A stretch of 63,304 bases of DNA from a virus: IMG/VR virus record IMGVR_UViG_3300035126_000079, positions 1 to 63,304 of that record, one strand, 5' to 3'. Both the position numbers and the translations under genes were made by a program. Below the pieces are notes generated by a model that saw only the letters and a program-made list of their open reading frames with translations, ran no database searches and was not told the origin of the DNA. Below, one piece after another: positions 1 to 63,304 of the stretch. How positions within the stretch are numbered: the stretch's first letter is position 1; the number at the start of each line of letters is the position of its first letter.

Positions 1-129
1 CCCTACCAGAACAACTGTCCCGCCATCAAGAGGCTTGGGGCAATGACAACTCCCGTGCTCGTGGTGTGTATTTTGAGAACACAGCTACCGGTGAAAAGAT
101 TATCTACGTGCGCGGTTCTAGCGCGGGTG
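1..129. repeat. Terminal overlap, left copy (circular assembly join)
   Basis: These 129 bases recur at 63176-63304 with one mismatch (C at 3, T at 63178; CTA versus TTA, both Leu in the gene that crosses here). The repeat lies inside a coding sequence that continues in frame across the join. It is best read as the overlap of a closed circular contig and not as a biological terminal repeat, so the unique genome is about 63,175 bp. Confidence 0.93.
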
Positions 130-3100
130 ACTTCCAAGGTATCAATAACACCACAGTACTGCATGAGTTACTGCATGCTGCAACGCAACAAAAACTTGAG
201 CTAGCTCTTCTTGCGGTTCAACGTGGGTTCTCAGGTGACGCTAAGTTAACTCGTGCGTACAACAAACTCCTTGACGTGATGAACAACGCAAAGGATGAGT
301 ACAACCGACTGTCTAACTTGGGCGAACTGCCCACGGATATTTACTATCTGAAGACTGTGTCTGGTGTGTTTAGCAACCCGCACGAGTTTGTTTCTTACGG
401 CATGACCGACCCCTATTTTCAAAAGTTCCTGATGGGCGCTTATGGCTTTGAGGAAGACACAGGTCTGTTCAACCAATTTGTAGACGCAATCCGTGAACTG
501 CTTGGCATGGGGCTTGACTCCATCAATGCTCTGTCTGACTTAATTCTTGTTACGGATGAAATCTTGACGGCTAAGCTGACGCCGACAATGAAGATGATTG
601 TTAAGGCTGACAAAGCCAACGCAGTCCGTGAAGGTCGTGGCGAGAAAGTTTCTGCGTCTAAAGCTAAAGCTAAGGCCAACGCCAACGCTAAAAAGATTAC
701 CGCTGCTGAGAAAAAAATCCTGCGCAGCAAAGAAGCGCAAGATGTAGTCGACGGCATTGACACAATGGTTAAGCTACGCGACCCGCAGATTTTCTTGGAC
801 ACTCTTGCGTCTATGTGGTACGGGCTAAACGTAACAAAACTAAAAGCGTTGATGCCTTCTATTCAAACCAACATATTGGCTGAGTGGGGCACTAATCTTG
901 GCATTAAACACATGGACAAAACATGGCGTGCAATGGAAGATATGAGTGCTATGCGCATGAAGATGCTTGGTGGTGCTTCAGATGTAGTAAACAAATGGCT
1001 TAATGTACAACCCGGTTTGTACGGCAAACTTATTAAAGGCAAGAAGAATGAACTTGCTGAATTATCTGCTGTGATGCACTACGCCACGGACAAGAGCATT
1101 GACCCTGCTACAAACAAGAAAGACGCTACACTTAACAAGATGTGGGATGGCCTGAGCGATACAGCCAAAGAAATCTACGTTGATGTGCGCGACTACTATA
1201 AATCTAACTTTGACTTGTACCGCTTGTTGCTCAATGCCCGCATAGATGCAATGAAGATCCCCGGTGATGCCGCTGACCCTGATACACCCAAGGGCAAGCT
1301 AATGGCTGAGATTAAGAAGATGTACGAGACGGCTAAGGGTCTATCTCCATACTTCCCATTGATGCGTTACGGTGACTACTGGTTGCGTGTTGGCTCTGGC
1401 AAAAAGAAAGAGTTCTACATGTTTGAGAGCGTAGCCGACCGTGAATTGTTTATGCGTCAGCGTGTTCGTGACTTACAAAAAGAAGGTGACACCCGCAGTC
1501 TGTCTGAGATGAAGGCCGATGAGGATATTGAAACCGGCAACGACTTAAAAGGTTTGCGCGATAAAAGTACGACTAACGACACTGCGCCTTTACTAAAACA
1601 AATCTTTGAGTTGATTGGTGACGGCATGAGTGAAGTCGATGCCGAGGCGCTTAAGGATCAAATCTATCAGTTGTACTTGACTACGATGCCGGAGCAGAGT
1701 TTCCGTCGTCAGTTTATCCATCGTAAAGGCACTGCTGGTTTCTCGGGTGACGCACTGCGCAACTTTATTACGTCTTCCACCAATATGGCCAACCAACTTT
1801 CGCGGTTAAAGTACGGCCCAGTAATGCTTCGTGAAGTTGATGCTGCCAAAGAAAGTCTCAAGGGCAACCCTGATAAAGATAAATTGGAGATGCTGGTCAA
1901 CGAGTTAGGTGAGCGTGTTCAGTTGGATGTTTACCCACCTGCGGTAGATTCTTTTGCGCAAGGTGCGGCTAACGTTGCTAACAAAACAGCGTTCCTGTAC
2001 TTTATGACTTCTGTGAAGACTGCTGTTGTTCAGTTTTCTTCGTTGCCTATTTTTGGCGCACCTGTCCTTATGTCTCGCCACAGTCCCGCCGGTGTAGTTG
2101 CTGAGATGGGCAAAATGATGTTGGTCTTCAACGACGTCGGCGTTATTGATAAAGATGGAAAACTCAGTCAAGTGTCCTTGGCAAACTCCCGTCGCGTTAA
2201 GATGAATGAGGAAGAGCAACGGGCTATTGAAGCAATGACAGACCGTGGTGTCAGTGAGATCACGATGGCCTATGATTTGATGGATCGCCGCAAGACTCCG
2301 TCAACTAAATACTCTGGTGCGTGGAAGACTGCAACTAACATGATGGGTGGCTTGTTCCACCACGTTGAGCGTTTGAACCGTGAAGTCATGTTTATGACCT
2401 CGTTCCGTTTGAGCCGTAAGCCCGGGCCAAATCAACTATCTTTTGATGACGCGGTCGAACAAGCGGTTAAGGATACTTACGATGCTCTTGGTAACTTCTC
2501 TGAGCAAAACCGTCCACGCATGATGCGCGGCCCAGCCGGTCGTACGCTATTGCAATTTAAGACTTTCCCTCTTTTCGTAACTACATACCTAACCCGTAAT
2601 GGCTATCGTGCTATGGCTGGTATGGATGCGGCGGCTAAGAAAGAAGCGGCTACTCAATTGTTTGGCACTTTGTTTATGTCTGGCTTGTTAGCTGGCTACG
2701 TTGGTGTCCCGGGTATCAGTGCGGCTATGGGTGCTATCCAAGGCATTATCAATTCAATGCGCGATGAAGATGATGAAGACCCGTTAGAAGAGCGCGACCT
2801 TGAGTTCTGGTTCCGCAGTGTGTTTATTCCTGAGTTCTTTGGTGAAGCTCAGATTGGTGGAAACAAAATCAGTGACATCATTGACTCCGGTTTGATTGAC
2901 ACTATCTCGGGCTACAACATGTCTAATAGCTTGTCGATGAATAACATGTGGTTCCCAGACTTAAAAGAGCAACGCACTCTTGAAGACACAGTGCGGGAAT
3001 ACGCATTGTCGTTGGCAGGGCCGTTTGCTAGTTTGACATTAAATCAAATACCTTCAGCTATCCGGCTACTGCAAGAGGGTAAAACCATGCAAGGCTTGGA

Positions 3101-3587
3101 AAGACTTCTCCCCGCCGCTTTGCGTCAGCCGTTGACTGCGGTTCGGTATAGCGAAGAAGGTGCTACAACAAGTACAGGCGCGGTTATTAGAGAGCCTGAA
3201 GAGTTTACAAAGGCGCAACTACTTGCTCAAGCAGCCGGTGCACGGACTACAGGTTTGGCCTCTGCGCAAGAAGCTAACTTCAAAGCCAACGCACTTAAAG
3301 CTAAAGTGATAATTGAAAAAGGCAAGCTCGTTAATCGTGTTGACCTAGAAGCTACACGAGGCGATGACGAAGCCTTTGATGACGCACTGGAAAAACTAAT
3401 CGCGTTTGGTGCGCGTAACCCACAAGCTAGGATTGATGGTGCAGATTTGAGCAAGTTAGTTCAAGCGCGTATATCTAAGCGTGCTAAGGCCGATCGTGGG
3501 TTTGATGTGGACAAGAAGTTCTACCCATACTTGGAACAGTTGCTTGAATCCTCTCGTGAGAAGCTCGAAAGAGAAGCGGCGAAATAA
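1..3587 (+). CDS. Giant PLxRFG-type virion/ejection protein, C-terminal part (continues from 60478)
   Basis: This is the 3' part of a gene starting at 60478; joined across the circle it encodes 2094 residues. A zinc-protease motif HELLH falls at full-length residues 954-958, and a downstream NPHEFVSYG segment offers a candidate third ligand (Glu 1028), as in gluzincin-type domains of large phage proteins. PLMRYG (about residues 1352-1357) matches the PLxRFG signature of very large proteins in podovirus-like phages. A hydrophobic stretch follows near nt 2640-2760. By family and by position last in the late operon, it is probably a virion protein ejected with the DNA that processes proteins or helps open the envelope. 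A GTG at 66 looks like a start only because the window cuts the gene. The protease role is inferred from motif alone. Confidence 0.85.
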   Translation, partial: LPEQLSRHQEAWGNDNSRARGVYFENTATGEKIIYVRGSSAGDFQGINNTTVLHELLHAATQQKLELALLAVQRGFSGDAKLTRAYNKLLDVMNNAKDEYNRLSNLGELPTDIYYLKTVSGVFSNPHEFVSYGMTDPYFQKFLMGAYGFEEDTGLFNQFVDAIRELLGMGLDSINALSDLILVTDEILTAKLTPTMKMIVKADKANAVREGRGEKVSASKAKAKANANAKKITAAEKKILRSKEAQDVVDGIDTMVKLRDPQIFLDTLASMWYGLNVTKLKALMPSIQTNILAEWGTNLGIKHMDKTWRAMEDMSAMRMKMLGGASDVVNKWLNVQPGLYGKLIKGKKNELAELSAVMHYATDKSIDPATNKKDATLNKMWDGLSDTAKEIYVDVRDYYKSNFDLYRLLLNARIDAMKIPGDAADPDTPKGKLMAEIKKMYETAKGLSPYFPLMRYGDYWLRVGSGKKKEFYMFESVADRELFMRQRVRDLQKEGDTRSLSEMKADEDIETGNDLKGLRDKSTTNDTAPLLKQIFELIGDGMSEVDAEALKDQIYQLYLTTMPEQSFRRQFIHRKGTAGFSGDALRNFITSSTNMANQLSRLKYGPVMLREVDAAKESLKGNPDKDKLEMLVNELGERVQLDVYPPAVDSFAQGAANVANKTAFLYFMTSVKTAVVQFSSLPIFGAPVLMSRHSPAGVVAEMGKMMLVFNDVGVIDKDGKLSQVSLANSRRVKMNEEEQRAIEAMTDRGVSEITMAYDLMDRRKTPSTKYSGAWKTATNMMGGLFHHVERLNREVMFMTSFRLSRKPGPNQLSFDDAVEQAVKDTYDALGNFSEQNRPRMMRGPAGRTLLQFKTFPLFVTTYLTRNGYRAMAGMDAAAKKEAATQLFGTLFMSGLLAGYVGVPGISAAMGAIQGIINSMRDEDDEDPLEERDLEFWFRSVFIPEFFGEAQIGGNKISDIIDSGLIDTISGYNMSNSLSMNNMWFPDLKEQRTLEDTVREYALSLAGPFASLTLNQIPSAIRLLQEGKTMQGLERLLPAALRQPLTAVRYSEEGATTSTGAVIREPEEFTKAQLLAQAAGARTTGLASAQEANFKANALKAKVIIEKGKLVNRVDLEATRGDDEAFDDALEKLIAFGARNPQARIDGADLSKLVQARISKRAKADRGFDVDKKFYPYLEQLLESSREKLEREAAK

Positions 3588-3613
3588 AAAAACCCCCGGG
3601 GATTAGCCGGGGG
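3586..3613 (-). terminator. Rho-independent terminator of the minus-strand operon
   Basis: CCCCCGG (3593-3599) pairs with CCGGGGG (3607-3613) around a 7-base loop. Read on the minus strand the stem is followed by seven U. There is no U tract on the plus side, so it stops leftward transcription where the two domains converge; its A run overlaps the stop codon of the giant late gene. Confidence 0.85.
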
Positions 3614-3673
3614 TAAAAGGAGGGCAACCAAAATAAACCGTCGGCAACTGCTTCCCGACAACTTAAGTTTAGC

Positions 3674-3868
3674 CTAAAGCCTCCACACTCGCAAACCTTT
3701 TATGCCGTCTTCTATGACTACTTTCGTAAGTAGATCCATCTTTAGTCGGCGGGCCACTCGGTCAAGTTCCGCTTTAGCTTTCGCTGTATCAATGCAGGGT
3801 ACAAAAAATGAGTACCCCTTGCGGAACTTAGCCCAGTTGACCTCATAGTGAACTGTCTCGATTTTCAT
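3674..3868 (-). CDS. Small conserved-looking phage protein, unknown function
   Basis: 64 residues, last gene of the leftward operon, starting 26 bases inside the end of the primase-helicase gene, so probably translated by coupling; no clear Shine-Dalgarno is visible. The sequence is compact and basic with aromatic residues (VNWAKFRKGYSFF) and an amphipathic helix (TAKAKAELDRVARRLKMD), which looks like a folded small protein and not a shadow frame. No domain recognised. The minus terminator lies 60 bases beyond its stop. Confidence 0.6.
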   Translation of the reverse strand: MKIETVHYEVNWAKFRKGYSFFVPCIDTAKAKAELDRVARRLKMDLLTKVVIEDGIKGLRVWRL

Positions 3869-6683
3869 CGGGTGTATCTATGTGAATAAAATCAGACCGA
3901 GACGCATCAAACATCAAGGCACGTACTGCGGGGGACACAACCTTCATGCCCTTAGCCATACGCTTGTTGACTGCTTCTTTAAATACATTAGCCTCTTTTA
4001 ACTCTTTAAGTAAATCTTTGTAGTTAATCTGACGCTGGACGCAAAAGTCTTTAAACGACTTGGCCGCAATCCATAACAGTTTGGTATCCGGCTCGTAGCG
4101 TATAAGCAGTTCACCCTTTGGCTCCATAGTCGGCATAGGGATCATGTTGCTCCGTGCGTCATTCTCACCATTGACAACCAAAGCGTGGTTCATATTGCCG
4201 TTGATAAACTCACCAAGCGTAGAGGCAGGGTTGCTGATTGGGGGCTTAATATCCTCACGCATCTCGCCGAGCATGCCTTTAAGCCAGTCGTACACAGCCT
4301 TCATGTCGTAGTCGTGCAGTTGCAGGTTCTTAGCGATTAGGCCACCGGCAATGTTACAAGCGGCTACGGCTGACCAGAAACGCTCACGCTGTGTGAACTT
4401 AACTTCTTTGTCGAGCTTAGCCTGAATCTTACGCACTAGGTCTTTGGCGTCTTCCAAGTTGTTGACGAGCCACTGAGCGTAGATTTCACCCGCATGCCCA
4501 TAGTTCTCGCGCAGTTGGTGGTCAAACATTTGCTTGCCGACTTGCACGTCAATCAGGTTGTTAGGCTTGATCTCATACTCAAGTAGACGCATGGACTCAC
4601 CATCGGGGGAATCTTTTGCCGCGCCAAGCTTTTGGTAGAAGCTAGCGTTTGAGGACGTTAAGGTCATCCCGTTCCAGCTAGTTAAGTTAACACGCTCTTC
4701 GTTGACCGAGCCACGCATCTTGTTCTTGCCCCGACCCTGCGAGATGCTGTACGACAGGTCAGAGAACTCCATAGGGCTGGTGTTCGTAATCTCGTCAATT
4801 GTGTTGGGCAGGTTGTTCATCACACCAAGCCTGTGCATCTTCGCGTTGAACGTATCCTTCCAAATCGAGGCGTTCTTAACGGGGTGACCCCATACACTGT
4901 TGCACATAAACAACGCTGTCGACTTACCCGAACCTGAGCTACTGTGAATCAAGTTAATGATTGCACCAGACATACCTGTAAATTTCAACAGTGGTGAACC
5001 AAAGGCCGTCAGTGCCGCAAAAGCATGAGGCTCAAGGCCGGGCTGCGCGTACATGTTGAAGACTTCTTTCCACTTCTCAAAGTCACCGTGTTCGTTAAGG
5101 TGCTCGGCTACCGCCTTGGTAATGTGTGAGGGCGGGCTGTAATACACGCCGTCTTTTGTAATCTCTCTATCGCCAAGAATGAACTTGCTGTCGTTATCGA
5201 CCCAACCAAACTGTGTTCTCATAATATCTGCCTTCCGCATAACTTGTAAATTTTTAACTGCTGTAATCACATATACGCACATGAGGTCGACTTGCTTACT
5301 AAACAAGCCCACACCCTTAGACGCTAGTGCTTCCCGCAGTTTGTCTTTTGATGAAAGTACTCCGAGTGGGATTGCAAACTCTTTCATGCCGTCCCTTGGT
5401 AGGTGCAATCGGAATAGCAATGTCTCCCCAATATCGGGGTCTGTTAGCCGCTTGATGATGTATAGATCGTGCTCATACACAAGGTCTGGTTCTGCTTCGT
5501 CAGTTGCGGGTCTGCGGTAGATGCCGCCGTTCTTACCCCTGAAGAATGGGAATGGATACTCAGGTATGCGTACTGTCTCAACCTCACCGTCTTCGGCTTT
5601 GATTACAACATCGTAATCTTTGTCTTCGGCTTCCTCGATCTCCACACCAAGCATGATTGGTGATTTGATCTTGCCCTTGTGTTTACACCCTTCGCAACCC
5701 GTGGGGTTCTGCTTCTCAAAGGTAGCGCAGTGATGCGGCCCACCCGTGCGTTGCAGGTCATCAACTTTGTACTCGGTCTTAAACCGGTCGTAGTCGGGAT
5801 GCTCCGCAGACATTTTGTGTATTGCGGAATCTCGGTCGATGCAAAAAGTTGCAATCGAAAGCGCTGAGCGCCATAAGTTGTAGTCGAGTGTGGCTTGATT
5901 CTCGTAGCAGTGCATCAGTTGGTTGCAACCTTCGCCCTGCGCTGATTTCAGCATTATTGTTTTAAACCGCTTCACCTTATTCTGCATCACCGATTCCATC
6001 AAAGGACTCATGGTGCGCGGTATAAAGTCTGGCCGCTCGTCTTCCGGTTCTGCATCCGGTGCGCCGAGTAGCTCTTTCACTTGTGCGTAGGTCATACGCT
6101 GAGTGACTTCGTTAAGAACCGTTACTTCTACCGGTTCAGCTTTAAAGTTGTATGTGCCGGGGACACGCAGTACTCTGGATGCTTCAAATACAGCAGGGTC
6201 AACAATGAATCCTTGCTCTACGCACAACTCACGAAGGCGGTTTGCAAGGGGTTCCCAATCTGTGCGAGTTATGGTCTCTTCTAGCAACCAGTATGCGTGG
6301 ATGCCGTAGCCTGAACTAACTAAAATCGGTTGTGGTAACCCTACGTTTTTACAGAACTTCTTAAACTCGGCAAGACCTGTGGCTTGGTCAATGTAACCTT
6401 TGATAACTCCCTTTTCATCGGGTACAGCCTTCGTGGGGCCGCAATCAATATCCATCCACAGTGCGCGAACATAGGCAACGTTTTCGTGTGTGCGGTTGTT
6501 GAGCGGGCCGAACTTGGCACAGCCAAAAAACACGTCGAACTTGTTGCTTACTAGCGTCTCAATCTGCTCATTTACTTCTGCTCTTGTATCGTAAAACTTC
6601 TGATCTGGATACTTCCCTAGCCCAAACACACAGTACCGACCCTCTGTGGGTAGTACGGCATCTAGCAGGTCAAAGTGGGACAT
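3843..6683 (-). CDS. Primase-helicase (AEP-like primase plus DUF927-like ATPase)
   Basis: 946 residues. The N-terminal part shows archaeo-eukaryotic primase-type motifs: WMDID (about 76-80, metal-binding Asp pair), SSGYGIHAYW (123-132, the sxH motif) and a late Asp before SRVLRVPGTYNF (170-180). A Cys cluster (C319, C330, C333) may bind zinc. The C-terminal half resembles DUF927 ATPases: GW(V)DNDSKF (493-501), Walker A SSSGSGKS (581-588) and Walker B-like TIDEI (628-632). It should prime and unwind DNA at the phage fork, working with the polymerase, SNF2-type helicase and ssDNA-binding-like protein encoded upstream in the same direction. It follows the HTH gene with a 4-base gap. The assignment is strong for primase motifs and moderate for helicase activity. 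Confidence 0.85.
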   Translation of the reverse strand: MSHFDLLDAVLPTEGRYCVFGLGKYPDQKFYDTRAEVNEQIETLVSNKFDVFFGCAKFGPLNNRTHENVAYVRALWMDIDCGPTKAVPDEKGVIKGYIDQATGLAEFKKFCKNVGLPQPILVSSGYGIHAYWLLEETITRTDWEPLANRLRELCVEQGFIVDPAVFEASRVLRVPGTYNFKAEPVEVTVLNEVTQRMTYAQVKELLGAPDAEPEDERPDFIPRTMSPLMESVMQNKVKRFKTIMLKSAQGEGCNQLMHCYENQATLDYNLWRSALSIATFCIDRDSAIHKMSAEHPDYDRFKTEYKVDDLQRTGGPHHCATFEKQNPTGCEGCKHKGKIKSPIMLGVEIEEAEDKDYDVVIKAEDGEVETVRIPEYPFPFFRGKNGGIYRRPATDEAEPDLVYEHDLYIIKRLTDPDIGETLLFRLHLPRDGMKEFAIPLGVLSSKDKLREALASKGVGLFSKQVDLMCVYVITAVKNLQVMRKADIMRTQFGWVDNDSKFILGDREITKDGVYYSPPSHITKAVAEHLNEHGDFEKWKEVFNMYAQPGLEPHAFAALTAFGSPLLKFTGMSGAIINLIHSSSGSGKSTALFMCNSVWGHPVKNASIWKDTFNAKMHRLGVMNNLPNTIDEITNTSPMEFSDLSYSISQGRGKNKMRGSVNEERVNLTSWNGMTLTSSNASFYQKLGAAKDSPDGESMRLLEYEIKPNNLIDVQVGKQMFDHQLRENYGHAGEIYAQWLVNNLEDAKDLVRKIQAKLDKEVKFTQRERFWSAVAACNIAGGLIAKNLQLHDYDMKAVYDWLKGMLGEMREDIKPPISNPASTLGEFINGNMNHALVVNGENDARSNMIPMPTMEPKGELLIRYEPDTKLLWIAAKSFKDFCVQRQINYKDLLKELKEANVFKEAVNKRMAKGMKVVSPAVRALMFDASRSDFIHIDTPDENRDSSL

Positions 6684-6687
6684 TTAT

Positions 6688-6936
6688 TTATTTCAGTTGG
6701 TGGTGGGCTTTAAGGTGGAGTATGTAATCGCTAATCGCTTGATCGTAGGAATGAAAGGGGACTGAGTCCCCCTTAAACCAATTGTAGATAGTCATTCGGG
6801 TTACCCCAAAGTCATCTGCAATCTTGCTAACGCTTATGTTTTCGCGGATACATACACGACCCAAGGCCACACCCAGAGACTTGACGCTTGCTTTTTTATT
6901 TGCGTGCACCAAGCTCTGGCTATAACCATAGGTCAT
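6688..6936 (-). CDS. Small helix-turn-helix DNA-binding protein
   Basis: 82 residues. ISVSKIADDFGVTRMTIYNW (about 34-53) is a textbook helix-turn-helix, with an N-terminal basic region and a helical C-terminus. It lies between the ssDNA-binding-like protein (3-base gap) and the primase-helicase. It is a plausible transcription regulator and one of the candidates for binding the palindromes dispersed at 14-26 kb, though nothing in the sequence ties the two. It could also be a replication accessory factor. Confidence 0.75.
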   Translation of the reverse strand: MTYGYSQSLVHANKKASVKSLGVALGRVCIRENISVSKIADDFGVTRMTIYNWFKGDSVPFHSYDQAISDYILHLKAHHQLK

Positions 6937-6939
6937 GCG

Positions 6940-7860
6940 TTACTCCTCGTCACTCCAAGCCTTCACCACGGAATCCAAATCCTTCTTGGTCACAGGTGCG
7001 GGCGCGGTCTTAGCGGGGCGCTTGATTGGCTCGTCGATTGGGTCAGCTTTTACTTTAGCCATTGCCTTCTCTTCGTCTTCATCAAGCATCTTGCCCATAG
7101 GCTTAGGTGCTTCCAACTTAGCAGGCTTACCTGACATGTCAGCTTGGTATGGTGTCATAACTACCATCTTCAGCACTTCAGGAGTGCTAGCCACTTTGCT
7201 AGTCACAGCGTACTGCGTCTTGTTAATGTACTTAGTCGGCGTAAACAACACAGACTGGTTGTCATTGTCTTCGTTAAAACTAATTTGCGTTATAACGTAG
7301 TCCAAGCTCTTGCCGTTGTTGGACAAGTACTTAGAGTAGTTTTCAAACGTGTGCGTATTATCGCCTACGCTCTCACCAAACAAAGACTTGGATGCCAAGT
7401 TCATTTGGTAGACTGAACCTTCAAGTGATGTACCGAAGTCTTCTTCCAATACAAGCGCAATGCGGCGTGAATAGCGGCAAGCCTTAGAATTACCTTGGCC
7501 TGAGCCTTTGATATTCTGACCGCAACTATCGCAACGATCTGCTTGTGGGTTAGCTGAGCCTGCATCGGGTGCACGCCCATCATTAGAGAAGCAATCAGGT
7601 GCAGTCGGCTCGGCATCAGGACTCCACTGTTTAGCGTAGAAGATACGGCCAACAGCAGGGGATGCGTTAACGATGACGGCATTCACGTTGCCTTTGACCT
7701 TGCCCATCTCTTCGCCGCCGACTGTCTTACGAAAAATGCCATTCTTAGGCACGATGCGTTTGACTCCGGTACGACCTGCGAGTTGTCGTGTAAGGTCGCT
7801 GACTCCTGCTGTTTGCAAGAAATCGGGGAGGTCTTCGTTGAGGATTGTAATGTTACTCAT
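6940..7860 (-). CDS. Putative single-stranded DNA-binding protein with zinc-binding cysteines
   Basis: 306 residues. A beta-rich N-terminal half contains four cysteines (90, 110, 113, 128) in an insert that looks like a zinc finger (CDSCGQ...CRYSRR). The last ~60 residues are low-complexity Lys/Pro-rich and end in the acidic tail SDEE, the arrangement by which phage and bacterial ssDNA-binding proteins recruit partners. It sits between the coiled-coil gene (2-base gap upstream) and the primase-helicase module. Function is inferred from architecture and neighbours; I did not recognise a named SSB fold with certainty. Confidence 0.6.
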   Translation of the reverse strand: MSNITILNEDLPDFLQTAGVSDLTRQLAGRTGVKRIVPKNGIFRKTVGGEEMGKVKGNVNAVIVNASPAVGRIFYAKQWSPDAEPTAPDCFSNDGRAPDAGSANPQADRCDSCGQNIKGSGQGNSKACRYSRRIALVLEEDFGTSLEGSVYQMNLASKSLFGESVGDNTHTFENYSKYLSNNGKSLDYVITQISFNEDNDNQSVLFTPTKYINKTQYAVTSKVASTPEVLKMVVMTPYQADMSGKPAKLEAPKPMGKMLDEDEEKAMAKVKADPIDEPIKRPAKTAPAPVTKKDLDSVVKAWSDEE

Positions 7861-7862
7861 TT

Positions 7863-8285
7863 TCAGCTTTCTTTAGAACGTCTAACTACCACGGTGTATT
7901 CACTTTCGACATTTAGCCCCTTGGGGTAAAGGTCTGGATTCTCAGCAAGAAAGTCTTTCATGTTTGTTTGATGAAGTCTTTTCTCTAACAGGCCAAATGC
8001 TCCGGTCTCTTCAATAAAACCGTAGATTGAATCCCAATCGTTTGTCCAATACCGTGACTTAATTGAACGCATGATCGTGCCATGTGGGGTGCGAATGCTG
8101 TCGGCATTCATGTCTTTGCATACGTCGAGCATTTCTTGTGCTAACACTTTCATCTGCTCTTCGAGGTCTTGATCTTCGGCTTCAAACACTTTTTTGTTCG
8201 CCGCCCGCTTGTCGCGTATCTTGATATAGATTGAGGTCAATCTGTCCAAGTCTACGGAGGTGACTTTGTCTTCAACTTCTTCCAT
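7863..8285 (-). CDS. Coiled-coil protein of the replication module, unknown function
   Basis: 140 residues, first gene after the 8.4-kb promoter and structured leader. Shine-Dalgarno AGGAGA lies 6-8 bases before the ATG. The N-terminal half is a charged helical region (residues 10-60: KRAANKKVFEAEDQDLEEQM); the C-terminal half is mixed with a YWTNDWDSIYGF segment. The shape resembles small host-nuclease-inhibitor or Gam-like proteins next to phage SSBs, but I cannot assign it to a family. Confidence 0.65.
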   Translation of the reverse strand: MEEVEDKVTSVDLDRLTSIYIKIRDKRAANKKVFEAEDQDLEEQMKVLAQEMLDVCKDMNADSIRTPHGTIMRSIKSRYWTNDWDSIYGFIEETGAFGLLEKRLHQTNMKDFLAENPDLYPKGLNVESEYTVVVRRSKES

Positions 8286-8307
8286 CTGATTCTCCTAATA
8301 GTTAAAT

Positions 8308-8400
8308 GTGTTGCAATGACAGTTCACATAAAGCAGTGTGATTGTTTCAAAACATTTACAGTCAGCAACGGCGCTAACCCGTTGCCCATCATTGCAACAC
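8308..8400 (-). ncRNA. Candidate structured leader RNA (multibranch fold)
   Basis: On the minus strand the predicted transcript would start at about 8400 with GTGTTGCAATGA, the exact complement of TCATTGCAACAC 70 bases later (8319-8308): a perfect 12-bp closing stem. Inside are GCAACGG/CCGTTGC (8385-8379 with 8371-8365, 7-base loop), TGTTT/AAACA (8354-8350 with 8347-8343) and TCACA/TGTGA (8341-8337 with 8328-8324). The whole fits a three-armed junction of 93 nt ending about 22 bases before the start codon of the 7863-8285 gene. The two large stems are hard to get by chance; the two 5-bp arms are weak. Confidence 0.55.
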
Positions 8401-8405
8401 AACTC

Positions 8406-8434
8406 TAATGTAACACAACATTTGACATTGTCAA
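8406..8434 (-). promoter_or_regulatory. Sigma-70-like promoter, leftward
   Basis: Minus-strand TTGACA (8434-8429), 16-base spacer, TACATT (8412-8407). A start near 8400 would coincide with the first base of the folded leader. It overlaps the stop codon of the SNF2-type helicase gene and would drive the 8285-to-3674 gene set independently of the 14.1-kb promoter. Confidence 0.65.
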
Positions 8435-9816
8435 GAGACGTTTAAAAATTCTTCTCTGTACAAATCAATTATTTTGTTATGGTTCGCTACGTTGTTACGC
8501 AACAAAGCATATAAACGCTTCTCCGTTGGGCTTCCGTGTATGTGTACGATAGTCATTGGATTGCGTTGGCCGGGCCTGTCGATGCGTGCGTTTGCTTGCA
8601 GATACGTTTCGACACTGGAGGTGGGAGCGTACCAAATAACAGTGTTAGCCGCAGTCAGTGTTAACCCGTGTGATGCCGCTTGCGGTTGAATAACAAGCAC
8701 TTTAGGGTTATCCCGTGTCTGAAATTCTTTAACAATCTCTGCGCGTCTGTTAGCAGACACAGCCCCGTTAATGACATCGCATGTAATGCCATTCTTAATT
8801 AAGTATTTGGTTAACAACTCAATCGTGTGCGTGAACGGAACAAATACGAGCACCTTGTGGCTTGACTCGTCAATCACTTCCTTAATTACTTTGAGGCGAT
8901 CAGATACATCAAACTCAATCACTTCGCCTGTGTCTGAATACACTGCACCGCCTGAGATTTGCAAGAGCTTGTTGAGCTTTACTGCGGCGTTGATAGCCGT
9001 AATCTCTTCTCCTGCTGCCTCAATTAACATCTGCTTCTTGAGTATGTTGTAGTACTTCATCTGCTGTGGCGAGAGTGGAGCCTCTCTGTCGACTGCTGTA
9101 ACCTCGGGCAAGTCAAGGCAGTCGGCTTTCTCAAACCGAATGGCAGGCTGAAGTATGTTGTGTACAGTTGCTTCCGCAGTGGGCTTAGGTATCCAACGAT
9201 AGTCACTGATCTTGTGCATGACTGAATCGCGGAACTGACCAAAGAAAGGTGATACACCCTTGGGGTTCACGAGCTTTGCCAATCCGTAAGCATCCACAGG
9301 CGACTGAGCCGCTGGCGTACCCGTCAACATCCACAGACCCTTAACCACTTTGGTAATGTCCCGCATGGTTCTCCATCTGTCGGTCTGTGCGTTCTTGTAC
9401 GCAGACGCTTCATCAATCACGATGAGATCAAACCCACCCGCCATGATTTCTTTCTTGACGATCTCAACGCCGTCAAAGTTAATAATGACAAACTCGGCAA
9501 GGCCGTTAATGATTTCTTTGCGCTTCTCTCTTCCACCGTGGGCTACAGCTACTGTGCGATGCAGAGCAAACTTAAAGAGATCTTCTTGCCATGCGGCCTT
9601 CATCACTGACAGTGGGCAGACAATAAGCACTCGGCTAATTACTCCAACTTTCATCAAATAATCCACCGCCCAAATCACTGATGCGGTCTTGCCTGTGCCC
9701 TGCTCATTAAAGCAAAAGCTCTTGCGGTTGCCGATTAAAAATTCGGCGGTGGTCTTCTGATGATCGAACGGGGTGAAGCCGTGTGGTCGCGGCCAGTCAT
9801 ACTCTGATAGTTTCAT
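8431..9816 (-). CDS. SNF2-family DNA helicase/translocase
   Basis: 461 residues with the expected superfamily 2 motifs: Walker A EQGTGKTA (38-45), DEAS as motif II (135-138), TGTPAA as motif III (165-170) and motif VI ANARIDRPGQ (408-417). This is the short, single-domain-pair form common in phage replication modules, where it may remodel forks or support recombination. It overlaps the HNH-like gene by 4 bases (ATGA), so it belongs to the 14.1-kb transcript. No extra DNA-binding domain is visible. Confidence 0.92.
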   Translation of the reverse strand: MKLSEYDWPRPHGFTPFDHQKTTAEFLIGNRKSFCFNEQGTGKTASVIWAVDYLMKVGVISRVLIVCPLSVMKAAWQEDLFKFALHRTVAVAHGGREKRKEIINGLAEFVIINFDGVEIVKKEIMAGGFDLIVIDEASAYKNAQTDRWRTMRDITKVVKGLWMLTGTPAAQSPVDAYGLAKLVNPKGVSPFFGQFRDSVMHKISDYRWIPKPTAEATVHNILQPAIRFEKADCLDLPEVTAVDREAPLSPQQMKYYNILKKQMLIEAAGEEITAINAAVKLNKLLQISGGAVYSDTGEVIEFDVSDRLKVIKEVIDESSHKVLVFVPFTHTIELLTKYLIKNGITCDVINGAVSANRRAEIVKEFQTRDNPKVLVIQPQAASHGLTLTAANTVIWYAPTSSVETYLQANARIDRPGQRNPMTIVHIHGSPTEKRLYALLRNNVANHNKIIDLYREEFLNVS

Positions 9817-10127
9817 TTCTTCTTACGTTCCTTGGCGCTTGTCTCAGTCACCAACTTGTGTTGTGAGTTACGCTTGAACGAGCGGTTGGCCGTTGGGGAT
9901 TGCACCTTCGTGCCATCTTTGTTAGAACCACCCTTGCTCAGCGCCTTGACGTGGGCAATGTCCTTGCCTTCCCTAGAATCAGCTGTGCCATCCTTGTTCT
10001 TATCAGGATTCTTTTTGTCGTACTCATTACGGGCACGCTGACGCTCCATCCGGTCAGGCAACTCGCCACGCTTGACTTGCTGTTCGTATTCCTTTTTATA
10101 AGGTCGGGGTTTGTTTACGTAAGGCAT
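9813..10127 (-). CDS. HNH-like small protein (possible endonuclease)
   Basis: 104 highly charged residues. The segment DIAHVKALSKGGSN followed by SPTANRSFKRNS has the His, Gly-Gly-Ser/Asn and terminal Asn spacing of the HNH core seen in small phage proteins (DH-x-x-PLSKGG...NR). Flanking parts are rich in Lys/Asp/Asn, likely disordered. Nuclease activity is unproven: the Asp-His pair is spaced as D-I-A-H and not the usual DH. It lies between the Cas4-like nuclease and the SNF2-type helicase. Confidence 0.55.
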   Translation of the reverse strand: MPYVNKPRPYKKEYEQQVKRGELPDRMERQRARNEYDKKNPDKNKDGTADSREGKDIAHVKALSKGGSNKDGTKVQSPTANRSFKRNSQHKLVTETSAKERKKK

Positions 10128-10129
10128 AT

Positions 10130-10795
10130 CTATCCTTTGTTGTATTCACATTGTTTAACTGAACACCACTTACACAGTGGCCCTGTCTTGGGGTTCCACA
10201 CCCCGCTCATGAATGCACCTTCAAGCCGCTCAATGTCGGGCAGTACTTTTTGTACATACACAGACTTCATTTTCGCACTATGTTCTGCTTTTACAAACTC
10301 TTTACTGACTACGAACATAAGCGCGGACTTGACCCGCTCGATCTCGGGGTACTTGGCAAACAGGGCGGCGGCAATCAGATCAAGCTGACCCATATCAGCG
10401 TAGCGTGCGTTCTTACTTGTCTTGTAGTCGACCGAGTAGGCCAGCTTCTTCTCGCGGTCTAAGATAACCAAGTCGGCAATCCCATGCCACCACACGCCTT
10501 CGGCTGAGAACTCGCAGGGCTGTAGGTCTTTGGTTAGTCCTAGTTTTACCTCGCAATGCTTCTCCCCGGGGATGGCGTTTAGTCTATCTAGAGAAGACTT
10601 AATGTATGCAAACTTCTCAGGTATCGGCTTGCTATCTCGAATGTATTCCTCGGCAACCGTGTGCATCTCTTTGCCGTACAGCGTAGCGGTTGTATCTCCC
10701 TCGATTACATCCTTGGCAACCTTGGTGTGGTAGTACTTCTTAGGGCACTGCTGAAAGGTCTTAAGACTGCTGAATGACCAAATTAACTGTTTCAT
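10130..10795 (-). CDS. Cas4/RecB-like PD-(D/E)XK nuclease with Fe-S cysteines
   Basis: 221 residues from the ATG at 10795, which overlaps the sigma-like gene's TGA by 4 bases; a longer frame to 10915 exists but runs deep into that gene. One N-terminal Cys (C17 in FQQCPKKYY) and three C-terminal (C208, C211, C216 in LCKWCSVKQC) match the 4Fe-4S signature of Cas4/AddB. Catalytic residues are Asp108 (GIADLV) and Asp123-x-Lys125 (VDYKTS), with Gln137 in the QxxxY-like position. The likely activity is 5'-3' ssDNA exonuclease in phage recombination or end processing. No other cas gene is present, so a CRISPR role is not supported. Confidence 0.85.
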   Translation of the reverse strand: MKQLIWSFSSLKTFQQCPKKYYHTKVAKDVIEGDTTATLYGKEMHTVAEEYIRDSKPIPEKFAYIKSSLDRLNAIPGEKHCEVKLGLTKDLQPCEFSAEGVWWHGIADLVILDREKKLAYSVDYKTSKNARYADMGQLDLIAAALFAKYPEIERVKSALMFVVSKEFVKAEHSAKMKSVYVQKVLPDIERLEGAFMSGVWNPKTGPLCKWCSVKQCEYNKG

Positions 10796-11544
10796 AAGTC
10801 TTCCTTTGTGTACTTCTTCCAAATCTCTTTTGCATCCATATCCCAAATGTCGGCTACCAATTCCTTTAGCTCTTGGTACATATCGGGCTTCTCTGTCTTC
10901 AAATTCTCTACCCATGGCGCATCTTGGAGTGCGGGTCTAAGCTCCCACCATAATTTGCGCTTCTTGGGCGTCAAGAAAGTTCCGCTAGTAAAAGCCCGCT
11001 CCTGTATTCCTTTTTCTATTTCTTTTTCTCGCTCTTCTCTAGCTTCTTTCCATCTTTTTTGTATGCTACGAAGTTCTTTTTTCTTATCTTCTGTTGTCTT
11101 ATAGTAGTCTTCAGGCATCCATATTTGTCTTAGTATCTCGCTACGCTCCGGCTTCTTCATTTTGCGTAATGCTTTAGCTTCAATTTGCCTAATACGTTCC
11201 CTTGTTACAAACAACGCCTTCCCAATTTCTTCTAAAGTGTAGTCAGCATCCAATTCAATTCCAAACCGCATACGTAATACTTTGGATTCCCTTGGCGTAA
11301 GAGTGTCTAACATTTCTTTAACATGCTCGGCTAACTGCGCCTTGCATAGCTCTTCATCAGGGTCAATAGTTGGTTCTTCCTCGTATGGTAAGCATGGGAA
11401 CTCAGGCAACATTGAATCTTCTTTGTACCCAAATAAGTAATACGTTTCGCGCAGTTCTTTGCTAGTACCTACCATCGTGCCATAGGGTATGGTCTGCCCT
11501 TTGTTTATTTTGCCGTACGGCCTGTTAGCTTTAGCAAGCGCCAT
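10792..11544 (-). CDS. Sigma-70 region 4 protein lacking regions 1-3
   Basis: 250 residues. Residues 78-140 closely follow RpoD region 4: LTPRESKVLRMRFGI (82-96), TLEEIGKALFVTRERIRQIE (103-122) and AKALRKMKKPERSEILR, including the -35-recognition helix. Upstream only ~75 unrelated residues occur: no region 2 or 3, so it cannot melt promoters as a full sigma. The C-terminus (150-250) is helical and highly charged and unlike RpoD. It starts inside the end of the polymerase gene (14-base overlap). It could bind the beta-flap or -35 elements to redirect host RNA polymerase, act as activator, or be a decoy for anti-sigma. Domain identity is firm; role is inference. Confidence 0.85.
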   Translation of the reverse strand: MALAKANRPYGKINKGQTIPYGTMVGTSKELRETYYLFGYKEDSMLPEFPCLPYEEEPTIDPDEELCKAQLAEHVKEMLDTLTPRESKVLRMRFGIELDADYTLEEIGKALFVTRERIRQIEAKALRKMKKPERSEILRQIWMPEDYYKTTEDKKKELRSIQKRWKEAREEREKEIEKGIQERAFTSGTFLTPKKRKLWWELRPALQDAPWVENLKTEKPDMYQELKELVADIWDMDAKEIWKKYTKEDL

Positions 11545-13348
11545 AGCTCTGTCCGTACCCTGATTCGCAGTTAAGCGGTAAATCCTTCGCCCACTTGGGG
11601 CGCATACGCATACACATCTCTACGTATTCTTGTGCAGTCTTAGCCTCGGCTTTCGGCGCTATGCAAGCAATCGCATCATGCACAGTCATCACAACCTTGT
11701 ACTTCTTAGCGATCATTAGCATCTGCTCACCAATCACGATACGAGCTAGAGCTTGGCATACGTTCTCAATCACCTTGCCGCCATAGATTCGGTTGGGGAT
11801 GGTGGCTTTGCCTCGCTTGGTGTCGTACACCATCTCAGCTTTGCCTTCCTCACTCTGAAGCATGCGCAAGTTCGGATAACGCAGGTACAAACCATTGGGT
11901 AGAAGGATGCCGTTGTTTCCCTCGATCTTCAGTATCCCATCCCTACCCAATCCCATTGCGCTATTACGCAGTATGGCTTCAAGGGCTAGGCCCGCTTTCT
12001 TCCAAAGTGCAGTAATTTTCGGATACGTAGTGCGGTAAGTGTCGATAATGCGTTTTGCTTCTTCCAATGTAATCTCCACGTTAAAGTTCTTGAGTTGCGC
12101 TTGGAACTTTGCCGCCCCCATCCCGTACCCACAACCAAGGATAGTGGTCTTACCAACGAATCTCTCGTCTTTCGTAATCTCTGAGACGCTCTTGCCATAG
12201 ATAGCAGATGCCATGATTTTGTATACATCCTCGCCCCGATCAAATGCGTCTACCAAGTCGTCTTGTTCCGCAAGCCATGCTAGCGTACGGGCTTCAATCT
12301 GTGATGAGTCTGAGTCGATCATCACGTACCCTGTTGGCGCAAAAATGGCGTGTTTCAGGGGGGAGTTGCGTGGGATGTTTTGTAGGTTGAGCTTGTCATC
12401 ACCGCCCCACCGCCCTGTGTGGGCGGCATAGTATCGCAAGGGAACTGGCATAAGTCCACGTTTGGCAATCCCAATAAACCTTTCGGTTCGCGTCTCCTCG
12501 ATGGTCGACTTCGTGCCAAGGCGTGCGGCTACTAGGGCTTGTACTGCGGGGTTCTTATGCTCAAGCAATGCTTTAAACTCTTCGTCAGTTTTAGAGAAGG
12601 CGTAAGTCTCTCTGCCTGTGGTTAGGCTAATCTTCATTGGCGGTAAAGCACCAGCGGCTTGCAACATAATCGCAAACTTTTGGTTGCTCATCAAGTCGCC
12701 CTTTTCGTAAGCACCTAGCGCCATCGCCTTTAAATCCTGTACTGAATCTAAGTGGTCACCGAGCACTTGCAAGTCCAGCGCCAAAGACGGTTCTGTAAAC
12801 ATGCGTATGGTTAAGTCAATTAGCCGCAGCTCTATCTGTGGAAACCCTGCGCTCATATTGCCAAACAACTGCCATGTCAGGGCTACATCGTTCATGCAGT
12901 ATTCGCCATACCTTAGTAACTGCTCAGGGGGAAAGTCGATCCGTCTAAGGCCAAGGGCGTTCTCAACTTCCGTGCCCTTCTCACCTATGCCGTAGTACTG
13001 CGCTAGCACCTTGAGACTGCCCCCTACGTTAGTGCCATGCAAGGCTCTGCCCATGGAGAGTGTGTCCAACCAACCCTTTGGTTTGATGTTGAAGTGCCAA
13101 CTCAGGATTGCCCCATCGAATATGGCGTTGTGCGCTAGCGCCAATGAATTTGCCCAATCGAATTGTTTAAGGTACTCGGCAGTCTGAACCATCGTTCCGC
13201 TGAACCATTCTGGCTCACCATCATCTACCTGCACTGATACCCCTACGACATGGAACTGCGGGTCACGGATGTACTCTTCGGTAGTCTGCTTGGCAAACCC
13301 AACCTCGCGTGAGTAGAACGTCTCAAAGTCAACTGTTATTATTTTCAT
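11531..13348 (-). CDS. polA-like: DNA polymerase, family A, with 3'-5' exonuclease
   Basis: 605 residues. Exonuclease motifs: D7-F-E9 (VDFET), N74/D78 (AHNAIFDGA) and Y150/D154 (YGEYCMNDVA). Polymerase motifs: TGRWGG (311-316), motif A DSDSSQIEAR (345-354), motif B R396-x3-K400-x7-YG (408-409) and motif C VHD (556-558). All catalytic carboxylates are present. There is no 5' nuclease domain. This is the replicative polymerase of the phage. It overlaps the VRR-NUC gene by 4 bases upstream and the sigma-like gene by 14 downstream. Confidence 0.95.
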   Translation of the reverse strand: MKIITVDFETFYSREVGFAKQTTEEYIRDPQFHVVGVSVQVDDGEPEWFSGTMVQTAEYLKQFDWANSLALAHNAIFDGAILSWHFNIKPKGWLDTLSMGRALHGTNVGGSLKVLAQYYGIGEKGTEVENALGLRRIDFPPEQLLRYGEYCMNDVALTWQLFGNMSAGFPQIELRLIDLTIRMFTEPSLALDLQVLGDHLDSVQDLKAMALGAYEKGDLMSNQKFAIMLQAAGALPPMKISLTTGRETYAFSKTDEEFKALLEHKNPAVQALVAARLGTKSTIEETRTERFIGIAKRGLMPVPLRYYAAHTGRWGGDDKLNLQNIPRNSPLKHAIFAPTGYVMIDSDSSQIEARTLAWLAEQDDLVDAFDRGEDVYKIMASAIYGKSVSEITKDERFVGKTTILGCGYGMGAAKFQAQLKNFNVEITLEEAKRIIDTYRTTYPKITALWKKAGLALEAILRNSAMGLGRDGILKIEGNNGILLPNGLYLRYPNLRMLQSEEGKAEMVYDTKRGKATIPNRIYGGKVIENVCQALARIVIGEQMLMIAKKYKVVMTVHDAIACIAPKAEAKTAQEYVEMCMRMRPKWAKDLPLNCESGYGQSYGAC

Positions 13349-13656
13349 TTCTTAATTTCCAAGTTCATACAGTCTTCAATCACACGCTCTAGGTACGCAA
13401 AATTGTCTTCGCGGATAATCATGGGATGCCCACCGCTACGCTGAATGTGGTCGAGGGCTTTGAGTTGGAGGGCTGTTGCCGCGCCCCTGCCTGCCTTTGC
13501 TTCGATAGCTACAAAGTGGCCGTTAATGCAACAGAGAAAGTCAGGAGTGCCACTGCTTCCATAGCCAGTACCGATGGGCATGGCATAGTAGATGTCGTGG
13601 GCTTTGAGGATTGCCTTGATCTTGGCTTTGACCTTGGCTTCAGGGGTTTGCGACAT
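13345..13656 (-). CDS. VRR-NUC domain nuclease
   Basis: 103 residues, essentially one VRR-NUC domain: GSSGTPDFLCCINGHFVAIE with Asp39, Glu52 and Lys54 (E-x-K) plus the conserved Q in ATALQLKALDHI. Stand-alone VRR-NUC proteins in phages act on branched DNA, replacing Holliday-junction resolvases. It overlaps the polymerase start by 4 bases (ATGA) and the zinc-ribbon gene end by 17. Confidence 0.88.
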   Translation of the reverse strand: MSQTPEAKVKAKIKAILKAHDIYYAMPIGTGYGSSGTPDFLCCINGHFVAIEAKAGRGAATALQLKALDHIQRSGGHPMIIREDNFAYLERVIEDCMNLEIKK

Positions 13657-14077
13657 AAGACCTCTGATATGAAGCGTAGTTGTCCCAATATGCTTTGTCG
13701 AGAACTACATTTTTAACGCTACCAATTGCTACCATAGTGGTATCGCGGTCAATGATAGCGCCTTCCCTACTCCATATAATCTTAGGTACTGTATGCTCAC
13801 CCTTAAGGAATTTTATGCCGTCTTCTGTGATGCGGTACATACCTGATCTGCGCTCGCCATGCTCGGCTAACCCAAACCATACCAATACACTGCAATGGGC
13901 TTGCGCTCTGTAAGGGGCTCGGCTTGATTGCCCATTAACAATCGCGCCCCTTCCGGCTTCTACAAAAACCCAATCGTTTGCTCTACCAAGCATCGCAAGC
14001 ATGTCGACTTTATGCTTGCACATCCGATGTGGATTCATCTTTCTGATTTTCTGTTTGCACTGTGGGCAATGTTCCAT
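13640..14077 (-). CDS. Zinc-ribbon / winged-helix-like phage protein
   Basis: 145 residues, first gene behind the 14.1-kb promoter, Shine-Dalgarno GGAGA before the ATG. The N-terminus has CPQC...CKH (4-22), a possible zinc site; residues 80-115 contain GMYRITEDGIKFLKG, the wing strand typical of winged-helix proteins. DNA binding is plausible; specific role unknown. Confidence 0.65.
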   Translation of the reverse strand: MEHCPQCKQKIRKMNPHRMCKHKVDMLAMLGRANDWVFVEAGRGAIVNGQSSRAPYRAQAHCSVLVWFGLAEHGERRSGMYRITEDGIKFLKGEHTVPKIIWSREGAIIDRDTTMVAIGSVKNVVLDKAYWDNYASYQRSYVANP

Positions 14078-14103
14078 CTAATTCTCCAGTTGTTTATGGA
14101 GTC

Positions 14104-14131
14104 AATATAGCACATCGCTTTACTTTGTCAA
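14104..14131 (-). promoter_or_regulatory. Sigma-70-like promoter, leftward
   Basis: Minus-strand TTGACA (14131-14126), 16-base spacer, TATATT (14109-14104), about 27 bases ahead of the 14077 start codon. It immediately follows the terminator at 14144-14166, marking a clean operon boundary. No TAACAWTGTTA palindrome lies downstream of it. Confidence 0.75.
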
Positions 14132-14143
14132 TAGTACAGACGT

Positions 14144-14166
14144 AAAAAAGCCGCCCGTAGGCGGCT
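14144..14166 (-). terminator. Rho-independent terminator, leftward
   Basis: AGCCGCC/GGCGGCT 7-bp stem with a four-base loop, followed on the minus strand by six U. It ends the 22.2-14.2 kb operon. Confidence 0.88.
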
Positions 14167-14175
14167 AGGATATAC

Positions 14176-14190
14176 CCTAACATTGTTAGG
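14176..14190. promoter_or_regulatory. Palindrome site 1 (CCTAACATTGTTAGG)
   Basis: Full 15-bp inverted repeat between the stop codon of the DUF3310 gene and the terminator; leftmost copy of the dispersed palindrome family. Confidence 0.8.
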
Positions 14191-14195
14191 TCGTT

Positions 14196-14705
14196 TTACT
14201 TCAGCATTGTGATCTCACGAGTCAGATACCACTGGGCTTTGCGCAAGTCTTCGAGCTTGTTGCCTTTGTGGTCGGCACGAGTCAGATACTTAATCACGTT
14301 GCCAATGTTGTAGTTGAGCTTCTTCGCTTCGATGAAGTCGATGGTCTCGATTCCACCTACTTTGTAATGCTCAGGGTGATCTACTGCATCAAACATTTCA
14401 ATCTGCATGGGTGTGTTGGATGTAGTAATGGACACAGTTTTCCAATCGGCTATTGTCTCATCCATTATCTGCTTGTGCTTTGCCATTGCTTCTTTGGCTT
14501 TGGGCGTATCCATTAGCTCTCTTAGCGTAAGCGTCTCACGCTTCTTCTTTACTACTTTGGCTTTCTTCTTCGCGTTCCACAGCACTGTGTATACGTACTG
14601 AAGTGCAACACCGATAGCATCTGCTACCTCCTGTGGTTTGGCCTTTGGGTTAGCGGCTACGTAGCTACGCACTTGTGCGGCTTTGGTTACTTTTTTGATT
14701 GTCAT
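14196..14705 (-). CDS. DUF3310-like protein with N-terminal HTH-like region
   Basis: 169 residues. The C-terminal third (DHPEHYKVGGIETIDFIEAK, then NIGNVIKYLTRADHKG and EDLRKAQWYL) is the DUF3310 signature found across phages and linked by homology to nucleotide metabolism. The N-terminal 50 residues (PQEVADAIGVALQYVYTVLW) look like a helix-turn-helix followed by a lysine-rich linker. Last gene of its operon; 4-base ATGA overlap with the gene before. Confidence 0.8.
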   Translation of the reverse strand: MTIKKVTKAAQVRSYVAANPKAKPQEVADAIGVALQYVYTVLWNAKKKAKVVKKKRETLTLRELMDTPKAKEAMAKHKQIMDETIADWKTVSITTSNTPMQIEMFDAVDHPEHYKVGGIETIDFIEAKKLNYNIGNVIKYLTRADHKGNKLEDLRKAQWYLTREITMLK

Positions 14706-14908
14706 GGTTTATTTCCTGTTTGGTTGTTAACGTACTCGGTAAGAACTTCTCTCATCTTGGCTTGCTTTGACATTCGATGGTTGGTGTCGAAATAATCCAT
14801 CACCTCTCTCGGCAGTCGCAAGCTCGTGCAAGCTAATGCGGGTTTCTTACCAAGCCCCCGCCCCTTGCGTTTCTTCTCTAACTTTAAATACTCAATTCCT
14901 GTGGTCAT
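14702..14908 (-). CDS. Small ribbon-helix-helix-like protein
   Basis: 68 residues. A basic N-terminus precedes LACTSLRLPREVMDYFD and a helix SKQAKMREVLTEYV: a beta strand followed by two helices as in ribbon-helix-helix (CopG/BrnA-like) DNA-binding proteins. It overlaps its neighbours by 4 bases on both sides. It is a candidate regulator; the fold assignment is tentative. Confidence 0.55.
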   Translation of the reverse strand: MTTGIEYLKLEKKRKGRGLGKKPALACTSLRLPREVMDYFDTNHRMSKQAKMREVLTEYVNNQTGNKP

Positions 14909-15228
14909 TTGTTTCCTTTCGCTCTGTCCATAACTCTTTCCATTGCATCCGAGTAGCTCATACCCAATGCTTTATCTATCAAAGCCAAAGACTCATCAAT
15001 GATTTTGTCGTACACCCCTGCTTCGGCTTCTCTAATTGCAGTTAGCGTGAACTTTGCATCTTCCAATGCTTCAATGTCGGCGCTGTTGACTTGCCACATC
15101 AGCTCAATGTCGGCTTCGATAGTGTCAAAGTAGGGCTTAATTGGTTTTAGCGGTTTTATCCTATCAAACATTTTCTGTCCAAGTTCGTAGAACTCTTTGT
15201 CTTTTCCTGTGCTGTTATCAATAGTCAA
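14905..15228 (-). CDS. Hypothetical phage protein
   Basis: 107 residues, acidic, predicted largely helical (FDTIEADIELMWQVNSADIE, then a helix to the end). It overlaps both neighbours by 4 bases, so translation is coupled. No family recognised. Confidence 0.6.
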   Translation of the reverse strand: MTIDNSTGKDKEFYELGQKMFDRIKPLKPIKPYFDTIEADIELMWQVNSADIEALEDAKFTLTAIREAEAGVYDKIIDESLALIDKALGMSYSDAMERVMDRAKGNK

Positions 15229-15389
15229 AATGGTGCCTCTTCATGTTGTGGTTTCTCTGGTTTGGGGAATCGCTTGGGGTCTAGCCGTGTGAACGGCCAC
15301 CACGCCCGTAGCTCCTCCTGACTTAGCACTTTGCCTTTCGACATCGGCTTCGTAGTATCTTGTTGGGTACTTTGCTTTTTTCTTGACAT
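15225..15389 (-). CDS. Small Trp-rich protein, possibly the 3' half of a frameshifted gene
   Basis: 54 residues from the ATG at 15389 (MSRKKQ...). The segment EELRAWWPFTRLDPKRFPKP looks conserved in style. It overlaps the 15241-15498 frame by about 149 bases, unusually long for this genome where overlaps are mostly 4 bases. The two frames meet at an A6 run (minus strand, 15381-15376). It may be an independent overlapping gene or the continuation of the upstream gene by slippage or an indel. Confidence 0.5.
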   Translation of the reverse strand: MSRKKQSTQQDTTKPMSKGKVLSQEELRAWWPFTRLDPKRFPKPEKPQHEEAPF

Positions 15390-15498
15390 ATTTTCGTAGC
15401 CAGTCGGCTCCACCTAATTCTTTAAACTGAAGCCACTCGACGTCACTTAAACGTACGTATCGTGCCTTTAGGAGGGCGGGGGGCTTTGGTCTTGGCAT
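15241..15498 (-). CDS. Small basic protein; C-terminal half doubtful
   Basis: 85 residues in this frame. The first ~45 (RLSDVEWLQFKELGGADWLR, then YVKKKAK) look like a real helical small protein. After the A6 run the composition turns featureless and the other frame (15225-15389) looks like protein instead. A +1 shift at the A run would give a protein of about 91 residues joining both plausible halves. Confidence 0.45.
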   Translation of the reverse strand: MPRPKPPALLKARYVRLSDVEWLQFKELGGADWLRKYVKKKAKYPTRYYEADVERQSAKSGGATGVVAVHTARPQAIPQTRETTT

Positions 15499-15694
15499 GC
15501 TCTAGTACTCCTTCGTGCTTATTCGGTTGCCTTTGCTTGGCTCGGGTGAACGAACCAAATTGTTTGTACCCAAGGTCTTCCTCGCTCTTGATCTGATTGC
15601 TCGGGTTCTTAGCTCTGAAGTATTGGTCTTTCAAAAAGATACTAGGGCGATCTACCTGCGCTAGCTCCTCCCAAGGGTTCAGTACTTTGGTCAT
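15443..15694 (-). CDS. Hypothetical basic phage protein
   Basis: 83 residues: an acidic/aromatic N-terminus (NPWEELAQVDRPSIFLKDQY) and a Lys/Arg/Pro-rich tail likely to be disordered. It overlaps the next gene by 56 bases and the previous one by 4. Unknown. Confidence 0.5.
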   Translation of the reverse strand: MTKVLNPWEELAQVDRPSIFLKDQYFRAKNPSNQIKSEEDLGYKQFGSFTRAKQRQPNKHEGVLEHAKTKAPRPPKGTIRTFK

Positions 15695-16020
15695 CGCTTA
15701 TCCCCAAACATATGCCCGACACTGCTTTCGTAAGCCACGGGCTTTTGCCCCCTCAGTTTGGCGATCTGCTCGTCCCACTTTAATCCGTTCATGTGCTTCC
15801 ATCCTTCTAACTTATCAGCTAAAAACTTCTCGTTGCCTTTGAACAAGCGCGTGTTAAGCGCCATGCTTGCAATAACTTCCATATCCACAGCGTGCTTGCG
15901 CACTTCTTCAGCGTTGCGGCGCACTCCACCCACGGCGGACATAATGATTGACTGCAACATCACAGGGTCTTGGGCACGGCGTGCTACCTCGGACAAAAAC
16001 TTCATCTCATCTTCATTCAT
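15691..16020 (-). CDS. Hypothetical helical phage protein
   Basis: 109 residues, predicted nearly all helical, with Ala/Arg-rich heptads (EEVRKHAVDMEVIASMALN). 4-base overlaps on both sides. Unknown function. Confidence 0.6.
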   Translation of the reverse strand: MNEDEMKFLSEVARRAQDPVMLQSIIMSAVGGVRRNAEEVRKHAVDMEVIASMALNTRLFKGNEKFLADKLEGWKHMNGLKWDEQIAKLRGQKPVAYESSVGHMFGDKR

Positions 16021-16265
16021 GTCAATACTCCTAACTGTCTAAGTGCTACTTTCAAACCTTCCACACCACCGACTCGCTGATCGTTGATGAATATTTGTGG
16101 CATCTGCCTAGCGTCAGGGAATTCCTTGAGTAAGTTACCCATGCGCTCACCCACCATAATGTCTACGTCCGCATACTTAAGCCCTGCGGCATTCAGTATT
16201 TGCTTCGCTGTCACGCAGTTTGGGCAGTTATCCTTTGTGTACATCGTTATGTTGACGTTGTTCAT
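16017..16265 (-). CDS. Glutaredoxin
   Basis: 82 residues from the ATG at 16265 (MNNVNITMYTKDNCPNC...); a longer frame upstream reads through the preceding gene and has no glutaredoxin character. Active site C14-P-N-C17, TVP-like cis-Pro region QMPQIFINDQ and the GG motif (RVGGVEGL) are all present. A likely thiol-disulfide reductant, for example for ribonucleotide reductase, though no such enzyme is encoded here, so it probably serves a host enzyme. Confidence 0.9.
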   Translation of the reverse strand: MNNVNITMYTKDNCPNCVTAKQILNAAGLKYADVDIMVGERMGNLLKEFPDARQMPQIFINDQRVGGVEGLKVALRQLGVLT

Positions 16266-16473
16266 GTCCGATCTTCCTTTCTTGGTAGGTAAAAACAAAT
16301 TGGCACTTCTTGCATTGCTTCTGTTGCACGTAGGCATGCTCATCTGGGTACGAACACCATTCACTGAAGTCATGTTGGCAGTCACCAAAAAAGTGGTCAA
16401 ACAACCAAACAAACCCCGCGATACCGGCAATAAGTACCGGCCCTAAAAGCATGAGCCAAAGATCATTCATCAT
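16228..16473 (-). CDS. Membrane-anchored protein with cysteine pairs
   Basis: 81 residues: one N-terminal membrane segment (LMLLGPVLIAGIAGFVWLF, about 7-25), then CQHDFSEWC and QCKKCQFVF, a potential zinc ribbon. The last ~12 residues overlap the glutaredoxin start. Unknown function; could position a metal site at the inner membrane. Confidence 0.6.
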   Translation of the reverse strand: MMNDLWLMLLGPVLIAGIAGFVWLFDHFFGDCQHDFSEWCSYPDEHAYVQQKQCKKCQFVFTYQERKIGHEQRQHNDVHKG

Positions 16474-16627
16474 CGTCGCCCTCCACGTTTTCTTGTATCA
16501 GTTGTTGCTTAACAAGCTCAAGAACGCCTATAACTGTGGACATGTAAAGCGTTTCGTCGTACTTGCGAACTACTGCAATAAGCTCATCAGCCAACCCACC
16601 CGCTAATTTTCCTTGGTTCAGTATCAT
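16463..16627 (-). CDS. Small acidic hypothetical protein
   Basis: 54 residues starting at the ATG at 16627, which overlaps the previous stop by 4 bases (ATGA); the longer frame to 16711 is inside the upstream gene. Helical, ending in the acidic tail EGDDDE. Unknown. Confidence 0.55.
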   Translation of the reverse strand: MILNQGKLAGGLADELIAVVRKYDETLYMSTVIGVLELVKQQLIQENVEGDDDE

Positions 16628-16896
16628 TTCAGCCCCTTCAAAAGCAGTAACATTGTTATGGCGTCGGGCAATGACTCCTCCTCGCGTACTAGGTACAGCT
16701 CGGTAAGCCAATCGCTTCGGTTTTGATTCTTGCTCGGCTGATACGTGCGTAGTGTTAGCACCCGCCCATTGAGGGCGTTCGTGATTGAAATACTTGTTTG
16801 GTCACTCGGAGAGCTATCCACCTCATGCACTCTTGCCCCCACCAACTTCACACCCTCGTCCATCAACCAATTTCTAATCCATCTTTTAATACTCAT
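16624..16896 (-). CDS. Hypothetical phage protein
   Basis: 90 residues with an amphipathic N-terminal helix (IKRWIRNWLMDEGVKLVGAR) and a beta-rich middle. A core palindrome copy lies within its 3' end. 4-base overlaps with both neighbours. Unknown. Confidence 0.55.
   Translation of the reverse strand: MSIKRWIRNWLMDEGVKLVGARVHEVDSSPSDQTSISITNALNGRVLTLRTYQPSKNQNRSDWLTELYLVREEESLPDAITMLLLLKGLK
16648..16658. promoter_or_regulatory. Palindrome site 2 (core TAACATTGTTA)
   Basis: 11-bp core inside the 16624-16896 gene, reading I-T-M-L in that frame. Confidence 0.6.
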
Positions 16897-17075
16897 TTTT
16901 CCTCCAATACTTCTAAGATTACTTTCTTAATCCTGCCGTACGCATCTGCTTTGGTATACGGAGCGGCAAGAATGATGTCGATTTCGCACAGGGCGTCGTA
17001 GTACTGCGTGCCCTTCAATGCGTGCTCTAGTTTGTATTCGTCTTGTGGGTACTCAAATTCAAGTACGGCTTTCAT
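16893..17075 (-). CDS. Small acidic hypothetical protein
   Basis: 60 residues, mixed helix/strand (KAVLEFEYPQDEYKLEHALK). It overlaps the upstream 55-residue gene by 17 bases and the downstream gene by 4. Unknown. Confidence 0.55.
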   Translation of the reverse strand: MKAVLEFEYPQDEYKLEHALKGTQYYDALCEIDIILAAPYTKADAYGRIKKVILEVLEEK

Positions 17076-17226
17076 ACGCGGCCCCCTTCGTCAAGCGAAT
17101 GAGTAGTCGCGCCTTACGCCATGTTCTGCGCACATCTGTTGATGCGGCATCGACCCATTTGAATTTGGGGTGATTGTGATCTCGCAAGGGAATCACTTTG
17201 GATTGGTATTTGATTTCATGTTGCAT
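17059..17226 (-). CDS. Small basic hypothetical protein
   Basis: 55 residues (MQHEIKYQSKVIPLRDHNHP..., ending AAYESRT), filling what would otherwise be a gap. Its Shine-Dalgarno AGGAGA partly overlaps palindrome site 3, so a protein bound there, or an RNA hairpin, could affect initiation. Rich in Arg/Lys (VRRTWRKARLLIRLTK). Unknown function. Confidence 0.55.
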   Translation of the reverse strand: MQHEIKYQSKVIPLRDHNHPKFKWVDAASTDVRRTWRKARLLIRLTKGAAYESRT

Positions 17227-17235
17227 CTAAATTCT

Positions 17236-17250
17236 CCTAACATTGTTAGC
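17236..17250. promoter_or_regulatory. Palindrome site 3, overlapping a ribosome-binding site
   Basis: CCTAACATTGTTAGC between two genes; on the minus strand the right arm runs into AGGAGA, the Shine-Dalgarno of the 17226 gene. Confidence 0.75.
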
Positions 17251-17255
17251 CTGTT

Positions 17256-18143
17256 TTATGCCAGTTCCCGCGCCGCGCTGAGTAAAACAAACACCTCAGC
17301 AGTGGCTCGACAACCGACACCCTCAATCATTTGCTCAGGCTCTACTAGCTTGAGCATCCCTAACTTACCTCTCATATCTACGGGGAGCGTATTATCATCG
17401 TAAAGCTGTACTTCGTCACCTGTTTTAACTACGTACTTTCCATTAGACAATAAGACTAGACTAGTATCCTTACCGGATTTGAACTTGGTCTCTATGTCTT
17501 CGACAGTCAGCATCTCAAGTCCTGTCGCACGCAGTTGGGATAACAATGTTAGTTGCCCGTTACCCATTGCATACTGTTTGAACTCGTCGGCCTTCACATC
17601 GAGCACAAAGTTTTTCATAAGTGGCATTAGTTTGTGCATGTTGTTTGCATAGTCCCCACGCTTACGCCCTGCCTGTCTGCTGATAGCACGAGCGGCTTCT
17701 CCCAACGCATCATTCATACGCTCAGTCATGCTCTTGGGATTAAAGGTTTTCTTGATAGCGGCTAGGGCTTTCTTAGCATCCTTAGTCCGATACGCGCCCA
17801 CACGCTCACGCTCACTACGAATAGTGTTGCTAGTGATAGAGAACACATACCCACCTTGGTCGTAACGATAGTCGCGGTCGATAGCACCTACCACTTCTCC
17901 ATCTTTGCATACTACGAACTTAGTAACTGTGATCCGCGCCTTCTCATCCGCAGTTGCACTCTTGATCTGTCCGTAATACTCAGGCACTCGGAACTCCCAC
18001 GTTGGGTTCTCGGTGATGACCTTCCACATGATCTCATTCAATGGCTTCTCCACCACGAAATCAAAGTCGCTCTTACGTTTACCCTGCAACGTCTTGTCGC
18101 TAATGATGACGTTACTCAATGTCATTGCTGTGCTTGCATCCAT
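17256..18143 (-). CDS. Hypothetical protein, early region
   Basis: 295 residues, mixed alpha/beta, no motif recognised. It contains a basic central region (ARAISRQAGRKRGDYANN) and a beta-rich C-terminus (LVLLSNGKYVVKTGDEVQLY). It lies just downstream of the DUF3150-like gene (10-base gap) and may work with the ATPase/VWA module. Palindrome site 4 lies in its coding sequence. Confidence 0.65.
   Translation of the reverse strand: MDASTAMTLSNVIISDKTLQGKRKSDFDFVVEKPLNEIMWKVITENPTWEFRVPEYYGQIKSATADEKARITVTKFVVCKDGEVVGAIDRDYRYDQGGYVFSITSNTIRSERERVGAYRTKDAKKALAAIKKTFNPKSMTERMNDALGEAARAISRQAGRKRGDYANNMHKLMPLMKNFVLDVKADEFKQYAMGNGQLTLLSQLRATGLEMLTVEDIETKFKSGKDTSLVLLSNGKYVVKTGDEVQLYDDNTLPVDMRGKLGMLKLVEPEQMIEGVGCRATAEVFVLLSAARELA
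17541..17551. promoter_or_regulatory. Palindrome site 4 (core TAACAATGTTA)
   Basis: Core copy inside the 17256-18143 gene, coding L-T-L-L. Confidence 0.65.
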
Positions 18144-18153
18144 GATCTACTCC

Positions 18154-19002
18154 TTACCATTCAAATTTCTTAATGATTGCATCTACCTTAGCCTTGACCT
18201 CGGTGCGATGTTGTTCGCTATCCTTGATTGCCTCTATGTCAGTACCTAACATTGTTAGCTCTAATTCCTTGCGTGCTTCCTCCAACTTGGGGTCGTTGGT
18301 GATGTTCATCTTAGTAAGCAAAGCACAAAGCTCTAGCGGGTTGCTCACCAATGTGTCGTGGTAACGCTTCTTACCACCCGATGTGTCGTCGAGTTTCTTA
18401 GACATGCCTACTAGCATTTCATGTAACCGCTCCCATGGCTCACGCATAGCGTCAGCTAGCTTGTTGTCTTGTTGTGCGCTGAACTCTGCTTGCATCTCGG
18501 CTAAGTCATTCGCAGGTATATCTAAGCGAAAATCACCCGCCTCGGGTACAGGCTTGACTGTTCTACGAAACCCAAACTTCAGCTTCACTTCTTCAAGCTC
18601 GGGATAGTCCTCGGCTCTGTACATCTTGCCTAGGTGCGTAGGTGCATCCTTCACTAGCTCAGGGTATGCGTGAAAGAATGAGCCGCACATGGCATTGAAC
18701 GTCTGCTCGTATGCGTTCATGGTCTGTTTGTATTCCATAAACAAGGCAGTCGGCAACATACGCTCGCCCTTGTCTGCCCATGGTAGCGTTCGCTGATTGT
18801 GATAGAGACGAACCTTGGCGGCAAAGTTCTCGATCTCCTTACGCAAGTTAGTACCTGCGAATAGGTTCTTGTGGACACGCGCTGCGTCTACGACTGCTGA
18901 TGCGTCAGTATTCACTTGCGCCGTTGTATCGCGGTCTAGCTTTGATGCAGGCCACACGCTGATGTTCAATTCCACTAACACTGCTGATGAACTAATACTC
19001 AT
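18154..19002 (-). CDS. DUF3150-like protein, partner of MoxR/VWA module
   Basis: 282 residues. The opening NISVWPASKLDRDTTAQVN, followed by KNLFAGTNLRKEIENFA, then YHNQRTLPWADKGERMLP, resembles DUF3150 proteins, which in phages usually lie beside a MoxR-like ATPase and a VWA-type metallopeptidase-like protein, as here (21112-22179 and 19460-20635). Mostly helical. It probably belongs to the same complex; biochemical role unknown. Palindrome site 5 is in its coding sequence. Confidence 0.6.
   Translation of the reverse strand: MSISSSAVLVELNISVWPASKLDRDTTAQVNTDASAVVDAARVHKNLFAGTNLRKEIENFAAKVRLYHNQRTLPWADKGERMLPTALFMEYKQTMNAYEQTFNAMCGSFFHAYPELVKDAPTHLGKMYRAEDYPELEEVKLKFGFRRTVKPVPEAGDFRLDIPANDLAEMQAEFSAQQDNKLADAMREPWERLHEMLVGMSKKLDDTSGGKKRYHDTLVSNPLELCALLTKMNITNDPKLEEARKELELTMLGTDIEAIKDSEQHRTEVKAKVDAIIKKFEW
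18245..18259. promoter_or_regulatory. Palindrome site 5 (CCTAACATTGTTAGC)
   Basis: Within the DUF3150-like gene, coding L-T-M-L-G. Confidence 0.75.
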
Positions 19003-19196
19003 TTCTTATCTCCATATACGTTGTTTGCGATTGTGGCAAAGCGGTTAATTGCTTCGAACTTGGATACTTTGTTGGTCTTAAATGTATAAGCCAAGGTCAT
19101 AGCTAAGATAACCATGCCCTCGCCATTAGAAACTTCTTGCTCAGCGAACCGCTTAACGATTCGTATACCTTCGTTCTTCATTTCTTCAGGTGTCAT
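18999..19196 (-). CDS. Small hypothetical helical protein
   Basis: 65 residues, helical (EEMKNEGIRIVKRFAEQEVS). 4-base overlap with the DUF3150-like gene. Unknown. Confidence 0.6.
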   Translation of the reverse strand: MTPEEMKNEGIRIVKRFAEQEVSNGEGMVILAMTLAYTFKTNKVSKFEAINRFATIANNVYGDKK

Positions 19197-19197
19197 T

Positions 19198-19503
19198 TCA
19201 TTTCTCCTGTGGTTTACCGGCTAATCTAGCCATTTGATATTTACTGTCACCTATGATCTGCATACTGAAGTTGGCTTCGTTCGGGTACACATGGTAGGTG
19301 TACGTTTCAGTCATGCCCAACTCTTTGCGCTTGTCCTCACTCCACCATTTCTCTTCGTACACTTCTGCACTCTCTAAGACTTCCACTAACTGCATGGCTT
19401 TCTCTTTGGGCATGATGTACTTCTTGTATCCAATATCTACTACTACCATACTGCCTCCCTTAATCTTGAATATGAATCGTTCTGCCATTGTCAGAAACCG
19501 CAT
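19198..19503 (-). CDS. Small hypothetical protein of the VWA module
   Basis: 101 residues. The start at 19503 is fixed by a perfect AGGAGG six bases upstream, located inside the 3' end of the VWA gene; the overlap is 44 bases. Beta-rich first half (FIFKIKGGSMVVVDIGYKKY), charged second half. Unknown. Confidence 0.65.
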   Translation of the reverse strand: MRFLTMAERFIFKIKGGSMVVVDIGYKKYIMPKEKAMQLVEVLESAEVYEEKWWSEDKRKELGMTETYTYHVYPNEANFSMQIIGDSKYQMARLAGKPQEK

Positions 19504-20635
19504 CGTTACCTCCTGTGATTACCCACATAGTCGGTGCAGTCCATTCGCTACCCCAGTTGGGTACATAGCCATCGGTCAACACGATGATGCACTCGGGCTT
19601 GATAACCTCGTCACGCAAGTATTGAGATACGCAACTAGGGTCAGTGCCCCCGCCACCCTTGGGTTTGGTCGAGCTAACAATGTTAGATACTTCCGCACCC
19701 TCATACTTCTCATGCCCCGCTACATCACCATCCCAATAGATCAAGTCCACCATCTCGGGGTTGACTTCTTCTGCCACGCCTTTCACCTCGGCTAAGAATT
19801 CGTCAAGCTCACGCCCACCGATGGAGCCCGATGTGTCAATGGCTACTACGATGTGTCCAACCTTCTCACCGATCATGCTTGGCATATACGTACCGGCAGA
19901 CAAGTATCTGCGGTTGACTCTGCGCCATGACGATGTGTCCTTGTTGTGGCATGTGGCTTTCACATATTCACGTAGTTCCTCACGCCAGTTGATCTTGGGT
20001 TGTAAGTGTTCATCAATCTCACGCCCCACACCACCCGCACCTTTGCCGTGTGCCTTCTCATGTGCCATGACACCCTGACGAATAGCTTGGTCGATCTCAC
20101 GCTCAAGGGTTTTCTTCTCCTCCTCGGTCATCTCTCTTGCACCATCCCAATCGTGGTCATCGAACCCACCACCCCCATCGCTCTCTTCGAGTAGGTCGAA
20201 CACTTGCTTGGAGTTCATGCCCTTGAACTGTGGGTCGTACAGTCCCATGCGCTGACCCTTCATAACCCCATCCTTGTACTTAGGCATGGAAATCACATCC
20301 TCGTTGGGGTCGAGTTCATGAAGCATCAGGTTAATAACGTAGTCACAAGCACTGTTGGCACGGCTATGGTTCTCGTCATTGAGTTTCTTCCATGTAGTCA
20401 AGTGTCTGTACATCTTGTGTGACACCTCATGCGCCACGACAAATGCCAATTCTTTGTCGGTCAAAGCCGCCACAAACTTACGCCCATACTTCTCATCCCT
20501 ACCATTGGTAGACGCAGTGGGTATGTCATCCACTACGCTAGTACGACCAACCATCATCACACCTTGGAGTAAGGCGAACTTAGGATTACGCATGAGCGTG
20601 ATCTTGGCTTTCTGCAATTTACGTTCTTCTAACAT
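19460..20635 (-). CDS. Metallopeptidase-like HExxH plus von Willebrand A domain protein
   Basis: 391 residues. N-terminal metallopeptidase-like domain: H69-E-V-S-H73 (AHEVSHKMYRH). After a Gly/acidic linker (150-215), a VWA domain has a complete MIDAS: D267-T-S-G-S, T331/D332 (GGTDPS) and D355 (VLTDGY). This matches the DUF2201/VWA-like family that works with MoxR-type AAA+ ATPases, as NorD/CbbO work with NorQ/CbbQ, to remodel or metallate a target. The ATPase is encoded at 21112-22179. The ATG is the exact centre of palindrome site 7, and the preceding gene's stop is in the same palindrome. Confidence 0.85.
   Translation of the reverse strand: MLEERKLQKAKITLMRNPKFALLQGVMMVGRTSVVDDIPTASTNGRDEKYGRKFVAALTDKELAFVVAHEVSHKMYRHLTTWKKLNDENHSRANSACDYVINLMLHELDPNEDVISMPKYKDGVMKGQRMGLYDPQFKGMNSKQVFDLLEESDGGGGFDDHDWDGAREMTEEEKKTLEREIDQAIRQGVMAHEKAHGKGAGGVGREIDEHLQPKINWREELREYVKATCHNKDTSSWRRVNRRYLSAGTYMPSMIGEKVGHIVVAIDTSGSIGGRELDEFLAEVKGVAEEVNPEMVDLIYWDGDVAGHEKYEGAEVSNIVSSTKPKGGGGTDPSCVSQYLRDEVIKPECIIVLTDGYVPNWGSEWTAPTMWVITGGNDAVSDNGRTIHIQD
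19674..19686. promoter_or_regulatory. Palindrome site 6 (CTAACAATGTTAG)
   Basis: Inside the VWA gene, coding S-N-I-V, a different reading frame from sites 4 and 5. Confidence 0.7.
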
Positions 20636-20642
20636 TGTTAGG
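20629..20642. promoter_or_regulatory. Palindrome site 7, containing stop and start codons
   Basis: Minus strand CCTAACAATGTTAG: TAA is the stop of the 20638-20898 gene and the central ATG is the start of the VWA gene. Confidence 0.75.
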
Positions 20643-20898
20643 TTCCTTCTATGTGTCGTTGCTTGTTAATCATGTCGGCAAATAACTTCGCCTCTTCAAA
20701 CGTGTCATGCACTGATATAACCTTTTGGGTATCAAGAAATGCACTCTTGTAATCCTTGGCGTCAACCAATTCATACTTGCCTGTGTAGTAGAGTTGGGAG
20801 GGCATGGTGTTCACTATCTTGAACTTCGGGTCATGCTTGCTCTTGTCTACTGTCGTTTGCCTACGCACAAATGCGTTACCAATCTTAGAGAAGGTCAT
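20638..20898 (-). CDS. Small hypothetical protein
   Basis: 86 residues from the ATG at 20898 (a GTG three bases earlier is possible). Its first base is the last base of the previous stop (TGATG). Basic N-terminus, then TFEEAKLFADMINKQRHIE. It ends inside palindrome site 7. Unknown. Confidence 0.6.
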   Translation of the reverse strand: MTFSKIGNAFVRRQTTVDKSKHDPKFKIVNTMPSQLYYTGKYELVDAKDYKSAFLDTQKVISVHDTFEEAKLFADMINKQRHIEGT

Positions 20899-21125
20899 CA
20901 CATCCCCCCTTCGATTAGTAACTTAGCCATAAGCAGTAACTCTTGTAAGGTTTCAAAGTCATGTATCTTGCGGAAGTCCTGTCTGCTCTCCACTTGGTAC
21001 AAAATATATCGTTGCTTACCATCGTCATCTTGATACCCACCCACCGCATACCCTGCTTCATGTAGCTTGGTATAAGAGAATGGGTTAGGAATCCAAACTT
21101 CATCCTTAGGCTTAGAGTAAGTCAT
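20898..21125 (-). CDS. Small hypothetical protein
   Basis: 75 residues from the ATG at 21125 (MTYSKPKDEVWIPNPFSYTK...); longer readings would cover the ATPase C-terminus. Overlaps the ATPase gene by 14 bases. Unknown; position suggests linkage with the ATPase/VWA complex. Confidence 0.55.
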   Translation of the reverse strand: MTYSKPKDEVWIPNPFSYTKLHEAGYAVGGYQDDDGKQRYILYQVESRQDFRKIHDFETLQELLLMAKLLIEGGM

Positions 21126-22179
21126 GGTTCTTAGCCACCCAATCAGCGAACGCCTTGCAACTGAACGCAATGCTCTGTTTGCTTGGTGTCTTGGCAATGT
21201 TGATAGCGAACACCGCTTGCCACTCTGCATCGAATCGGTTCAAGTACTCCATGAATGGGGCAATGGTTGTCTTGTCTACCCGAGCAATCGCACCGAATAC
21301 CACAATGGCACATGCACCCGCTGACGTAGGTATTGCCGTGGTCTTGGGATGCGTGATCGTTGACTCCCATGTCGGCAACTGATCTGAGAACTCAATGTAT
21401 GCTTGCATATCCCGAGCGGCTGACTCACCCACCGCACCTGACAAAGCCGCAATCACAGTCTCGGGGTCGTTATCTTTGCGAGACCTAACAATGTTAGACG
21501 CTGTCTCAAGCGAGCGTGGTGATACGAAAGCCTTCTGAGAGTTCTTAGGGTTGTAGATGTAGGGGTTGTCGCCTTGCCCTGCGTCTGTGTAGCTAGCCAT
21601 TGCATGAGGGAAACGATTCACCCAAGCAATCACCTCGGGCTCGATACCCTTACCGATAGCCCACTCAATCCACTGCTCGGCATCGGGTTTGCTGATCGTT
21701 ACGGGAACCAGTCGGTTACGGCTATGCGCTTTCAGGTTATCGCCCACGCCGTCTGTTGAAAGGTTACCAGTAAGAAAGACAATGGTAGTACTCGGGTCAA
21801 GCGGTATGTCACCGAGTCTAGGGTTTGCCTTCTCTAGCATAGGGTGAAGCATATTCTTCACGGGTTCTGCACCCTTGGTGAACTCATCGAGCATGATGAC
21901 CATGGGTTTGCCAGTATGAATACCAAAGCGTGCGTTGGGGTAATACCTAGTGGTCTTGGTATCGTGGTCGATCACAGGCATGGCAATGTCGCCCAAGTCC
22001 ATGTTCGGCACGTCTATGTATGCGTACTCGTAGCCCAAGCCGTTAGCAATACTCTCCAATAGGGAAGACTTCCCGATTCCTGGCTCACCTTGTAGGAGAA
22101 AGCGCGTAGTAGGATTGGTGCGAATCAGGTTCGCGGCTTGTTTGAGGGTAATTGATTTACCGAATTTGATCTCTGACAT
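21112..22179 (-). CDS. MoxR/CbbQ-like AAA+ ATPase
   Basis: 355 residues. Walker A GEPGIGKSS (31-39), Walker B VIMLDEF (94-100), sensor-1 Asn139 in FLTGNL, and an Arg-finger region SRNRL (153-157), the order found in MoxR/CbbQ/NorQ ATPases. First gene after the 22.27-kb promoter, with a palindrome between promoter and start. Paired with the HExxH-VWA protein and a DUF3150-like protein, it probably forms a ring that remodels a host or phage target. Confidence 0.88.
   Translation of the reverse strand: MSEIKFGKSITLKQAANLIRTNPTTRFLLQGEPGIGKSSLLESIANGLGYEYAYIDVPNMDLGDIAMPVIDHDTKTTRYYPNARFGIHTGKPMVIMLDEFTKGAEPVKNMLHPMLEKANPRLGDIPLDPSTTIVFLTGNLSTDGVGDNLKAHSRNRLVPVTISKPDAEQWIEWAIGKGIEPEVIAWVNRFPHAMASYTDAGQGDNPYIYNPKNSQKAFVSPRSLETASNIVRSRKDNDPETVIAALSGAVGESAARDMQAYIEFSDQLPTWESTITHPKTTAIPTSAGACAIVVFGAIARVDKTTIAPFMEYLNRFDAEWQAVFAINIAKTPSKQSIAFSCKAFADWVAKNHDLL
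21485..21497. promoter_or_regulatory. Palindrome site 8 (CTAACAATGTTAG)
   Basis: Inside the AAA+ ATPase gene, coding S-N-I-V-R-S. Confidence 0.7.
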
Positions 22180-22198
22180 ATCTAACCTTTCTGATTGT

Positions 22199-22215
22199 GC
22201 CTAACATTGTTAGGC
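22199..22215. promoter_or_regulatory. Palindrome site 9 (17-bp perfect, operator position)
   Basis: GCCTAACATTGTTAGGC, 8-bp arms about one central base, between the 22.27-kb promoter and the ATPase start codon, about 50 bases past the -10. Confidence 0.85.
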
Positions 22216-22265
22216 GTTTCTAATTTACTCTGCATTTTTGACGTAGTTTTCCCACATCAGCTTAT

Positions 22266-22294
22266 ATTATACCACATTGTTATAGCAATGTCAA
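22266..22294 (-). promoter_or_regulatory. Consensus sigma-70 promoter with half-operator in spacer
   Basis: Minus-strand TTGACA (22294-22289), exactly 17 bases, TATAAT (22271-22266). The spacer carries ATAACAATGTGG, a half-match to the dispersed palindrome. 23 bases around the -10 are identical to the 24.68-kb promoter. Drives the 22179-to-14196 operon. Confidence 0.93.
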
Positions 22295-22315
22295 GTCCTT
22301 TCGTCATGGGTCTGA

Positions 22316-23464
22316 CTAAAGAACTCCTCTCCTCAACCTTTCTTCCTGTAATCGTTTGACCTCCTCCTCTGTCGGCATCTTTGTTATGTATGCTTCGTAC
22401 TTGTCGTTGGGCAACTGATTCGGTTTGAGTGGTCGCTTCTCGATCATCTCATCGCTATGCCATTGCATCATGATCTTGTCCAGCATCCGCTCGACTGCGC
22501 TTACTGAAATATCCACAACCACATCCTCTCCTTCCTTTGGCGCTCTGTGTATGTACGGCATCGCCATACCTAACAATGTTAGGGTTATCCGATAGTAGTT
22601 GTCGACCTTCCCATCTTCGAGTTGGTCATCGCGTATCGCTGCAAAGAAACTCTTGCACTGCTTAGAGTATGCAGACCACAGGGTCTCCTCTGGGTTCGCA
22701 TCATCGTGCAACAACGACAAGCATCTGTAACCCTGCGGTTTGAACTCGATGAGCTTCACCGAATCAAGGTCGGGCTTCCACACAGTCTCCTTCCCCGAGG
22801 CTTTTATCCCACGCCATGCCGTCTGCTCTTTGTACTCGTACCCAATGCAGTCGGCAATCTCCATCATGGACATACGAATGTCTCTGCCTTCCACATCTTT
22901 GCGCAGGGACAGGAACCCACCGAAGTACTTCATGAACCCTGAGTATTGAGACCTAACAATGTTAGATGCCTTGCGGTTAACGTAGTACGAATAGATGGTT
23001 TCTTTGCTGTCCACACTCAGGCACTCGCCTTCACAACTTAATGTTAGCGAGCCGTTCTGTTTAAGCACATGGCGTTCAGCATCCACGATGATGCCCACCT
23101 TCTTGCGGTCTAGCCAAGCGGGTATATCTAGCACCCGCCCGATCATCCCTGACTCCATCAGTCCCATGTACTTAGGTGTGATGATGATCTTGTTGTCAGG
23201 CGTGAACGTGAGCAGGGGCGAGCGGTAACTAAGCAACTCGATGTTCCCACCCTCACCTTCTCGGATTGAATAGATGTCAATGTCCTCACGCCTACCCAAT
23301 GGGATGCAAGGTGTCGGGTTGTCGCGGTCGTACTTGTCGCGTGTCTCGGGTGTGCGCCCCCGAATGGGTTTGGTTTTCTTGAGGCGTGCCATTGCATCTG
23401 CGTGGCTACGGACAATCGGCAAATAGTAGGTTGAGGCATGAAGCCCCGTCTGTCTTTCTTTCAT
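22316..23464 (-). CDS. Hypothetical protein, early region
   Basis: 382 residues, no recognised domain. Basic N-terminus (ARLKKTKPIRGRTPETRDKY), central beta-rich region with two close cysteines (LSCEGECLSV), helical C-terminus (PTEEEVKRLQEERLRRGVL). Its end lies just upstream of the 22.27-kb promoter. Two palindrome copies occur in its coding sequence in different frames. Confidence 0.65.
   Translation of the reverse strand: MKERQTGLHASTYYLPIVRSHADAMARLKKTKPIRGRTPETRDKYDRDNPTPCIPLGRREDIDIYSIREGEGGNIELLSYRSPLLTFTPDNKIIITPKYMGLMESGMIGRVLDIPAWLDRKKVGIIVDAERHVLKQNGSLTLSCEGECLSVDSKETIYSYYVNRKASNIVRSQYSGFMKYFGGFLSLRKDVEGRDIRMSMMEIADCIGYEYKEQTAWRGIKASGKETVWKPDLDSVKLIEFKPQGYRCLSLLHDDANPEETLWSAYSKQCKSFFAAIRDDQLEDGKVDNYYRITLTLLGMAMPYIHRAPKEGEDVVVDISVSAVERMLDKIMMQWHSDEMIEKRPLKPNQLPNDKYEAYITKMPTEEEVKRLQEERLRRGVL
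22569..22583. promoter_or_regulatory. Palindrome site 10 (CCTAACAATGTTAGG)
   Basis: Inside the 22316-23464 gene, coding L-T-L-L-G. Confidence 0.75.
22952..22966. promoter_or_regulatory. Palindrome site 11 (CCTAACAATGTTAGA)
   Basis: Same gene as site 10 but in the other frame, coding S-N-I-V-R-S. Confidence 0.72.
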
Positions 23465-23466
23465 GA

Positions 23467-23640
23467 TTACTCCATTAGTTCTGATTGCGCACGCAGGCGC
23501 AGGGCTTTCACATTCTTCAGCGTGGGGTACTTCAGGCAGAAGCGTTCCCTTGCGGTGCTTATATCTTTAGCCTCGGCAATCTCGGTCACCCAATAGCCGA
23601 AGCGGTTACTCCATCCTGTCATTACGTATTTAGCTAACAT
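23467..23640 (-). CDS. Small basic hypothetical protein
   Basis: 57 residues (MLAKYVMTGWSNRFGYWVTE..., ending AQSELME), stop 2 bases before the next ATG. Its ATG is the centre of palindrome site 12, like the VWA gene. TAREFRCLKYP-like and KALRLR segments give it a basic character. Unknown. Confidence 0.55.
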   Translation of the reverse strand: MLAKYVMTGWSNRFGYWVTEIAEAKDISTARERFCLKYPTLKNVKALRLRAQSELME

Positions 23641-23839
23641 TGTTATCCTCCTTGATTAAATCGTAGTACATTCGTACCTGTTTCTTTGTACCCTGTGCTA
23701 GTAGCACCACGTTGTTTGCCTCGTTAGGCACGTTCAGGTGGCTCTCGACTATGCGTTGGTATCGGTAATCCCTCTCGTTAAACATAACAATAATGTCGTA
23801 ACTAGGCACTCGGCAAAGGTAGTAGGTCTCCTCCATCAT
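23630..23839 (-). CDS. Small hypothetical protein
   Basis: 69 residues from the ATG at 23839, which overlaps the micro-protein stop (ATGA) and has GGAG upstream. Mixed alpha/beta (YDIIVMFNERDYRYQRIVES). C-terminus DNNVS is written by palindrome site 12. Unknown. Confidence 0.55.
   Translation of the reverse strand: MMEETYYLCRVPSYDIIVMFNERDYRYQRIVESHLNVPNEANNVVLLAQGTKKQVRMYYDLIKEDNNVS
23635..23645. promoter_or_regulatory. Palindrome site 12 (core, over a start codon)
   Basis: TAACATTGTTA; minus-strand central ATG starts the 23467-23640 gene while the upstream gene reads N-N-V-S here. Confidence 0.65.
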
Positions 23840-23925
23840 GGTCTCCAATAAAGTAGGTCAAGTGCAAGCACTATGCAAGCACACAAAATAACAATGCGCT
23901 CGATCTTTTCCCATCGGGTCATCAT
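23836..23925 (-). CDS. Micro membrane protein (29 residues)
   Basis: MMTRWEKIER followed by a single hydrophobic helix (IVILCACIVLALDLLYW) and RP. Linked to both neighbours by 4-base ATGA overlaps, the signature of real genes in this genome. Function unknown; a regulatory or host-envelope micropeptide is possible. Confidence 0.5.
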   Translation of the reverse strand: MMTRWEKIERIVILCACIVLALDLLYWRP

Positions 23926-24101
23926 GGTGCTTCCCCCTTGGTTTGCTCGCATAGTTCATCGAGCGTGAAGTAAACGTTTTCCAGTCTGCCCCGCACCTCA
24001 TGGCGGTTACGGATACTGTCGATATTGTTTAGGGCATAGCGCAGTTGGTCTCTCATGCGTGTGAACTCGTCATGCAGTTCGTCTCTGTATTCATCTAACA
24101 T
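23922..24101 (-). CDS. Small acidic helical protein
   Basis: 59 residues (MLDEYRDELHDEFTRMRDQL..., ending EQTKGEAP). Its ATG is the centre of palindrome site 13. Likely a short coiled coil. Unknown. Confidence 0.55.
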   Translation of the reverse strand: MLDEYRDELHDEFTRMRDQLRYALNNIDSIRNRHEVRGRLENVYFTLDELCEQTKGEAP

Positions 24102-24342
24102 TGTTAGGCTCCTTCATGTCCTTCATTAGGATTACTAGGTCTTCGATCAAGTCTTGGATGCAGTCGCCTCGGATTGCGTGAACGGGCTCAACGCCTAAGT
24201 CTTCCGCCATCTGCATCACATCCGCAAACAACTTGTCCCATCCCGCAGTCCAGTCGGTCATGTCGTACCAACCGATTGGGTAGATTTCGTGGTCGGAGAA
24301 CAAATAGCCCCAGTACATCATCCCTGTATCTTCTTTGGTCAT
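24091..24342 (-). CDS. Small acidic hypothetical protein
   Basis: 83 residues, Trp/Asp-rich (DHEIYPIGWYDMTDWTAGWD), ending EPNNVR at palindrome site 13. 4-base overlap with the upstream gene. Unknown; acidic composition would allow DNA mimicry but nothing else supports that. Confidence 0.55.
   Translation of the reverse strand: MTKEDTGMMYWGYLFSDHEIYPIGWYDMTDWTAGWDKLFADVMQMAEDLGVEPVHAIRGDCIQDLIEDLVILMKDMKEPNNVR
24095..24109. promoter_or_regulatory. Palindrome site 13, over a start codon
   Basis: CTAACATTGTTAGGC; the minus-strand central ATG starts the 23922-24101 gene and the upstream gene reads P-N-N-V-R through it. Confidence 0.72.
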
Positions 24343-24563
24343 CCTCGCAACTCCTTTTGGTTTGTTTGCTTAAGTGTTACCCGTGCGCTCGCAGGTGTAA
24401 CAAGTTGGTAGTTGCCCTTGCCGTATTCTTGGACTACGCACCAACTCATGCGTTCTTCTCGGGCGGCTTCTTCACCGCAGAATAGGCAGACTCGGTAGCC
24501 TAGTGACCACCGCTCACTGTGTATATCGTCACCGCAGTTGCGGCACTCTTTCCAATCATTCAT
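24339..24563 (-). CDS. Small zinc-ribbon protein
   Basis: 74 residues, first gene behind the 24.68-kb promoter. CRNCGDD and RVCLFCGEE form two CxxC knuckles 18-20 residues apart, a zinc ribbon; the C-terminus is basic. Leader sequence AGAAAGGTTAGAT before the ATG is shared with the ATPase gene. Possible nucleic-acid-binding regulator. Confidence 0.65.
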   Translation of the reverse strand: MNDWKECRNCGDDIHSERWSLGYRVCLFCGEEAAREERMSWCVVQEYGKGNYQLVTPASARVTLKQTNQKELRG

Positions 24564-24584
24564 ACATCTAACCTTTCTAATGAG

Positions 24585-24599
24585 CCTAACAATGTTAGG
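24585..24599. promoter_or_regulatory. Palindrome site 14 (operator position)
   Basis: CCTAACAATGTTAGG between the 24.68-kb promoter and the zinc-ribbon gene, mirroring site 9 at the sister promoter. Confidence 0.82.
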
Positions 24600-24608
24600 G
24601 TGCTTCTA

Positions 24609-24644
24609 ACGGGCGGGATTGCCCGTATCTGCCGAGCAAGCTCG
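24609..24644 (-). promoter_or_regulatory. Two small hairpins in the leader of the 24.68-kb transcript
   Basis: ACGGGC/GCCCGT (24609-24614 with 24621-24626, 6-base loop) and CGAGC/GCTCG (24633-24637 with 24640-24644). No U tract follows. They would fold in the untranslated leader between promoter and palindrome site 14. Confidence 0.4.
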
Positions 24645-24675
24645 TCAGTAGATGGTTTTCTCCCATCTAACTTAT

Positions 24676-24704
24676 ATTATACCACATTGTTATGTCAAAG
24701 TCAA
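24676..24704 (-). promoter_or_regulatory. Consensus sigma-70 promoter with half-operator in spacer
   Basis: Minus-strand TTGACT (24704-24699), 17 bases, TATAAT (24681-24676). The spacer holds ATAACAATGTGG, and the early transcribed region (GATGGGAGAAAAC) resembles that of the 22.27-kb promoter. Drives 24563 down to 22316 and likely beyond. Confidence 0.92.
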
Positions 24705-25162
24705 GTTCTTTAGTCTTGGGTGTGACGAAAGGTAATGTTATAAAGTTATGTTATATTTTAAGTGGGGTCAGCAGTAGGGTTATTGTGGAGGGGCAGAAAT
24801 GGGATGTTATGAAAGCAAATGGGGGTGCGTTATGAAAAAAGGGGAAATGTAACGAAAATTAGGGTAAACGTAACGTGAAACGTAACACGGGGTTCTCCTC
24901 TGTAAAATGGGTTTTTTTAATATAATGTTATAATGTTATGTGTTTTTTAAGAAAGGGTATGTGGTCTCCAAAATTATTTGCGTAATACGTTTTGCACTTC
25001 TGAGGTCTTTCGTTGCCTCATAACTTTTGGGAGGTCGACACCCATTATGCCAAAAACACGTAACTTTATAACTTTCTAGGTTTCATGCGGGTTCCCAGCG
25101 TTTCGTAACGTAACAAAGCCCTTTTTTCCGTAACATTAGACGTAACATTGCACAAAGTTACA
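24705..25162. other. Gene-free AT-rich segment, candidate replication origin
   Basis: No convincing gene on either strand. The hexamer CGTAAC occurs about seven times between 24868 and 25146 (two abut near 25104-25114), with a further TGTAACG and many GTTATG/ATGTTAT words (24732-24760, 24920-24950). One strand has repeated G3-G5 runs (24760-24860). Placement at the divergence point of the two transcription domains and iteron-like words suggest an origin or regulator-binding region; this is inference. Confidence 0.45.
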
Positions 25163-25173
25163 TAACATTGTTA
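25163..25173. promoter_or_regulatory. Palindrome site 15 (core TAACATTGTTA)
   Basis: Intergenic core copy directly abutting the tandem 43-bp repeat. Confidence 0.65.
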
Positions 25174-25253
25174 GGTCGCTTGCTACCGCCGCCCAGAGAA
25201 CTGGCATTCAGATCGAGGTCACTTGCTACTGCCGACCAGAGAACTGGCATTCA
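25173..25253. repeat. Tandem direct repeat, 43-bp period
   Basis: Two 38-base copies (25173-25210 and 25216-25253) differing at three positions. Each contains CCAG-AGAA-CTGG, a small hairpin. Non-coding, between palindrome sites 15 and 16. Confidence 0.8.
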
Positions 25254-25264
25254 AAAAACCCCGC

Positions 25265-25290
25265 AAAAAAAGACCTAACATTGTTAGGTC
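25265..25290 (-). terminator. Palindrome site 16 followed by a U tract
   Basis: GACCTAACATTGTTAGGTC (25272-25290) is a 19-bp palindrome. On the minus strand it is followed by seven T, so transcribed RNA could form a weak terminator hairpin; it is also the longest copy of the operator-like family. Confidence 0.55.
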
Positions 25291-25301
25291 GGTTTAGACG
25301 C

Positions 25302-25325
25302 AAAAAAGCCCGCACTAGGCGGGCT
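25302..25325 (-). terminator. Rho-independent terminator, leftward
   Basis: AGCCCGC/GCGGGCT 7-bp stem with a 5-base loop and six U on the minus strand, 35 bases past the 25360-25854 gene, making that gene monocistronic. Confidence 0.88.
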
Positions 25326-25359
25326 CAGGATGGGGTAAGGGTTTCCCCTTACCTGTGGT

Positions 25360-25854
25360 TTACTCGATTGCGCCTGTATCAACACCGAGGGCAATCAAAG
25401 CCGAGGTGATGTAGGTTTGCGCATCTTGCTCACGATCGCTCAGGCTCTCAGCGTTCTTGCAAGCTTTGAACAACGTGCTCAGTTCCTCGATCAATCGGAG
25501 GTTGAGTGAGCGATTGTGGCGTGCACCTACTGACGTATCGGTTGAACCCTCGGTTTTCTCGGGCTTGCCCTCGATGTGCTCTTGTGCATACTTGCGAACC
25601 CGAGCCCAAACTGTTGACGGGTTTGTGTGCTCTGCTTCGTTCAATGCTTTGAACAATGCTTTCTTTTCCGCATGAACTTGCTTTGCATCCTCACCCTTGT
25701 CATTGTGCTCGACAAGATACCATTCAACCGGTAACACTTCGCAAAGCTTTTCAGCATAGTCACGCTCAGCGCCGTATGCACGTTTGACCGCATCGGCAAC
25801 ACCCTGACGCAAATCGGACAAGGACAAAGTGGAAATTGTAGTAACTGTTGACAT
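25360..25854 (-). CDS. Monocistronic early protein, candidate regulator or origin protein
   Basis: 164 residues, no recognised domain. Mostly helical: an N-terminal helix (LSDLRQGVADAVKRAYGAE), a TNPSTVWARVRKYAQEHIEG segment with a helix-turn-helix-like look, a Ser/Thr linker, and a C-terminal helix (NLRLIEELSTLFKACKNAES). It has its own consensus promoter and terminator and is bracketed by palindrome sites 16 and 17. First early gene next to the candidate origin, it is a reasonable suspect for the palindrome-binding protein, but this is positional inference only. Confidence 0.65.
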   Translation of the reverse strand: MSTVTTISTLSLSDLRQGVADAVKRAYGAERDYAEKLCEVLPVEWYLVEHNDKGEDAKQVHAEKKALFKALNEAEHTNPSTVWARVRKYAQEHIEGKPEKTEGSTDTSVGARHNRSLNLRLIEELSTLFKACKNAESLSDREQDAQTYITSALIALGVDTGAIE

Positions 25855-25927
25855 GATCTAATAACCTCTAATGAAACCCAGTAAACGGACTAGGAAACCG
25901 CCACAAGCATTTTGCTTGCTTGAATAT

Positions 25928-25956
25928 ATTATACCACAAAAAAGTGGCAATATCAA
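25928..25956 (-). promoter_or_regulatory. Consensus sigma-70 promoter, leftward
   Basis: Minus-strand TTGATA (25956-25951), 17 bases, TATAAT (25933-25928). It shares TGTGGTATAATATA with the other two early promoters but its spacer has CCAC-N6-GTGG in place of the AACAATG half-site. Drives the 25854 gene. Confidence 0.92.
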
Positions 25957-25976
25957 TTTTCCCGTGAACAATAATT

Positions 25977-25993
25977 ACATAACATTGTTATGT
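25977..25993. promoter_or_regulatory. Palindrome site 17 (variant ACATAACATTGTTATGT)
   Basis: Perfect 17-bp palindrome with the common 11-bp core and altered flanks, 20 bases upstream of the -35 of the 25.93-kb promoter. Confidence 0.7.
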
Positions 25994-26349
25994 CGTTTCA
26001 AAAAAAGTTCAAAGGCAAAAGGGTACGGGAGGTGGGGACACCAAATGACCAAAGAGGAATCCTAGAAATACCCTACACACTGTGGAGCTCAAACGATCTC
26101 GCGTTTTAAAATTCCACCCTCCCCCTTTTTGGGGGAAGTTCGGGAACACCCCCCGGGTCTAAGTAAAAACCCTAATCACAAAAAATTTTTGCAAAAAATT
26201 AAAAACGATGTTACATTTCAGTTGTTGGTGGTCGGAAGTTCCCTCGTTTTGCGTGAGAAGAGATTGGCGCAAAGCAAACCGGTTGAGGGGTCTCTTACTA
26301 TCTTTGAGCGCCAACAACCCCATTCATTACTCATTGGTGCGCTTACCCG
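25994..26349. other. Divergent intergenic region before the late genes
   Basis: 356 bases with no gene I would support. It contains CCCCC-TTTTT-GGGGG near 26130 (no U tract after it), A/T-rich stretches at 26170-26210 and a weak plus-strand promoter candidate. A 74-residue plus frame from a TTG at 26129 lacks a ribosome-binding site and protein-like composition. Confidence 0.55.
26189..26217 (+). promoter_or_regulatory. Possible late promoter, rightward
   Basis: TTGCAA (26189-26194), 17 bases, TACATT (26212-26217), about 130 bases before the small terminase gene. The -10 equals that of the 8.4-kb promoter. A modest match; late transcription may instead need an activator. Confidence 0.35.
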
Positions 26350-26985
26350 GTGATTAAACTAGAACCTACTGCGGAACATCCTGTTCCTTTTGACGTATCC
26401 GAAGAGTCCCCAAAGACTCAGAAGGATGCCATTGCCATTGCTGCAAATACTGCTGACTTCATTAAAGAACTCGGCGGTGGGCTGGACTTCAACGAGAAAG
26501 ACGGCAAACAAGTCGTTGATCTGGTTACCAAAGCAGCCAAAACACCCAAGCACATCAAGTCACCCGGCCAAGCTGCGGCTGCCCTAGCAATCCTAAAGAA
26601 GTACGACTTTCAAGCTATTGCTGATGCACAGCAGGCACGCAACCTGATTACCAATAAGCTGATCGAACTAGCAGATTGCGGCGACCTGAAGATTGAGATC
26701 AAGGCTCTTGAGCTACTCGGCAAGCATTCAGACATTGGAATCTTTACGGAACGCAGTGAGATTACTGTGCACCACACAACATCCCAGTCTCTTGAGAACT
26801 CAATCAAAGAGCGAATCAAACGTTTGCTGCACAGCGACATAATAGACATAACACCGCTTGACGATTTGGATGCCCAACTAGGCACGCCTAACACCACACT
26901 CGATAACAGTGGCCACCAAACAGATCTGGATACTGAAGAACCCATAGACTCGGATACCCGCAAAGACGTACTTGACCATGAGTGA
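26350..26985 (+). CDS. terS-like: Small terminase subunit (probable)
   Basis: 211 residues from a GTG at 26350; no strong Shine-Dalgarno, so the exact start is uncertain. The central helical part (QARNLITNKLIELADCGDLK, then ALELLGKHSDIGIFTE) has the layout of small terminase oligomerisation regions and it directly precedes the large terminase with an 8-base overlap. The N-terminal part (SPGQAAAALAILKKYDF) may bind DNA. It should recognise the packaging site and load the motor. Confidence 0.7.
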   Translation: MIKLEPTAEHPVPFDVSEESPKTQKDAIAIAANTADFIKELGGGLDFNEKDGKQVVDLVTKAAKTPKHIKSPGQAAAALAILKKYDFQAIADAQQARNLITNKLIELADCGDLKIEIKALELLGKHSDIGIFTERSEITVHHTTSQSLENSIKERIKRLLHSDIIDITPLDDLDAQLGTPNTTLDNSGHQTDLDTEEPIDSDTRKDVLDHE

Positions 26986-28501
26986 AGCACAAATCTCGCT
27001 AAAAGACTTAGAAGGGCTTGTTGATACCGGCAAGCTTACGGATACTGACCTGCGTGTGCTAGAGAAACAGCTAATACATCTGGAAAAGCTCAAGAGTCGT
27101 GAGTTATCTCAGGAAAAGTTCATTCAATTTACCGCCCGAGTCTGGCCAACCTTTATTTCGGGTAGACACCACAAGCGAATGGCCGAAGCATTTGAAAGGG
27201 TAGCCCGTGGAGAATGCAAGCGTCTCATTATTAATATGCCTCCTCGCCACACTAAGTCAGAGTTTGCCTCTTACTTACTACCTGCTTGGTTTTTGGGCAA
27301 GTTTCCGCACAAAAAAGTCATCCAGAGCTCAAATACAGGCGAATTAGCGGTCGGTTTTGGTCGAAAAGTACGAAATTTGGTGGATTCTGAGGTCTATAGC
27401 GAGATTTTTCCTGATTTGCACCTGCAAGCTGACTCAAAAGCAGCCGGTCGGTGGAATACCAGCAAGGGTGGTGACTATTTTGCGATTGGTGTGGGTGGTA
27501 CGGTGACCGGTAAGGGTGCTGACCTGCTCATTATTGACGATCCACACTCAGAACAAGAGGCTGCACAAGCAGCAAGTAGCCCAGAAATCTACGACAAGGT
27601 GTATGAGTGGTACACATCTGGCCCTAGGCAGCGTTTGCAGCCGGGCGGGTCGATTGTTATTGTGATGACACGCTGGGCACAGCGCGATTTGACCGGTCAA
27701 GTGCTTAAAAACGCCGCTTTAAGGGGCGAAAACGACTGGGAAGTGATCGAATTTCCGGCTATTTTGCCCTCTGGAAACCCACTTTGGCCTGAGTTTTGGA
27801 GCAAAGAAGAGCTCGAAGCACTGCATGAAGAACTGCCAAATGCTAAGTGGCAAGCCCAGTATCAGCAAAATCCTGTCGGAAACGAGTCAGCGATTATCAA
27901 GCGTGACTGGTGGAAGATATGGCCGCACGAGAGAGCGCCCAAGTGTGACTATGTTTTGCAGACATGGGACACGGCGTTTGAGAAAACACAGCGGGCTGAC
28001 TATTCAGCAGGCACAACTTGGGGCATCTTTAACTGCGAAGAAGATGATATGCGCCCTAACATCATATTACTCAACACCTACCGCAAGCGTGTGGAGTGGG
28101 TGGACTTGAAAAAAGATGTGTTTAGAGAGTACAACGAGTGGGAGCCAGACGGCATGTTGATTGAGAAGAAGGCCACGGGTGGCCCACTCATTTACGAACT
28201 GCGTGCTATGGGTATACCTGTGCAAGAATTTACGCCGGGTAAAGGGCAAGACAAAATTGCCCGCTTGAACGCAGTATCGGACATAATCGCTTCTGGGAAA
28301 GTGTGGGTTCCCGATACTCGTTGGGCTGAAGAATTGGTTGATGAGATTGGGGCGTTCCCGTCAGGCGAGCATGATGACTTGGTTGACGCGACAACACTTG
28401 CTTTAATGCGCTTTAGGCAAGGTGGATTCCTCCGACTTCCTAGTGATGAACTAGACGAAGTTAGATTGTTTAAATCGGGCAGACGCGCGGCGTACTACTA
28501 A
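26978..28501 (+). CDS. terL-like: Large terminase subunit (ATPase-nuclease)
   Basis: 507 residues from the ATG at 26978, preferred to a TTG six bases earlier. ATPase: Walker A-like NMPPRHTKSE (86-95) and Walker B LLIIDD (183-188). Nuclease: D331 in QTWDTAF and the HDDLVDA cluster (465-471) supply metal-binding acids. It powers packaging of DNA into the prohead through the portal encoded next. Confidence 0.95.
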   Translation: MSEAQISLKDLEGLVDTGKLTDTDLRVLEKQLIHLEKLKSRELSQEKFIQFTARVWPTFISGRHHKRMAEAFERVARGECKRLIINMPPRHTKSEFASYLLPAWFLGKFPHKKVIQSSNTGELAVGFGRKVRNLVDSEVYSEIFPDLHLQADSKAAGRWNTSKGGDYFAIGVGGTVTGKGADLLIIDDPHSEQEAAQAASSPEIYDKVYEWYTSGPRQRLQPGGSIVIVMTRWAQRDLTGQVLKNAALRGENDWEVIEFPAILPSGNPLWPEFWSKEELEALHEELPNAKWQAQYQQNPVGNESAIIKRDWWKIWPHERAPKCDYVLQTWDTAFEKTQRADYSAGTTWGIFNCEEDDMRPNIILLNTYRKRVEWVDLKKDVFREYNEWEPDGMLIEKKATGGPLIYELRAMGIPVQEFTPGKGQDKIARLNAVSDIIASGKVWVPDTRWAEELVDEIGAFPSGEHDDLVDATTLALMRFRQGGFLRLPSDELDEVRLFKSGRRAAYY

Positions 28502-28509
28502 GGATTAAT

Positions 28510-31032
28510 ATGGCTACAAGTTCAATGGAAAAAAGTTTATATGCAGCACCTCTTGGTATAGAAGAAGAACTAGGTGGCATATCCGACATTGAGATTGAGA
28601 TTGAGAACCCAGAGGGTGTTCGCATTGGCATGGATGGCCTAGAGATAGAAATCGAGCCCGGCATAGAGGGCGAAGAAGAAAAGTTTGATTCCAACCTTGC
28701 TGACTTTATGGACGACAGCGAGTTGCAAAGCATTGCTGAAGACATCATGGGCGACGTGGACGGAGACATCAATTCCCGCAAAGACTGGGTTGAGATGTTT
28801 GTCAAAGGACTAGATGTTCTGGGGATGAAGTATGAAGAGCGTACTGAACCGTGGCTCGGTGCTTGCGGTGTTTTCTCAACTGTCCTTACCGAAGCCGCTG
28901 TACGGTTCCAGAGCGAGACTATCATTGAAACGTTCCCTGCTGCGGGCCCGGTCAAAACCGAGATCATCGGCGCAATTGATAAACTTAAAGAGCAGGCGGC
29001 GGAGCGTGTCAGAGAAGACATGAATTATCAGCTTACTGAGGTAATGTCTGAGTATCGCCCTGAGCATGAGCGCATGTTGTTTAATTTAGGTCTGGCTGGC
29101 TCGGCGTTCAAGAAAGTTTACTACGACCCAGCGCTTGGTCGTCAGACTTCGGTGTTTATTCCTGCTGAAGACATTATCATTCCTTACGGCTCCTCTGGTG
29201 CACGTACAGCAGAGCGCGTGTCTCACATCATGCGCAAGACAAAGAACGATGTAAAGAAGTTGCAAGTTGCGGGCTTCTACCGTGAGATTGAGTTAGGTGA
29301 GCCTGCTCAAGTACACACAGACGTTGAGAAGAAAAAAGCCGATGAGCAAGGCTACAGCTTGACGGACGACGACCGCTATCAGATTTATGAAATCCAGATT
29401 GATTACAACTTACCCGGCTATGAAGATGAAGATGAGATTGCTCTTCCGTACATTATCTCTATTGATAAAGGCACAAACAAAATCCTCTCTATCTACCGCA
29501 ACTGGGAAGAAGAAGACGATCTCAAAATTAAGCGCCAGCATTTTGTCCAGTACGATTACATACCCGGCTTTGGTGCTTATGGCTTTGGCTTCATACACCT
29601 TATTGGTGGCTATGCCCGGGCCGGTACATCTCTTATTAGGCAACTCATTGATGCTGGCACATTGAGCAATTTGCCCGGTGGCTTGAAGACCCGTGGCTTG
29701 CGAATCAAAGACGACGATACCCCAATCTCTCCCGGTGAGTTCCGTGACATGGACGTGCCCTCTGGTTCGATCCGTGACAACATCATGGCTCTGCCATACA
29801 AAGAACCATCACAGGTTTTGGCGGGACTCTTAGACAGAATCACTGAAGAAGGTCGCCGACTGGGTTCTGTTGCTGACATGAAGGTCAGTGACATGAGTGC
29901 CAACGCACCTGTTGGTACAACGCTGGCTATTCTTGAGCGTCAGTTGAAGACTATGAGTGCTGTGCAGGCTCGTGTGCACTACAGCATGAAACAAGAGTTT
30001 AAGCTCTTGAAGAACATCATCCGTGACTATGCACCGAGCGAGTATGAGTATGACCCAGCCAGCGGTGACCGCATGGCCAAGCAGTCTGACTACGATGCAG
30101 TTGATGTCATTCCAGTAAGCGACCCCAACAGCGCGACGATGGCTCAGCGCATCATGCAGTACCAAGCTGTGATCCAGTTGGCGCAGCAAGCACCGCAGAT
30201 CTATGACTTGCCGCAGTTGCACCGACAGATGATTGAAGTGTTGGGCATCAAGAACGCTGACAAGCTCGTGCCCACAGAGGACGACGAGAAGCCGAAAGAT
30301 CCAATCAGCGAGAACATGGGCTTCCTCAAAGGCGAGCCAACCCGTGCGTTTATCTATCAGGATCAAGACGCGCACATCGCTGTGCATACAACGTTTATGA
30401 AGGATCCGATGATTGCGGCAACGATGGGTCAGAATCCCATGGCTCAGCAGATGATGGCTGCCATCCAAGCGCACATTGCAGAACACTTAGCGTTCTCATA
30501 CCGCCGCAAGATCGAAGAGCAGATGGGCGTGCCACTTCCCCCACCCGGAGAGCAGTTGCCAGAGCAGGTGGAAGTTCAGTTGTCTCAGTTGGTTGCGCAA
30601 GCATCCGCTCAGCTTCTCAATGCAAACATGGCTCAGGCTCAACAAGCGCAAGCTCAGCAAATGCAGCAAGACCCGCTCGTGCAAATGCAGCAGGCAGAAC
30701 TCCAGATCAAGGCGCAAGATGCCAAGACCAAAGAGCTCAAAGTACGTGGCGACTTGCAGCTTAAAGCCGAGGAGCTATCGCTCAAGGCACGCGAGAGCGC
30801 AGCCAAGACGGGTGAAGATCCAAACATGGCGGCGATGCGTATGCAGCAAGAGATCATGCAGGCGCAGGAGTTACACGCCCTAGAAGTTGCAAATCAACAA
30901 CAGCAGCAACAAGTTCAAGCTCAACAAGCCCAGCAACAAATGGGGCAGGGCGACCAGCGACACAAGATGGAGATGTTGCAGAAAATGATGCAGGCAAAAC
31001 AGCAAGCCCAACAACCGCCCGGTGAAGGATAA
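28510..31032 (+). CDS. Portal protein, P22-like large form
   Basis: 840 residues, 8 bases after terminase. An acidic N-terminus is followed by RKDWVEMFVKGLDVLGMKYE and a YDPALGRQTSVFIPAEDIII-type core, typical of podovirus portals. The last ~230 residues form a long helix rich in Gln/Ala/Met (barrel-like extension). It forms the dodecameric vertex for packaging and ejection. Confidence 0.88.
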   Translation: MATSSMEKSLYAAPLGIEEELGGISDIEIEIENPEGVRIGMDGLEIEIEPGIEGEEEKFDSNLADFMDDSELQSIAEDIMGDVDGDINSRKDWVEMFVKGLDVLGMKYEERTEPWLGACGVFSTVLTEAAVRFQSETIIETFPAAGPVKTEIIGAIDKLKEQAAERVREDMNYQLTEVMSEYRPEHERMLFNLGLAGSAFKKVYYDPALGRQTSVFIPAEDIIIPYGSSGARTAERVSHIMRKTKNDVKKLQVAGFYREIELGEPAQVHTDVEKKKADEQGYSLTDDDRYQIYEIQIDYNLPGYEDEDEIALPYIISIDKGTNKILSIYRNWEEEDDLKIKRQHFVQYDYIPGFGAYGFGFIHLIGGYARAGTSLIRQLIDAGTLSNLPGGLKTRGLRIKDDDTPISPGEFRDMDVPSGSIRDNIMALPYKEPSQVLAGLLDRITEEGRRLGSVADMKVSDMSANAPVGTTLAILERQLKTMSAVQARVHYSMKQEFKLLKNIIRDYAPSEYEYDPASGDRMAKQSDYDAVDVIPVSDPNSATMAQRIMQYQAVIQLAQQAPQIYDLPQLHRQMIEVLGIKNADKLVPTEDDEKPKDPISENMGFLKGEPTRAFIYQDQDAHIAVHTTFMKDPMIAATMGQNPMAQQMMAAIQAHIAEHLAFSYRRKIEEQMGVPLPPPGEQLPEQVEVQLSQLVAQASAQLLNANMAQAQQAQAQQMQQDPLVQMQQAELQIKAQDAKTKELKVRGDLQLKAEELSLKARESAAKTGEDPNMAAMRMQQEIMQAQELHALEVANQQQQQQVQAQQAQQQMGQGDQRHKMEMLQKMMQAKQQAQQPPGEG

Positions 31033-31034
31033 AT

Positions 31035-31232
31035 ATGGACAGAAGAATCCTAGATTTGCTCTCCTCTAAACTTGAAGAGCATCGTAAGAGTCAAGCTGAA
31101 GTTTTGTGTGATGGTAGCGCGAAATCCTACGATCACTACAAAGAACTGTGCGGTTTTATCCGAGGTCTCCAGACTGCGCAGTATGAAATAGGTGACCTCG
31201 TGCGTAAACTTAAGGACTCTGAAGATGACTGA
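31035..31232 (+). CDS. Small conserved helical protein of the head module
   Basis: 65 residues (SSKLEEHRKSQAEVLCDGSA, then HYKELCGFIRGLQTAQYEIG), helical hairpin-like, between portal and GroES-like genes; overlaps the latter by 8 bases. Proteins of this shape are common here in podovirus genomes; function unknown. Confidence 0.65.
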   Translation: MDRRILDLLSSKLEEHRKSQAEVLCDGSAKSYDHYKELCGFIRGLQTAQYEIGDLVRKLKDSEDD

Positions 31233-31629
31233 ATTTGATGTTAGTGCGGTAGATTTATCGGCGGTACTCAATGTATCCGCTGAAGAAAAAGCCAAACAAG
31301 TGCCCGATCCAGCGACGTACCATATTCTGTGTATGTTGCCCAAGGCCGAAGAGGAGTTTAGCGAGACTGGGATTTTGAAGTCTGCTACTGCTATGTATCA
31401 CGAGGAGCTTTTATCCCCCGTGTTGTTTGTGGCCAAGATTGGCCCCGATGCGTTTGGAGACGCCACCAGATTTCCGTCTGGCCCAAGCTGCAAAGTTGGT
31501 GACTTTGTGTTAGTGCGTCCTAACACGGGAACCCGCATGAAGATTCACGGTACAGAATGGAGACTCATTAATGATGACTCTATTCAAGCGGTTGTACAAG
31601 ACCCCCGTGGCATTCAACGTCCCAACTAA
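31225..31629 (+). CDS. GroES-like co-chaperonin
   Basis: 134 residues from the ATG at 31225 (MTEFDVSAVDLSAV...). The beta-rich core YHILCMLPKAEEE, KSATAMYHEELLSPVLFVAK, IGPDAFGDATRFPSGP, CKVGDFVLVRPNTGTRMKI follows the GroES 10-kDa fold, with an insert where the mobile loop would be. No GroEL is encoded, so it would cap the host chaperonin, as T4 gp31 does, to fold the capsid protein encoded downstream. Confidence 0.7.
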   Translation: MTEFDVSAVDLSAVLNVSAEEKAKQVPDPATYHILCMLPKAEEEFSETGILKSATAMYHEELLSPVLFVAKIGPDAFGDATRFPSGPSCKVGDFVLVRPNTGTRMKIHGTEWRLINDDSIQAVVQDPRGIQRPN

Positions 31630-31639
31630 GGAGTAAATT

Positions 31640-32587
31640 ATGGCCAAAGACGAAGAATATAAATTCCCCGATGAAATAGAAACTAAAGCTGGCAAAGAAG
31701 AAAAAGTCGAGTACGAGATTGAAGGCGAGACGGAAGTCGAGGTAATAGACGACACTCCTGCGCAAGACCGTGGGCGTAGCCGCATGGAAGAGCCCCCCAA
31801 GGACTTTGCCGAGGATGAACTAACTAAGTACGATGAGGGTGTGCGCAAGCGCATCCAGCATTTTACAAAGGGTTACCACGAAGAACGCCGTGCTAAAGAA
31901 TCAGCAGAGCGGGAGCGAGAAGAAGCCCTGCGTATTGCACACGCTGTGGTTGAGGAGAACAAAAAGCTTAAAGGCTCTTTGAATACTAACCAGCAAGCTC
32001 TGCTAGAACAGGCCAAACGAGTAGTTGGTAACGAAGTCGAAAAGGCTAAGGCCAGATACAAAGAAGCCTATGAAGCAGGTGACTCAGACGCTGTTGTAGA
32101 TGCTCAGGAAGCATTGATTTCCGCTAAATCTAAGATGGAGCGCGTGAACAATTTTAAGCCTGCCCCTTTACAAGAGCAAAAAACTCAGGTACAAATACCA
32201 CAACAAGTTACAAAACAGCCGCCCGTAGACCAAAAAGCTATGGCGTGGCAATCAGAAAATAGATGGTTTGGCGCTGATGATGAGATGACTAGCTTTGCAC
32301 TTGGACTCCACACCAAGCTAGTTAAATCTGGAGTTGATCCTCAGTCCAACGAGTATTACGAGAAGTTAAATTCTCGGGTTAGACAAGTTTTCCCAGATCA
32401 GTTTGAGTCTGAGAGATCGGTGAATGCGCCAACTTCGCCGAAAAGATCAAACGTTGCACCTGCAACCCGTAGCACAGCGCCTAAAAAAATCGTGCTTACG
32501 CAGACACAGGTGAATATCGCCAAGCGGCTTGGAGTTCCTTTGGATCTCTATGCTCGTAAGGTTGCGGAAGAACAGTTAAGGAAATAA
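31640..32587 (+). CDS. Capsid scaffolding protein (probable)
   Basis: 315 residues: acidic N-terminus, long charged coiled coil (about 65-170), a Gln-rich linker and a basic C-terminal helix (RLGVPLDLYARKVAEEQLRK). This composition and its place between portal and major capsid genes fit a scaffold. Good Shine-Dalgarno (AAGGAG). Confidence 0.75.
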   Translation: MAKDEEYKFPDEIETKAGKEEKVEYEIEGETEVEVIDDTPAQDRGRSRMEEPPKDFAEDELTKYDEGVRKRIQHFTKGYHEERRAKESAEREREEALRIAHAVVEENKKLKGSLNTNQQALLEQAKRVVGNEVEKAKARYKEAYEAGDSDAVVDAQEALISAKSKMERVNNFKPAPLQEQKTQVQIPQQVTKQPPVDQKAMAWQSENRWFGADDEMTSFALGLHTKLVKSGVDPQSNEYYEKLNSRVRQVFPDQFESERSVNAPTSPKRSNVAPATRSTAPKKIVLTQTQVNIAKRLGVPLDLYARKVAEEQLRK

Positions 32588-32588
32588 A

Positions 32589-33044
32589 ATGGAAAAGTCA
32601 ACACGTTTAGCACGAGAGCTCGATACCCGCGAAAAGATGGAACGCCCAAAACATTGGATGCCTCCTCAACTTCTACCCGATCCGAATCCGGAAGAGGGTT
32701 ATGCGTTTCGCTGGATCCGAATTGCTTCGTTAGGCAAAGACGACGCCACTAATATTTCTGGAAAACTACGCGAAGGCTGGGAACCCGTTAGGGCTTCTGA
32801 CCACCCTGAGATTCGTATGTTTGGTTCTAGCGGCAACGCAAGGTTCCCAGACAGCGTTGAAGTGGGCGGTTTGTTGCTTTGCAAAACACCTGTGGAATTT
32901 ACTGAACAACGCAATTCGTACTATCGCAATCAAGCGGAAGCACAAATGCAGTCAGTAGACAACACTTACATGCGCGAGAATGACCCACGGATGCCTATGT
33001 TTAAAGAACGTAAGTCTACGGTCACTTTCGGAAAAGGTACTTAA
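32589..33044 (+). CDS. Conserved head-module protein, unknown role
   Basis: 151 residues, starting right after the scaffold stop. Trp/Pro-rich N-terminus (KHWMPPQLLPDPNPEEGYAF), then a globular part and MPMFKERKSTVTFGKG at the end. Likely a minor capsid or connector protein. Confidence 0.6.
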   Translation: MEKSTRLARELDTREKMERPKHWMPPQLLPDPNPEEGYAFRWIRIASLGKDDATNISGKLREGWEPVRASDHPEIRMFGSSGNARFPDSVEVGGLLLCKTPVEFTEQRNSYYRNQAEAQMQSVDNTYMRENDPRMPMFKERKSTVTFGKGT

Positions 33045-33062
33045 ATTTTTTTGGAGACTTAA

Positions 33063-33665
33063 ATGTCAATGACCAATACTCCCTATGGCCTAAAAGCCAT
33101 AAATCGTAACGACGGTATGCCTTATGCCGGTGCTACGAGTCAGTTCTTGATTGACCCAGCAGGTCTTAATTCCAACTTGTTCTTTGGACAAGCTGTAATT
33201 ATCAATGCTGCGGGTTATATCGCTTTGTCTACCGCTACCGGCGCAGACTTAACTACCAATAACCTTGGTGGCGACAGTATGGGTGCTTGGGGCGTGTTTG
33301 TTGGTGCATCCTACATTAACGCACAAGGCCAGCAGATTTACGGTCAGTACTACCCCTCCGGCACAACCGGCGTGGTGACTGCATACGTTATCACTGACCC
33401 TAACGTGACGTTCCAAGCTCAATTGGATGGTCAAGTTACTCAGGCCGCTCTTGGCGCAAACACTTTCTTTGCTGCTGCACAGTCTACTTCTACAGGTAAT
33501 ACCCGTACAGGTAACTCTACCAGCGCCTTGGAAAGTTCAGTTGTAACGACTGCTGCTGCGTTCAAGATCATTGGTTTCGCTTCCCCATTGACCGACACAT
33601 ACACTGAAGTGTTTGTGAAGTTCAATCCCGGCGCTTCCGCTTTCACTAACGCCGTTGGCATCTAA
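33063..33665 (+). CDS. Head decoration-like protein
   Basis: 200 residues, beta-rich, Gly/Ala/Thr/Asn-rich, strong GGAG ribosome-binding site, immediately before the major capsid gene and without charged linkers. This fits a capsid stabilising (cement) protein. Family not recognised. Confidence 0.6.
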   Translation: MSMTNTPYGLKAINRNDGMPYAGATSQFLIDPAGLNSNLFFGQAVIINAAGYIALSTATGADLTTNNLGGDSMGAWGVFVGASYINAQGQQIYGQYYPSGTTGVVTAYVITDPNVTFQAQLDGQVTQAALGANTFFAAAQSTSTGNTRTGNSTSALESSVVTTAAAFKIIGFASPLTDTYTEVFVKFNPGASAFTNAVGI

Positions 33666-33676
33666 GGAGCTAAATC

Positions 33677-34585
33677 ATGGCTATTTCACGCGCACAACTG
33701 CTCAAAGAATTACTCCCCGGCTTGAACGCTTTGTTCGGTCTTGAGTATGCTAAATACGGCGAAGAGCACAAAGAAATCTACGAAACAGAGTCATCTGAGC
33801 GTAGCTTTGAAGAAGAGACAAAGCTGTCTGGCTTTGCTGCCGCACCAGTCAAAAACGAGGGTTCTGCCATCGCTTATGACAATGCACAGGAAGCATTTAC
33901 TGCACGTTACACTCACGAAACCATTGCGATGGGTTTTGCCATCACAGAGGAAGCTGTGGAAGATAACTTGTACGACAGCCTGTCTTCACGTTATACCAAG
34001 GCTCTGGCCCGTGGTATGGCTTACACCAAGCAGGTTAAAGCCGCTTTTGTGTTGAACAACGCCTTTGCTGGCGGCCCAACATACGGCGACGGCGTGGTGC
34101 TTTGCTCTACTGCTCACCCCTTGGTTTCTGGTGGTACTAACAGTAACACTCCATCTACTCCTTCCGATTTGAACGAGACTTCTCTTGAGAATGCCGTTAT
34201 TCAAATTGCCGCTTGGACAGATGAGCGTAGCTTGTTGATTGCCGCTAAGCCTAAGAAGTTGGTTATTCCACCTGCTCTGCAATTCGTTGCTACTCGTTTG
34301 CTAGAAACTGAACTTCGTGTTGGTACAGCAGACAATGACATCAACGCTTTGAAGAACAATGGTTCTATCCCTGATGGCTACTGCGTTAACCACTATTTGA
34401 CAGACACCAATGCTTGGTTCCTGTTGACAGACGTGCCTAACGGTTTGAAGCACTTTATCCGTACCCCCATGTCTACAGGCATGGACGGTGACTTTGACAC
34501 AGGTAACGTTCGTTACAAAGCCCGTGAGCGTTATAGCTTCGGCGTGTCAGATCCACTAGGTATCTTCGGTTCACCCGGAGCTTAA
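33677..34585 (+). CDS. Major capsid protein (Mu gpT/HK97-fold type)
   Basis: 302 residues. It opens AISRAQLLKELLPGLNALFG, as in Mu gpT-like capsid proteins, with TARYTHETIAMGFAITEEAV and FVLNNAFAGG segments and ends RERYSFGVSDPLGIFGSPGA. AAGGAGC ribosome-binding site; followed at once by a strong terminator, which fits a highly expressed last gene of the head operon. Confidence 0.88.
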   Translation: MAISRAQLLKELLPGLNALFGLEYAKYGEEHKEIYETESSERSFEEETKLSGFAAAPVKNEGSAIAYDNAQEAFTARYTHETIAMGFAITEEAVEDNLYDSLSSRYTKALARGMAYTKQVKAAFVLNNAFAGGPTYGDGVVLCSTAHPLVSGGTNSNTPSTPSDLNETSLENAVIQIAAWTDERSLLIAAKPKKLVIPPALQFVATRLLETELRVGTADNDINALKNNGSIPDGYCVNHYLTDTNAWFLLTDVPNGLKHFIRTPMSTGMDGDFDTGNVRYKARERYSFGVSDPLGIFGSPGA

Positions 34586-34605
34586 TATTTTTTAGGAAAT
34601 ATTTG

Positions 34606-34634
34606 AAGGGGGGCCTTGTGCCCCCTTTTCTTTT
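34606..34634 (+). terminator. Rho-independent terminator after the capsid gene
   Basis: AAGGGGG stem paired with CCCCCTT around a GC-containing loop, then TTTCTTTT. It separates the head genes from the structural genes that follow. Confidence 0.85.
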
Positions 34635-34734
34635 GTTGTATATTGTATTTAACCCGGGCTTTCCGGTGTATCAAACTGTCCCGGCAGACGACATACCGAT
34701 TGATGCACTTAACTTGTATGTAAGGACGCATATC

Positions 34735-35475
34735 ATGGCACGTACTTCTTTTTCGGGCCCAGTCAGGGCTGGCTATCAGGGCGGCACAGCGGCTGCACAA
34801 CAGCCACTTACTCCCACAACCATCAATACCGGTACTGTAATTTCAGTTAATGAGGGAACGGCAACTTCTGGTTTCTATTCCCGTGTAATGCCAACCACAG
34901 GTTTTGGCTCAAGCAGCTACTTAACCCCCGGTGAGGCTTTTTCTGTATTTGGACGTGTCCAATGCGGCACTCCTTTTGCTGTGGCTCCTTCTACTACTTT
35001 CAACCATATGGCTGGTACAGTAGGTGAGTTTGCAGTTATTGGCACATATGCTAACAACGGCTTGATGGCGGGTGTGATGGGTATCATCAATACCAACACT
35101 TTGTCCGGCGATGCTGCTGTGATGGCCTTTATGGATGGCGACTCTGGTTTAACAACTGCCCGCGCAGCTTTTGGTGTTGCTATGGCTCAGACCACAGCCG
35201 GTTCCGGTTTTGAGTATGGTATTGACTTGAAAATCCAAGACCCCGTTCTTGATGGTGGTGGCCCTTCTAGCGTCTATCCTTACTCCAAAGCCAACATCCG
35301 CATGGAAGATGATGTTGTGGTGATGGTTAACACAGGTGTTCCTACTGACGGTACAACGGGTGACAACTTTGCTGGCCCCGGCTCCATGTACATTGACAGC
35401 ACCGCTGGAAACTTGTATCTCCAGACAGCGGTAATTACCAGCCCAGTTTGGAAATTAGTCACTCGCGCTGCCTGA
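34735..35475 (+). CDS. Virion structural protein, unknown
   Basis: 246 residues from the ATG at 34735 (AAGGA upstream); a longer reading into the terminator region is rejected. Beta-rich, Gly/Thr-rich, few charges (FSVFGRVQCGTPFAVAPSTT), ending in a surface-type domain. Possibly a head fibre or decoration protein. Confidence 0.6.
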   Translation: MARTSFSGPVRAGYQGGTAAAQQPLTPTTINTGTVISVNEGTATSGFYSRVMPTTGFGSSSYLTPGEAFSVFGRVQCGTPFAVAPSTTFNHMAGTVGEFAVIGTYANNGLMAGVMGIINTNTLSGDAAVMAFMDGDSGLTTARAAFGVAMAQTTAGSGFEYGIDLKIQDPVLDGGGPSSVYPYSKANIRMEDDVVVMVNTGVPTDGTTGDNFAGPGSMYIDSTAGNLYLQTAVITSPVWKLVTRAA

Positions 35476-35642
35476 TGTTGACGCACAAAGACCCAGAGGT
35501 TCAGGCAATGCTTGGACTTCTGGAAAGCCAAAGAGATCACGCTATGGGACTTGTAGCGGCAATGGCCAAAGAAAATGCGGAGTTAAAAGCCCGCATGTTA
35601 GACGCACCAAAACCGGAGCAACAACATGACGATGCAGTATGA
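35475..35642 (+). CDS. Small coiled-coil protein
   Basis: 55 residues; start overlaps the previous stop by one base (TGATG). A helix (MLGLLESQRDHAMGLVAAMA, continuing KENAELKARM) forms a coiled coil; Gln/Asp tail. Unknown. Confidence 0.6.
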   Translation: MLTHKDPEVQAMLGLLESQRDHAMGLVAAMAKENAELKARMLDAPKPEQQHDDAV

Positions 35643-36111
35643 CGTAAAGTCGTATCACAACACAGTATCAGGCGTGGCTGTTCCTTATCGCACGCGTTTG
35701 AAAGGGATGGTAATCTCCCCTTCGGCTACTTCTACGTTGAACGTTGCATTTGCCAACAATGTTCCAGAGTTGGCTACGTACACCATTCCCGGAACTACAG
35801 TTTGTACAGTAACTTACGCTAATCACGGGTTGGCTGTGGGTGACAGGGTAGCGCTTAATTTCACTACAGGTTCGGCAGTTCCAGACGTTTATACTGTTGT
35901 AACTGTGGCAACTAACACGTTTACTGTAACTACAGCCGTGCTAAATACTAGTGGTAATGTAACAATGTACCAAGATGTATTGGCTGAAATTGACTGCGCT
36001 ACGGGAACAGCGTTTTATACCCTAATCCCCGGCGAAGGCATATTAGCCTCTGTAGGAATTTATACGTTCCTCCCGTCTGCCACGGTAACAACGACCATAT
36101 TTTACGGATAG
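35626..36111 (+). CDS. Beta-rich structural protein, paralogue A
   Basis: 161 residues. QYDVKSYH start, a strand-rich middle with HGLAVGDRVALNFTTGSAVPD and a closing LIPGEGILA...TIFYG. The same plan occurs in the next gene, so the two are tandem duplicates. The HGL-x2-GDRV segment is a common element of phage surface beta domains. Confidence 0.65.
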   Translation: MTMQYDVKSYHNTVSGVAVPYRTRLKGMVISPSATSTLNVAFANNVPELATYTIPGTTVCTVTYANHGLAVGDRVALNFTTGSAVPDVYTVVTVATNTFTVTTAVLNTSGNVTMYQDVLAEIDCATGTAFYTLIPGEGILASVGIYTFLPSATVTTTIFYG

Positions 36112-36120
36112 GACGGCATC

Positions 36121-36612
36121 ATGGCAATGCAATATGACGTTAAGTCCTCCCACGTAACAACGTCTAAAACAGTGACGGATTATGCCGTTCGGCTTAAATC
36201 TATTACGGTGTCCCCAGCTTCAGCGTCTGTACGTAATATGGCAGTGGCTGATCCCACAATTTTTAAGACAGGCACATACGCTAGGCTTTCGGCAAGCACC
36301 ACAGTTACCGTCACTATTACGGCTCACGGCTTGACTACAGGCGATAGAGTCTTTATGGACTTTACTACTGGTACGGCAGCGGACGGGGTCTATGCGGTGA
36401 CTGTAACAAACGCAAACGTCTTTACGGTAACAACTGCAGCGAGCACTGCAACTAGCGGAGCCATAACGTTTTATAGTAGTATCTTGTTAGAGCTTAACAC
36501 GTTCAACATTGTTGGTTTGCCAGTGCTGATCCCCGGTGAAGGCATCTATTGCAAAAACGGTATGTTTGTAGGTGTTGGCGGTTCTGTAACAGCAACGGTG
36601 TTTTATGGCTAA
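36121..36612 (+). CDS. Beta-rich structural protein, paralogue B
   Basis: 163 residues: QYDVKSSH, HGLTTGDRVFMDFTTGTAAD and LIPGEGIYC...TVFYG align with paralogue A from end to end, with diverged strands between. Probably a decoration or fibre-base subunit. Confidence 0.65.
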   Translation: MAMQYDVKSSHVTTSKTVTDYAVRLKSITVSPASASVRNMAVADPTIFKTGTYARLSASTTVTVTITAHGLTTGDRVFMDFTTGTAADGVYAVTVTNANVFTVTTAASTATSGAITFYSSILLELNTFNIVGLPVLIPGEGIYCKNGMFVGVGGSVTATVFYG

Positions 36613-36850
36613 ATCTCCAGCATGGCAACGCAAAGAGGGCAAATCCGAGAAGGGCGGCTTGAACGCCAAAGGCCGAGCCTCCGCCAAAAAGCAAGGTATG
36701 AATTTGAAACCTCCCCAGCCGGAAGGCGGCTCTCGCAAAGACTCTTTCTGTGCGAGGATGGGCGGGATGAAAAAGAAGCTAACAAGTGCAAAGACAGCAA
36801 ACGATCCAAATTCACGGATCAACAAAGCTCTTAGAGCATGGAATTGCTAA
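36605..36850 (+). CDS. Small basic protein (DUF6321-like)
   Basis: 81 residues, very basic: AWQRKEGKSEKGGLNAKGRA, SAKKQG, SFCARMGGM, ending ALRAWNC. The motif set resembles the DUF6321 family of phage small proteins (tentative). 8-base overlap with the previous gene. Confidence 0.6.
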   Translation: MAKSPAWQRKEGKSEKGGLNAKGRASAKKQGMNLKPPQPEGGSRKDSFCARMGGMKKKLTSAKTANDPNSRINKALRAWNC

Positions 36851-36851
36851 C

Positions 36852-37100
36852 ATGGAACTGATGGTCTGGAACGTAATACTCTCCTTTGCATCAGCACTGC
36901 TGCTGTTTTGGGTAAAGGTGTCCCACGATGAAGTAAAACGCCTAAGTATTCTTTTGAGCAAAACTCGTGAAGAAAACGCAGAAAAGTTTGTAACCAAATC
37001 AGATGTTCATAATGACATTAACCGAGTGCTGGCCAGATTGGATCGTCTTGAAAGCAAGATAGACGACTTTATGAAGGAGCATCGCAGTGCCCTCAGTTAG
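36852..37100 (+). CDS. Membrane-anchored coiled-coil protein
   Basis: 82 residues from the ATG at 36852: a hydrophobic helix (VWNVILSFASALLLFWV) then a coiled coil (VHNDINRVLARLDRLESKID). Layout as in phage Rz-like or 'U-spanin/antiholin-like' small proteins, but distant from the lysis cassette. Unknown. Confidence 0.6.
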   Translation: MELMVWNVILSFASALLLFWVKVSHDEVKRLSILLSKTREENAEKFVTKSDVHNDINRVLARLDRLESKIDDFMKEHRSALS

Positions 37101-37551
37101 TAAGAAGCAACACAATTTCATGGCAGCGGTGGCTAACAACCCATCGTTTGCTAAGAAAGCAGGCGTCCCACAGTCTGTGGGTAAAGAGTTTAATCAGGCC
37201 GACAAAGGTCGTAAATTTTCTAAAGGTGGCGATATGAAAAAGATGAATATGGGTGGATACGCAGACGGTGGCATGACCATGGTCAAAAAAGGCGACAAGA
37301 TGGTTCCTGACTTTGCTGCTGACGGCAAGGGCAAGATGGCCAAAGGCGGCATGGCTAAAGGCAAAATGCCAGCAGCTTTGGCTAAGCATGCAGGCATGCC
37401 AGCTTCCAAGGCTCACAAAGGTCTGAAGGCTGGCGGTATGGCTGCATCCAAAATGGGTTCGGTTAAAACTTCTTCTAGCCGTGATGGTATTGCTACTAAA
37501 GGCAAAACCAAAGGCACAATGATTACCATGAAAAATGGCGGGAAGTGCTAA
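37087..37551 (+). CDS. Lys/Gly/Met-rich virion-associated protein with DGIA-GKT tag
   Basis: 154 residues from a GTG. N-terminus VSKKQHNFMAAVANNPSFAK is a recurring phage motif; the rest is low-complexity Lys/Gly/Met with GGYADGG; near the C-terminus RDGIATKGKTKGT repeats a peptide seen in two other genes here. Strongly basic, so possibly DNA-associated inside the head. Confidence 0.6.
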   Translation: MPSVSKKQHNFMAAVANNPSFAKKAGVPQSVGKEFNQADKGRKFSKGGDMKKMNMGGYADGGMTMVKKGDKMVPDFAADGKGKMAKGGMAKGKMPAALAKHAGMPASKAHKGLKAGGMAASKMGSVKTSSSRDGIATKGKTKGTMITMKNGGKC

Positions 37552-37554
37552 GCC

Positions 37555-37827
37555 ATGAAAAAATACGCTGAAGGTGGTATCTATACCGCTGAAATGGGTA
37601 AACCTCCTACTGACCCAGAAGGCGTACCCGCTGTAAAAAAGACCGCGCCTAAGCCTGCGCCTAAGAAAACTGCGCCTCCAAAAGACACAGTGTTCCGCGA
37701 AGGTATGCCAGTTCCACAAGACAAGGATGGCGCATCTGTGAGTAAAACTAAGAAGATGGCCAGTGGTGGCGTTACCCGTGCAGACGGTATTGCTCAGCGT
37801 GGTAAGACACGCGGAAAGATGTGCTGA
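37555..37827 (+). CDS. Small Pro/Lys-rich protein with DGIA-GKT tag
   Basis: 90 residues: KKYAEGG start, Pro/Lys/Ala linker, ending RADGIAQRGKTRGKMC. Likely disordered in the middle. Tag shared with the 37087 and 40987 genes. Confidence 0.6.
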   Translation: MKKYAEGGIYTAEMGKPPTDPEGVPAVKKTAPKPAPKKTAPPKDTVFREGMPVPQDKDGASVSKTKKMASGGVTRADGIAQRGKTRGKMC

Positions 37828-37828
37828 T

Positions 37829-38005
37829 ATGGCAACCGCAAAACCCGCAGGCAGTGTAGTTAAGTCTTTAAAAAAGGCTGGGTTTTACGGTGCAAGTGAA
37901 CCCAAACGACTGGCTATCATTAACAAAGTTACAACCAAACCCCAGCGGATAAAGATGGTTGATAAATTGTTTTTAGCCAAAAAAGCTAAAGGTAAAACAA
38001 AATGA
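37829..38005 (+). CDS. Small basic protein
   Basis: 58 residues from the ATG at 37829, overlapping the preceding stop region by phase change only. Lys-rich, helical (AGSVVKSLKKAGFYGASEPK). Unknown. Confidence 0.55.
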   Translation: MATAKPAGSVVKSLKKAGFYGASEPKRLAIINKVTTKPQRIKMVDKLFLAKKAKGKTK

Positions 38006-38277
38006 TGCCAAGCCGTGGTATGGGAGCCATATCCCCAAGCAAAATGCCCGGTGCAAAGAAAAAAGCACGTCGGGACGATACTGACTTTACTCAGTATAAA
38101 GAGGGCGGCAAAGTTAATGCTGCTGGCAATTACACCAAACCCGGCCTTCGTAAGAGAATTGTGTCTCAGGTAAAGTCCGCAGCAACCCACGGTACAGGCG
38201 CAGGCCAATGGTCAGCCCGTAAAGCACAACTTGTTGCTAAGAAGTACAAAGAAGCTGGCGGGGGGTACAAAGATTGA
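38002..38277 (+). CDS. Small basic protein
   Basis: 91 residues; YKEGGKVNAAGNYTKPGLRK and the helix WSARKAQLVAKKYKEAGGGY recur in uncultured-phage small proteins. 4-base overlaps both sides. Unknown. Confidence 0.6.
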   Translation: MMPSRGMGAISPSKMPGAKKKARRDDTDFTQYKEGGKVNAAGNYTKPGLRKRIVSQVKSAATHGTGAGQWSARKAQLVAKKYKEAGGGYKD

Positions 38278-38507
38278 AAGCCCCTCAAAAATCGCTCAAA
38301 GATTGGGGTGACCAGAAATGGCGCACTAAGTCTGGTAAACCGTCAAGTAAGACGGGAGAGCGGTATTTGCCCGAAGCGGCTATTAAATCTTTAAGCCCAG
38401 CAGAATACGCAGCTACAACCAAAGCCAAACGTGCTGGTAAAGCATCTGGTAAACAATTTGTAGCGCAACCTAAAACTATTGCAAAGAAAACAGCGGGGTT
38501 CAGATAA
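38274..38507 (+). CDS. Small basic protein (DUF5872-like)
   Basis: 77 residues from a TTG. SLKDWGDQKWRTKSGKPSSK followed by TGERYLPEAAIKSL resembles the DUF5872 family known from cyanophages (tentative). Function unknown. Confidence 0.6.
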   Translation: MKAPQKSLKDWGDQKWRTKSGKPSSKTGERYLPEAAIKSLSPAEYAATTKAKRAGKASGKQFVAQPKTIAKKTAGFR

Positions 38508-39658
38508 TGGCATCTCTATACGAACAACTAATGGCTTCCAAAGGCGCTCCAAAGGCAGCCGGGGCTTCTAATTCCACACAACTTCGTAAAGCTCCTATGA
38601 GCTTGCGTTCTGCCATGCGTAAGTACGCAGAAGGCGGTGATGTTAACGGTCAGGGCTTTGATGATGGGCGGGATATGTCCCGTTCTGTAATGCAAGGGGC
38701 CCCCATGCAAGGTGGCAATCTAGGTGCTGGTTTGGCGCAAGCGGTTCAAGGGATTCAAGGCGGCAGGCTGCAAGGTAATGACTTTACGCAGGCTTTGATG
38801 GACATTGCTAAACAAGCTCAAACACAAAATCAGCAAGATATTGTTGAGCCTAGATTTCCAGAAAGAGTGCGCCCCCCAGAGCGTCCAGAAGAGCCGCGTT
38901 ATGAAGAGCCACGTTATGAGGAGCCACGCCGTCCAGAAGAGCCGCGTTATGAGGAGCCACGCCGTCCAGAAGAGCCACGTCCAGACCCCCGTTCCCCAGA
39001 GATTTATCCACAGGACTACGCTGGCCCAAGGACTACAGGTTCAACACAAACTCAAGAAATAGGGCCACGCACTTCTTACCGCATAAACGATGATGGTTCA
39101 AGAACTGAAATTGGCTACGACGGTCAGCCTATTGCTAACTACACGCCAGAGCAATTGGCTATGCATTACGCCACGATGGGTATTGGCCAGCCCGAGTATC
39201 GTTATGTTTGGAATGGCCAAGGATACGATAAATTGCCAAATGGCCCACAAATTGGCTATGACCCCGGCACAACTACTGCGCCCTATCCAGAAGAGCCAAC
39301 TACTGCGCCAATGCCAATGTTTCCTGACACAGCGCCTTACCCAGACACAGCTCCAATGCCAATGTTTCCTGACACAGCGCCAATGCCTGTAGATTACTAC
39401 AACCCATCACCCCCTATGGACTTTACACAAGATCCGGGGTTTACTCCAATGCCAACGCCCATAGGAGTAGCAAAATCCTTAGAAAGAGGTGGTGATATTG
39501 GAAAGCTATTGCAAGACTTAACTTCACGTTCAGGTGGTCAACAAAGTGAGGGCTTAGCCGCATTGATTGCAAAAGCACTTGCTGGTGGGGGCGGAGGCGG
39601 TTCGTTAGAAGAACAACGCAGATTGATGAGTCTTCTTGAAATGTTAAAGGGCAGATAA
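38507..39658 (+). CDS. Pro/Glu-repeat structural protein
   Basis: 383 residues. RKYAEGG near residue 40, a Pro-Glu-Glu-Pro-Arg-Tyr repeat (about 120-160), Tyr/Pro/Thr-rich middle with repeated MPMFPDTAP, and a Gly5 stretch before a C-terminal helix. Mostly disordered; a minor virion protein by position. Confidence 0.55.
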   Translation: MASLYEQLMASKGAPKAAGASNSTQLRKAPMSLRSAMRKYAEGGDVNGQGFDDGRDMSRSVMQGAPMQGGNLGAGLAQAVQGIQGGRLQGNDFTQALMDIAKQAQTQNQQDIVEPRFPERVRPPERPEEPRYEEPRYEEPRRPEEPRYEEPRRPEEPRPDPRSPEIYPQDYAGPRTTGSTQTQEIGPRTSYRINDDGSRTEIGYDGQPIANYTPEQLAMHYATMGIGQPEYRYVWNGQGYDKLPNGPQIGYDPGTTTAPYPEEPTTAPMPMFPDTAPYPDTAPMPMFPDTAPMPVDYYNPSPPMDFTQDPGFTPMPTPIGVAKSLERGGDIGKLLQDLTSRSGGQQSEGLAALIAKALAGGGGGGSLEEQRRLMSLLEMLKGR

Positions 39659-40593
39659 TGACTACTACCGGCTCAACCCTCTTCAACATGGAGTTTACCG
39701 AGATCGCTGAAGAAGCGTGGGAGAGGGCTGGCCGTGAGATGCGTACTGGTTATGACTTGCGCACAGCGCGTCGTTCTATGAACTTAATGACCATTGAGTG
39801 GCAGTCCAAAGGCATCAACATGTGGACAATGGAACAGGGGATCATTAACTTGACCCCCGGTTTAGCTACGTATGCGCTGCCAAAAGATACTATTGACCTT
39901 CTAGAACATGTAATCCGTACGGGATCTAACACTGCTTCTACGCAAGCCGATTTAACCGTTTCACGCATTAGCGTCTCAACTTATGCAACTATTCCAAACA
40001 AGCTTAGCCAAGCTCGCCCAATTCAAGTCTGGATTCAAAGACTTTCTGGCGAAACTAATCCAACCAATTCAGTCTTGGTGGGCGCGGTTACGTCAACGGA
40101 CACCACAATAACGCTTAACACCATAGTGGGTTTGGCGGGTTCTGGTTTTATCCGCATTGATTCAGAAGATATTTACTACACATACGTATCAGGGAATACC
40201 CTAGGTGGTGTGTACCGTGGTCAAAACAACACAACTGCCGCATCCCATACTGATGGCTCAGCTATTTTTGTACCCCAGCTTCCTGCTGTAACAGTTTGGC
40301 CTACGCCTGATAACAGCACGCCGTATCAGTTTGTGTACTGGAGACTTCGCCGAGTGCAAGATGCTGGCGCTGGTGTTGAAACCGCTGACATGAACTTTCG
40401 CTTTTTACCGTGCCTTGTAGCTGGTTTGGCGTATCACATTGCAATCAAAGTACCTGAATTGATGCCCCGCATCCAGATGCTTAAACAGATTTACGATGAG
40501 ACCTTTGAGATTGCCGCTGGTGAAGACCGAGAGAAAGCTCCGCTTCGCCTTGTTCCTAGGCCAATGTTTATTGGAAGTGGCGGGGGTTACTAA
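39658..40593 (+). CDS. Head-tail adaptor, P22 gp4-like
   Basis: 311 residues. Helical N-terminus (EIAEEAWERAGREMRTGYDL, RTARRSMNLMTIEWQSKGIN) and C-terminal helix bundle with an inserted beta domain (about 130-200), the organisation of podovirus adaptors that seal the portal after packaging. Starts at the previous stop (TAATG). Confidence 0.65.
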   Translation: MTTTGSTLFNMEFTEIAEEAWERAGREMRTGYDLRTARRSMNLMTIEWQSKGINMWTMEQGIINLTPGLATYALPKDTIDLLEHVIRTGSNTASTQADLTVSRISVSTYATIPNKLSQARPIQVWIQRLSGETNPTNSVLVGAVTSTDTTITLNTIVGLAGSGFIRIDSEDIYYTYVSGNTLGGVYRGQNNTTAASHTDGSAIFVPQLPAVTVWPTPDNSTPYQFVYWRLRRVQDAGAGVETADMNFRFLPCLVAGLAYHIAIKVPELMPRIQMLKQIYDETFEIAAGEDREKAPLRLVPRPMFIGSGGGY

Positions 40594-40976
40594 TGGGTAA
40601 TCGGTACGCATCCGGCAAGATAGCGATTGCTGAATGTGATCGCTGTGGTCAGCAATTTAGGTTAAAACAACTTAAGACTGAAATCATTAAACAGCGTAAG
40701 TATGAATTGTTGGTTTGCCCTGAGTGCTGGGATCCAGATCAGCCACAGTTAATGTTAGGTACGTTTCCAGTAGATGACCCACAAGCTTTGCGTAACCCGC
40801 GTAGGGATACAACGTATGTAACTTCTGGTGTTAACTCGGCTGGTAACTTGTCAGGCGGTTCACGAGACATTCAGTGGGGCTGGGCTCCAGTTGGTGGGTC
40901 TAGATTTTTTGATAATGAATTGACACCAAACTACTTGGTGGCAACGACATTTGTTGGTACAGTAACGGTTAGTTAA
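40593..40976 (+). CDS. Zinc-ribbon structural protein
   Basis: 127 residues with CDRCG and CPEC (15-18 and 42-45), a zinc ribbon; C-terminus Gly/Ser-rich then beta strands. Between two adaptor genes, so likely a minor head-tail protein. Confidence 0.6.
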   Translation: MGNRYASGKIAIAECDRCGQQFRLKQLKTEIIKQRKYELLVCPECWDPDQPQLMLGTFPVDDPQALRNPRRDTTYVTSGVNSAGNLSGGSRDIQWGWAPVGGSRFFDNELTPNYLVATTFVGTVTVS

Positions 40977-40986
40977 GGAGATTAAA

Positions 40987-41175
40987 ATGGCATTTAGAAA
41001 ATCAGCCGACGGTATTGCTAAAAAAGGTAAAACCGAAGGTAAAAATTTAGGTGATAGCGGCCCTACTGCTGGCATGATGCACGGCGGTAAAGGCAAAGGT
41101 AAGGGTAAAACCAATGCCGATATGAAGACTATGGGTCGTAACTTGGCAAAAATTGCTAATCAGAAACGAGGCTAA
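40987..41175 (+). CDS. Small Lys/Gly-rich protein with DGIA-GKT tag
   Basis: 62 residues. FRKSADGIAKKGKTEGKN at the N-terminus is the third copy of the tag; the rest is GGKGKGKGK and a short helix. AAGGAG ribosome-binding site. Confidence 0.6.
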   Translation: MAFRKSADGIAKKGKTEGKNLGDSGPTAGMMHGGKGKGKGKTNADMKTMGRNLAKIANQKRG

Positions 41176-41177
41176 TC

Positions 41178-41441
41178 ATGGCTACATACAGCAAAAAATT
41201 GATGGGTAAAGAAGTTGGCGATGCCAAAGTCTATGCTAAACCACACACAATGTCTGGCAAAGCTGTCAGTGCTTCTACTAACCCCGGCTCTGGCCCTGAC
41301 CACAGTGATGCAAATACAGTCAATATGTCTGTAGGCAACATCTCTCGCCGTCCACAGCCAGCCGCTAAAACTTCGGGTATCAAAATGCGTGGCGCAGGTG
41401 CAGCGACTAAAGGTGTAATGTCAAGAGGCCCAATGGCATGA
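41178..41441 (+). CDS. Small Gly/Ser/Lys-rich protein
   Basis: 87 residues, low complexity, basic, ending SRGPMA with a 4-base overlap into the adaptor gene. Unknown. Confidence 0.55.
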   Translation: MATYSKKLMGKEVGDAKVYAKPHTMSGKAVSASTNPGSGPDHSDANTVNMSVGNISRRPQPAAKTSGIKMRGAGAATKGVMSRGPMA

Positions 41442-42277
41442 ATTACACCGAGCTTGTCACGCAGGTAAGCGATTACTGCGAGAACTCTTTCCCAACTGAC
41501 AATATGAATGTGTTCATTCGTCAGGCGGAGCAGCGCATCTATAACACCGCGCAGCCAGCTAATTTGCGAAAGAACGTGACGGGCATATTAACCACTGGTA
41601 ATAAGTATCTTCAGTGCCCAACAGATTTCTTATCTGTTTACAGCCTTGCCGTATACCCGTATAACACGACAACTGCCACAGGAACATCTGGGCAGAAAAC
41701 AATTGTGGTTGCTAGTACGACAGGTATTGCAGTAGGTCAGCAGGCAACCGGCACAGGAATTGGCACTAACGCACAGGTTAGAAGTATTGTGGGGACTACG
41801 GTCACCTTAACAGTCGCAAACAACGGTACGGTATCAGGCTCTATTGCCTTCCAAGGTGATTACTTATATCTTTTAAACAAAGACGTTAACTTTATCCGTG
41901 AAGCTTACCCTTTGTCTGCATTTGCATCTGAGCCTAAACACTACGCCATCTTTGGCCCCCGGTCAGACAATGTAAATGAGTTGACGTTTATTGTTGGCCC
42001 TACACCAAGTGCTGCATACAACGCAGAGCTTCATTACAACTACTACCCTGAGTCTATTGTCACTGCCGAAACCACTTGGCTAGGCGATAACTTTGATTCT
42101 GTTTTGTTGTATGGAACTATATGCGAAGCCTATACCTACATGAAGGGTGAGGCTGACATGGTGGCTCTTGCTCAACAACGTTACGTACAAGCTATTGCTC
42201 TGTATAAAAACTTGTCGGATGGCAAACAACGTGCTGATGCTTATCGTGATGGTCAAATTAGGGTGGCTGTTTCATGA
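41438..42277 (+). CDS. Head-tail adaptor/connector protein
   Basis: 279 residues. MNYTELVTQVSDYCENSFPT and FIRQAEQRIYNTAQPANLRK open a helical adaptor fold; an Ig-like beta insert (about 75-150, VVASTTGIAVGQQATGTGIG) interrupts it; the C-terminal helices end in YRDGQIRVAVS. It resembles gp6/gp11-type adaptors between portal and nozzle. Confidence 0.7.
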   Translation: MNYTELVTQVSDYCENSFPTDNMNVFIRQAEQRIYNTAQPANLRKNVTGILTTGNKYLQCPTDFLSVYSLAVYPYNTTTATGTSGQKTIVVASTTGIAVGQQATGTGIGTNAQVRSIVGTTVTLTVANNGTVSGSIAFQGDYLYLLNKDVNFIREAYPLSAFASEPKHYAIFGPRSDNVNELTFIVGPTPSAAYNAELHYNYYPESIVTAETTWLGDNFDSVLLYGTICEAYTYMKGEADMVALAQQRYVQAIALYKNLSDGKQRADAYRDGQIRVAVS

Positions 42278-42690
42278 GCAGTATTCTCCAAACCCAGACC
42301 ACTAGTTTCAAAACGGAGCTATACACAGGCGTTCACAACCTGTCTTCAAATACGTTAAAGATAGCCCTGTATACGGCTAATGCCAATTTAAACGAAGCCA
42401 CTACTGCTTACACGACAAGTGGTGAAGTGACTGGTACGGGTTATGTGGCTGGTGGCGTAACGCTAACGGGCGTAACCATTAGCTCGTCTGGTTACACGGC
42501 GTATGTAGATTTTGCCGATGTGGTGTTTAACGCTTCAGTAACGGCTCGTTGTGCTTTGATCTACAACGTTACCCAAGGTAATAAATCCATTGCTGTGTTG
42601 GACTTTGGGTCTGACAAGACTTCTACTAATTTCACTATTACAATGCCTGCAAACACAGCAACAGCAGCATTGATTCGTTCTTCTAACTAA
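42274..42690 (+). CDS. Beta-rich tail protein
   Basis: 138 residues, opening SFKTELYTGVHNLSSNTLKI, a pattern common in uncultured-phage virion proteins; all-beta, ending in ALIRSSN. 4-base overlap upstream. Confidence 0.6.
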   Translation: MSSILQTQTTSFKTELYTGVHNLSSNTLKIALYTANANLNEATTAYTTSGEVTGTGYVAGGVTLTGVTISSSGYTAYVDFADVVFNASVTARCALIYNVTQGNKSIAVLDFGSDKTSTNFTITMPANTATAALIRSSN

Positions 42691-42699
42691 GGAGTCATC

Positions 42700-43278
42700 A
42701 TGACTATTGAAAAAACCAAAGCCACTGACGTTGTTTCTAGTGGTCTGACTTGTAACACCAAAGCCGGTGAGGACGCAAAGGCGACCGGTTTATTTGAAAT
42801 CAAATGCCATGACAAAGATGGTAACTTGAAGTGGACTGCTGAGTCTAAGAACTTGGTGGTTAACGCGGGTCTGGCATACATGGCGGGCAGTGCTTTGACC
42901 TCAGTAACCCAGATCACCACTTGGTATCTTGGCTTGTACGGCGCTGGCGCTTCTAATACACCTGCGGCGGGCGACACAATGGCTTCCCATGCTGGTTGGA
43001 CAGAAGTTACGGCATACAGCAACGGAACCCGTGTGACTGCTACTTTTGTAACAGCTACAACCGCTAATCCATCCGTGGTAACTAATACAGCTTCACCAGC
43101 CGTGTTTAACATTAACGGCACGGCAACAGTTGGCGGTGCGTTTTTGACGAGCAACGATACTAAAGGTGGCACAACAGGAACATTGTTCTCTGCCGCTGAC
43201 TTTGGCTCACCCGGTGACCGTTCTGTGGTGAACAGCGATACTTTATCTGTGACTTACACATTCAGCTTGGCGGCTTAA
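42700..43278 (+). CDS. Beta-rich tail protein
   Basis: 192 residues, opens with a short charged part (NLKWTAESKNLVVNAGLAYM) followed by Thr/Ala/Gly-rich strands. A receptor-side accessory or fibre-base protein by position. AAGGAG ribosome-binding site. Confidence 0.6.
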   Translation: MTIEKTKATDVVSSGLTCNTKAGEDAKATGLFEIKCHDKDGNLKWTAESKNLVVNAGLAYMAGSALTSVTQITTWYLGLYGAGASNTPAAGDTMASHAGWTEVTAYSNGTRVTATFVTATTANPSVVTNTASPAVFNINGTATVGGAFLTSNDTKGGTTGTLFSAADFGSPGDRSVVNSDTLSVTYTFSLAA

Positions 43279-43279
43279 T

Positions 43280-44320
43280 ATGGCTGGGTGGGGTGACGGC
43301 TTATGGGGCGAACAAGGGTGGGGTGGTTTTACCGCCTTCACTAGCTCCGTAGACGAAACCTCTACAGGCACGGACGCGGTTACATCGGCACTCAGTGTTG
43401 ATGCCTCAGTTGTTGAAACGGGTACGGGCACAGATGCAATAACAGCGTTGCCAACGTATTTTCCGGCAGTAACGGAAACGGCAACGGGAACAGATGCTGC
43501 TGAAGGGGGGCCGTTGTATGCTACAACGGTAACAGAGGCAAGCACAGTAACAGATGCGGTTTCTTCGGTCATAGCTGTAGTCGCGGTAATTACTGAGACT
43601 GCTACGGGTACAGATGCAACAGTAGGTGGCGAAGTATACGATGCGGTAATAGCGGGCACGGGTTGGGGCGAGAGCGCTTGGGGGTACAACTCTTGGGGTG
43701 GGGTTGGTGAGCTAGCTCTTGCTTCAGACGTTGTAACGTCTACGCTGGGGATTAGTGTAGCGGTAACAGAAACGGCAACGGGAACAGATGTTGTAACAGC
43801 GGGTATAGCGTTTGCGGCACAGGTTACTGAGACAAGTACGGGTAGCGATGCAATAACGGCGTCACCAACGTACTTCTCAACCATAGCGGAGACGGCAACG
43901 GCGGCGGATGCGGTATCGAGTGTTCCTGTGTACGCGGCTACAGTTGCGGAGACAGCAACCGGAACAGATAACATAGCTGGAAGTCTTGTATATTTTGGTG
44001 ATGTGCAGGAAACAGCGACAGGCACAGACGCAGTAACGGCGGTAGTTGTAGTTAATGCGGCAATTACAGAAACCGCTACGGGGTCAGATGCAGTCACAGC
44101 AACGGCAAGTTTTGGTTCCTCGGTAACGGAGACAGCAGTAAGCGCGGATACATTGGCGGCAGCGGCGGCGTTTGTTGCCTCTATTGCAGAATTGGCAACG
44201 GGCATAGATTCAATCACAGCACGACCTTTCTGGGAAATAATAGATGACACGCAGAACGCAAACTGGCAAAATATTGGTAACACGCAAACGGCGGGGTGGA
44301 CTGCTGTTGCAACAACTTAG
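43280..44320 (+). CDS. Repeat protein (ETATGTDAVTA repeats), fibre-like
   Basis: 346 residues built from about 15 copies of a ~20-residue unit with consensus (V/I)-x-E-T-A-T-G-T-D-A-V-T-A. Two GWG-x3-WG-x3-WGG blocks (3-16 and ~130-143) divide it. Hydrophobic, charge-poor and beta-prone; C-terminal WQNIGNTQTAGW. A fibrous tail or surface protein is likely; no family recognised. Confidence 0.65.
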   Translation: MAGWGDGLWGEQGWGGFTAFTSSVDETSTGTDAVTSALSVDASVVETGTGTDAITALPTYFPAVTETATGTDAAEGGPLYATTVTEASTVTDAVSSVIAVVAVITETATGTDATVGGEVYDAVIAGTGWGESAWGYNSWGGVGELALASDVVTSTLGISVAVTETATGTDVVTAGIAFAAQVTETSTGSDAITASPTYFSTIAETATAADAVSSVPVYAATVAETATGTDNIAGSLVYFGDVQETATGTDAVTAVVVVNAAITETATGSDAVTATASFGSSVTETAVSADTLAAAAAFVASIAELATGIDSITARPFWEIIDDTQNANWQNIGNTQTAGWTAVATT

Positions 44321-44329
44321 GAGCATTAA

Positions 44330-45562
44330 ATGACTACAGGCGCAACGGGACAACTAGGACTTGCCTTACCGGTACAGGGTGAACTTTCTGGTACATGGGG
44401 CAATACGGTTAACAACGGTATTACCGAATACACCAACATTGCTATTGCAGCCACACTGACGCTAACAAATGATGGCGCGGTAACTCTTGCAAACACTACA
44501 GGGGACGCTTCAGCTTCTAACATCGTATCTACCTTGACAGGTGCGGGTACGGTAACAGCGCAGTTTGCCATCGTCAGAGTTACGGGCACGCTAACAGTGG
44601 CCAAAGTAGTAACGGCTCCAAGTTACAGTAAAACGTACACAGTGGTGAACGCCGCCACTGGCGGTATTGTGACGTTTAAAGCAGCGGGGCAAGCCGGTGT
44701 TTCTATCGCTGTGGGTGAGTCAGCTTATGTGTACTTTAACGGCACTGACTATGTGAAGCTGGCTTCTACTGTAGATAGCGGAGTAACTTCATTTACTGCT
44801 GGCACAACAGGGCTTACCCCTTCTACAGCCACAACTGGCGCAGTTACTTTGGCTGGCACGTTGGCTCCAGCAAATGGCGGTACAGGTGTAGCAAATAATG
44901 CGGCAATGACAGTAACGGGTTCAGGAAACTTTGCATACACAAGAACACTAACAGGCGCAACCAACGTCACTTTTCCCACAACGGGTACATTGGCAACTTT
45001 GGCGGGTACAGAGACTTTCACCAACAAGACTCTGACAACGCCAATAATCTCAAGTATCAGCAACACGGGTACATTGACGCTACCAACAAGCACCGACACA
45101 TTAGTGGGTAGGGCAACAACTGATACGCTGACCAACAAAACGCTGACAAGCCCAACGCTGACAACCCCAGCACTGGGTACTCCCGCAAGTGGTGTATTAA
45201 GTTCTTGCACGGTTGATGGCACAAACAGCGTTGGATTTTTAAACATCCCACAAAACAGTCAATCGGCAGCTTACACATTGGTTTTAGCCGATGCTGGTAA
45301 ACACATTTTTCACCCAGTTGGTGACAATAACGCTAGAACATTTACTATTCCCGCAAACTCAAGCGTTGCGTTCCCAATTGGAACTGCCATCACATTCATC
45401 AACATGGCTGTGGCAAACGTCACGATTGCCATCACAACAGACACATTGGTTTTATCTTCCGCAGGTACAACAGGTTCACGAACCTTGGCTACAAACGGAT
45501 CAGCAACCTGCATTAAGATTACCTCAACATCTTGGCTTATTTCAGGGAGTGGTTTAACATGA
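44330..45562 (+). CDS. Tail fibre protein
   Basis: 410 residues with GELSGTWGNTVNNGITEYTN at the N-terminus and repeated TNKTLTSPTL-type motifs (about 215-290), typical of phage tail fibres; C-terminal beta domain (ITSTSWLISGSGLT). Confidence 0.82.
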   Translation: MTTGATGQLGLALPVQGELSGTWGNTVNNGITEYTNIAIAATLTLTNDGAVTLANTTGDASASNIVSTLTGAGTVTAQFAIVRVTGTLTVAKVVTAPSYSKTYTVVNAATGGIVTFKAAGQAGVSIAVGESAYVYFNGTDYVKLASTVDSGVTSFTAGTTGLTPSTATTGAVTLAGTLAPANGGTGVANNAAMTVTGSGNFAYTRTLTGATNVTFPTTGTLATLAGTETFTNKTLTTPIISSISNTGTLTLPTSTDTLVGRATTDTLTNKTLTSPTLTTPALGTPASGVLSSCTVDGTNSVGFLNIPQNSQSAAYTLVLADAGKHIFHPVGDNNARTFTIPANSSVAFPIGTAITFINMAVANVTIAITTDTLVLSSAGTTGSRTLATNGSATCIKITSTSWLISGSGLT

Positions 45563-46362
45563 GTGGTGCACTACAAGCTGTTTTTACAAACCTTAGATCA
45601 TTTATTGTTCCCGCAGCAGCGGGTCAAGAAGCATTTACAACTGCGGGTACTTATACATGGGTTGCACCTGCGGGTGTAACTTCAGTTTCTGTTGTTTGTG
45701 TTGGCGGTGGTGGCGGTATGGGTAATTTATATGTTGATCCCACAGATTTTTATTACGGTGGTGGTGGTGGAGCATTAGCGTATGCAAATAGTATCACTGT
45801 AACCCCCGGATCAAGTTATACCGTAGTGGTTGGCGCAAGGGGTGTATCAACTGGAATTTCCGCTGGTACAAATGGTGGTGACAGTACCTTTAACGGAACT
45901 ACTTGTGGCGCACAAGGTGGGCGAGGAGGCACTACTTCTGCGGTTGGAGCTGGTGGTACTGTATTAAATGGTACAGGCGGCTCTGGTGGGGCAGGCGGTG
46001 GTGGTGGTGCAACCTCATATGCCAATGCTGGAGCTGGAGGTGCTGGTGGTTATTCTGGCGCTGGTGGTATTGGAAAATCTACTGGTGGAACTGGGGGCGC
46101 TGGCGCTGGTGGTAATGGTGCTTCTGGCGGCGGTGTTGGCATACTTGGAGAAGGAACAAGCGGAGCCTATGGAGCCGTGGGAGTTGGTACTGGTGGCAGT
46201 GGCGGTACAAATGGAGATAGCCCTCAATCTGGCGTTGGTCAAGGTGGTCTATATGGCGGCGGTGGTCTTAATAATGGCAGAAACGGTGCGGTTCGCATTA
46301 TTTGGGCTGGCACTAGTGGAATAACTAGAGCGTTTCCGTCAACAAATACAGGGGATTTGTAA
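45559..46362 (+). CDS. Glycine-rich tail tip / receptor-binding protein
   Basis: 267 residues from the ATG at 45559, overlapping the fibre stop (ATGA). A VAPAGVTSVSVVCVGGGGGM strand leads into a ~180-residue Gly-rich region with GGAGG repeats, like polyglycine-sandwich adhesins that cap fibres of some T-even phages. Ends AVRIIWAGTSG. It probably contacts the receptor. Confidence 0.75.
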   Translation: MSGALQAVFTNLRSFIVPAAAGQEAFTTAGTYTWVAPAGVTSVSVVCVGGGGGMGNLYVDPTDFYYGGGGGALAYANSITVTPGSSYTVVVGARGVSTGISAGTNGGDSTFNGTTCGAQGGRGGTTSAVGAGGTVLNGTGGSGGAGGGGGATSYANAGAGGAGGYSGAGGIGKSTGGTGGAGAGGNGASGGGVGILGEGTSGAYGAVGVGTGGSGGTNGDSPQSGVGQGGLYGGGGLNNGRNGAVRIIWAGTSGITRAFPSTNTGDL

Positions 46363-46664
46363 TGGATTTATTTATTCGTATTGTTGACAATCAACCTTTT
46401 GAACATCCAATTTTAAGTAGTAATTTTTGTCAAGCATTTCCTCACATTGATACAAACAATTTGCCATCTGAATTTGTTCGTTTTCAACGGATTCAACCGC
46501 CTGTTCTTGGTGACTACGAAGTGTACGAAGGTTTAAGCTATGCTTTAGTAGATGGAATATGCAAAGATATTCATCATGTTCGCCAAATGACGCAAGAAGA
46601 AAAAAGTATACAAGATGGTTTACTTGCGCTATTAGCTTTAAAAAACAATAGGGGTTTCACATGA
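46362..46664 (+). CDS. Tail-fibre assembly/chaperone-like small protein
   Basis: 100 residues directly after the tip gene: FIRIVDNQPFEHPILSSNF, then EYEVYEGLSYALVDG-like strands and a C-terminal helix (MTQEEKSIQDGLLALLALKN). Position and build match fibre chaperones. Confidence 0.55.
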   Translation: MDLFIRIVDNQPFEHPILSSNFCQAFPHIDTNNLPSEFVRFQRIQPPVLGDYEVYEGLSYALVDGICKDIHHVRQMTQEEKSIQDGLLALLALKNNRGFT

Positions 46665-46738
46665 ACGATCTAGCATTAAGAGATATTCTTTCTCAATCAG
46701 GTTTCCCGTGGACTATCACATGGCCTGATGCTCCCTAA
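46661..46738 (+). CDS. Micro-protein (25 residues)
   Basis: MNDLALRDILSQSGFPWTIT then WPDAP; joined to the previous gene by ATGA. Unknown; kept because the overlap style matches real genes here. Confidence 0.4.
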   Translation: MNDLALRDILSQSGFPWTITWPDAP

Positions 46739-46740
46739 TC

Positions 46741-46836
46741 ATGTGGGACTGGGCTGAAGCACTTATTGCGGCGGCCTGTATAGTGGCCTTCGTTATCTTT
46801 GGCACGTACATGATTGCATGGAGTTGGGCGTGGTAA
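46741..46836 (+). CDS. Micro membrane protein (31 residues)
   Basis: One transmembrane helix (ALIAAACIVAFVIFGTYMIA) flanked by Trp residues. Two bases after the preceding stop, directly followed by the next gene. Possible pinholin or holin regulator. Confidence 0.5.
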   Translation: MWDWAEALIAAACIVAFVIFGTYMIAWSWAW

Positions 46837-46992
46837 ATGCGCTGGCTATTGATGCTCTTTTTGGTGTTTCTACCGGGAGCATCTAGTCAAGATAGGAAGA
46901 CTGAGTACCGCTGTGTGCGGTGGGCGTGGACGGGTGATGTTTATAACCGCAAAGTTGTTTGCCTACAGTGGGAAAAGGTTGTACGGAAATGA
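46837..46992 (+). CDS. Small secreted-looking protein with cysteine pair
   Basis: 51 residues: signal-peptide-like start (MRWLLMLFLVFLPGASSQ), then two cysteines (YRCVRW, VVCLQW). Overlaps the next gene by 4 bases. Could act in the periplasm during lysis. Confidence 0.55.
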   Translation: MRWLLMLFLVFLPGASSQDRKTEYRCVRWAWTGDVYNRKVVCLQWEKVVRK

Positions 46993-47486
46993 TGTTAGAT
47001 CCGGTCACGGCTCTTGAAGGTTTACAAAGCGCCATAGGATTAGTCCGTAAAGCTGCGAAGGTGGCTAACGATCTTGGTGGACTAGCGCCCATGTTGGGCA
47101 AGCTCTTTGATGCTAAGAGCCAAGCCACCAAAGCGATGGTTGAAGCCAAGCGGTCTGGCAATAAGTCTAACTTTGCTTTGGCAATGCAGATCGAAAATGC
47201 CTTGATGCAAACGGCTAAACTGGAGTCGGAGCTTCAACTGCTTTATATACAGACTGGCAACATAGACGTTTGGAACAAGATCAAGGCTAGAGCCGCTGAG
47301 ATGGACAGGGATGATGCAATAGAAGCCCGTAAAGCCAAGGATGAAGAGAAGAAGCGCAAAGAGGCCGAGGCTGAACAAATGCAGTGGGCGGCTGCTATTG
47401 TTATTATTGTGATGTTTATTGGTGCTGTTGGTTGGGGTATTAATGAAGTTTCTGATCTGTGTGCTAGATCAAGGTGTGGGCGGTGA
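46989..47486 (+). CDS. Helical protein with C-terminal membrane segment
   Basis: 165 residues from the ATG-ATG at 46989. Long amphipathic/coiled helix (ALEGLQSAIGLVRKAAKVAN to EEKKRKEAEAEQ) then one transmembrane segment (WAAAIVIIVMFIGAVGWGI) and a Cys-Arg tail. Member of the lysis/envelope cluster; exact role unknown. Confidence 0.6.
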   Translation: MMLDPVTALEGLQSAIGLVRKAAKVANDLGGLAPMLGKLFDAKSQATKAMVEAKRSGNKSNFALAMQIENALMQTAKLESELQLLYIQTGNIDVWNKIKARAAEMDRDDAIEARKAKDEEKKRKEAEAEQMQWAAAIVIIVMFIGAVGWGINEVSDLCARSRCGR

Positions 47487-47632
47487 ATGAGTACCAGAAG
47501 CAATTTGACCTCTTCCTTAAAGTCTTTGTGCGGTTGTGCATTGCTTGGTGGGTGCTTGGACTGCTCCGCTTCCTGCCAGATGAGTTGGCCTCAAAAATTG
47601 TCAATAAACTTCTTGGAATGATTGGACTATGA
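47483..47632 (+). CDS. Micro membrane protein (49 residues)
   Basis: GTG start inside the previous stop (GTGA); MNEYQKQFDLFLKVFVRLCI followed by AWWVLGLLRFL. One hydrophobic helix. ATGA link to the next gene. Lysis-related by position. Confidence 0.5.
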   Translation: MNEYQKQFDLFLKVFVRLCIAWWVLGLLRFLPDELASKIVNKLLGMIGL

Positions 47633-47937
47633 GCGAACCAAACGAAAAACATGCTTTGATTGAAAAGGTGGCGTTTGCTATCCTGCCAATTCTGTTCACT
47701 TGTGTGGTGTATCTAATGAACTCACTATCGCACTTGTCGCATGAAGTGACTGTGTTAAACAACAAGATTAGTTTGGTTGTTACTTCAGACAACAAACAAG
47801 CTACCAATACGGGAGCAGAACTAGCCCGTGAGAAGCTACGTCAGGATTTGGAAAAAGAAATCCAAAAGAACCGTGATGACATCATGCACAACCGACAAGA
47901 CATTGCCGTTATCTACGAAAAACTGGGGAAAAAATAA
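47629..47937 (+). CDS. Membrane-anchored coiled-coil lysis protein (Rz-like or antiholin-like)
   Basis: 102 residues: N-terminal transmembrane helix (VAFAILPILFTCVVYLMNSL) then a long coiled coil (REKLRQDLEKEIQKNRDDIM). Type II membrane layout as in i-spanins; no lipoprotein partner is obvious. Confidence 0.6.
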   Translation: MSEPNEKHALIEKVAFAILPILFTCVVYLMNSLSHLSHEVTVLNNKISLVVTSDNKQATNTGAELAREKLRQDLEKEIQKNRDDIMHNRQDIAVIYEKLGKK

Positions 47938-48440
47938 TGCTTTCACTATTCTCAACACTTGGCGGTTTGCTCATATCAGGCTTGCCCAAACTCCTAGACT
48001 TCTTCCAAAACAAGGCAGACCAGAAGCATGAGTTGGCTCTTGCCCGTGTGCAAGTAGAACTACAGCTACAGATGATGGCGCAGGGCTTTGCCGCTCAAGA
48101 GCGCATGGAAGAGATACGCACCGACCAGATTGCTATGGAAACAGACGCGCAGATGACTGTTGCCGCCTATGACCACGACAAGAAGGTTATGGAAAATGCC
48201 AGCACTTGGGTGGTGAACTTTGTTGGAACCGTTCGTCCAATGGTCACTTACATCTTTGTGCTGGAGCTATGTGCAATAAACGCATGGATTGCCTACTACG
48301 TTTACAGCCGCCCCAGCTTAATCATGAGCATAGAAGACCTGATCCGCCTGTCTGACATCATCTTCTCCACTGACGAGATGGCAATGCTTGGAGGCATCAT
48401 AGGTTTCTGGTTTGGCTCACGTAGCTGGAGCAAGAAATGA
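47937..48440 (+). CDS. Holin, 3-TM (GTA) family
   Basis: 167 residues: hydrophobic N-terminus (STLGGLLISGLPKLLDFF), central charged helix, then two membrane segments (RPMVTYIFVLELCAINAWIA and MLGGIIGFWFGSRSW) with the RPxxxY and FWFGxRxxxK features of the 3-TM holin superfamily. It should permeabilise the inner membrane to release the adjacent lysozyme. Confidence 0.78.
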   Translation: MLSLFSTLGGLLISGLPKLLDFFQNKADQKHELALARVQVELQLQMMAQGFAAQERMEEIRTDQIAMETDAQMTVAAYDHDKKVMENASTWVVNFVGTVRPMVTYIFVLELCAINAWIAYYVYSRPSLIMSIEDLIRLSDIIFSTDEMAMLGGIIGFWFGSRSWSKK

Positions 48441-48943
48441 AACTAGGCGAAGCTGGCGCTAAGTTGATGCACCAGTGGGAGGGGTACAGGACTAAGCCGT
48501 ACCTCTGCCCAGCCCATATTTGGACAATTGGTTATGGTCATGTGCTGTACCAAGACCAAATTCGTTTGCCTGTAGTCAGGGTGGAGGGTAAAGACACCCC
48601 CATGATCCGCAAAGAGATGCCACTGAAACCGGAGGACAACCGTGTCTGGACTAAAGAAAAGATCGAGAAACTATTCCAAGATGATGTCAGACCTACTGAA
48701 CTTGGTGTTCTACGACTTGCTCCCGCTTTATCTGGTCGTCAAGGGGCTTTCGATGCGTGCGTCAGCTTTGCCTTCAACGCCGGAGTGGGGGCTTTTCAGC
48801 GCTCTTCTATTCGGATGAAAATAAACCGTGGTGATTGGGAAGGCGCAGCCGATGCGCTCTTGCTGTATTGCATGGCTGGTGGCAAAATACTCGCAGGGCT
48901 AAAAAAGCGCAGGGACGCTGAAAAAGCACTGTTTCTATCTTAG
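48437..48943 (+). CDS. Endolysin, GH24 lysozyme
   Basis: 168 residues. Catalytic pattern E15-x8-C24-x5-T30 in HQWEGYRTKPYLCPAHIWTI followed by GYGH: the Cys-for-Asp version known in several phage lysozymes. No signal peptide, so release depends on the holin with which it overlaps by 4 bases. An insert (about 45-70) lengthens the active-site lobe. Confidence 0.9.
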   Translation: MKLGEAGAKLMHQWEGYRTKPYLCPAHIWTIGYGHVLYQDQIRLPVVRVEGKDTPMIRKEMPLKPEDNRVWTKEKIEKLFQDDVRPTELGVLRLAPALSGRQGAFDACVSFAFNAGVGAFQRSSIRMKINRGDWEGAADALLLYCMAGGKILAGLKKRRDAEKALFLS

Positions 48944-48951
48944 GACTGCCG

Positions 48952-50838
48952 ATGCCTTTAAAAAAACTATTACTGAAGCCGGGTGTAAACAAAGAAAACA
49001 CCAGATATACCAATGAGAACGGTTGGTATGTATCCGATAAGATGCGGTTTCGGCAAGGTACGCCTGAGAAAATTGGCGGTTGGGTACGTATTTCTGGTGC
49101 TATATTCCAAGGCGTTTGTCGTTCTTTGTGGAACTGGATTACCCTCGGTGGGTTAAACCTTGTAGGTGTTGGAACTAATTTAAAGTTTTACATTGAACAA
49201 GGTGGTATTTATAACGACATCACCCCTATTCGCGCAACCAGCACAATTAACACTAATCCTTTTGTAGCTACAAATGGGTCGGCAGTTATCACTGTTACAG
49301 ATACAGGTCACGGTGGCATAACGGGCGATTTTGTTACTTTCAGCGGTGCTGTTGGGCTTGGCGGCAATATCACGGCTGATGTATTAAATGCTGAATATCA
49401 AATTACTTTTGTTAGCGTTAACTCGTACACGATTACAGTTACAGCTACGGCAAATGCCACAGATGTTTCAGGATCTCCCGGTGGTGGAGCTTCGGTGGCG
49501 GCGGCGTATCAAATTAATACCGGCCCAGCTATTGCAGTTCCTTTGGTTGGTTGGGGTGCTGGCTTTTGGGGTTCTGGTGTTTGGGGTACTGGCGGAACAT
49601 CTATAAGTACCATTCGCCTATGGAGTCAAAGTAACTTTGGAGAAGACTTAATCTTCAACCCCCGTGGGGGTGCTTTGTATTATTGGGATGCAGGAACTGG
49701 TGTAACGTCACGGGGTGTGTTGGTATCTAGCATTATGGGAGCAGACGCAGATACACCTTCTGTGGTTTTGTCTGTATTTGTGTCTGACGCAAGCCGTTTT
49801 GTGTTTGCGTTTGGTTGCGATGACTACAGTTCATCTACGCTAAACCCCATGTTAATTCGCTGGTCTGACCAAGAGAGCATTCTTGTTTGGACCCCTGCCA
49901 TCACAAACCAAGCGGGTAGCTTACAGTTGTCGCACGGTTCTGAGATTGTCACCGCCATCCAAGCTCGTCAAGAGATTGTGGTGTTTACAGATTCAGCCAT
50001 ATATTCACTTCAATACGTTGGGCCACCCGTGGTTTGGTCTTCTCAACTACTTGGCGATAACGTTTCAATTATTGGCCCTAACGCAGTATGTTTGGCCTCT
50101 GGCGTAGTGTATTGGATGGGCGTAGACAAATTCTACAAATACGATGGCCGTGTGCAGACTTTGCGTTGTGACCTTAAGCAATATATTTTCCAAGACATTA
50201 ATACTGCTCAAGCCGCACAGGTGTTTGCGGGGACAAACGAAGGTTTTAACGAAGCTTGGTGGTTCTACTGCTCTGCCAATAGCAATGAGATTGACCTTTA
50301 TGTAACGTATAACTACTTGGAAGATGTATGGGCATACGGCACATTAGGCCGTACAGCTTGGTTGGATTCTGGTTTGCGTGATTTTCCGTTAGCGGCAACT
50401 TATTCCTATAACCTTGTTAACCATGAGCAAGGTAACGATGACAATCAAACAGGAACTCCTGCGGCTATCAATGCTGTTATTGGTTCTGCTGAGTTTGACA
50501 TTGATGACGGCGATCACTTTGGGTTTGTCTGGAGAATGCTTCCAGACATTACATTCCGTGGATCAAATGCCGCTTCGCCACAAGTCACAATGACGCTAAT
50601 TCCTATGCAAAACTCAGGTTCTGGGTATAACGATCCTATTTCTTTAGGTGGTAATTCTACGGCCACTGTAATCCGAACATCTACTTCCGTGATTGAACAG
50701 TTTACCGGTCAAGTCTATGTTAGGGTGCGAGGCCGTCAGATGATTATTCAAGTTGAATCTAACCAGCTTGGGTGCGCTTGGCAGTTGGGTTCACCCCGTA
50801 TCGACATCAAACAAGACGGCAGAAGGGGTAACTCATGA
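48952..50838 (+). CDS. Tail nozzle/hub protein, P22 gp10-like
   Basis: 628 residues. NENGWYVSDKMRFRQGTPEK then IGGW is the start typical of podovirus stabilisation/nozzle proteins; a beta-propeller-like body follows, with an inserted Ig-like segment (about 95-180) and a GWGAGFWGSGVWGTGG block (~200-215). C-terminal domain contains GRQMIIQVESNQ. It extends the portal channel. Confidence 0.7.
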   Translation: MPLKKLLLKPGVNKENTRYTNENGWYVSDKMRFRQGTPEKIGGWVRISGAIFQGVCRSLWNWITLGGLNLVGVGTNLKFYIEQGGIYNDITPIRATSTINTNPFVATNGSAVITVTDTGHGGITGDFVTFSGAVGLGGNITADVLNAEYQITFVSVNSYTITVTATANATDVSGSPGGGASVAAAYQINTGPAIAVPLVGWGAGFWGSGVWGTGGTSISTIRLWSQSNFGEDLIFNPRGGALYYWDAGTGVTSRGVLVSSIMGADADTPSVVLSVFVSDASRFVFAFGCDDYSSSTLNPMLIRWSDQESILVWTPAITNQAGSLQLSHGSEIVTAIQARQEIVVFTDSAIYSLQYVGPPVVWSSQLLGDNVSIIGPNAVCLASGVVYWMGVDKFYKYDGRVQTLRCDLKQYIFQDINTAQAAQVFAGTNEGFNEAWWFYCSANSNEIDLYVTYNYLEDVWAYGTLGRTAWLDSGLRDFPLAATYSYNLVNHEQGNDDNQTGTPAAINAVIGSAEFDIDDGDHFGFVWRMLPDITFRGSNAASPQVTMTLIPMQNSGSGYNDPISLGGNSTATVIRTSTSVIEQFTGQVYVRVRGRQMIIQVESNQLGCAWQLGSPRIDIKQDGRRGNS

Positions 50839-51104
50839 GTTTTATGCAAGAATCTCCGCCGCGTTTACCGGCTCCACCGCCAGAATATGAAGCAGCCTAT
50901 ATGGGTCAGATGTTGAACGTGTTGAATTTGTTCTTTCAACGTTTAAACGCTATTCAACCAATCAACATTGCGCGGTTAAACATTAACTTAACAACGCTTC
51001 CAACAGAAGCAGATTTACCCAACTTAAGATTGGGTGATGTCTATCGAGACACACAAGACGGTGTTCAAGATACCAGCCAGATGCTGCGAATAAAAACATC
51101 TTAA
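50835..51104 (+). CDS. Small tail protein
   Basis: 89 residues: Pro-rich N-terminus, helix (MLNVLNLFFQRLNAIQPINI) and beta tail. 4-base overlap with the nozzle gene; probable minor tail component. Confidence 0.6.
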   Translation: MSFMQESPPRLPAPPPEYEAAYMGQMLNVLNLFFQRLNAIQPINIARLNINLTTLPTEADLPNLRLGDVYRDTQDGVQDTSQMLRIKTS

Positions 51105-51113
51105 TAAGTTTAT

Positions 51114-54100
51114 ATGGCATTACCAACAAATTTTTCTAATGCTTATGAAGACGTGTATGACGTTTTTGGTGGGCGGGATGCTACCAACGACTTAGTTATG
51201 CAATTTAAAGGTATGGGGTTATCTGATAGTGATATTGTTGGCATCTTTGCCCCGTATCGACCAGCCACCGTTCAAGCCCCCGCCGCTCAACCTCCCGCCG
51301 CTCAACCTCCCGCCGCTCAACCTCCCGCCGCTCAACCTCCCGCCGCTCAACCTCCCGCCGCTGTTGAAACTCCCGCCGTTCAAACTCCCGCCGCTGTTGA
51401 AATTCCCGCCGCAAAAACTACTGACATAGTAGACGACTACATTGCGTCTATTCCTGAATCTACTATGACGGTAGAAGATTTGTACACAACCATTCTTGGC
51501 CGTCCATCAGATGCAGGTGGTAAGGCATTCTGGGAAAACGCATTTGGGCCTACTGTAGATGAGTCGGAAAAAGCTGACTTTTTGCAAGCAGCTAAAGCAG
51601 AACTCGCCACTAAAACTAAAGAAGAACAAACAGCGTTGGCTCCTAATCTTGTAGGTACAACACAAACAACTGCGGACACAACCCAAGTTGCAGCAGTTGA
51701 GCCTGAAATAGTTTTAACTCCTGAACAAATAAAAGAAATAGAAGAAGGATTAAAAGATATAGATTTTCTTGGACTTAAGCCAGCGAACCAAGGTTTGGGT
51801 GGCCCGCTTTTTACAATTGCTCCACCAGAAGTGCAAAATGCGGTTGATTTAAAGAACGGTACATATCTAACTACTACTGGCACAATCGTTAATGCGTCAG
51901 GTAACGTGCTTGCGGATACCGGGTCTGCTGCCACTACCACATTGACCCAACAGATTCTTGGGCAAGGACTAACCGACAAATGGCAGGGTCAAGGGCATGG
52001 ATCAGCTCAAGCTAATGCTGCTGACATGGCTAAGATTTTGACCGGTATTGGCATTACAGACATTAAACAGTTTGGTGAGGTTCCTCTTTTAGCGCCCGTT
52101 GAAGAAATTGGTAAAACGTATAACGGAAACCAAGTTGTCAAAATTGACCTTGGCGATGGCGAAATTAGAAATGCGGTATATCAAAGCACTGGTCAATTTG
52201 ACAGTGATGGCAACGGAATCGGTCAATACGTGCCAATACCTAAAGACGCAAAAATTGAAACGCTTTACGGGGTATCTAATGGTGAAAGCTACGATGCCGT
52301 TGACACATCAAAAGTAAAAATAGTAGACGGCAAACCTGTAGTTGATACAGGGCAAAAAACATTTGGTAACAAAGAAACAGGCCAAGCTGTCCCTAATACA
52401 TACAGTGAACGTCAAACAGGAAATGCGTTTGGCGGCACGTTTGCAGGTAAAGGTAACACAGGTTATCGAGTTCAATTTGCCCCTGATGGAACGCCAATCT
52501 TTTACACCACTGGTGCATCGTCTAATGATTTAGCAAATCTTATGGCAGACCTTGGCCCAATCGGTCAAATTGGTTTGGCTATTGCTACGGGTGGTTTGTC
52601 TATACCTCAACAGATTGCGGCTAATTTAGCTGTAAACGTTTTAAGCGGTAAAGACCTTGGTGATTCAATTAAAAGCGCTGCAATTAGTTTTGCTGGCGCT
52701 CAAATCCCTGGTATGGATTTCATGTCAGATGGCGCTTCGTTTATTAAAGACCTTGGGCTGTCAACAGAACTTACAAACACGCTAACTAACTCTTTCCAAA
52801 ACGCTGCGGTTTCTGCTGGCACTGCGCTGCTTAGTGGCCAAGATGTTGGCGAAGCCATGACTAGAGGTTTTGTTACCGGTGGTGTTAACGGTGCTGTTAA
52901 TTCGCTCTTAGGTAATATTGAAGGGTTTGGCGACCTAACCGCTAACCAAAAGAAGATGGTTACCAATGCCGTAACAGGCGTGATTTCAGGTAAACCACTG
53001 GATCAGATTGTTATCAATACCGCTATCTCTGCGGCCAATTCAGCTATTGCCGACGCTAAAGGCACAACTGGAAGCCTAGATACAAACACAGAAGATACGC
53101 TAACTAAAGCTGGGTTAGTAGACGGCAATGCTGCAACAGATGCCGACACTATTACCTCACTCCTTGCCAATAAAGATGTTGTTTCGTCTATTGGTAGCGA
53201 TGCAGTTACAACCCCGGACACATTAAACCTCGGCGGTGCGGATGCGCTTGCAAAAACTCTTACAGACGCTAGTACGCTTATTGATACTGAGTTTGGTGAC
53301 CTAAAAGGCGCACAAGATAGAAACGCCGCAAACGACCAACTGCGGGATACGATTAAAACTAGCAGTAGCTTTAATGATGCGTATGCACTGGCACGTAAAG
53401 AACTTGGCGCAAATAAAACATTTGATTGGTTAAACCCCAAGACAGGTAAAGTAGAAAGCTTTAGCACCGCTACAAAAGAAGAGCGTCCAGATCTAAACAT
53501 TACCGCAGGAGATAAAGCACTTGATGCCTTAAACGCATCTAACTTATCTACAGTAACTGACGCATCCAGTACAGTTGCAGCACAGGGTGATACTGCGGCA
53601 AGAAGAGCTGCGGCAGACAAACTATCTGGTTTGGATAATCAATCTTCTGCGGAAATTAGGCGTTTAACAGCATTAAATAATTCTTTAGTACTAGGTAACG
53701 CCCCTAACCAATCGACGGCGGAAACCGCAAGACTCGCTGCGCAGAACAGAACTGCCAAGTTGTCGGCTGAAGAATCCGACAGTGCTATTACATCGGTATT
53801 TAAAAATGTTACCGGCACGGTATCCGGGGCTTTGGGTGAACAAGCATCTGCTCTTGAAGGGACGCTTAAGGCTAGCGGGGCTATTGGCAAAAACAGCTTA
53901 CTTGCGGGCATGGCAAATGGTTTGACTTCCTATGGAGCAAATAACGTTAGTACCAAAGCGCAAGATCAAGAACAAGGGTTTATAACTGAGATTGCTAAAG
54001 CTGGTAATACTGGAAATTTCTGGCCAGATGCTGGCGCTAAATTAAAAGCACTGCCTTCTGCAATTATTAACAACCCAATTGGTTTTGGCTACACCGTAGT

Positions 54101-56954
54101 TAAAGAAGGTATCCAAGAAGTTATTCCAATTTTAACTGGTGCAAGTGCGGCTAAGTGGGGCGGCAAACTAATTGGCTTTGCTGCTAACTCTATTGTTAAC
54201 GGAATCGAAGCTGGTGGCGCAGGGTATAACGGCACGGTAGCTAAAGCCGAAAAAGCCGGTATGAGTGAAGAAGCCGCGCATGCCGCTGGCCAAAAAGCAT
54301 TTGTTGCTACCGCTACCGTAGCTGCGGTGCTTGGCCCTATTGTTGATGCTCCGTTTATTAAGCGGGCTGCGGGTGACGTAGTTCAAAAGACAACTCTTGG
54401 TACAGTAGGTAAATCAGCGGCTAAAGAGATGCCGCTAGAATATGTAGAAGAAGGCGGGGCTCAAGGTTTTGAAGACTACTTTGCTACCGGCAAGGTTAAC
54501 GTAAACAACATTTTGACTGGCGCAACTGCGGGTATGGCGGTTGCTGGACACACTGTAGCCTCTATCCAATTAGGTGAGATGGCGCTTAGCAAAGTAGAAC
54601 AAGCGGCTTCTTCTGAAATACTTAACTCTGTTGCTGGCGATAAAGCGGGCGACTTACAGACTCAAGTTGCAAGCACTCTTGCCAATACCAAAAACTTGTC
54701 AGACGCCGGTACGCAGATTGCAGCTACGATGCAAGACGCAGGCATGAACCCTGCCCAAGCTCAGTCGGTTGCTAATACTGTTGTGGCCGAGGCGGTTGTT
54801 CATAACCTTACCAAAAATGGCAGCGAAGATACTAAGTTTAGCGTTGATAATTTAAATGCGCCTGTTGGTTTTGACACAGACGGCAACGCGGTCACAGTTG
54901 GTGACGTGCTTGGTTCTAGCGTAACAGGTAAAGGTACGGACTTTAAAGTCCAACCAGACGTAGTTATTGGAACTGCAAGTGATGGTAAACCCTTAACAAT
55001 CGGTGATTTGACTGGGTTGCAGGCTAAAGAAACCGCTATTACTACAGACGCAAAAGCAACTGCGGCTGCGGTGGATGCCAAATCAGATGTTGTTACTACC
55101 TTAGAAACTGCGGGGCTGTCTGAGACTAAGACCGAAGGTGAGGCTAAAGACGATGTTGTTACTACTTTAGAAACTGCGGGACTAACTGATACTAAAGATG
55201 GTACTCTTGAAAGCGTAATTTCAGATACAACCGCAGCAGATGCTAAAACTAAAGCTGATGCAGATGCCCAAGCCGTTACAGATGCTAAAACTAAAGCTGA
55301 TGCAGATGCCCAAGCCGTTACAGATGCTAAAACTAAAGCTGATGCAGATGCCCAAGCCGTTACAGATGCTAAAACTAAAGCTGATGCAGATGCCCAAGCC
55401 GTTGCAGATGCTAAAACTAAAGCCGATGCAGATGCTAAGGCTGCCGCAGATGCCCAAGCTAAGATAGACGCAGATGTTAAGGCTGCCGCAGACGCTCAAG
55501 CTAAGATAGACGCAGATATTAAAGCTGCTGCGGATGCTAAAACTAAAGCCGATGCAGATGCCCAAGCTGCTGCGGATGCTAAAACTAAAGCCGATGCAGA
55601 TGCCCAAGCTGCTGCGGATGCTAAAACTAAAGCCGATGCAGATGCCCAAGCTGCTGTGGATGCTAAAACTAAAGCCGATGCAGATGCCCAAGCTGCTACG
55701 GATGCTAAAACTAAAGCCGATGCAGATGCCCAAGCTGCTGTGGATGCTAAAACTAAAGCCGATGCAGATGCTGCTGCTGCAAAAACAAAGGCCGATGCTA
55801 AAGCCGCCGCAGATGCCCAAGCTAAAGCCGATGCAGATGCTAAGGCTGCCGCAAATGCCCAAGCTAAAGCCGATGCAGATGCTAAGGCTGCCGCAGATGC
55901 TAAAACTAAAGCCGATGCAGATGCTAAGGCCGCAGCGGACGCTCAAGCTAAGATAGACGCAGAAGTTAAAGCCGCCGCAGATGCCCAAGCCAAAGCCGAT
56001 GCAGATGTTAAAGCTGCTACGGATGCCCAAACTAAAGCCGATGCAGATACTAAGGCCGCAGCGGACGCCCAAGCTAAGATAGACGCAGAAGTTAAAGCCG
56101 CCGCAGATGCCCAAGCTAAGATAGACGCAGAAGTTAAAGCCGCCGCAGATGCCCAAGCTAAGATAGACGCAGAAGTTAAAGCCGCCGCAGATGCCCAAGC
56201 TAAGATAGACGCAGAAGTTAAAACTGAGCCTGACGTAATTTCTGAGTTAGAGACTGCGGGATTAACTGAAACTAAGCCCGACATAATTTCTGAACTAAAG
56301 ACTGAGCCTGAAGTTAAGGAAGAAATTAAAACTGAGCCTGAAGTTAAGGAAGAAGTTAAGACTGAGCCTGAAGTTAAGGAAGAAGTTAAGACTGAGCCTG
56401 AAGTAAAGAAAGAAGTTAAGACTGAGCCTGAAGTAAAGACCGAAACTAAGGTAACTACCGACCTGCCCAATATTAAAGACGCAGAAAAAGTTATTGACGA
56501 CCTAGATGATGACGTAATTGATAAAGTTACAACTCTGCTAGACGACCCAATTATTGATAAAATTATCAGTGACCCAACCAAACAGCCGCCACCTAAGCCG
56601 CCTAAGAATCCAAAGGATCCAAGCAAGCAAACGGGTCTAACTTGGCCTCAAGCTACCGCACTTGCGGGTTCTTTTGGCGTACCTCAATTGGCCAACGTGT
56701 TCTACTACGGCAAAGAATTTGGGGCTAAGAAGCAGAAGGTCGGCAAGTCGGGCAAGTTAGACCAAGAAGAATACAAGGCGCTGAGCGTCACCAAAGCCGG
56801 TGCTGAAGGTGAAAAGATTGAGGAAGAAGCACTTGCCCAGAAGGGCAAAACCGACGAAAATGACATTGAAGAATTGCTTAAAAAGATTGAAGGGTCAAGT
56901 GACAACGCTGCGACCCCTGAAGAAATTGAACAAATCGTAAGGCAAGGAGCCTAA
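51114..56954 (+). CDS. Giant internal virion protein with DUF4214-like motif and TolA-like repeats
   Basis: 1946 residues. Order: short N-terminal domain; AAQPP repeats (~55-83); DUF4214-like LYTTILGRPSDAGGKAFWEN (123-142); glycine/hydrophobic regions (~480-640 and ~980-1160) that could insert in membranes, including EYVEEGGAQGFEDYFATGKV (~1113-1132), shared with the last late gene; 14-residue Ala/Lys/Asp repeats (~1376-1703); KTEPEVKEEV repeats (~1725-1780); a charged C-terminus. Probably ejected and spanning the periplasm, or acting as a tape-like internal core. Function is inferred from location and architecture. Confidence 0.65.
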   Translation: MALPTNFSNAYEDVYDVFGGRDATNDLVMQFKGMGLSDSDIVGIFAPYRPATVQAPAAQPPAAQPPAAQPPAAQPPAAQPPAAVETPAVQTPAAVEIPAAKTTDIVDDYIASIPESTMTVEDLYTTILGRPSDAGGKAFWENAFGPTVDESEKADFLQAAKAELATKTKEEQTALAPNLVGTTQTTADTTQVAAVEPEIVLTPEQIKEIEEGLKDIDFLGLKPANQGLGGPLFTIAPPEVQNAVDLKNGTYLTTTGTIVNASGNVLADTGSAATTTLTQQILGQGLTDKWQGQGHGSAQANAADMAKILTGIGITDIKQFGEVPLLAPVEEIGKTYNGNQVVKIDLGDGEIRNAVYQSTGQFDSDGNGIGQYVPIPKDAKIETLYGVSNGESYDAVDTSKVKIVDGKPVVDTGQKTFGNKETGQAVPNTYSERQTGNAFGGTFAGKGNTGYRVQFAPDGTPIFYTTGASSNDLANLMADLGPIGQIGLAIATGGLSIPQQIAANLAVNVLSGKDLGDSIKSAAISFAGAQIPGMDFMSDGASFIKDLGLSTELTNTLTNSFQNAAVSAGTALLSGQDVGEAMTRGFVTGGVNGAVNSLLGNIEGFGDLTANQKKMVTNAVTGVISGKPLDQIVINTAISAANSAIADAKGTTGSLDTNTEDTLTKAGLVDGNAATDADTITSLLANKDVVSSIGSDAVTTPDTLNLGGADALAKTLTDASTLIDTEFGDLKGAQDRNAANDQLRDTIKTSSSFNDAYALARKELGANKTFDWLNPKTGKVESFSTATKEERPDLNITAGDKALDALNASNLSTVTDASSTVAAQGDTAARRAAADKLSGLDNQSSAEIRRLTALNNSLVLGNAPNQSTAETARLAAQNRTAKLSAEESDSAITSVFKNVTGTVSGALGEQASALEGTLKASGAIGKNSLLAGMANGLTSYGANNVSTKAQDQEQGFITEIAKAGNTGNFWPDAGAKLKALPSAIINNPIGFGYTVVKEGIQEVIPILTGASAAKWGGKLIGFAANSIVNGIEAGGAGYNGTVAKAEKAGMSEEAAHAAGQKAFVATATVAAVLGPIVDAPFIKRAAGDVVQKTTLGTVGKSAAKEMPLEYVEEGGAQGFEDYFATGKVNVNNILTGATAGMAVAGHTVASIQLGEMALSKVEQAASSEILNSVAGDKAGDLQTQVASTLANTKNLSDAGTQIAATMQDAGMNPAQAQSVANTVVAEAVVHNLTKNGSEDTKFSVDNLNAPVGFDTDGNAVTVGDVLGSSVTGKGTDFKVQPDVVIGTASDGKPLTIGDLTGLQAKETAITTDAKATAAAVDAKSDVVTTLETAGLSETKTEGEAKDDVVTTLETAGLTDTKDGTLESVISDTTAADAKTKADADAQAVTDAKTKADADAQAVTDAKTKADADAQAVTDAKTKADADAQAVADAKTKADADAKAAADAQAKIDADVKAAADAQAKIDADIKAAADAKTKADADAQAAADAKTKADADAQAAADAKTKADADAQAAVDAKTKADADAQAATDAKTKADADAQAAVDAKTKADADAAAAKTKADAKAAADAQAKADADAKAAANAQAKADADAKAAADAKTKADADAKAAADAQAKIDAEVKAAADAQAKADADVKAATDAQTKADADTKAAADAQAKIDAEVKAAADAQAKIDAEVKAAADAQAKIDAEVKAAADAQAKIDAEVKTEPDVISELETAGLTETKPDIISELKTEPEVKEEIKTEPEVKEEVKTEPEVKEEVKTEPEVKKEVKTEPEVKTETKVTTDLPNIKDAEKVIDDLDDDVIDKVTTLLDDPIIDKIISDPTKQPPPKPPKNPKDPSKQTGLTWPQATALAGSFGVPQLANVFYYGKEFGAKKQKVGKSGKLDQEEYKALSVTKAGAEGEKIEEEALAQKGKTDENDIEELLKKIEGSSDNAATPEEIEQIVRQGA
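51281..51362 (+). repeat. 15-bp tandem repeat (AAQPP)
   Basis: About five near-perfect copies of CCGCTCAACCTCCCG in the giant internal protein gene, giving AAQPP repeats. Confidence 0.85.
55240..56228 (+). repeat. 42-bp tandem repeat tract (14-residue TolA-like units)
   Basis: About 23 units based on DAKTKADADAQAxx and DAQAKIDAEVKAAA; neighbouring copies are often identical at the DNA level. 14 residues equal four helical turns, so a long single helix or coiled coil is expected. Near-identity suggests recent expansion and length variability. Confidence 0.88.
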
Positions 56955-56955
56955 T

Positions 56956-57831
56956 ATGGGTGATGAAATTGACTGGAGTGTAGGTGAAACTGGATACGAC
57001 TCTGGTTCCCAAGGAGAGCTAGATAACTACCTTCAAAGCGGTGGCTATTATGCAAATGACGCGGTTGCCGACGACGGCACTACCGCCGGTATTAACGCTC
57101 AAATTGCAAATCAAAGCAGTCTATTTAGTAGCTCAGATCTCGCCAAACTGTTTAAAGATTCGCCTCTTTTACAAACCTTGGGTGCTGCTGGCTTAGGCAA
57201 CTTAGCCGACAAGATTTTTGATGTACAAAAAGGCCCCGGTGGTTACAGAGGTGGTATCCCCACTTTAACTGCGTATCGTCAACAATTGCCTATCCCAACT
57301 TCAATGATGAATGCAGCGGGCACTCCAATGTTAGATGCAAAGGGTATACCAATCCCCCGCCGACCCGGTTCTGGTGGCGTTACGTATTTCAGCCCAATGC
57401 AGTATCTTAAGCCCGGCCAAACCCCTACTCAAACTCCAGCAACCCCTGCGTCTACGGGCATTGCAACAGTACCTGCGTCTACGGCTCCCGCTGAATCTGT
57501 TGCTGCGCCTACAGAAGACATGTCCTATCAAAACTTTGCTCGTGGTGGTATTGCCAATTTAGGTGGTTACTCCGATGGTGGCCGCCTGCTCCGTGGCCCC
57601 GGTGATGGTGTGTCTGACAGCATCCCAGCTACTATTGGTAAAAGACAACCCGCTCGGTTAGCCGACGGTGAATTTGTTATTCCAGCACGTATTGTTTCTG
57701 AACTGGGCAATGGCTCAACAGAAGCTGGTGCGCGTAAACTATACGCAATGATGGACAGAATTAAGAAGGCTCGTGGCAAGGCCAAAAACATTGCTGCCGA
57801 TACCAAATCAGACAAGCATTTACCCGCTTAA
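56956..57831 (+). CDS. Virion protein with SDSIPA / DGEFVIPA domain
   Basis: 291 residues. FARGGIANLGGYSDGGRLL, then GPGDGVSDSIPATI and ADGEFVIPARIVSELGNG: a domain widespread in phage tape-measure and internal proteins. N-terminal part is acidic and disordered. Likely interacts with the neighbouring giant proteins. Confidence 0.7.
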   Translation: MGDEIDWSVGETGYDSGSQGELDNYLQSGGYYANDAVADDGTTAGINAQIANQSSLFSSSDLAKLFKDSPLLQTLGAAGLGNLADKIFDVQKGPGGYRGGIPTLTAYRQQLPIPTSMMNAAGTPMLDAKGIPIPRRPGSGGVTYFSPMQYLKPGQTPTQTPATPASTGIATVPASTAPAESVAAPTEDMSYQNFARGGIANLGGYSDGGRLLRGPGDGVSDSIPATIGKRQPARLADGEFVIPARIVSELGNGSTEAGARKLYAMMDRIKKARGKAKNIAADTKSDKHLPA

Positions 57832-57840
57832 GGAACGACT

Positions 57841-58776
57841 ATGGCTACCCCCTTAACAAATACAGGAGGCACAGCGGCCTCGGCATTGCCCGCTGCTGGT
57901 GGTACTTCAGAACAAACTCTGTCTAGTTACATAGGCCCGTATGTAACAAACATGCTTGGCCAAGCTCAAGCTATTGCCAACTCACCTTATCAAACCTATC
58001 AAGGCCCAATGACGGCTGGTGAGTCTGGCCTGCAAAGCAACGTGTTTAAAGGTTTGGGTAATCTCGCGTTTCCTACTCAATTAGGTCAAAGCTTTAGTTC
58101 TACTAGCGCATATCAACCGCCAACTATGGGTACTAATGCTTATACCCCCGGCGCTATTGGTACAGGTACAGGTGCGGGTGCAGGTATTGCTGGATTAAAC
58201 ACTGGAACTACTGGCGCAACAGGTGCTGGTACTCCGGGTATTGCTTCTCAGTACATGAACCCGTACTTGCAGTCCGTGCTTAACCCACAGTTGGAAGAAC
58301 TACGCAGGCAGTCACAGATTAATATGCAGCCCGGCTTAGCTAAGATGACTCAAGCTGGTGGTTATGGCGGCGGTCGTCAAGCCATTATGGAATCTGAAGC
58401 TAACCGCAATTTGTTGCAAGAGCAGAACAAAGCAATCGGCCAAGGGTACGCAAGTGCGTACGACAAGGGTATGGGTCAATTTAATACTGAGATGGGTCAA
58501 GCTAAAGATCTTACCAATATGATGGCCAATGCGGGTCAAGCACAACGTGGTATTGAGCAAGAAGGTATCACTGCCGACTACAATGAGTTCTTAGCTCAGC
58601 GCGACTACCCAATGAAGCAAACACAATACTTGCAGTCTATGTTGCAAGGTCTGCCTATCTCTACTGTAACTAATAGCCCATTAGGTAAATCCGGTATGGG
58701 TCAGCTAGCCGAGATTACTGGTAGTTTGCCTAGCGTTGAGCAGACGCTTAAAGATCTTGGTTTGATTCCTAAATAA
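57841..58776 (+). CDS. Internal virion protein
   Basis: 311 residues. Gly/Ala/Thr-rich N-terminal half, then ASQYMNPYLQSVLNPQLEEL and a long Gln-rich amphipathic helix (RRQSQINMQ... to ...GITADYNEFLAQRDYP). This plan is frequent among podovirus-type ejection proteins. Confidence 0.65.
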   Translation: MATPLTNTGGTAASALPAAGGTSEQTLSSYIGPYVTNMLGQAQAIANSPYQTYQGPMTAGESGLQSNVFKGLGNLAFPTQLGQSFSSTSAYQPPTMGTNAYTPGAIGTGTGAGAGIAGLNTGTTGATGAGTPGIASQYMNPYLQSVLNPQLEELRRQSQINMQPGLAKMTQAGGYGGGRQAIMESEANRNLLQEQNKAIGQGYASAYDKGMGQFNTEMGQAKDLTNMMANAGQAQRGIEQEGITADYNEFLAQRDYPMKQTQYLQSMLQGLPISTVTNSPLGKSGMGQLAEITGSLPSVEQTLKDLGLIPK

Positions 58777-58787
58777 AAGGTGGCAGC

Positions 58788-60476
58788 ATGAACTTAATGG
58801 AAGTACAAAGCAGGCTAAATAAGCTGCCCCCTTTACCCGAGTCAATCCAGTATTTGACGTCAGCGGCTCAAGGTGGTAACCCCCAAGTGCCTCCGTTTAT
58901 GGCGCTTGCTCGTATTAGCGAAATCAATAAAGAGATACAGTCGACGCAACAAGCGCAACCCCCTGCTGAACCTTTAAACGAAAGCCTACCTAAGCAAGCC
59001 CTGCAAAGTATGGGTATTGGTGCATTGCAGCAAGGACAACAGCAACAAGGTATGCAGCAAATGGCTCAGCAAGCTGGAGCCGCGCAACGAGCAGTGCCTC
59101 CCGGTATTCCTCAACCAGTGCGTCAACAACAGCCTCAACCACAACAGCCAATGCCCCAACAAGCACCTCAAGGTGCGCAACCCGTTCGTATGGCGGCGGG
59201 TGGTGGTTTGATGGGTGTTCCTGTTGACCCGCGCATGTTTGAGTACGGCTCAGGCGGCATTGTTGCTTTCAGTGGTGCAGACGGCGATCAAGAAGTTGAA
59301 GAAGATGATGAAGATAGCGTGGAGTCAGGCACTCTTAGTAATGCCGCTGAGTATGACGCGGCAGCAGAACTTCGCCGACTCCAACCTCAGTTTGAAGCGC
59401 GTATGAAAGCGGGTGCACGTCCTGTTCGTTCAACCGCAAAAATTGAAGAAGAATTAACTGCAAGAAAAGATTACGGCGTTGATGAAGGCCCAGTTGGTAA
59501 AGGCTATTTAGAAGGTCTCGCCTCATTAAAAGAAGCTAAATTAGCGGATCGCGCGCAACGACAAGCAAACCTCGATAAAAGCAAAGAATTTATAACGCCT
59601 AGAGCTCTGCTTGATTACAGCGATGCAACTCGTGGTCAAACAGGTATGGGTGGAATTGGTGCATTAGCTCGCAGCCGCATGAACGCTACTGAAAAATTCA
59701 TGGGCGAAGAAACTAACTTGCGCCAAGAAGGTATTAAAGTAGATGAGCTTCTTAACGAAGCGCAGTACAAAGTTCAAGCTTTGCGTCAAGCTCAGAAAAG
59801 TGGTGACATTAAAGCAGAACAAAAACTTGATTCTGATTTGGCTAAGATTGCTAAAGACTTGGACGTGGCTAAGAGCAACCTTGTTGGTAAAGCTCTTTCC
59901 GGTAACCTTGGTGTTATTAAGAGCCAAATTATGGCCGACGCTCAAATTCAATCTGCAAAAGAAAGAGCCAAAAATAAAGGCGCTGGTGGTGCAAAGAAAC
60001 CCACTGACTTGGGTACATCTTACGAGATTGAATTAGCTGCTTTGATTGCTGAAGGCGAACCTGACGACGCAAATACACGCAAGCGGGCTATGAATATAGC
60101 TCAAGATCGTTTAAGCAAATCAGCTAGTACAAATCGTGTAGAAGTTAGCAAAGTTGAAAAAGCCAATCAAGAATTCCTTGAAAGATACTACACCCCAGAA
60201 TATTCAGACCTGCGCAAGATGCGCAAAAAGAACCCAACTGAATATGCGGCGGGTATTGCTAAACTTAAAAACCAAATTAAAAATGAGTTTGGAATAGCGC
60301 CAACTGTAATGTCTGGAGGTAATGCGCCAGCCCCTGCCGACTCTCCAGCCCCTGCTGCCGCTCCAGCCGTTTCAAGCACGCCGCCTGTAAGTAAGTTAAA
60401 AGAAGGTGTTGCAACAAAGTTTGGAAACGGGCAAACTTGGACTCTTAAGAACGGTCAACCAGTACAAGTGAAATAA
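58788..60476 (+). CDS. Internal virion protein
   Basis: 562 residues. N-terminal helix (MEVQSRLNKLPPLPESIQYL), a Gln/Pro-rich linker (75-130), AAGGGLMG and YGSGGIVAFSGADGD motifs, an acidic stretch (DQEVEEDDEDSVES), long helices (330-430) and a small C-terminal beta motif (FGNGQTWTLKNGQPVQVK). Probably ejected with DNA. AAGGTGG ribosome-binding site. Confidence 0.65.
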   Translation: MNLMEVQSRLNKLPPLPESIQYLTSAAQGGNPQVPPFMALARISEINKEIQSTQQAQPPAEPLNESLPKQALQSMGIGALQQGQQQQGMQQMAQQAGAAQRAVPPGIPQPVRQQQPQPQQPMPQQAPQGAQPVRMAAGGGLMGVPVDPRMFEYGSGGIVAFSGADGDQEVEEDDEDSVESGTLSNAAEYDAAAELRRLQPQFEARMKAGARPVRSTAKIEEELTARKDYGVDEGPVGKGYLEGLASLKEAKLADRAQRQANLDKSKEFITPRALLDYSDATRGQTGMGGIGALARSRMNATEKFMGEETNLRQEGIKVDELLNEAQYKVQALRQAQKSGDIKAEQKLDSDLAKIAKDLDVAKSNLVGKALSGNLGVIKSQIMADAQIQSAKERAKNKGAGGAKKPTDLGTSYEIELAALIAEGEPDDANTRKRAMNIAQDRLSKSASTNRVEVSKVEKANQEFLERYYTPEYSDLRKMRKKNPTEYAAGIAKLKNQIKNEFGIAPTVMSGGNAPAPADSPAPAAAPAVSSTPPVSKLKEGVATKFGNGQTWTLKNGQPVQVK

Positions 60477-60477
60477 T

Positions 60478-63304
60478 ATGGCAAAAGACGAATGGTCGGT
60501 TGTTTCCGAAACTCCAGTCGGTGCAGCCGATAGTTCTGGCTGGGAAGTTGCGTCTGAAACTCCTATTGCCGCTGCCCCTGCCGTTGCCCCTACGCAACAA
60601 ATGACGCCCCAGCAGATGGAGCGTTTTGTAAAACCTGCGCAACCAGTACAGCAAACGCCAGCGGCTCAGCCTTTCTTGCCCCCACCCGTGCCTAAAGCGG
60701 AGCCTGACAGAAGTTTTTCTCCTCTTGAAGAAGCTAAAAAAGGCGCAGTTGGCGCGGCTACTGTTGGCATCCCAAGCTCGGTTGAGCAGTTTAAATTAGC
60801 CGGTAGTGCTGAAGTTCTTGGTAACACCATCCAACGCTTAGAGTTGCTGGACAAGATTGATAAAGGGGAAATTAAATCTCCTAACGAGTTACCTCGTGAC
60901 CCACAAGCACGTATGTATTTTGCCTCTAACCCAGAGGTGCGTGGCCGACTGCGTCAAGCAATTAATAATGACCTAACCAAAGATCAAACATTTGTAAACA
61001 CCTCTCTTGGTTTACTTGAGCAATACAAGCGTGAAGGTAAGAAATACGAAGGCCGCCAAGAGAAAGTGCTAGAGAGCGAAAGCGCCGCAGACTTTGGTAA
61101 TTGGCTGTCTAAAAACATTGGCTCGGGCGCTGTCTACGCTATACCTTCTATCATTGCCGCTATTACCGCAAAACAACCGGGTCTGCTAACTGTCGGCACG
61201 GGTATGGGTTATACCGAGGCGGTTAACAATCGTCTAGATGCACTGGCCAAGGAACTGCAAACCCTACCGCCTGAGCAAAGAGCCGCTCGTGTAGCTCAAA
61301 GGCTACAAGAAACTAACGATGTAAACACAGCCATTGCTGTAGCTTCTGGTGCACTAGATACAGTGCTTGGCCCTGCCGCTTCTATTGCTAAGCAAGGCAT
61401 TAAGAGCTCAATCCAAGGCATGGGCCGTAGGGGTGCGGCCAAAGAAGCTATTAAAGAACTGCCTAAACAAGCTGGGCAAGAGTTTGTAGCTGGTAGCGCT
61501 CAAGAAGCCGCGCAAATTGCGGGTAAAGTTAATGTTGGCGAGCGCGATAAGTTTGCCACAATGGAGACCGCCAAAGATGTTTTGGAATCTGGACTCGCCG
61601 AAGCCGCTGGTTCTCTTGGCCCAACCGCTGGTATGGGCGCACTGCGTGTAGCTGCAACACCAAAAGCTGAAGCACCTGTTACGGAAAAAGTTGAACCTAC
61701 TTTAGACCCATGGACGGTAGAAGAAGAAACCCCCCTAGCTCCTGTTAATAAGCGCCAAGCACTCAAAGATGCTTTAGCTAAACGCATGAAGCCTGCGGTA
61801 GAAGAACAACCTGCGGCAGAGGTACAACCTGCGCCCCCTACGGTGGTATCGGAAGCTGCTCCTACTGAAGTAACTCCAGAAGTACAACCTGCGCCCTCCC
61901 CAGAGCTTGAAGCACTTGTAGCAAAATACAAGAAGCGGGGCTACATGCCCGAAGACGCCGCTACACTAGCGCGTAACGAGATTGAGGAAGCAAATGCGCC
62001 TATTGAAGAGGGAGCAAAAGATGTTACAGAACCTATCAGTAAAGCAGGTGGAGAGAGCCCTGCGCTACCTGCACAATCAGCCGACAACGTTCCCGCCACC
62101 ACAGGAGTTGGAGAAGCTAAACGAGATGGAGTGGTTCCTGTTAGAGCGGATGTTGCAAAGCCTGTTGAAAGAGAAAGAGCTAAGCCCGTTGCAGTAACAG
62201 ACGCAGATATAACGGACACTGTAAAGTATTATGAAAAACGAAATGAATTTCTTAAACAGCTTGATGAAGCAAGCGAAGAAAGCTCGGCTCTATTAGACAA
62301 ACTAATTGATTTAGATAGTGTTCGCGCAGCAGACGTTTTAGACGACAATGGCAAACCGTTAGTTCTTGATGAAAACGGTAACTATGATTCAGACAAAAAA
62401 TACGAAGCTGTAAAAACTTTAGAAGCCAAGCGTAATGAGGCTTCAGCTAAATTTGATGCTGCTATTCAACAACTTGATGAACTTGATGCCGCTAGAGAAG
62501 TAGCAAAGAAAACCCTTGTAGAAACTAAAGGAGCCGACGTTGGCACTAAGACCCCTAAAACCGTCCAAACAAAAGAAGAAGGACAAAAAGCACCAGCAGC
62601 CGGAGCAGTAACCGGCAAGCAACGTGGTCGGCCAAAGGCTGACATTACTGAAGAGAAGCGTGCGGAGAAAGAAAAAGCTCGTACCGAAGGCCGTGCTGAG
62701 TACATGAAGGGCGAGCGTGCTCTACCTAAACTTCAGACCCAACTGGAAGAAGCCGCTACCCCTGTTGACGAGACTAAGTTTGCCGACGACTTAGATTTAA
62801 CAGTTGCCCAAGACGAGAAGCGTGCGCTTAAGCGAGACACCATCAATGCAATGATGGACTTGGAAACTAAGCACCGTGGTACTGCTCTGGGTAAACGGGT
62901 CAAAGCCGCACTTGCTGATCGCACAAAGATTTCTCAAAGAGACTATGACGATGTGCAGGCTGGGCGCAAGTACAAATCTCAAGAGCGCGTAAACAAAAGC
63001 TCTGCAAGTAACGAAGAAGTCGAAGCCGCAGACGAAGGGTTTAAGAAAGCTAAGAACGCCGCGCAAGCTGTGGGTCAAGTCATTAAGACGGGAACTGGCA
63101 TGCAAAAGTTCTTGGCCAAGCGCCTTCGTGGGCTGGTCAATGGCGTTAAGTTTGTCGTAGTCGAAGAGACCGACCCCTTACCAGAACAACTGTCCCGCCA
63201 TCAAGAGGCTTGGGGCAATGACAACTCCCGTGCTCGTGGTGTGTATTTTGAGAACACAGCTACCGGTGAAAAGATTATCTACGTGCGCGGTTCTAGCGCG
63301 GGTG
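60478..63304 (+). CDS. Giant PLxRFG-type virion/ejection protein, N-terminal part (continues at 1)
   Basis: ATG at 60478, one base after the previous stop; open to the window end and in frame with 1-3587. The N-terminus is Pro/Ala/Gln-rich and disordered; residues ~100-330 are hydrophobic/helical (SGAVYAIPSIIAAITAKQPG; GALDTVLGPAASIAKQG) followed by AGQEFVAGSAQEAAQIAGKV, which parallels the 51114 gene. Then come disordered charged repeats, an AT-hook-like GKQRGRPKADI (~720) and coiled coil up to the metalloprotease domain encoded from position 1. Full protein 2094 residues. Confidence 0.85.
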   Translation, partial: MAKDEWSVVSETPVGAADSSGWEVASETPIAAAPAVAPTQQMTPQQMERFVKPAQPVQQTPAAQPFLPPPVPKAEPDRSFSPLEEAKKGAVGAATVGIPSSVEQFKLAGSAEVLGNTIQRLELLDKIDKGEIKSPNELPRDPQARMYFASNPEVRGRLRQAINNDLTKDQTFVNTSLGLLEQYKREGKKYEGRQEKVLESESAADFGNWLSKNIGSGAVYAIPSIIAAITAKQPGLLTVGTGMGYTEAVNNRLDALAKELQTLPPEQRAARVAQRLQETNDVNTAIAVASGALDTVLGPAASIAKQGIKSSIQGMGRRGAAKEAIKELPKQAGQEFVAGSAQEAAQIAGKVNVGERDKFATMETAKDVLESGLAEAAGSLGPTAGMGALRVAATPKAEAPVTEKVEPTLDPWTVEEETPLAPVNKRQALKDALAKRMKPAVEEQPAAEVQPAPPTVVSEAAPTEVTPEVQPAPSPELEALVAKYKKRGYMPEDAATLARNEIEEANAPIEEGAKDVTEPISKAGGESPALPAQSADNVPATTGVGEAKRDGVVPVRADVAKPVERERAKPVAVTDADITDTVKYYEKRNEFLKQLDEASEESSALLDKLIDLDSVRAADVLDDNGKPLVLDENGNYDSDKKYEAVKTLEAKRNEASAKFDAAIQQLDELDAAREVAKKTLVETKGADVGTKTPKTVQTKEEGQKAPAAGAVTGKQRGRPKADITEEKRAEKEKARTEGRAEYMKGERALPKLQTQLEEAATPVDETKFADDLDLTVAQDEKRALKRDTINAMMDLETKHRGTALGKRVKAALADRTKISQRDYDDVQAGRKYKSQERVNKSSASNEEVEAADEGFKKAKNAAQAVGQVIKTGTGMQKFLAKRLRGLVNGVKFVVVEETDPLPEQLSRHQEAWGNDNSRARGVYFENTATGEKIIYVRGSSAG
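63176..63304. repeat. Terminal overlap, right copy
   Basis: Same 129 bases as 1-129 with T at 63178 instead of C at 3. Confidence 0.93.

Follow-up and report, generated by a model that had tools for sequence, protein, structure and literature searches.

A candidate DNA-binding protein family accompanies an invariant palindrome array over the early arm of phage genomes

The gene, its signals and the palindromes around it

The leftward early arm of the virus genome studied here opens with a solitary gene lying among copies of a perfect palindrome, which raises the question of whether its product reads these palindromes and, if so, to what effect. The window, meaning the stretch of DNA analysed, is the whole virus record of 63,304 bases. 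The gene encodes a 164-residue protein, P0001, and the terminase genes diverge from it; the terminase small subunit is assigned from a weak PHROG match alone (E = 0.014).

An initial annotation made from the letters had put this gene first, on grounds of position, among candidates for an unknown family of DNA-binding proteins that would act on the palindromes. Where that annotation placed a candidate origin nearby, we saw a cluster of half-sites in the non-coding block that follows the gene. The reading frame is present, with a translation matching the quoted one, and the two palindromes said to bracket it lie upstream of its promoter and past its terminator (Table 1). Its description as the only monocistronic early gene agrees with the ORF list and the early-arm sequence as we read them, and its own promoter and terminator were recovered as promoter-like and terminator-like sites. 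All promoters in this analysis are consensus matches only. Because scans of the window barely exceeded shuffled sequence (promoter-like sites, 2 versus 1.1 per shuffle; terminator-like sites, 4 versus 1.7), it is the quality and position of the two P0001 calls that count, not their rarity. A TTGAC-type pattern matched P0001's own promoter in two records, the window and G103, where the nearest palindrome lies 34 and 51 bp upstream of the -35 element, respectively.

Counting both strands, the window has 17 exact copies of the palindrome TAACAwTGTTA (TAACATTGTTA), confined to positions 14178-25990 and hence to 12 kb, compared with an expectation of 0.06; a count of 17 was reached in none of 100 shuffles. 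The middle base on the plus strand is T in 11 copies and A in 6, the rest of the core being perfectly palindromic, and an eighteenth TAACA-n-TGTTA, with G at its centre, is found at 8637. Seven cores lie within genes, three over start codons (TAACAATG), two in operon leaders and five in other non-coding DNA. The replication operon to the left of the last site, which encodes a primase-like protein, an SNF2 helicase, a PD-(D/E)XK nuclease and DNA polymerase A, has no exact copy. A sigma-70 region 4 protein is encoded at 10792-11544 on the minus strand, overlapping the nuclease ORF; blastp gave no match to it in G009, G097, G101 or G103.

Table 1. Positions of the features of the window discussed in the text
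Feature	Position	Strand	Remark
Palindrome core	25980..25990		34 bp upstream of P0001 -35; inside 17-bp perfect palindrome 25977-25993
P0001 promoter-like site, TTGATA-17-TATAAT	25928..25956	minus	11/12 matches to consensus
P0001 gene, putative palindrome-array protein of 164 aa	25360..25854	minus	ORF call; first early-arm gene
P0001 terminator-like hairpin, then T's	25306..25326	minus	intrinsic-terminator-like
Palindrome core past P0001 terminator	25276..25286		inside 19-bp perfect palindrome 25272-25290, itself a hairpin with T-run
38-nt direct repeat	25173-25210 and 25216-25253		92% identical; non-coding block between palindromes
Palindrome core, non-coding block	25163..25173
Non-coding block rich in half-sites TAACR/YGTTA	24720..25175
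Early operon promoter 1 (putative), TTGACT-17-TATAAT	24676..24704	minus
Palindrome core, operon 1 leader	24587..24597
Palindrome core across start codon (TAACAATG)	24096..24106
Palindrome core across start codon	23635..23645
Palindrome core within CDS 22316-23464	22954..22964
Palindrome core within CDS 22316-23464	22571..22581
Early operon promoter 2 (putative), TTGACA-17-TATAAT	22266..22294	minus
Palindrome core, operon 2 leader	22202..22212
Palindrome core within AAA ATPase gene (21112-22179)	21486..21496
Palindrome core across stop-start junction, VWA/metallopeptidase gene	20630..20640
Palindrome core within CDS 19460-20635	19675..19685
Palindrome core within CDS 18154-19002	18247..18257
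Palindrome core within CDS 17256-18143	17541..17551
Palindrome core, short intergenic gap	17238..17248
Palindrome core within CDS 16624-16896	16648..16658
68-aa RHH-like protein, rival reader	14702..14908	minus
Last palindrome core	14178..14188		then terminator-like hairpin 14149-14166 and next promoter
Replication operon promoter-like site	14104..14131	minus	57 bp beyond last palindrome

The copy at 25272-25290 has a T-run behind it and scores as a terminator, as it should if the palindromes worked in RNA as hairpins or terminators. We find this reading hardly credible, as no T-run follows the other window copies, the arms are one fixed sequence with flanks that are not always complementary, and a four-pair A+U-rich stem would presumably be unstable.

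The array in related phages

Relatives of P0001 were gathered by protein searches blind to the palindrome, and palindromes were scored afterwards. Across these phages the half-site TAACA is constant and the spacer between half-sites measures 0, 1 or 2 bp. IMG/VR searches yielded sets of 17, 19 and 30 loci, and 15 more of a distant clade B. The palindrome was found in 17/17 loci of the first set. In the second and third, which make 48 loci once L018, already counted, is removed, spacing 1 occurred in 44, spacing 0 in two (L212 and L213) and spacing 2 in one (L216); the sole palindrome-free locus, L215, is 4.1 kb long. All 15 clade B loci had palindromes. In 14 of them spacing-2 sites were present, in some cases alongside a few spacing-1 sites; the remaining locus, L306, breaks off within the gene and had a single spacing-1 site. 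The presence of the palindrome in 47/48 and 15/15 blind-found loci supports the positional argument of the initial annotation, although the records are related and the counts are not independent.

Starting from the DNA instead, 27 of the 46 records with at least three palindromes among the matches listed encode a P0001 relative, and two (G009 and G030) carry a clade B gene. The other 17 of these listed records show no terminase either and therefore seem not to reach the junction; G015 was examined to 20,000 of its 20,566 bases. Five more stretches with at least three palindromes, outside that count, belong to records in which the gene is present. Among single-palindrome controls, the gene was found in 3 of 50 records, all three of which proved palindrome-rich when viewed more fully, one of them being paired with its fuller version by record length. 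In the stretches examined of the annotated terminase relatives DSL-LC04, HTVC027P, 023Pt_psg01 and MinM2 there was no TAACA-0..3-TGTTA, and the HTVC023P stretch had two; none of these five stretches matched the clade A profile (A2) at E values up to 10. Gene presence or absence alone does not single out P0001: six of the 76 window genes are shared by all 12 near-full records and missing from all five array-less relatives, and P0001 scored 11/12 in this search, presumably because the G009 copy is too distant to be detected.

The array is anchored on the P0001 gene. It begins at the P0001-family gene in all 16 mapped records and, in the 14 that are long enough, extends in a single direction along the early arm over some 9-20 kb. 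Stray sites lie beyond it, for example in G090 (25.6 kb) and G107 (22.8 kb), and G013 has one 14 kb away on the opposite side. Two P0001-family genes per record were seen in G005, G013, G017, G023, G039, G045 and G115; where the copies are in tandem (G013 and G017), the array begins at the first. The first palindrome is at most 160 bp upstream of the called gene start in 14/14 single-copy records, and the gaps between palindromes widen away from the gene in 14/14 records (Spearman 0.47-0.93; p < 0.05 in 13). Pooling 191 sites from 11 records gave the motif CTAACAwTGTTAG, in which the 10 arm bases are fixed by definition and the flanking C reaches 87%. The 900-bp non-coding stretch after the gene is also rich in half-sites, with 15 in the window versus 5.2 in shuffles; the count exceeded the shuffle mean in 13/14 records, barely so in G090, and the shuffle maximum in 5/14, and fell below the mean in G013.

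Palindromes also keep a set distance from operon promoters of the type TTGAC-N17-TATAAT with TGTG, lying 50-110 bp downstream of the -35 element in 14/15 cases. With shifted arrays the mean was 1.2, and 14 was reached in 0 of 20,000 trials; the mirror window upstream gave 1. A partial palindrome in the spacer of two window promoters, TAACAATGTGG, was considered as an operator and dropped, as most relatives do not have it.

Several in-gene palindromes hold the same codon position after other codons have diverged, as selection at the level of the DNA would have it. Of 39 sequences submitted to the codon comparison, 34 aligned to the ATPase, and the site TCT AAC ATT GTT was kept in 32 of these rows (26/28 distinct records), whereas codons of unchanged residues elsewhere in the same rows were only 0.42-0.78 identical. 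The site was lost in G112 and L301, spacing-2 phages that still encode S-N-I-V. Sites 18247 and 19675 were kept in 25/34 and 26/34 rows and were missing from all five spacing-0 or spacing-2 records (G009, G111, G112, L296 and L301). In gene 22316-23464, the 22954 site was present in 10/10 rows, eight of them just 23-28% identical in protein, and the L296 version has spacing 2; the 22571 site was kept in 2/8 rows covering it. Outside the window, site 17541 was matched in one record only (L012/G097). The poor retention of 17541 and 22571 among relatives counts against the explanation favoured below.

Half-site spacing and the candidate reader

The covariation of spacing with the P0001 clade is the decisive result. 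On the P0001 tree three spacing changes are needed, versus 9.5 in shuffles, the spacing-0 row standing beside spacing-1 relatives. A blind test came from loci fetched with another protein of the array-bearing phages, the RHH-like protein discussed below: among the best 80 of 360 relatives, 15 loci include a P0001-family gene, and here spacing 1 accompanied clade A (7/7) and spacing 2 accompanied clade B (8/8).

G009 makes the same point within one genome. Its P0001 is 27% identical to that of the window over 117 aa, compared with 83% for terminase, 76% for the ATPase and 79% for the RHH-like protein; in the spacing-1 phages G097, G101 and G103, P0001 is 46-58% identical and the neighbours are otherwise broadly similar. 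Some genes have a lower identity to the window in G009 than in G097 (ATPase 76% versus 88%, portal 58% versus 75%), and a few, such as 22316-23464, are low in every record compared. The G009 array has 11 spacing-2 sites and six of spacing 1. To judge by these comparisons, a distant homologue has taken the place of P0001 in G009 and most array sites have switched spacing, with nearly all shared genes ordinary. The spacing rule is not absolute, since G009 keeps its six spacing-1 sites; likewise, the spacing-1 ATPase site survives in G009 and L296, both of clade B, and in the spacing-0 record G111, which speaks against a strict rule.

A different reader can be proposed. The 68-aa protein encoded near the far end of the array, which we take to be an RHH protein from the sequence pattern of that fold and which had no family-library match, might read the palindromes, leaving P0001 another task or the part of a partner. 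It occurs in 12/12 near-full records and 0/5 array-less relatives, so presence alone cannot pick between the two, and all 80 loci fetched with it (the best 80 of 360) contain palindromes, mainly of spacing 1 in 29 and of spacing 2 in 51. The 5-3-5 layout of the palindrome also resembles that of matS, which is read by MatP, an RHH protein. Its tree, too, groups the loci by spacing (5 changes versus 16.5 in shuffles), but less tightly than the P0001 tree with its three, a comparison between different row sets in which the RHH tree is poorly resolved. Moreover, its identity to the window ignores spacing, being about 78-79% in G009 (spacing 2) and 56% in G097 (spacing 1); the predicted base-facing residues, which we assigned by the RHH fold, vary between phages sharing one palindrome; and its gene sits where the array is sparse. 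We consider this reader unlikely.

A host protein is a still poorer candidate, and we regard it as very improbable. Cell-side proteins can bind such sites, since binding to TAACATTGTTA has been reported for the plasmid antitoxin MtvA (PMC11826091), a match that is probably a coincidence; spacing, however, shifts with the phage gene and not with the shared genome background. In our judgement, P0001 very probably reads the array. That spacing tracks its clade, and that it is the gene apparently replaced in G009, adds weight to its earlier nomination from position.

P0001 seems to found a previously undescribed and widespread phage protein family. Searches of P0001 and its relatives against Pfam, PHROGs, NCBIfam, PADLOC and PDB sequences returned weak rows only and no usable match. 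In the Pfam scan of 37 members, DUF7854 gave the lowest E value, 0.0005, with a single member, and DUF6492 appeared in three members (best 0.0079); ParB was absent among the 12 weak families listed. There was no tblastn match to P0001 in 50,697 phage records, nor to two other members in phages. Profiles of clade A (A2) and clade B (A6) aligned with an hhalign probability of 96.9% and an E value of 1.5e-10, by which the two clades are taken to be homologous.

Structure prediction, proposed at the outset as a check, gave a five-helix model, with models from 37 and 72 sequences concurring on helices 12-40, 55-73, 79-95, 117-134 and 140-155 (mean pLDDT 82 and 79; pTM only 0.48 and 0.49). The segment earlier suggested as a recognition helix falls in the predicted helix 79-95, which is well conserved and basic: of the 72 members, 60-67 retain N78, P79, S80 and W83, and 96% have a net basic core at residues 77-91 (TNPSTVWARVRKYAQ). 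We read helices 55-73 and 79-95 as a possible helix-turn-helix, with this basic helix as the second of the pair; this reading is our own, as Foldseek and VIA searches of solved and viral structures gave no convincing match, no E value below 0.001 and no convincing solved helix-turn-helix. The best VIA hit, isochorismate-pyruvate lyase (Z 6.3; 80 residues, rmsd 3.1, 8% identity), was taken as a common helix arrangement.

Proposed function and relation to known systems

Because the site is palindromic, with a constant half-site and a variable spacer, P0001 is likely to act as a dimer, which would set one basic helix (residues 77-91) on each TAACA half-site. Accumulated P0001 would then fill the 17 sites spread over the P0001 unit and both early operons, and sites roughly 20-70 bp past the operon start points and within genes might block RNA polymerase. 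The early arm would shut down, and the replication operon and late arm, almost free of sites, would carry on. We base silencing on sites that lie just downstream of early starts and inside operons, that in the window end at the promoter of the replication operon, and that are nearly missing from the late arm; for this role taken singly we see the chances as even.

P0001 could instead read the palindromes in a structural capacity, condensing, segregating or marking the origin-side arm in the manner of ParB/KorB or MatP, with secondary effects on transcription. Such a role suits sites that ignore gene structure (7/17 in coding sequence), are strictly invariant and thin out smoothly with distance from the gene, features of which the in-gene sites and the smooth growth of gaps count against silencing; the half-site excess after the gene (above the shuffle mean in 13/14 records and the maximum in five) fits it as well. 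It accords poorly with sites almost only on one side, ending in the window at the next operon's promoter, with the fixed distance in operon leaders, and with the finding of no ParA-like family among 17 window proteins scanned. We hold the structural reading to be improbable, though the most serious of the alternatives.

No P0001 relative turned up when bacterial genome contigs were scanned once with two peptide patterns, from which we infer that the phages are lytic. Taken jointly, we lean slightly towards a P0001-family dimer that, in lytic phages, reads the array and silences the early arm. A bolder proposal, to which we give little more credence than to the structural one, is that a DNA-binding family outside the known classes works through palindromes of invariant sequence that span coding and non-coding DNA of the early arm in lytic phages from fresh water, that swapping the protein for a distant homologue with another dimer spacing forces concerted rewriting of a dozen or more sites, with G009 caught part-way, and that the pair forms a self-recognition code. 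If so, P0001 and its array could tell the phage's own DNA from that of a rival phage. The spacing switch offers a natural experiment in which a regulator and more than ten sites, including sites trapped in reading frames, would have co-evolved, and tying an undescribed, widespread family to an exact DNA target makes its function testable. Silencing sites scattered over a genome are familiar mainly in temperate phages and in plasmids (Cluster A and RK2); here, if the preferred reading is true, they would serve lytic development.

Among the matches listed from the open-licence literature, we found neither this palindrome array nor the P0001 family. Synechococcus phage MinM2 (L289/L291) was considered as an equivalent system and set apart: it shares ATPase and VWA genes but carries a different palindrome genome-wide, GTTCAG-n-CTGAAC, in 21 copies spread over all 65,014 bases, many of them with GGATC or a tail like it just behind. 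The gene that opens the MinM2 early region, MM2_92, had no credible match to the A2 profile; a paralogue of MM2_92 with 39% identity lies near 48.3-48.8 kb. Three records, OQ594354, OL906435 and PP438419, each have 65,014 bases and the same MM2_92 protein, with hosts given as Synechococcus, Planktothrix and Planktothricoides, and are possibly one phage under three names.

MatP/matS offers many copies of one short palindrome in one genome region. The matS consensus is GTGACRNYGTCAC, which differs from the sites described here with their TAACA half-site in a phage genome, and no MatP match appeared in our scans. In plasmid RK2, the OB site is repeated over a mobile genome that also encodes the reader, KorB, just as the palindromes lie on P0001's own replicon; KorB has a partner, ParA. 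KorB is reported to be a ParB-family protein that exerts long-range silencing (PMC11790492), whereas no match to such proteins was seen for P0001 or the window proteins scanned.

The likeness to the stoperators of Cluster A mycobacteriophages (L5, Bxb1 and TipsytheTRex) is that one phage protein serves many short sites. The Cluster A repressor is reported to have more than 20 short sites genome-wide, in promoters and elsewhere, to be believed to stop elongation there, and to co-vary with its sites (PMC9283540, PMC6550527). Stoperators are asymmetric 13-mers oriented with transcription and found in promoters and short intergenic spaces, and their repressor binds as a monomer; the palindromes are symmetric, with the centre base in either orientation, 7/17 lie in coding sequence, and P0001 would bind as a dimer. 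Cluster A phages are temperate; for P0001, the one scan with two peptide patterns showed no relative in bacterial genomes. Pfam, PHROG, NCBIfam, PDB and phage tblastn searches detected no sequence relative of P0001. Since the site is symmetric and the protein unrelated by sequence, P0001 does not belong to the stoperator repressor family, but by analogy its array would work most like the Cluster A stoperators.
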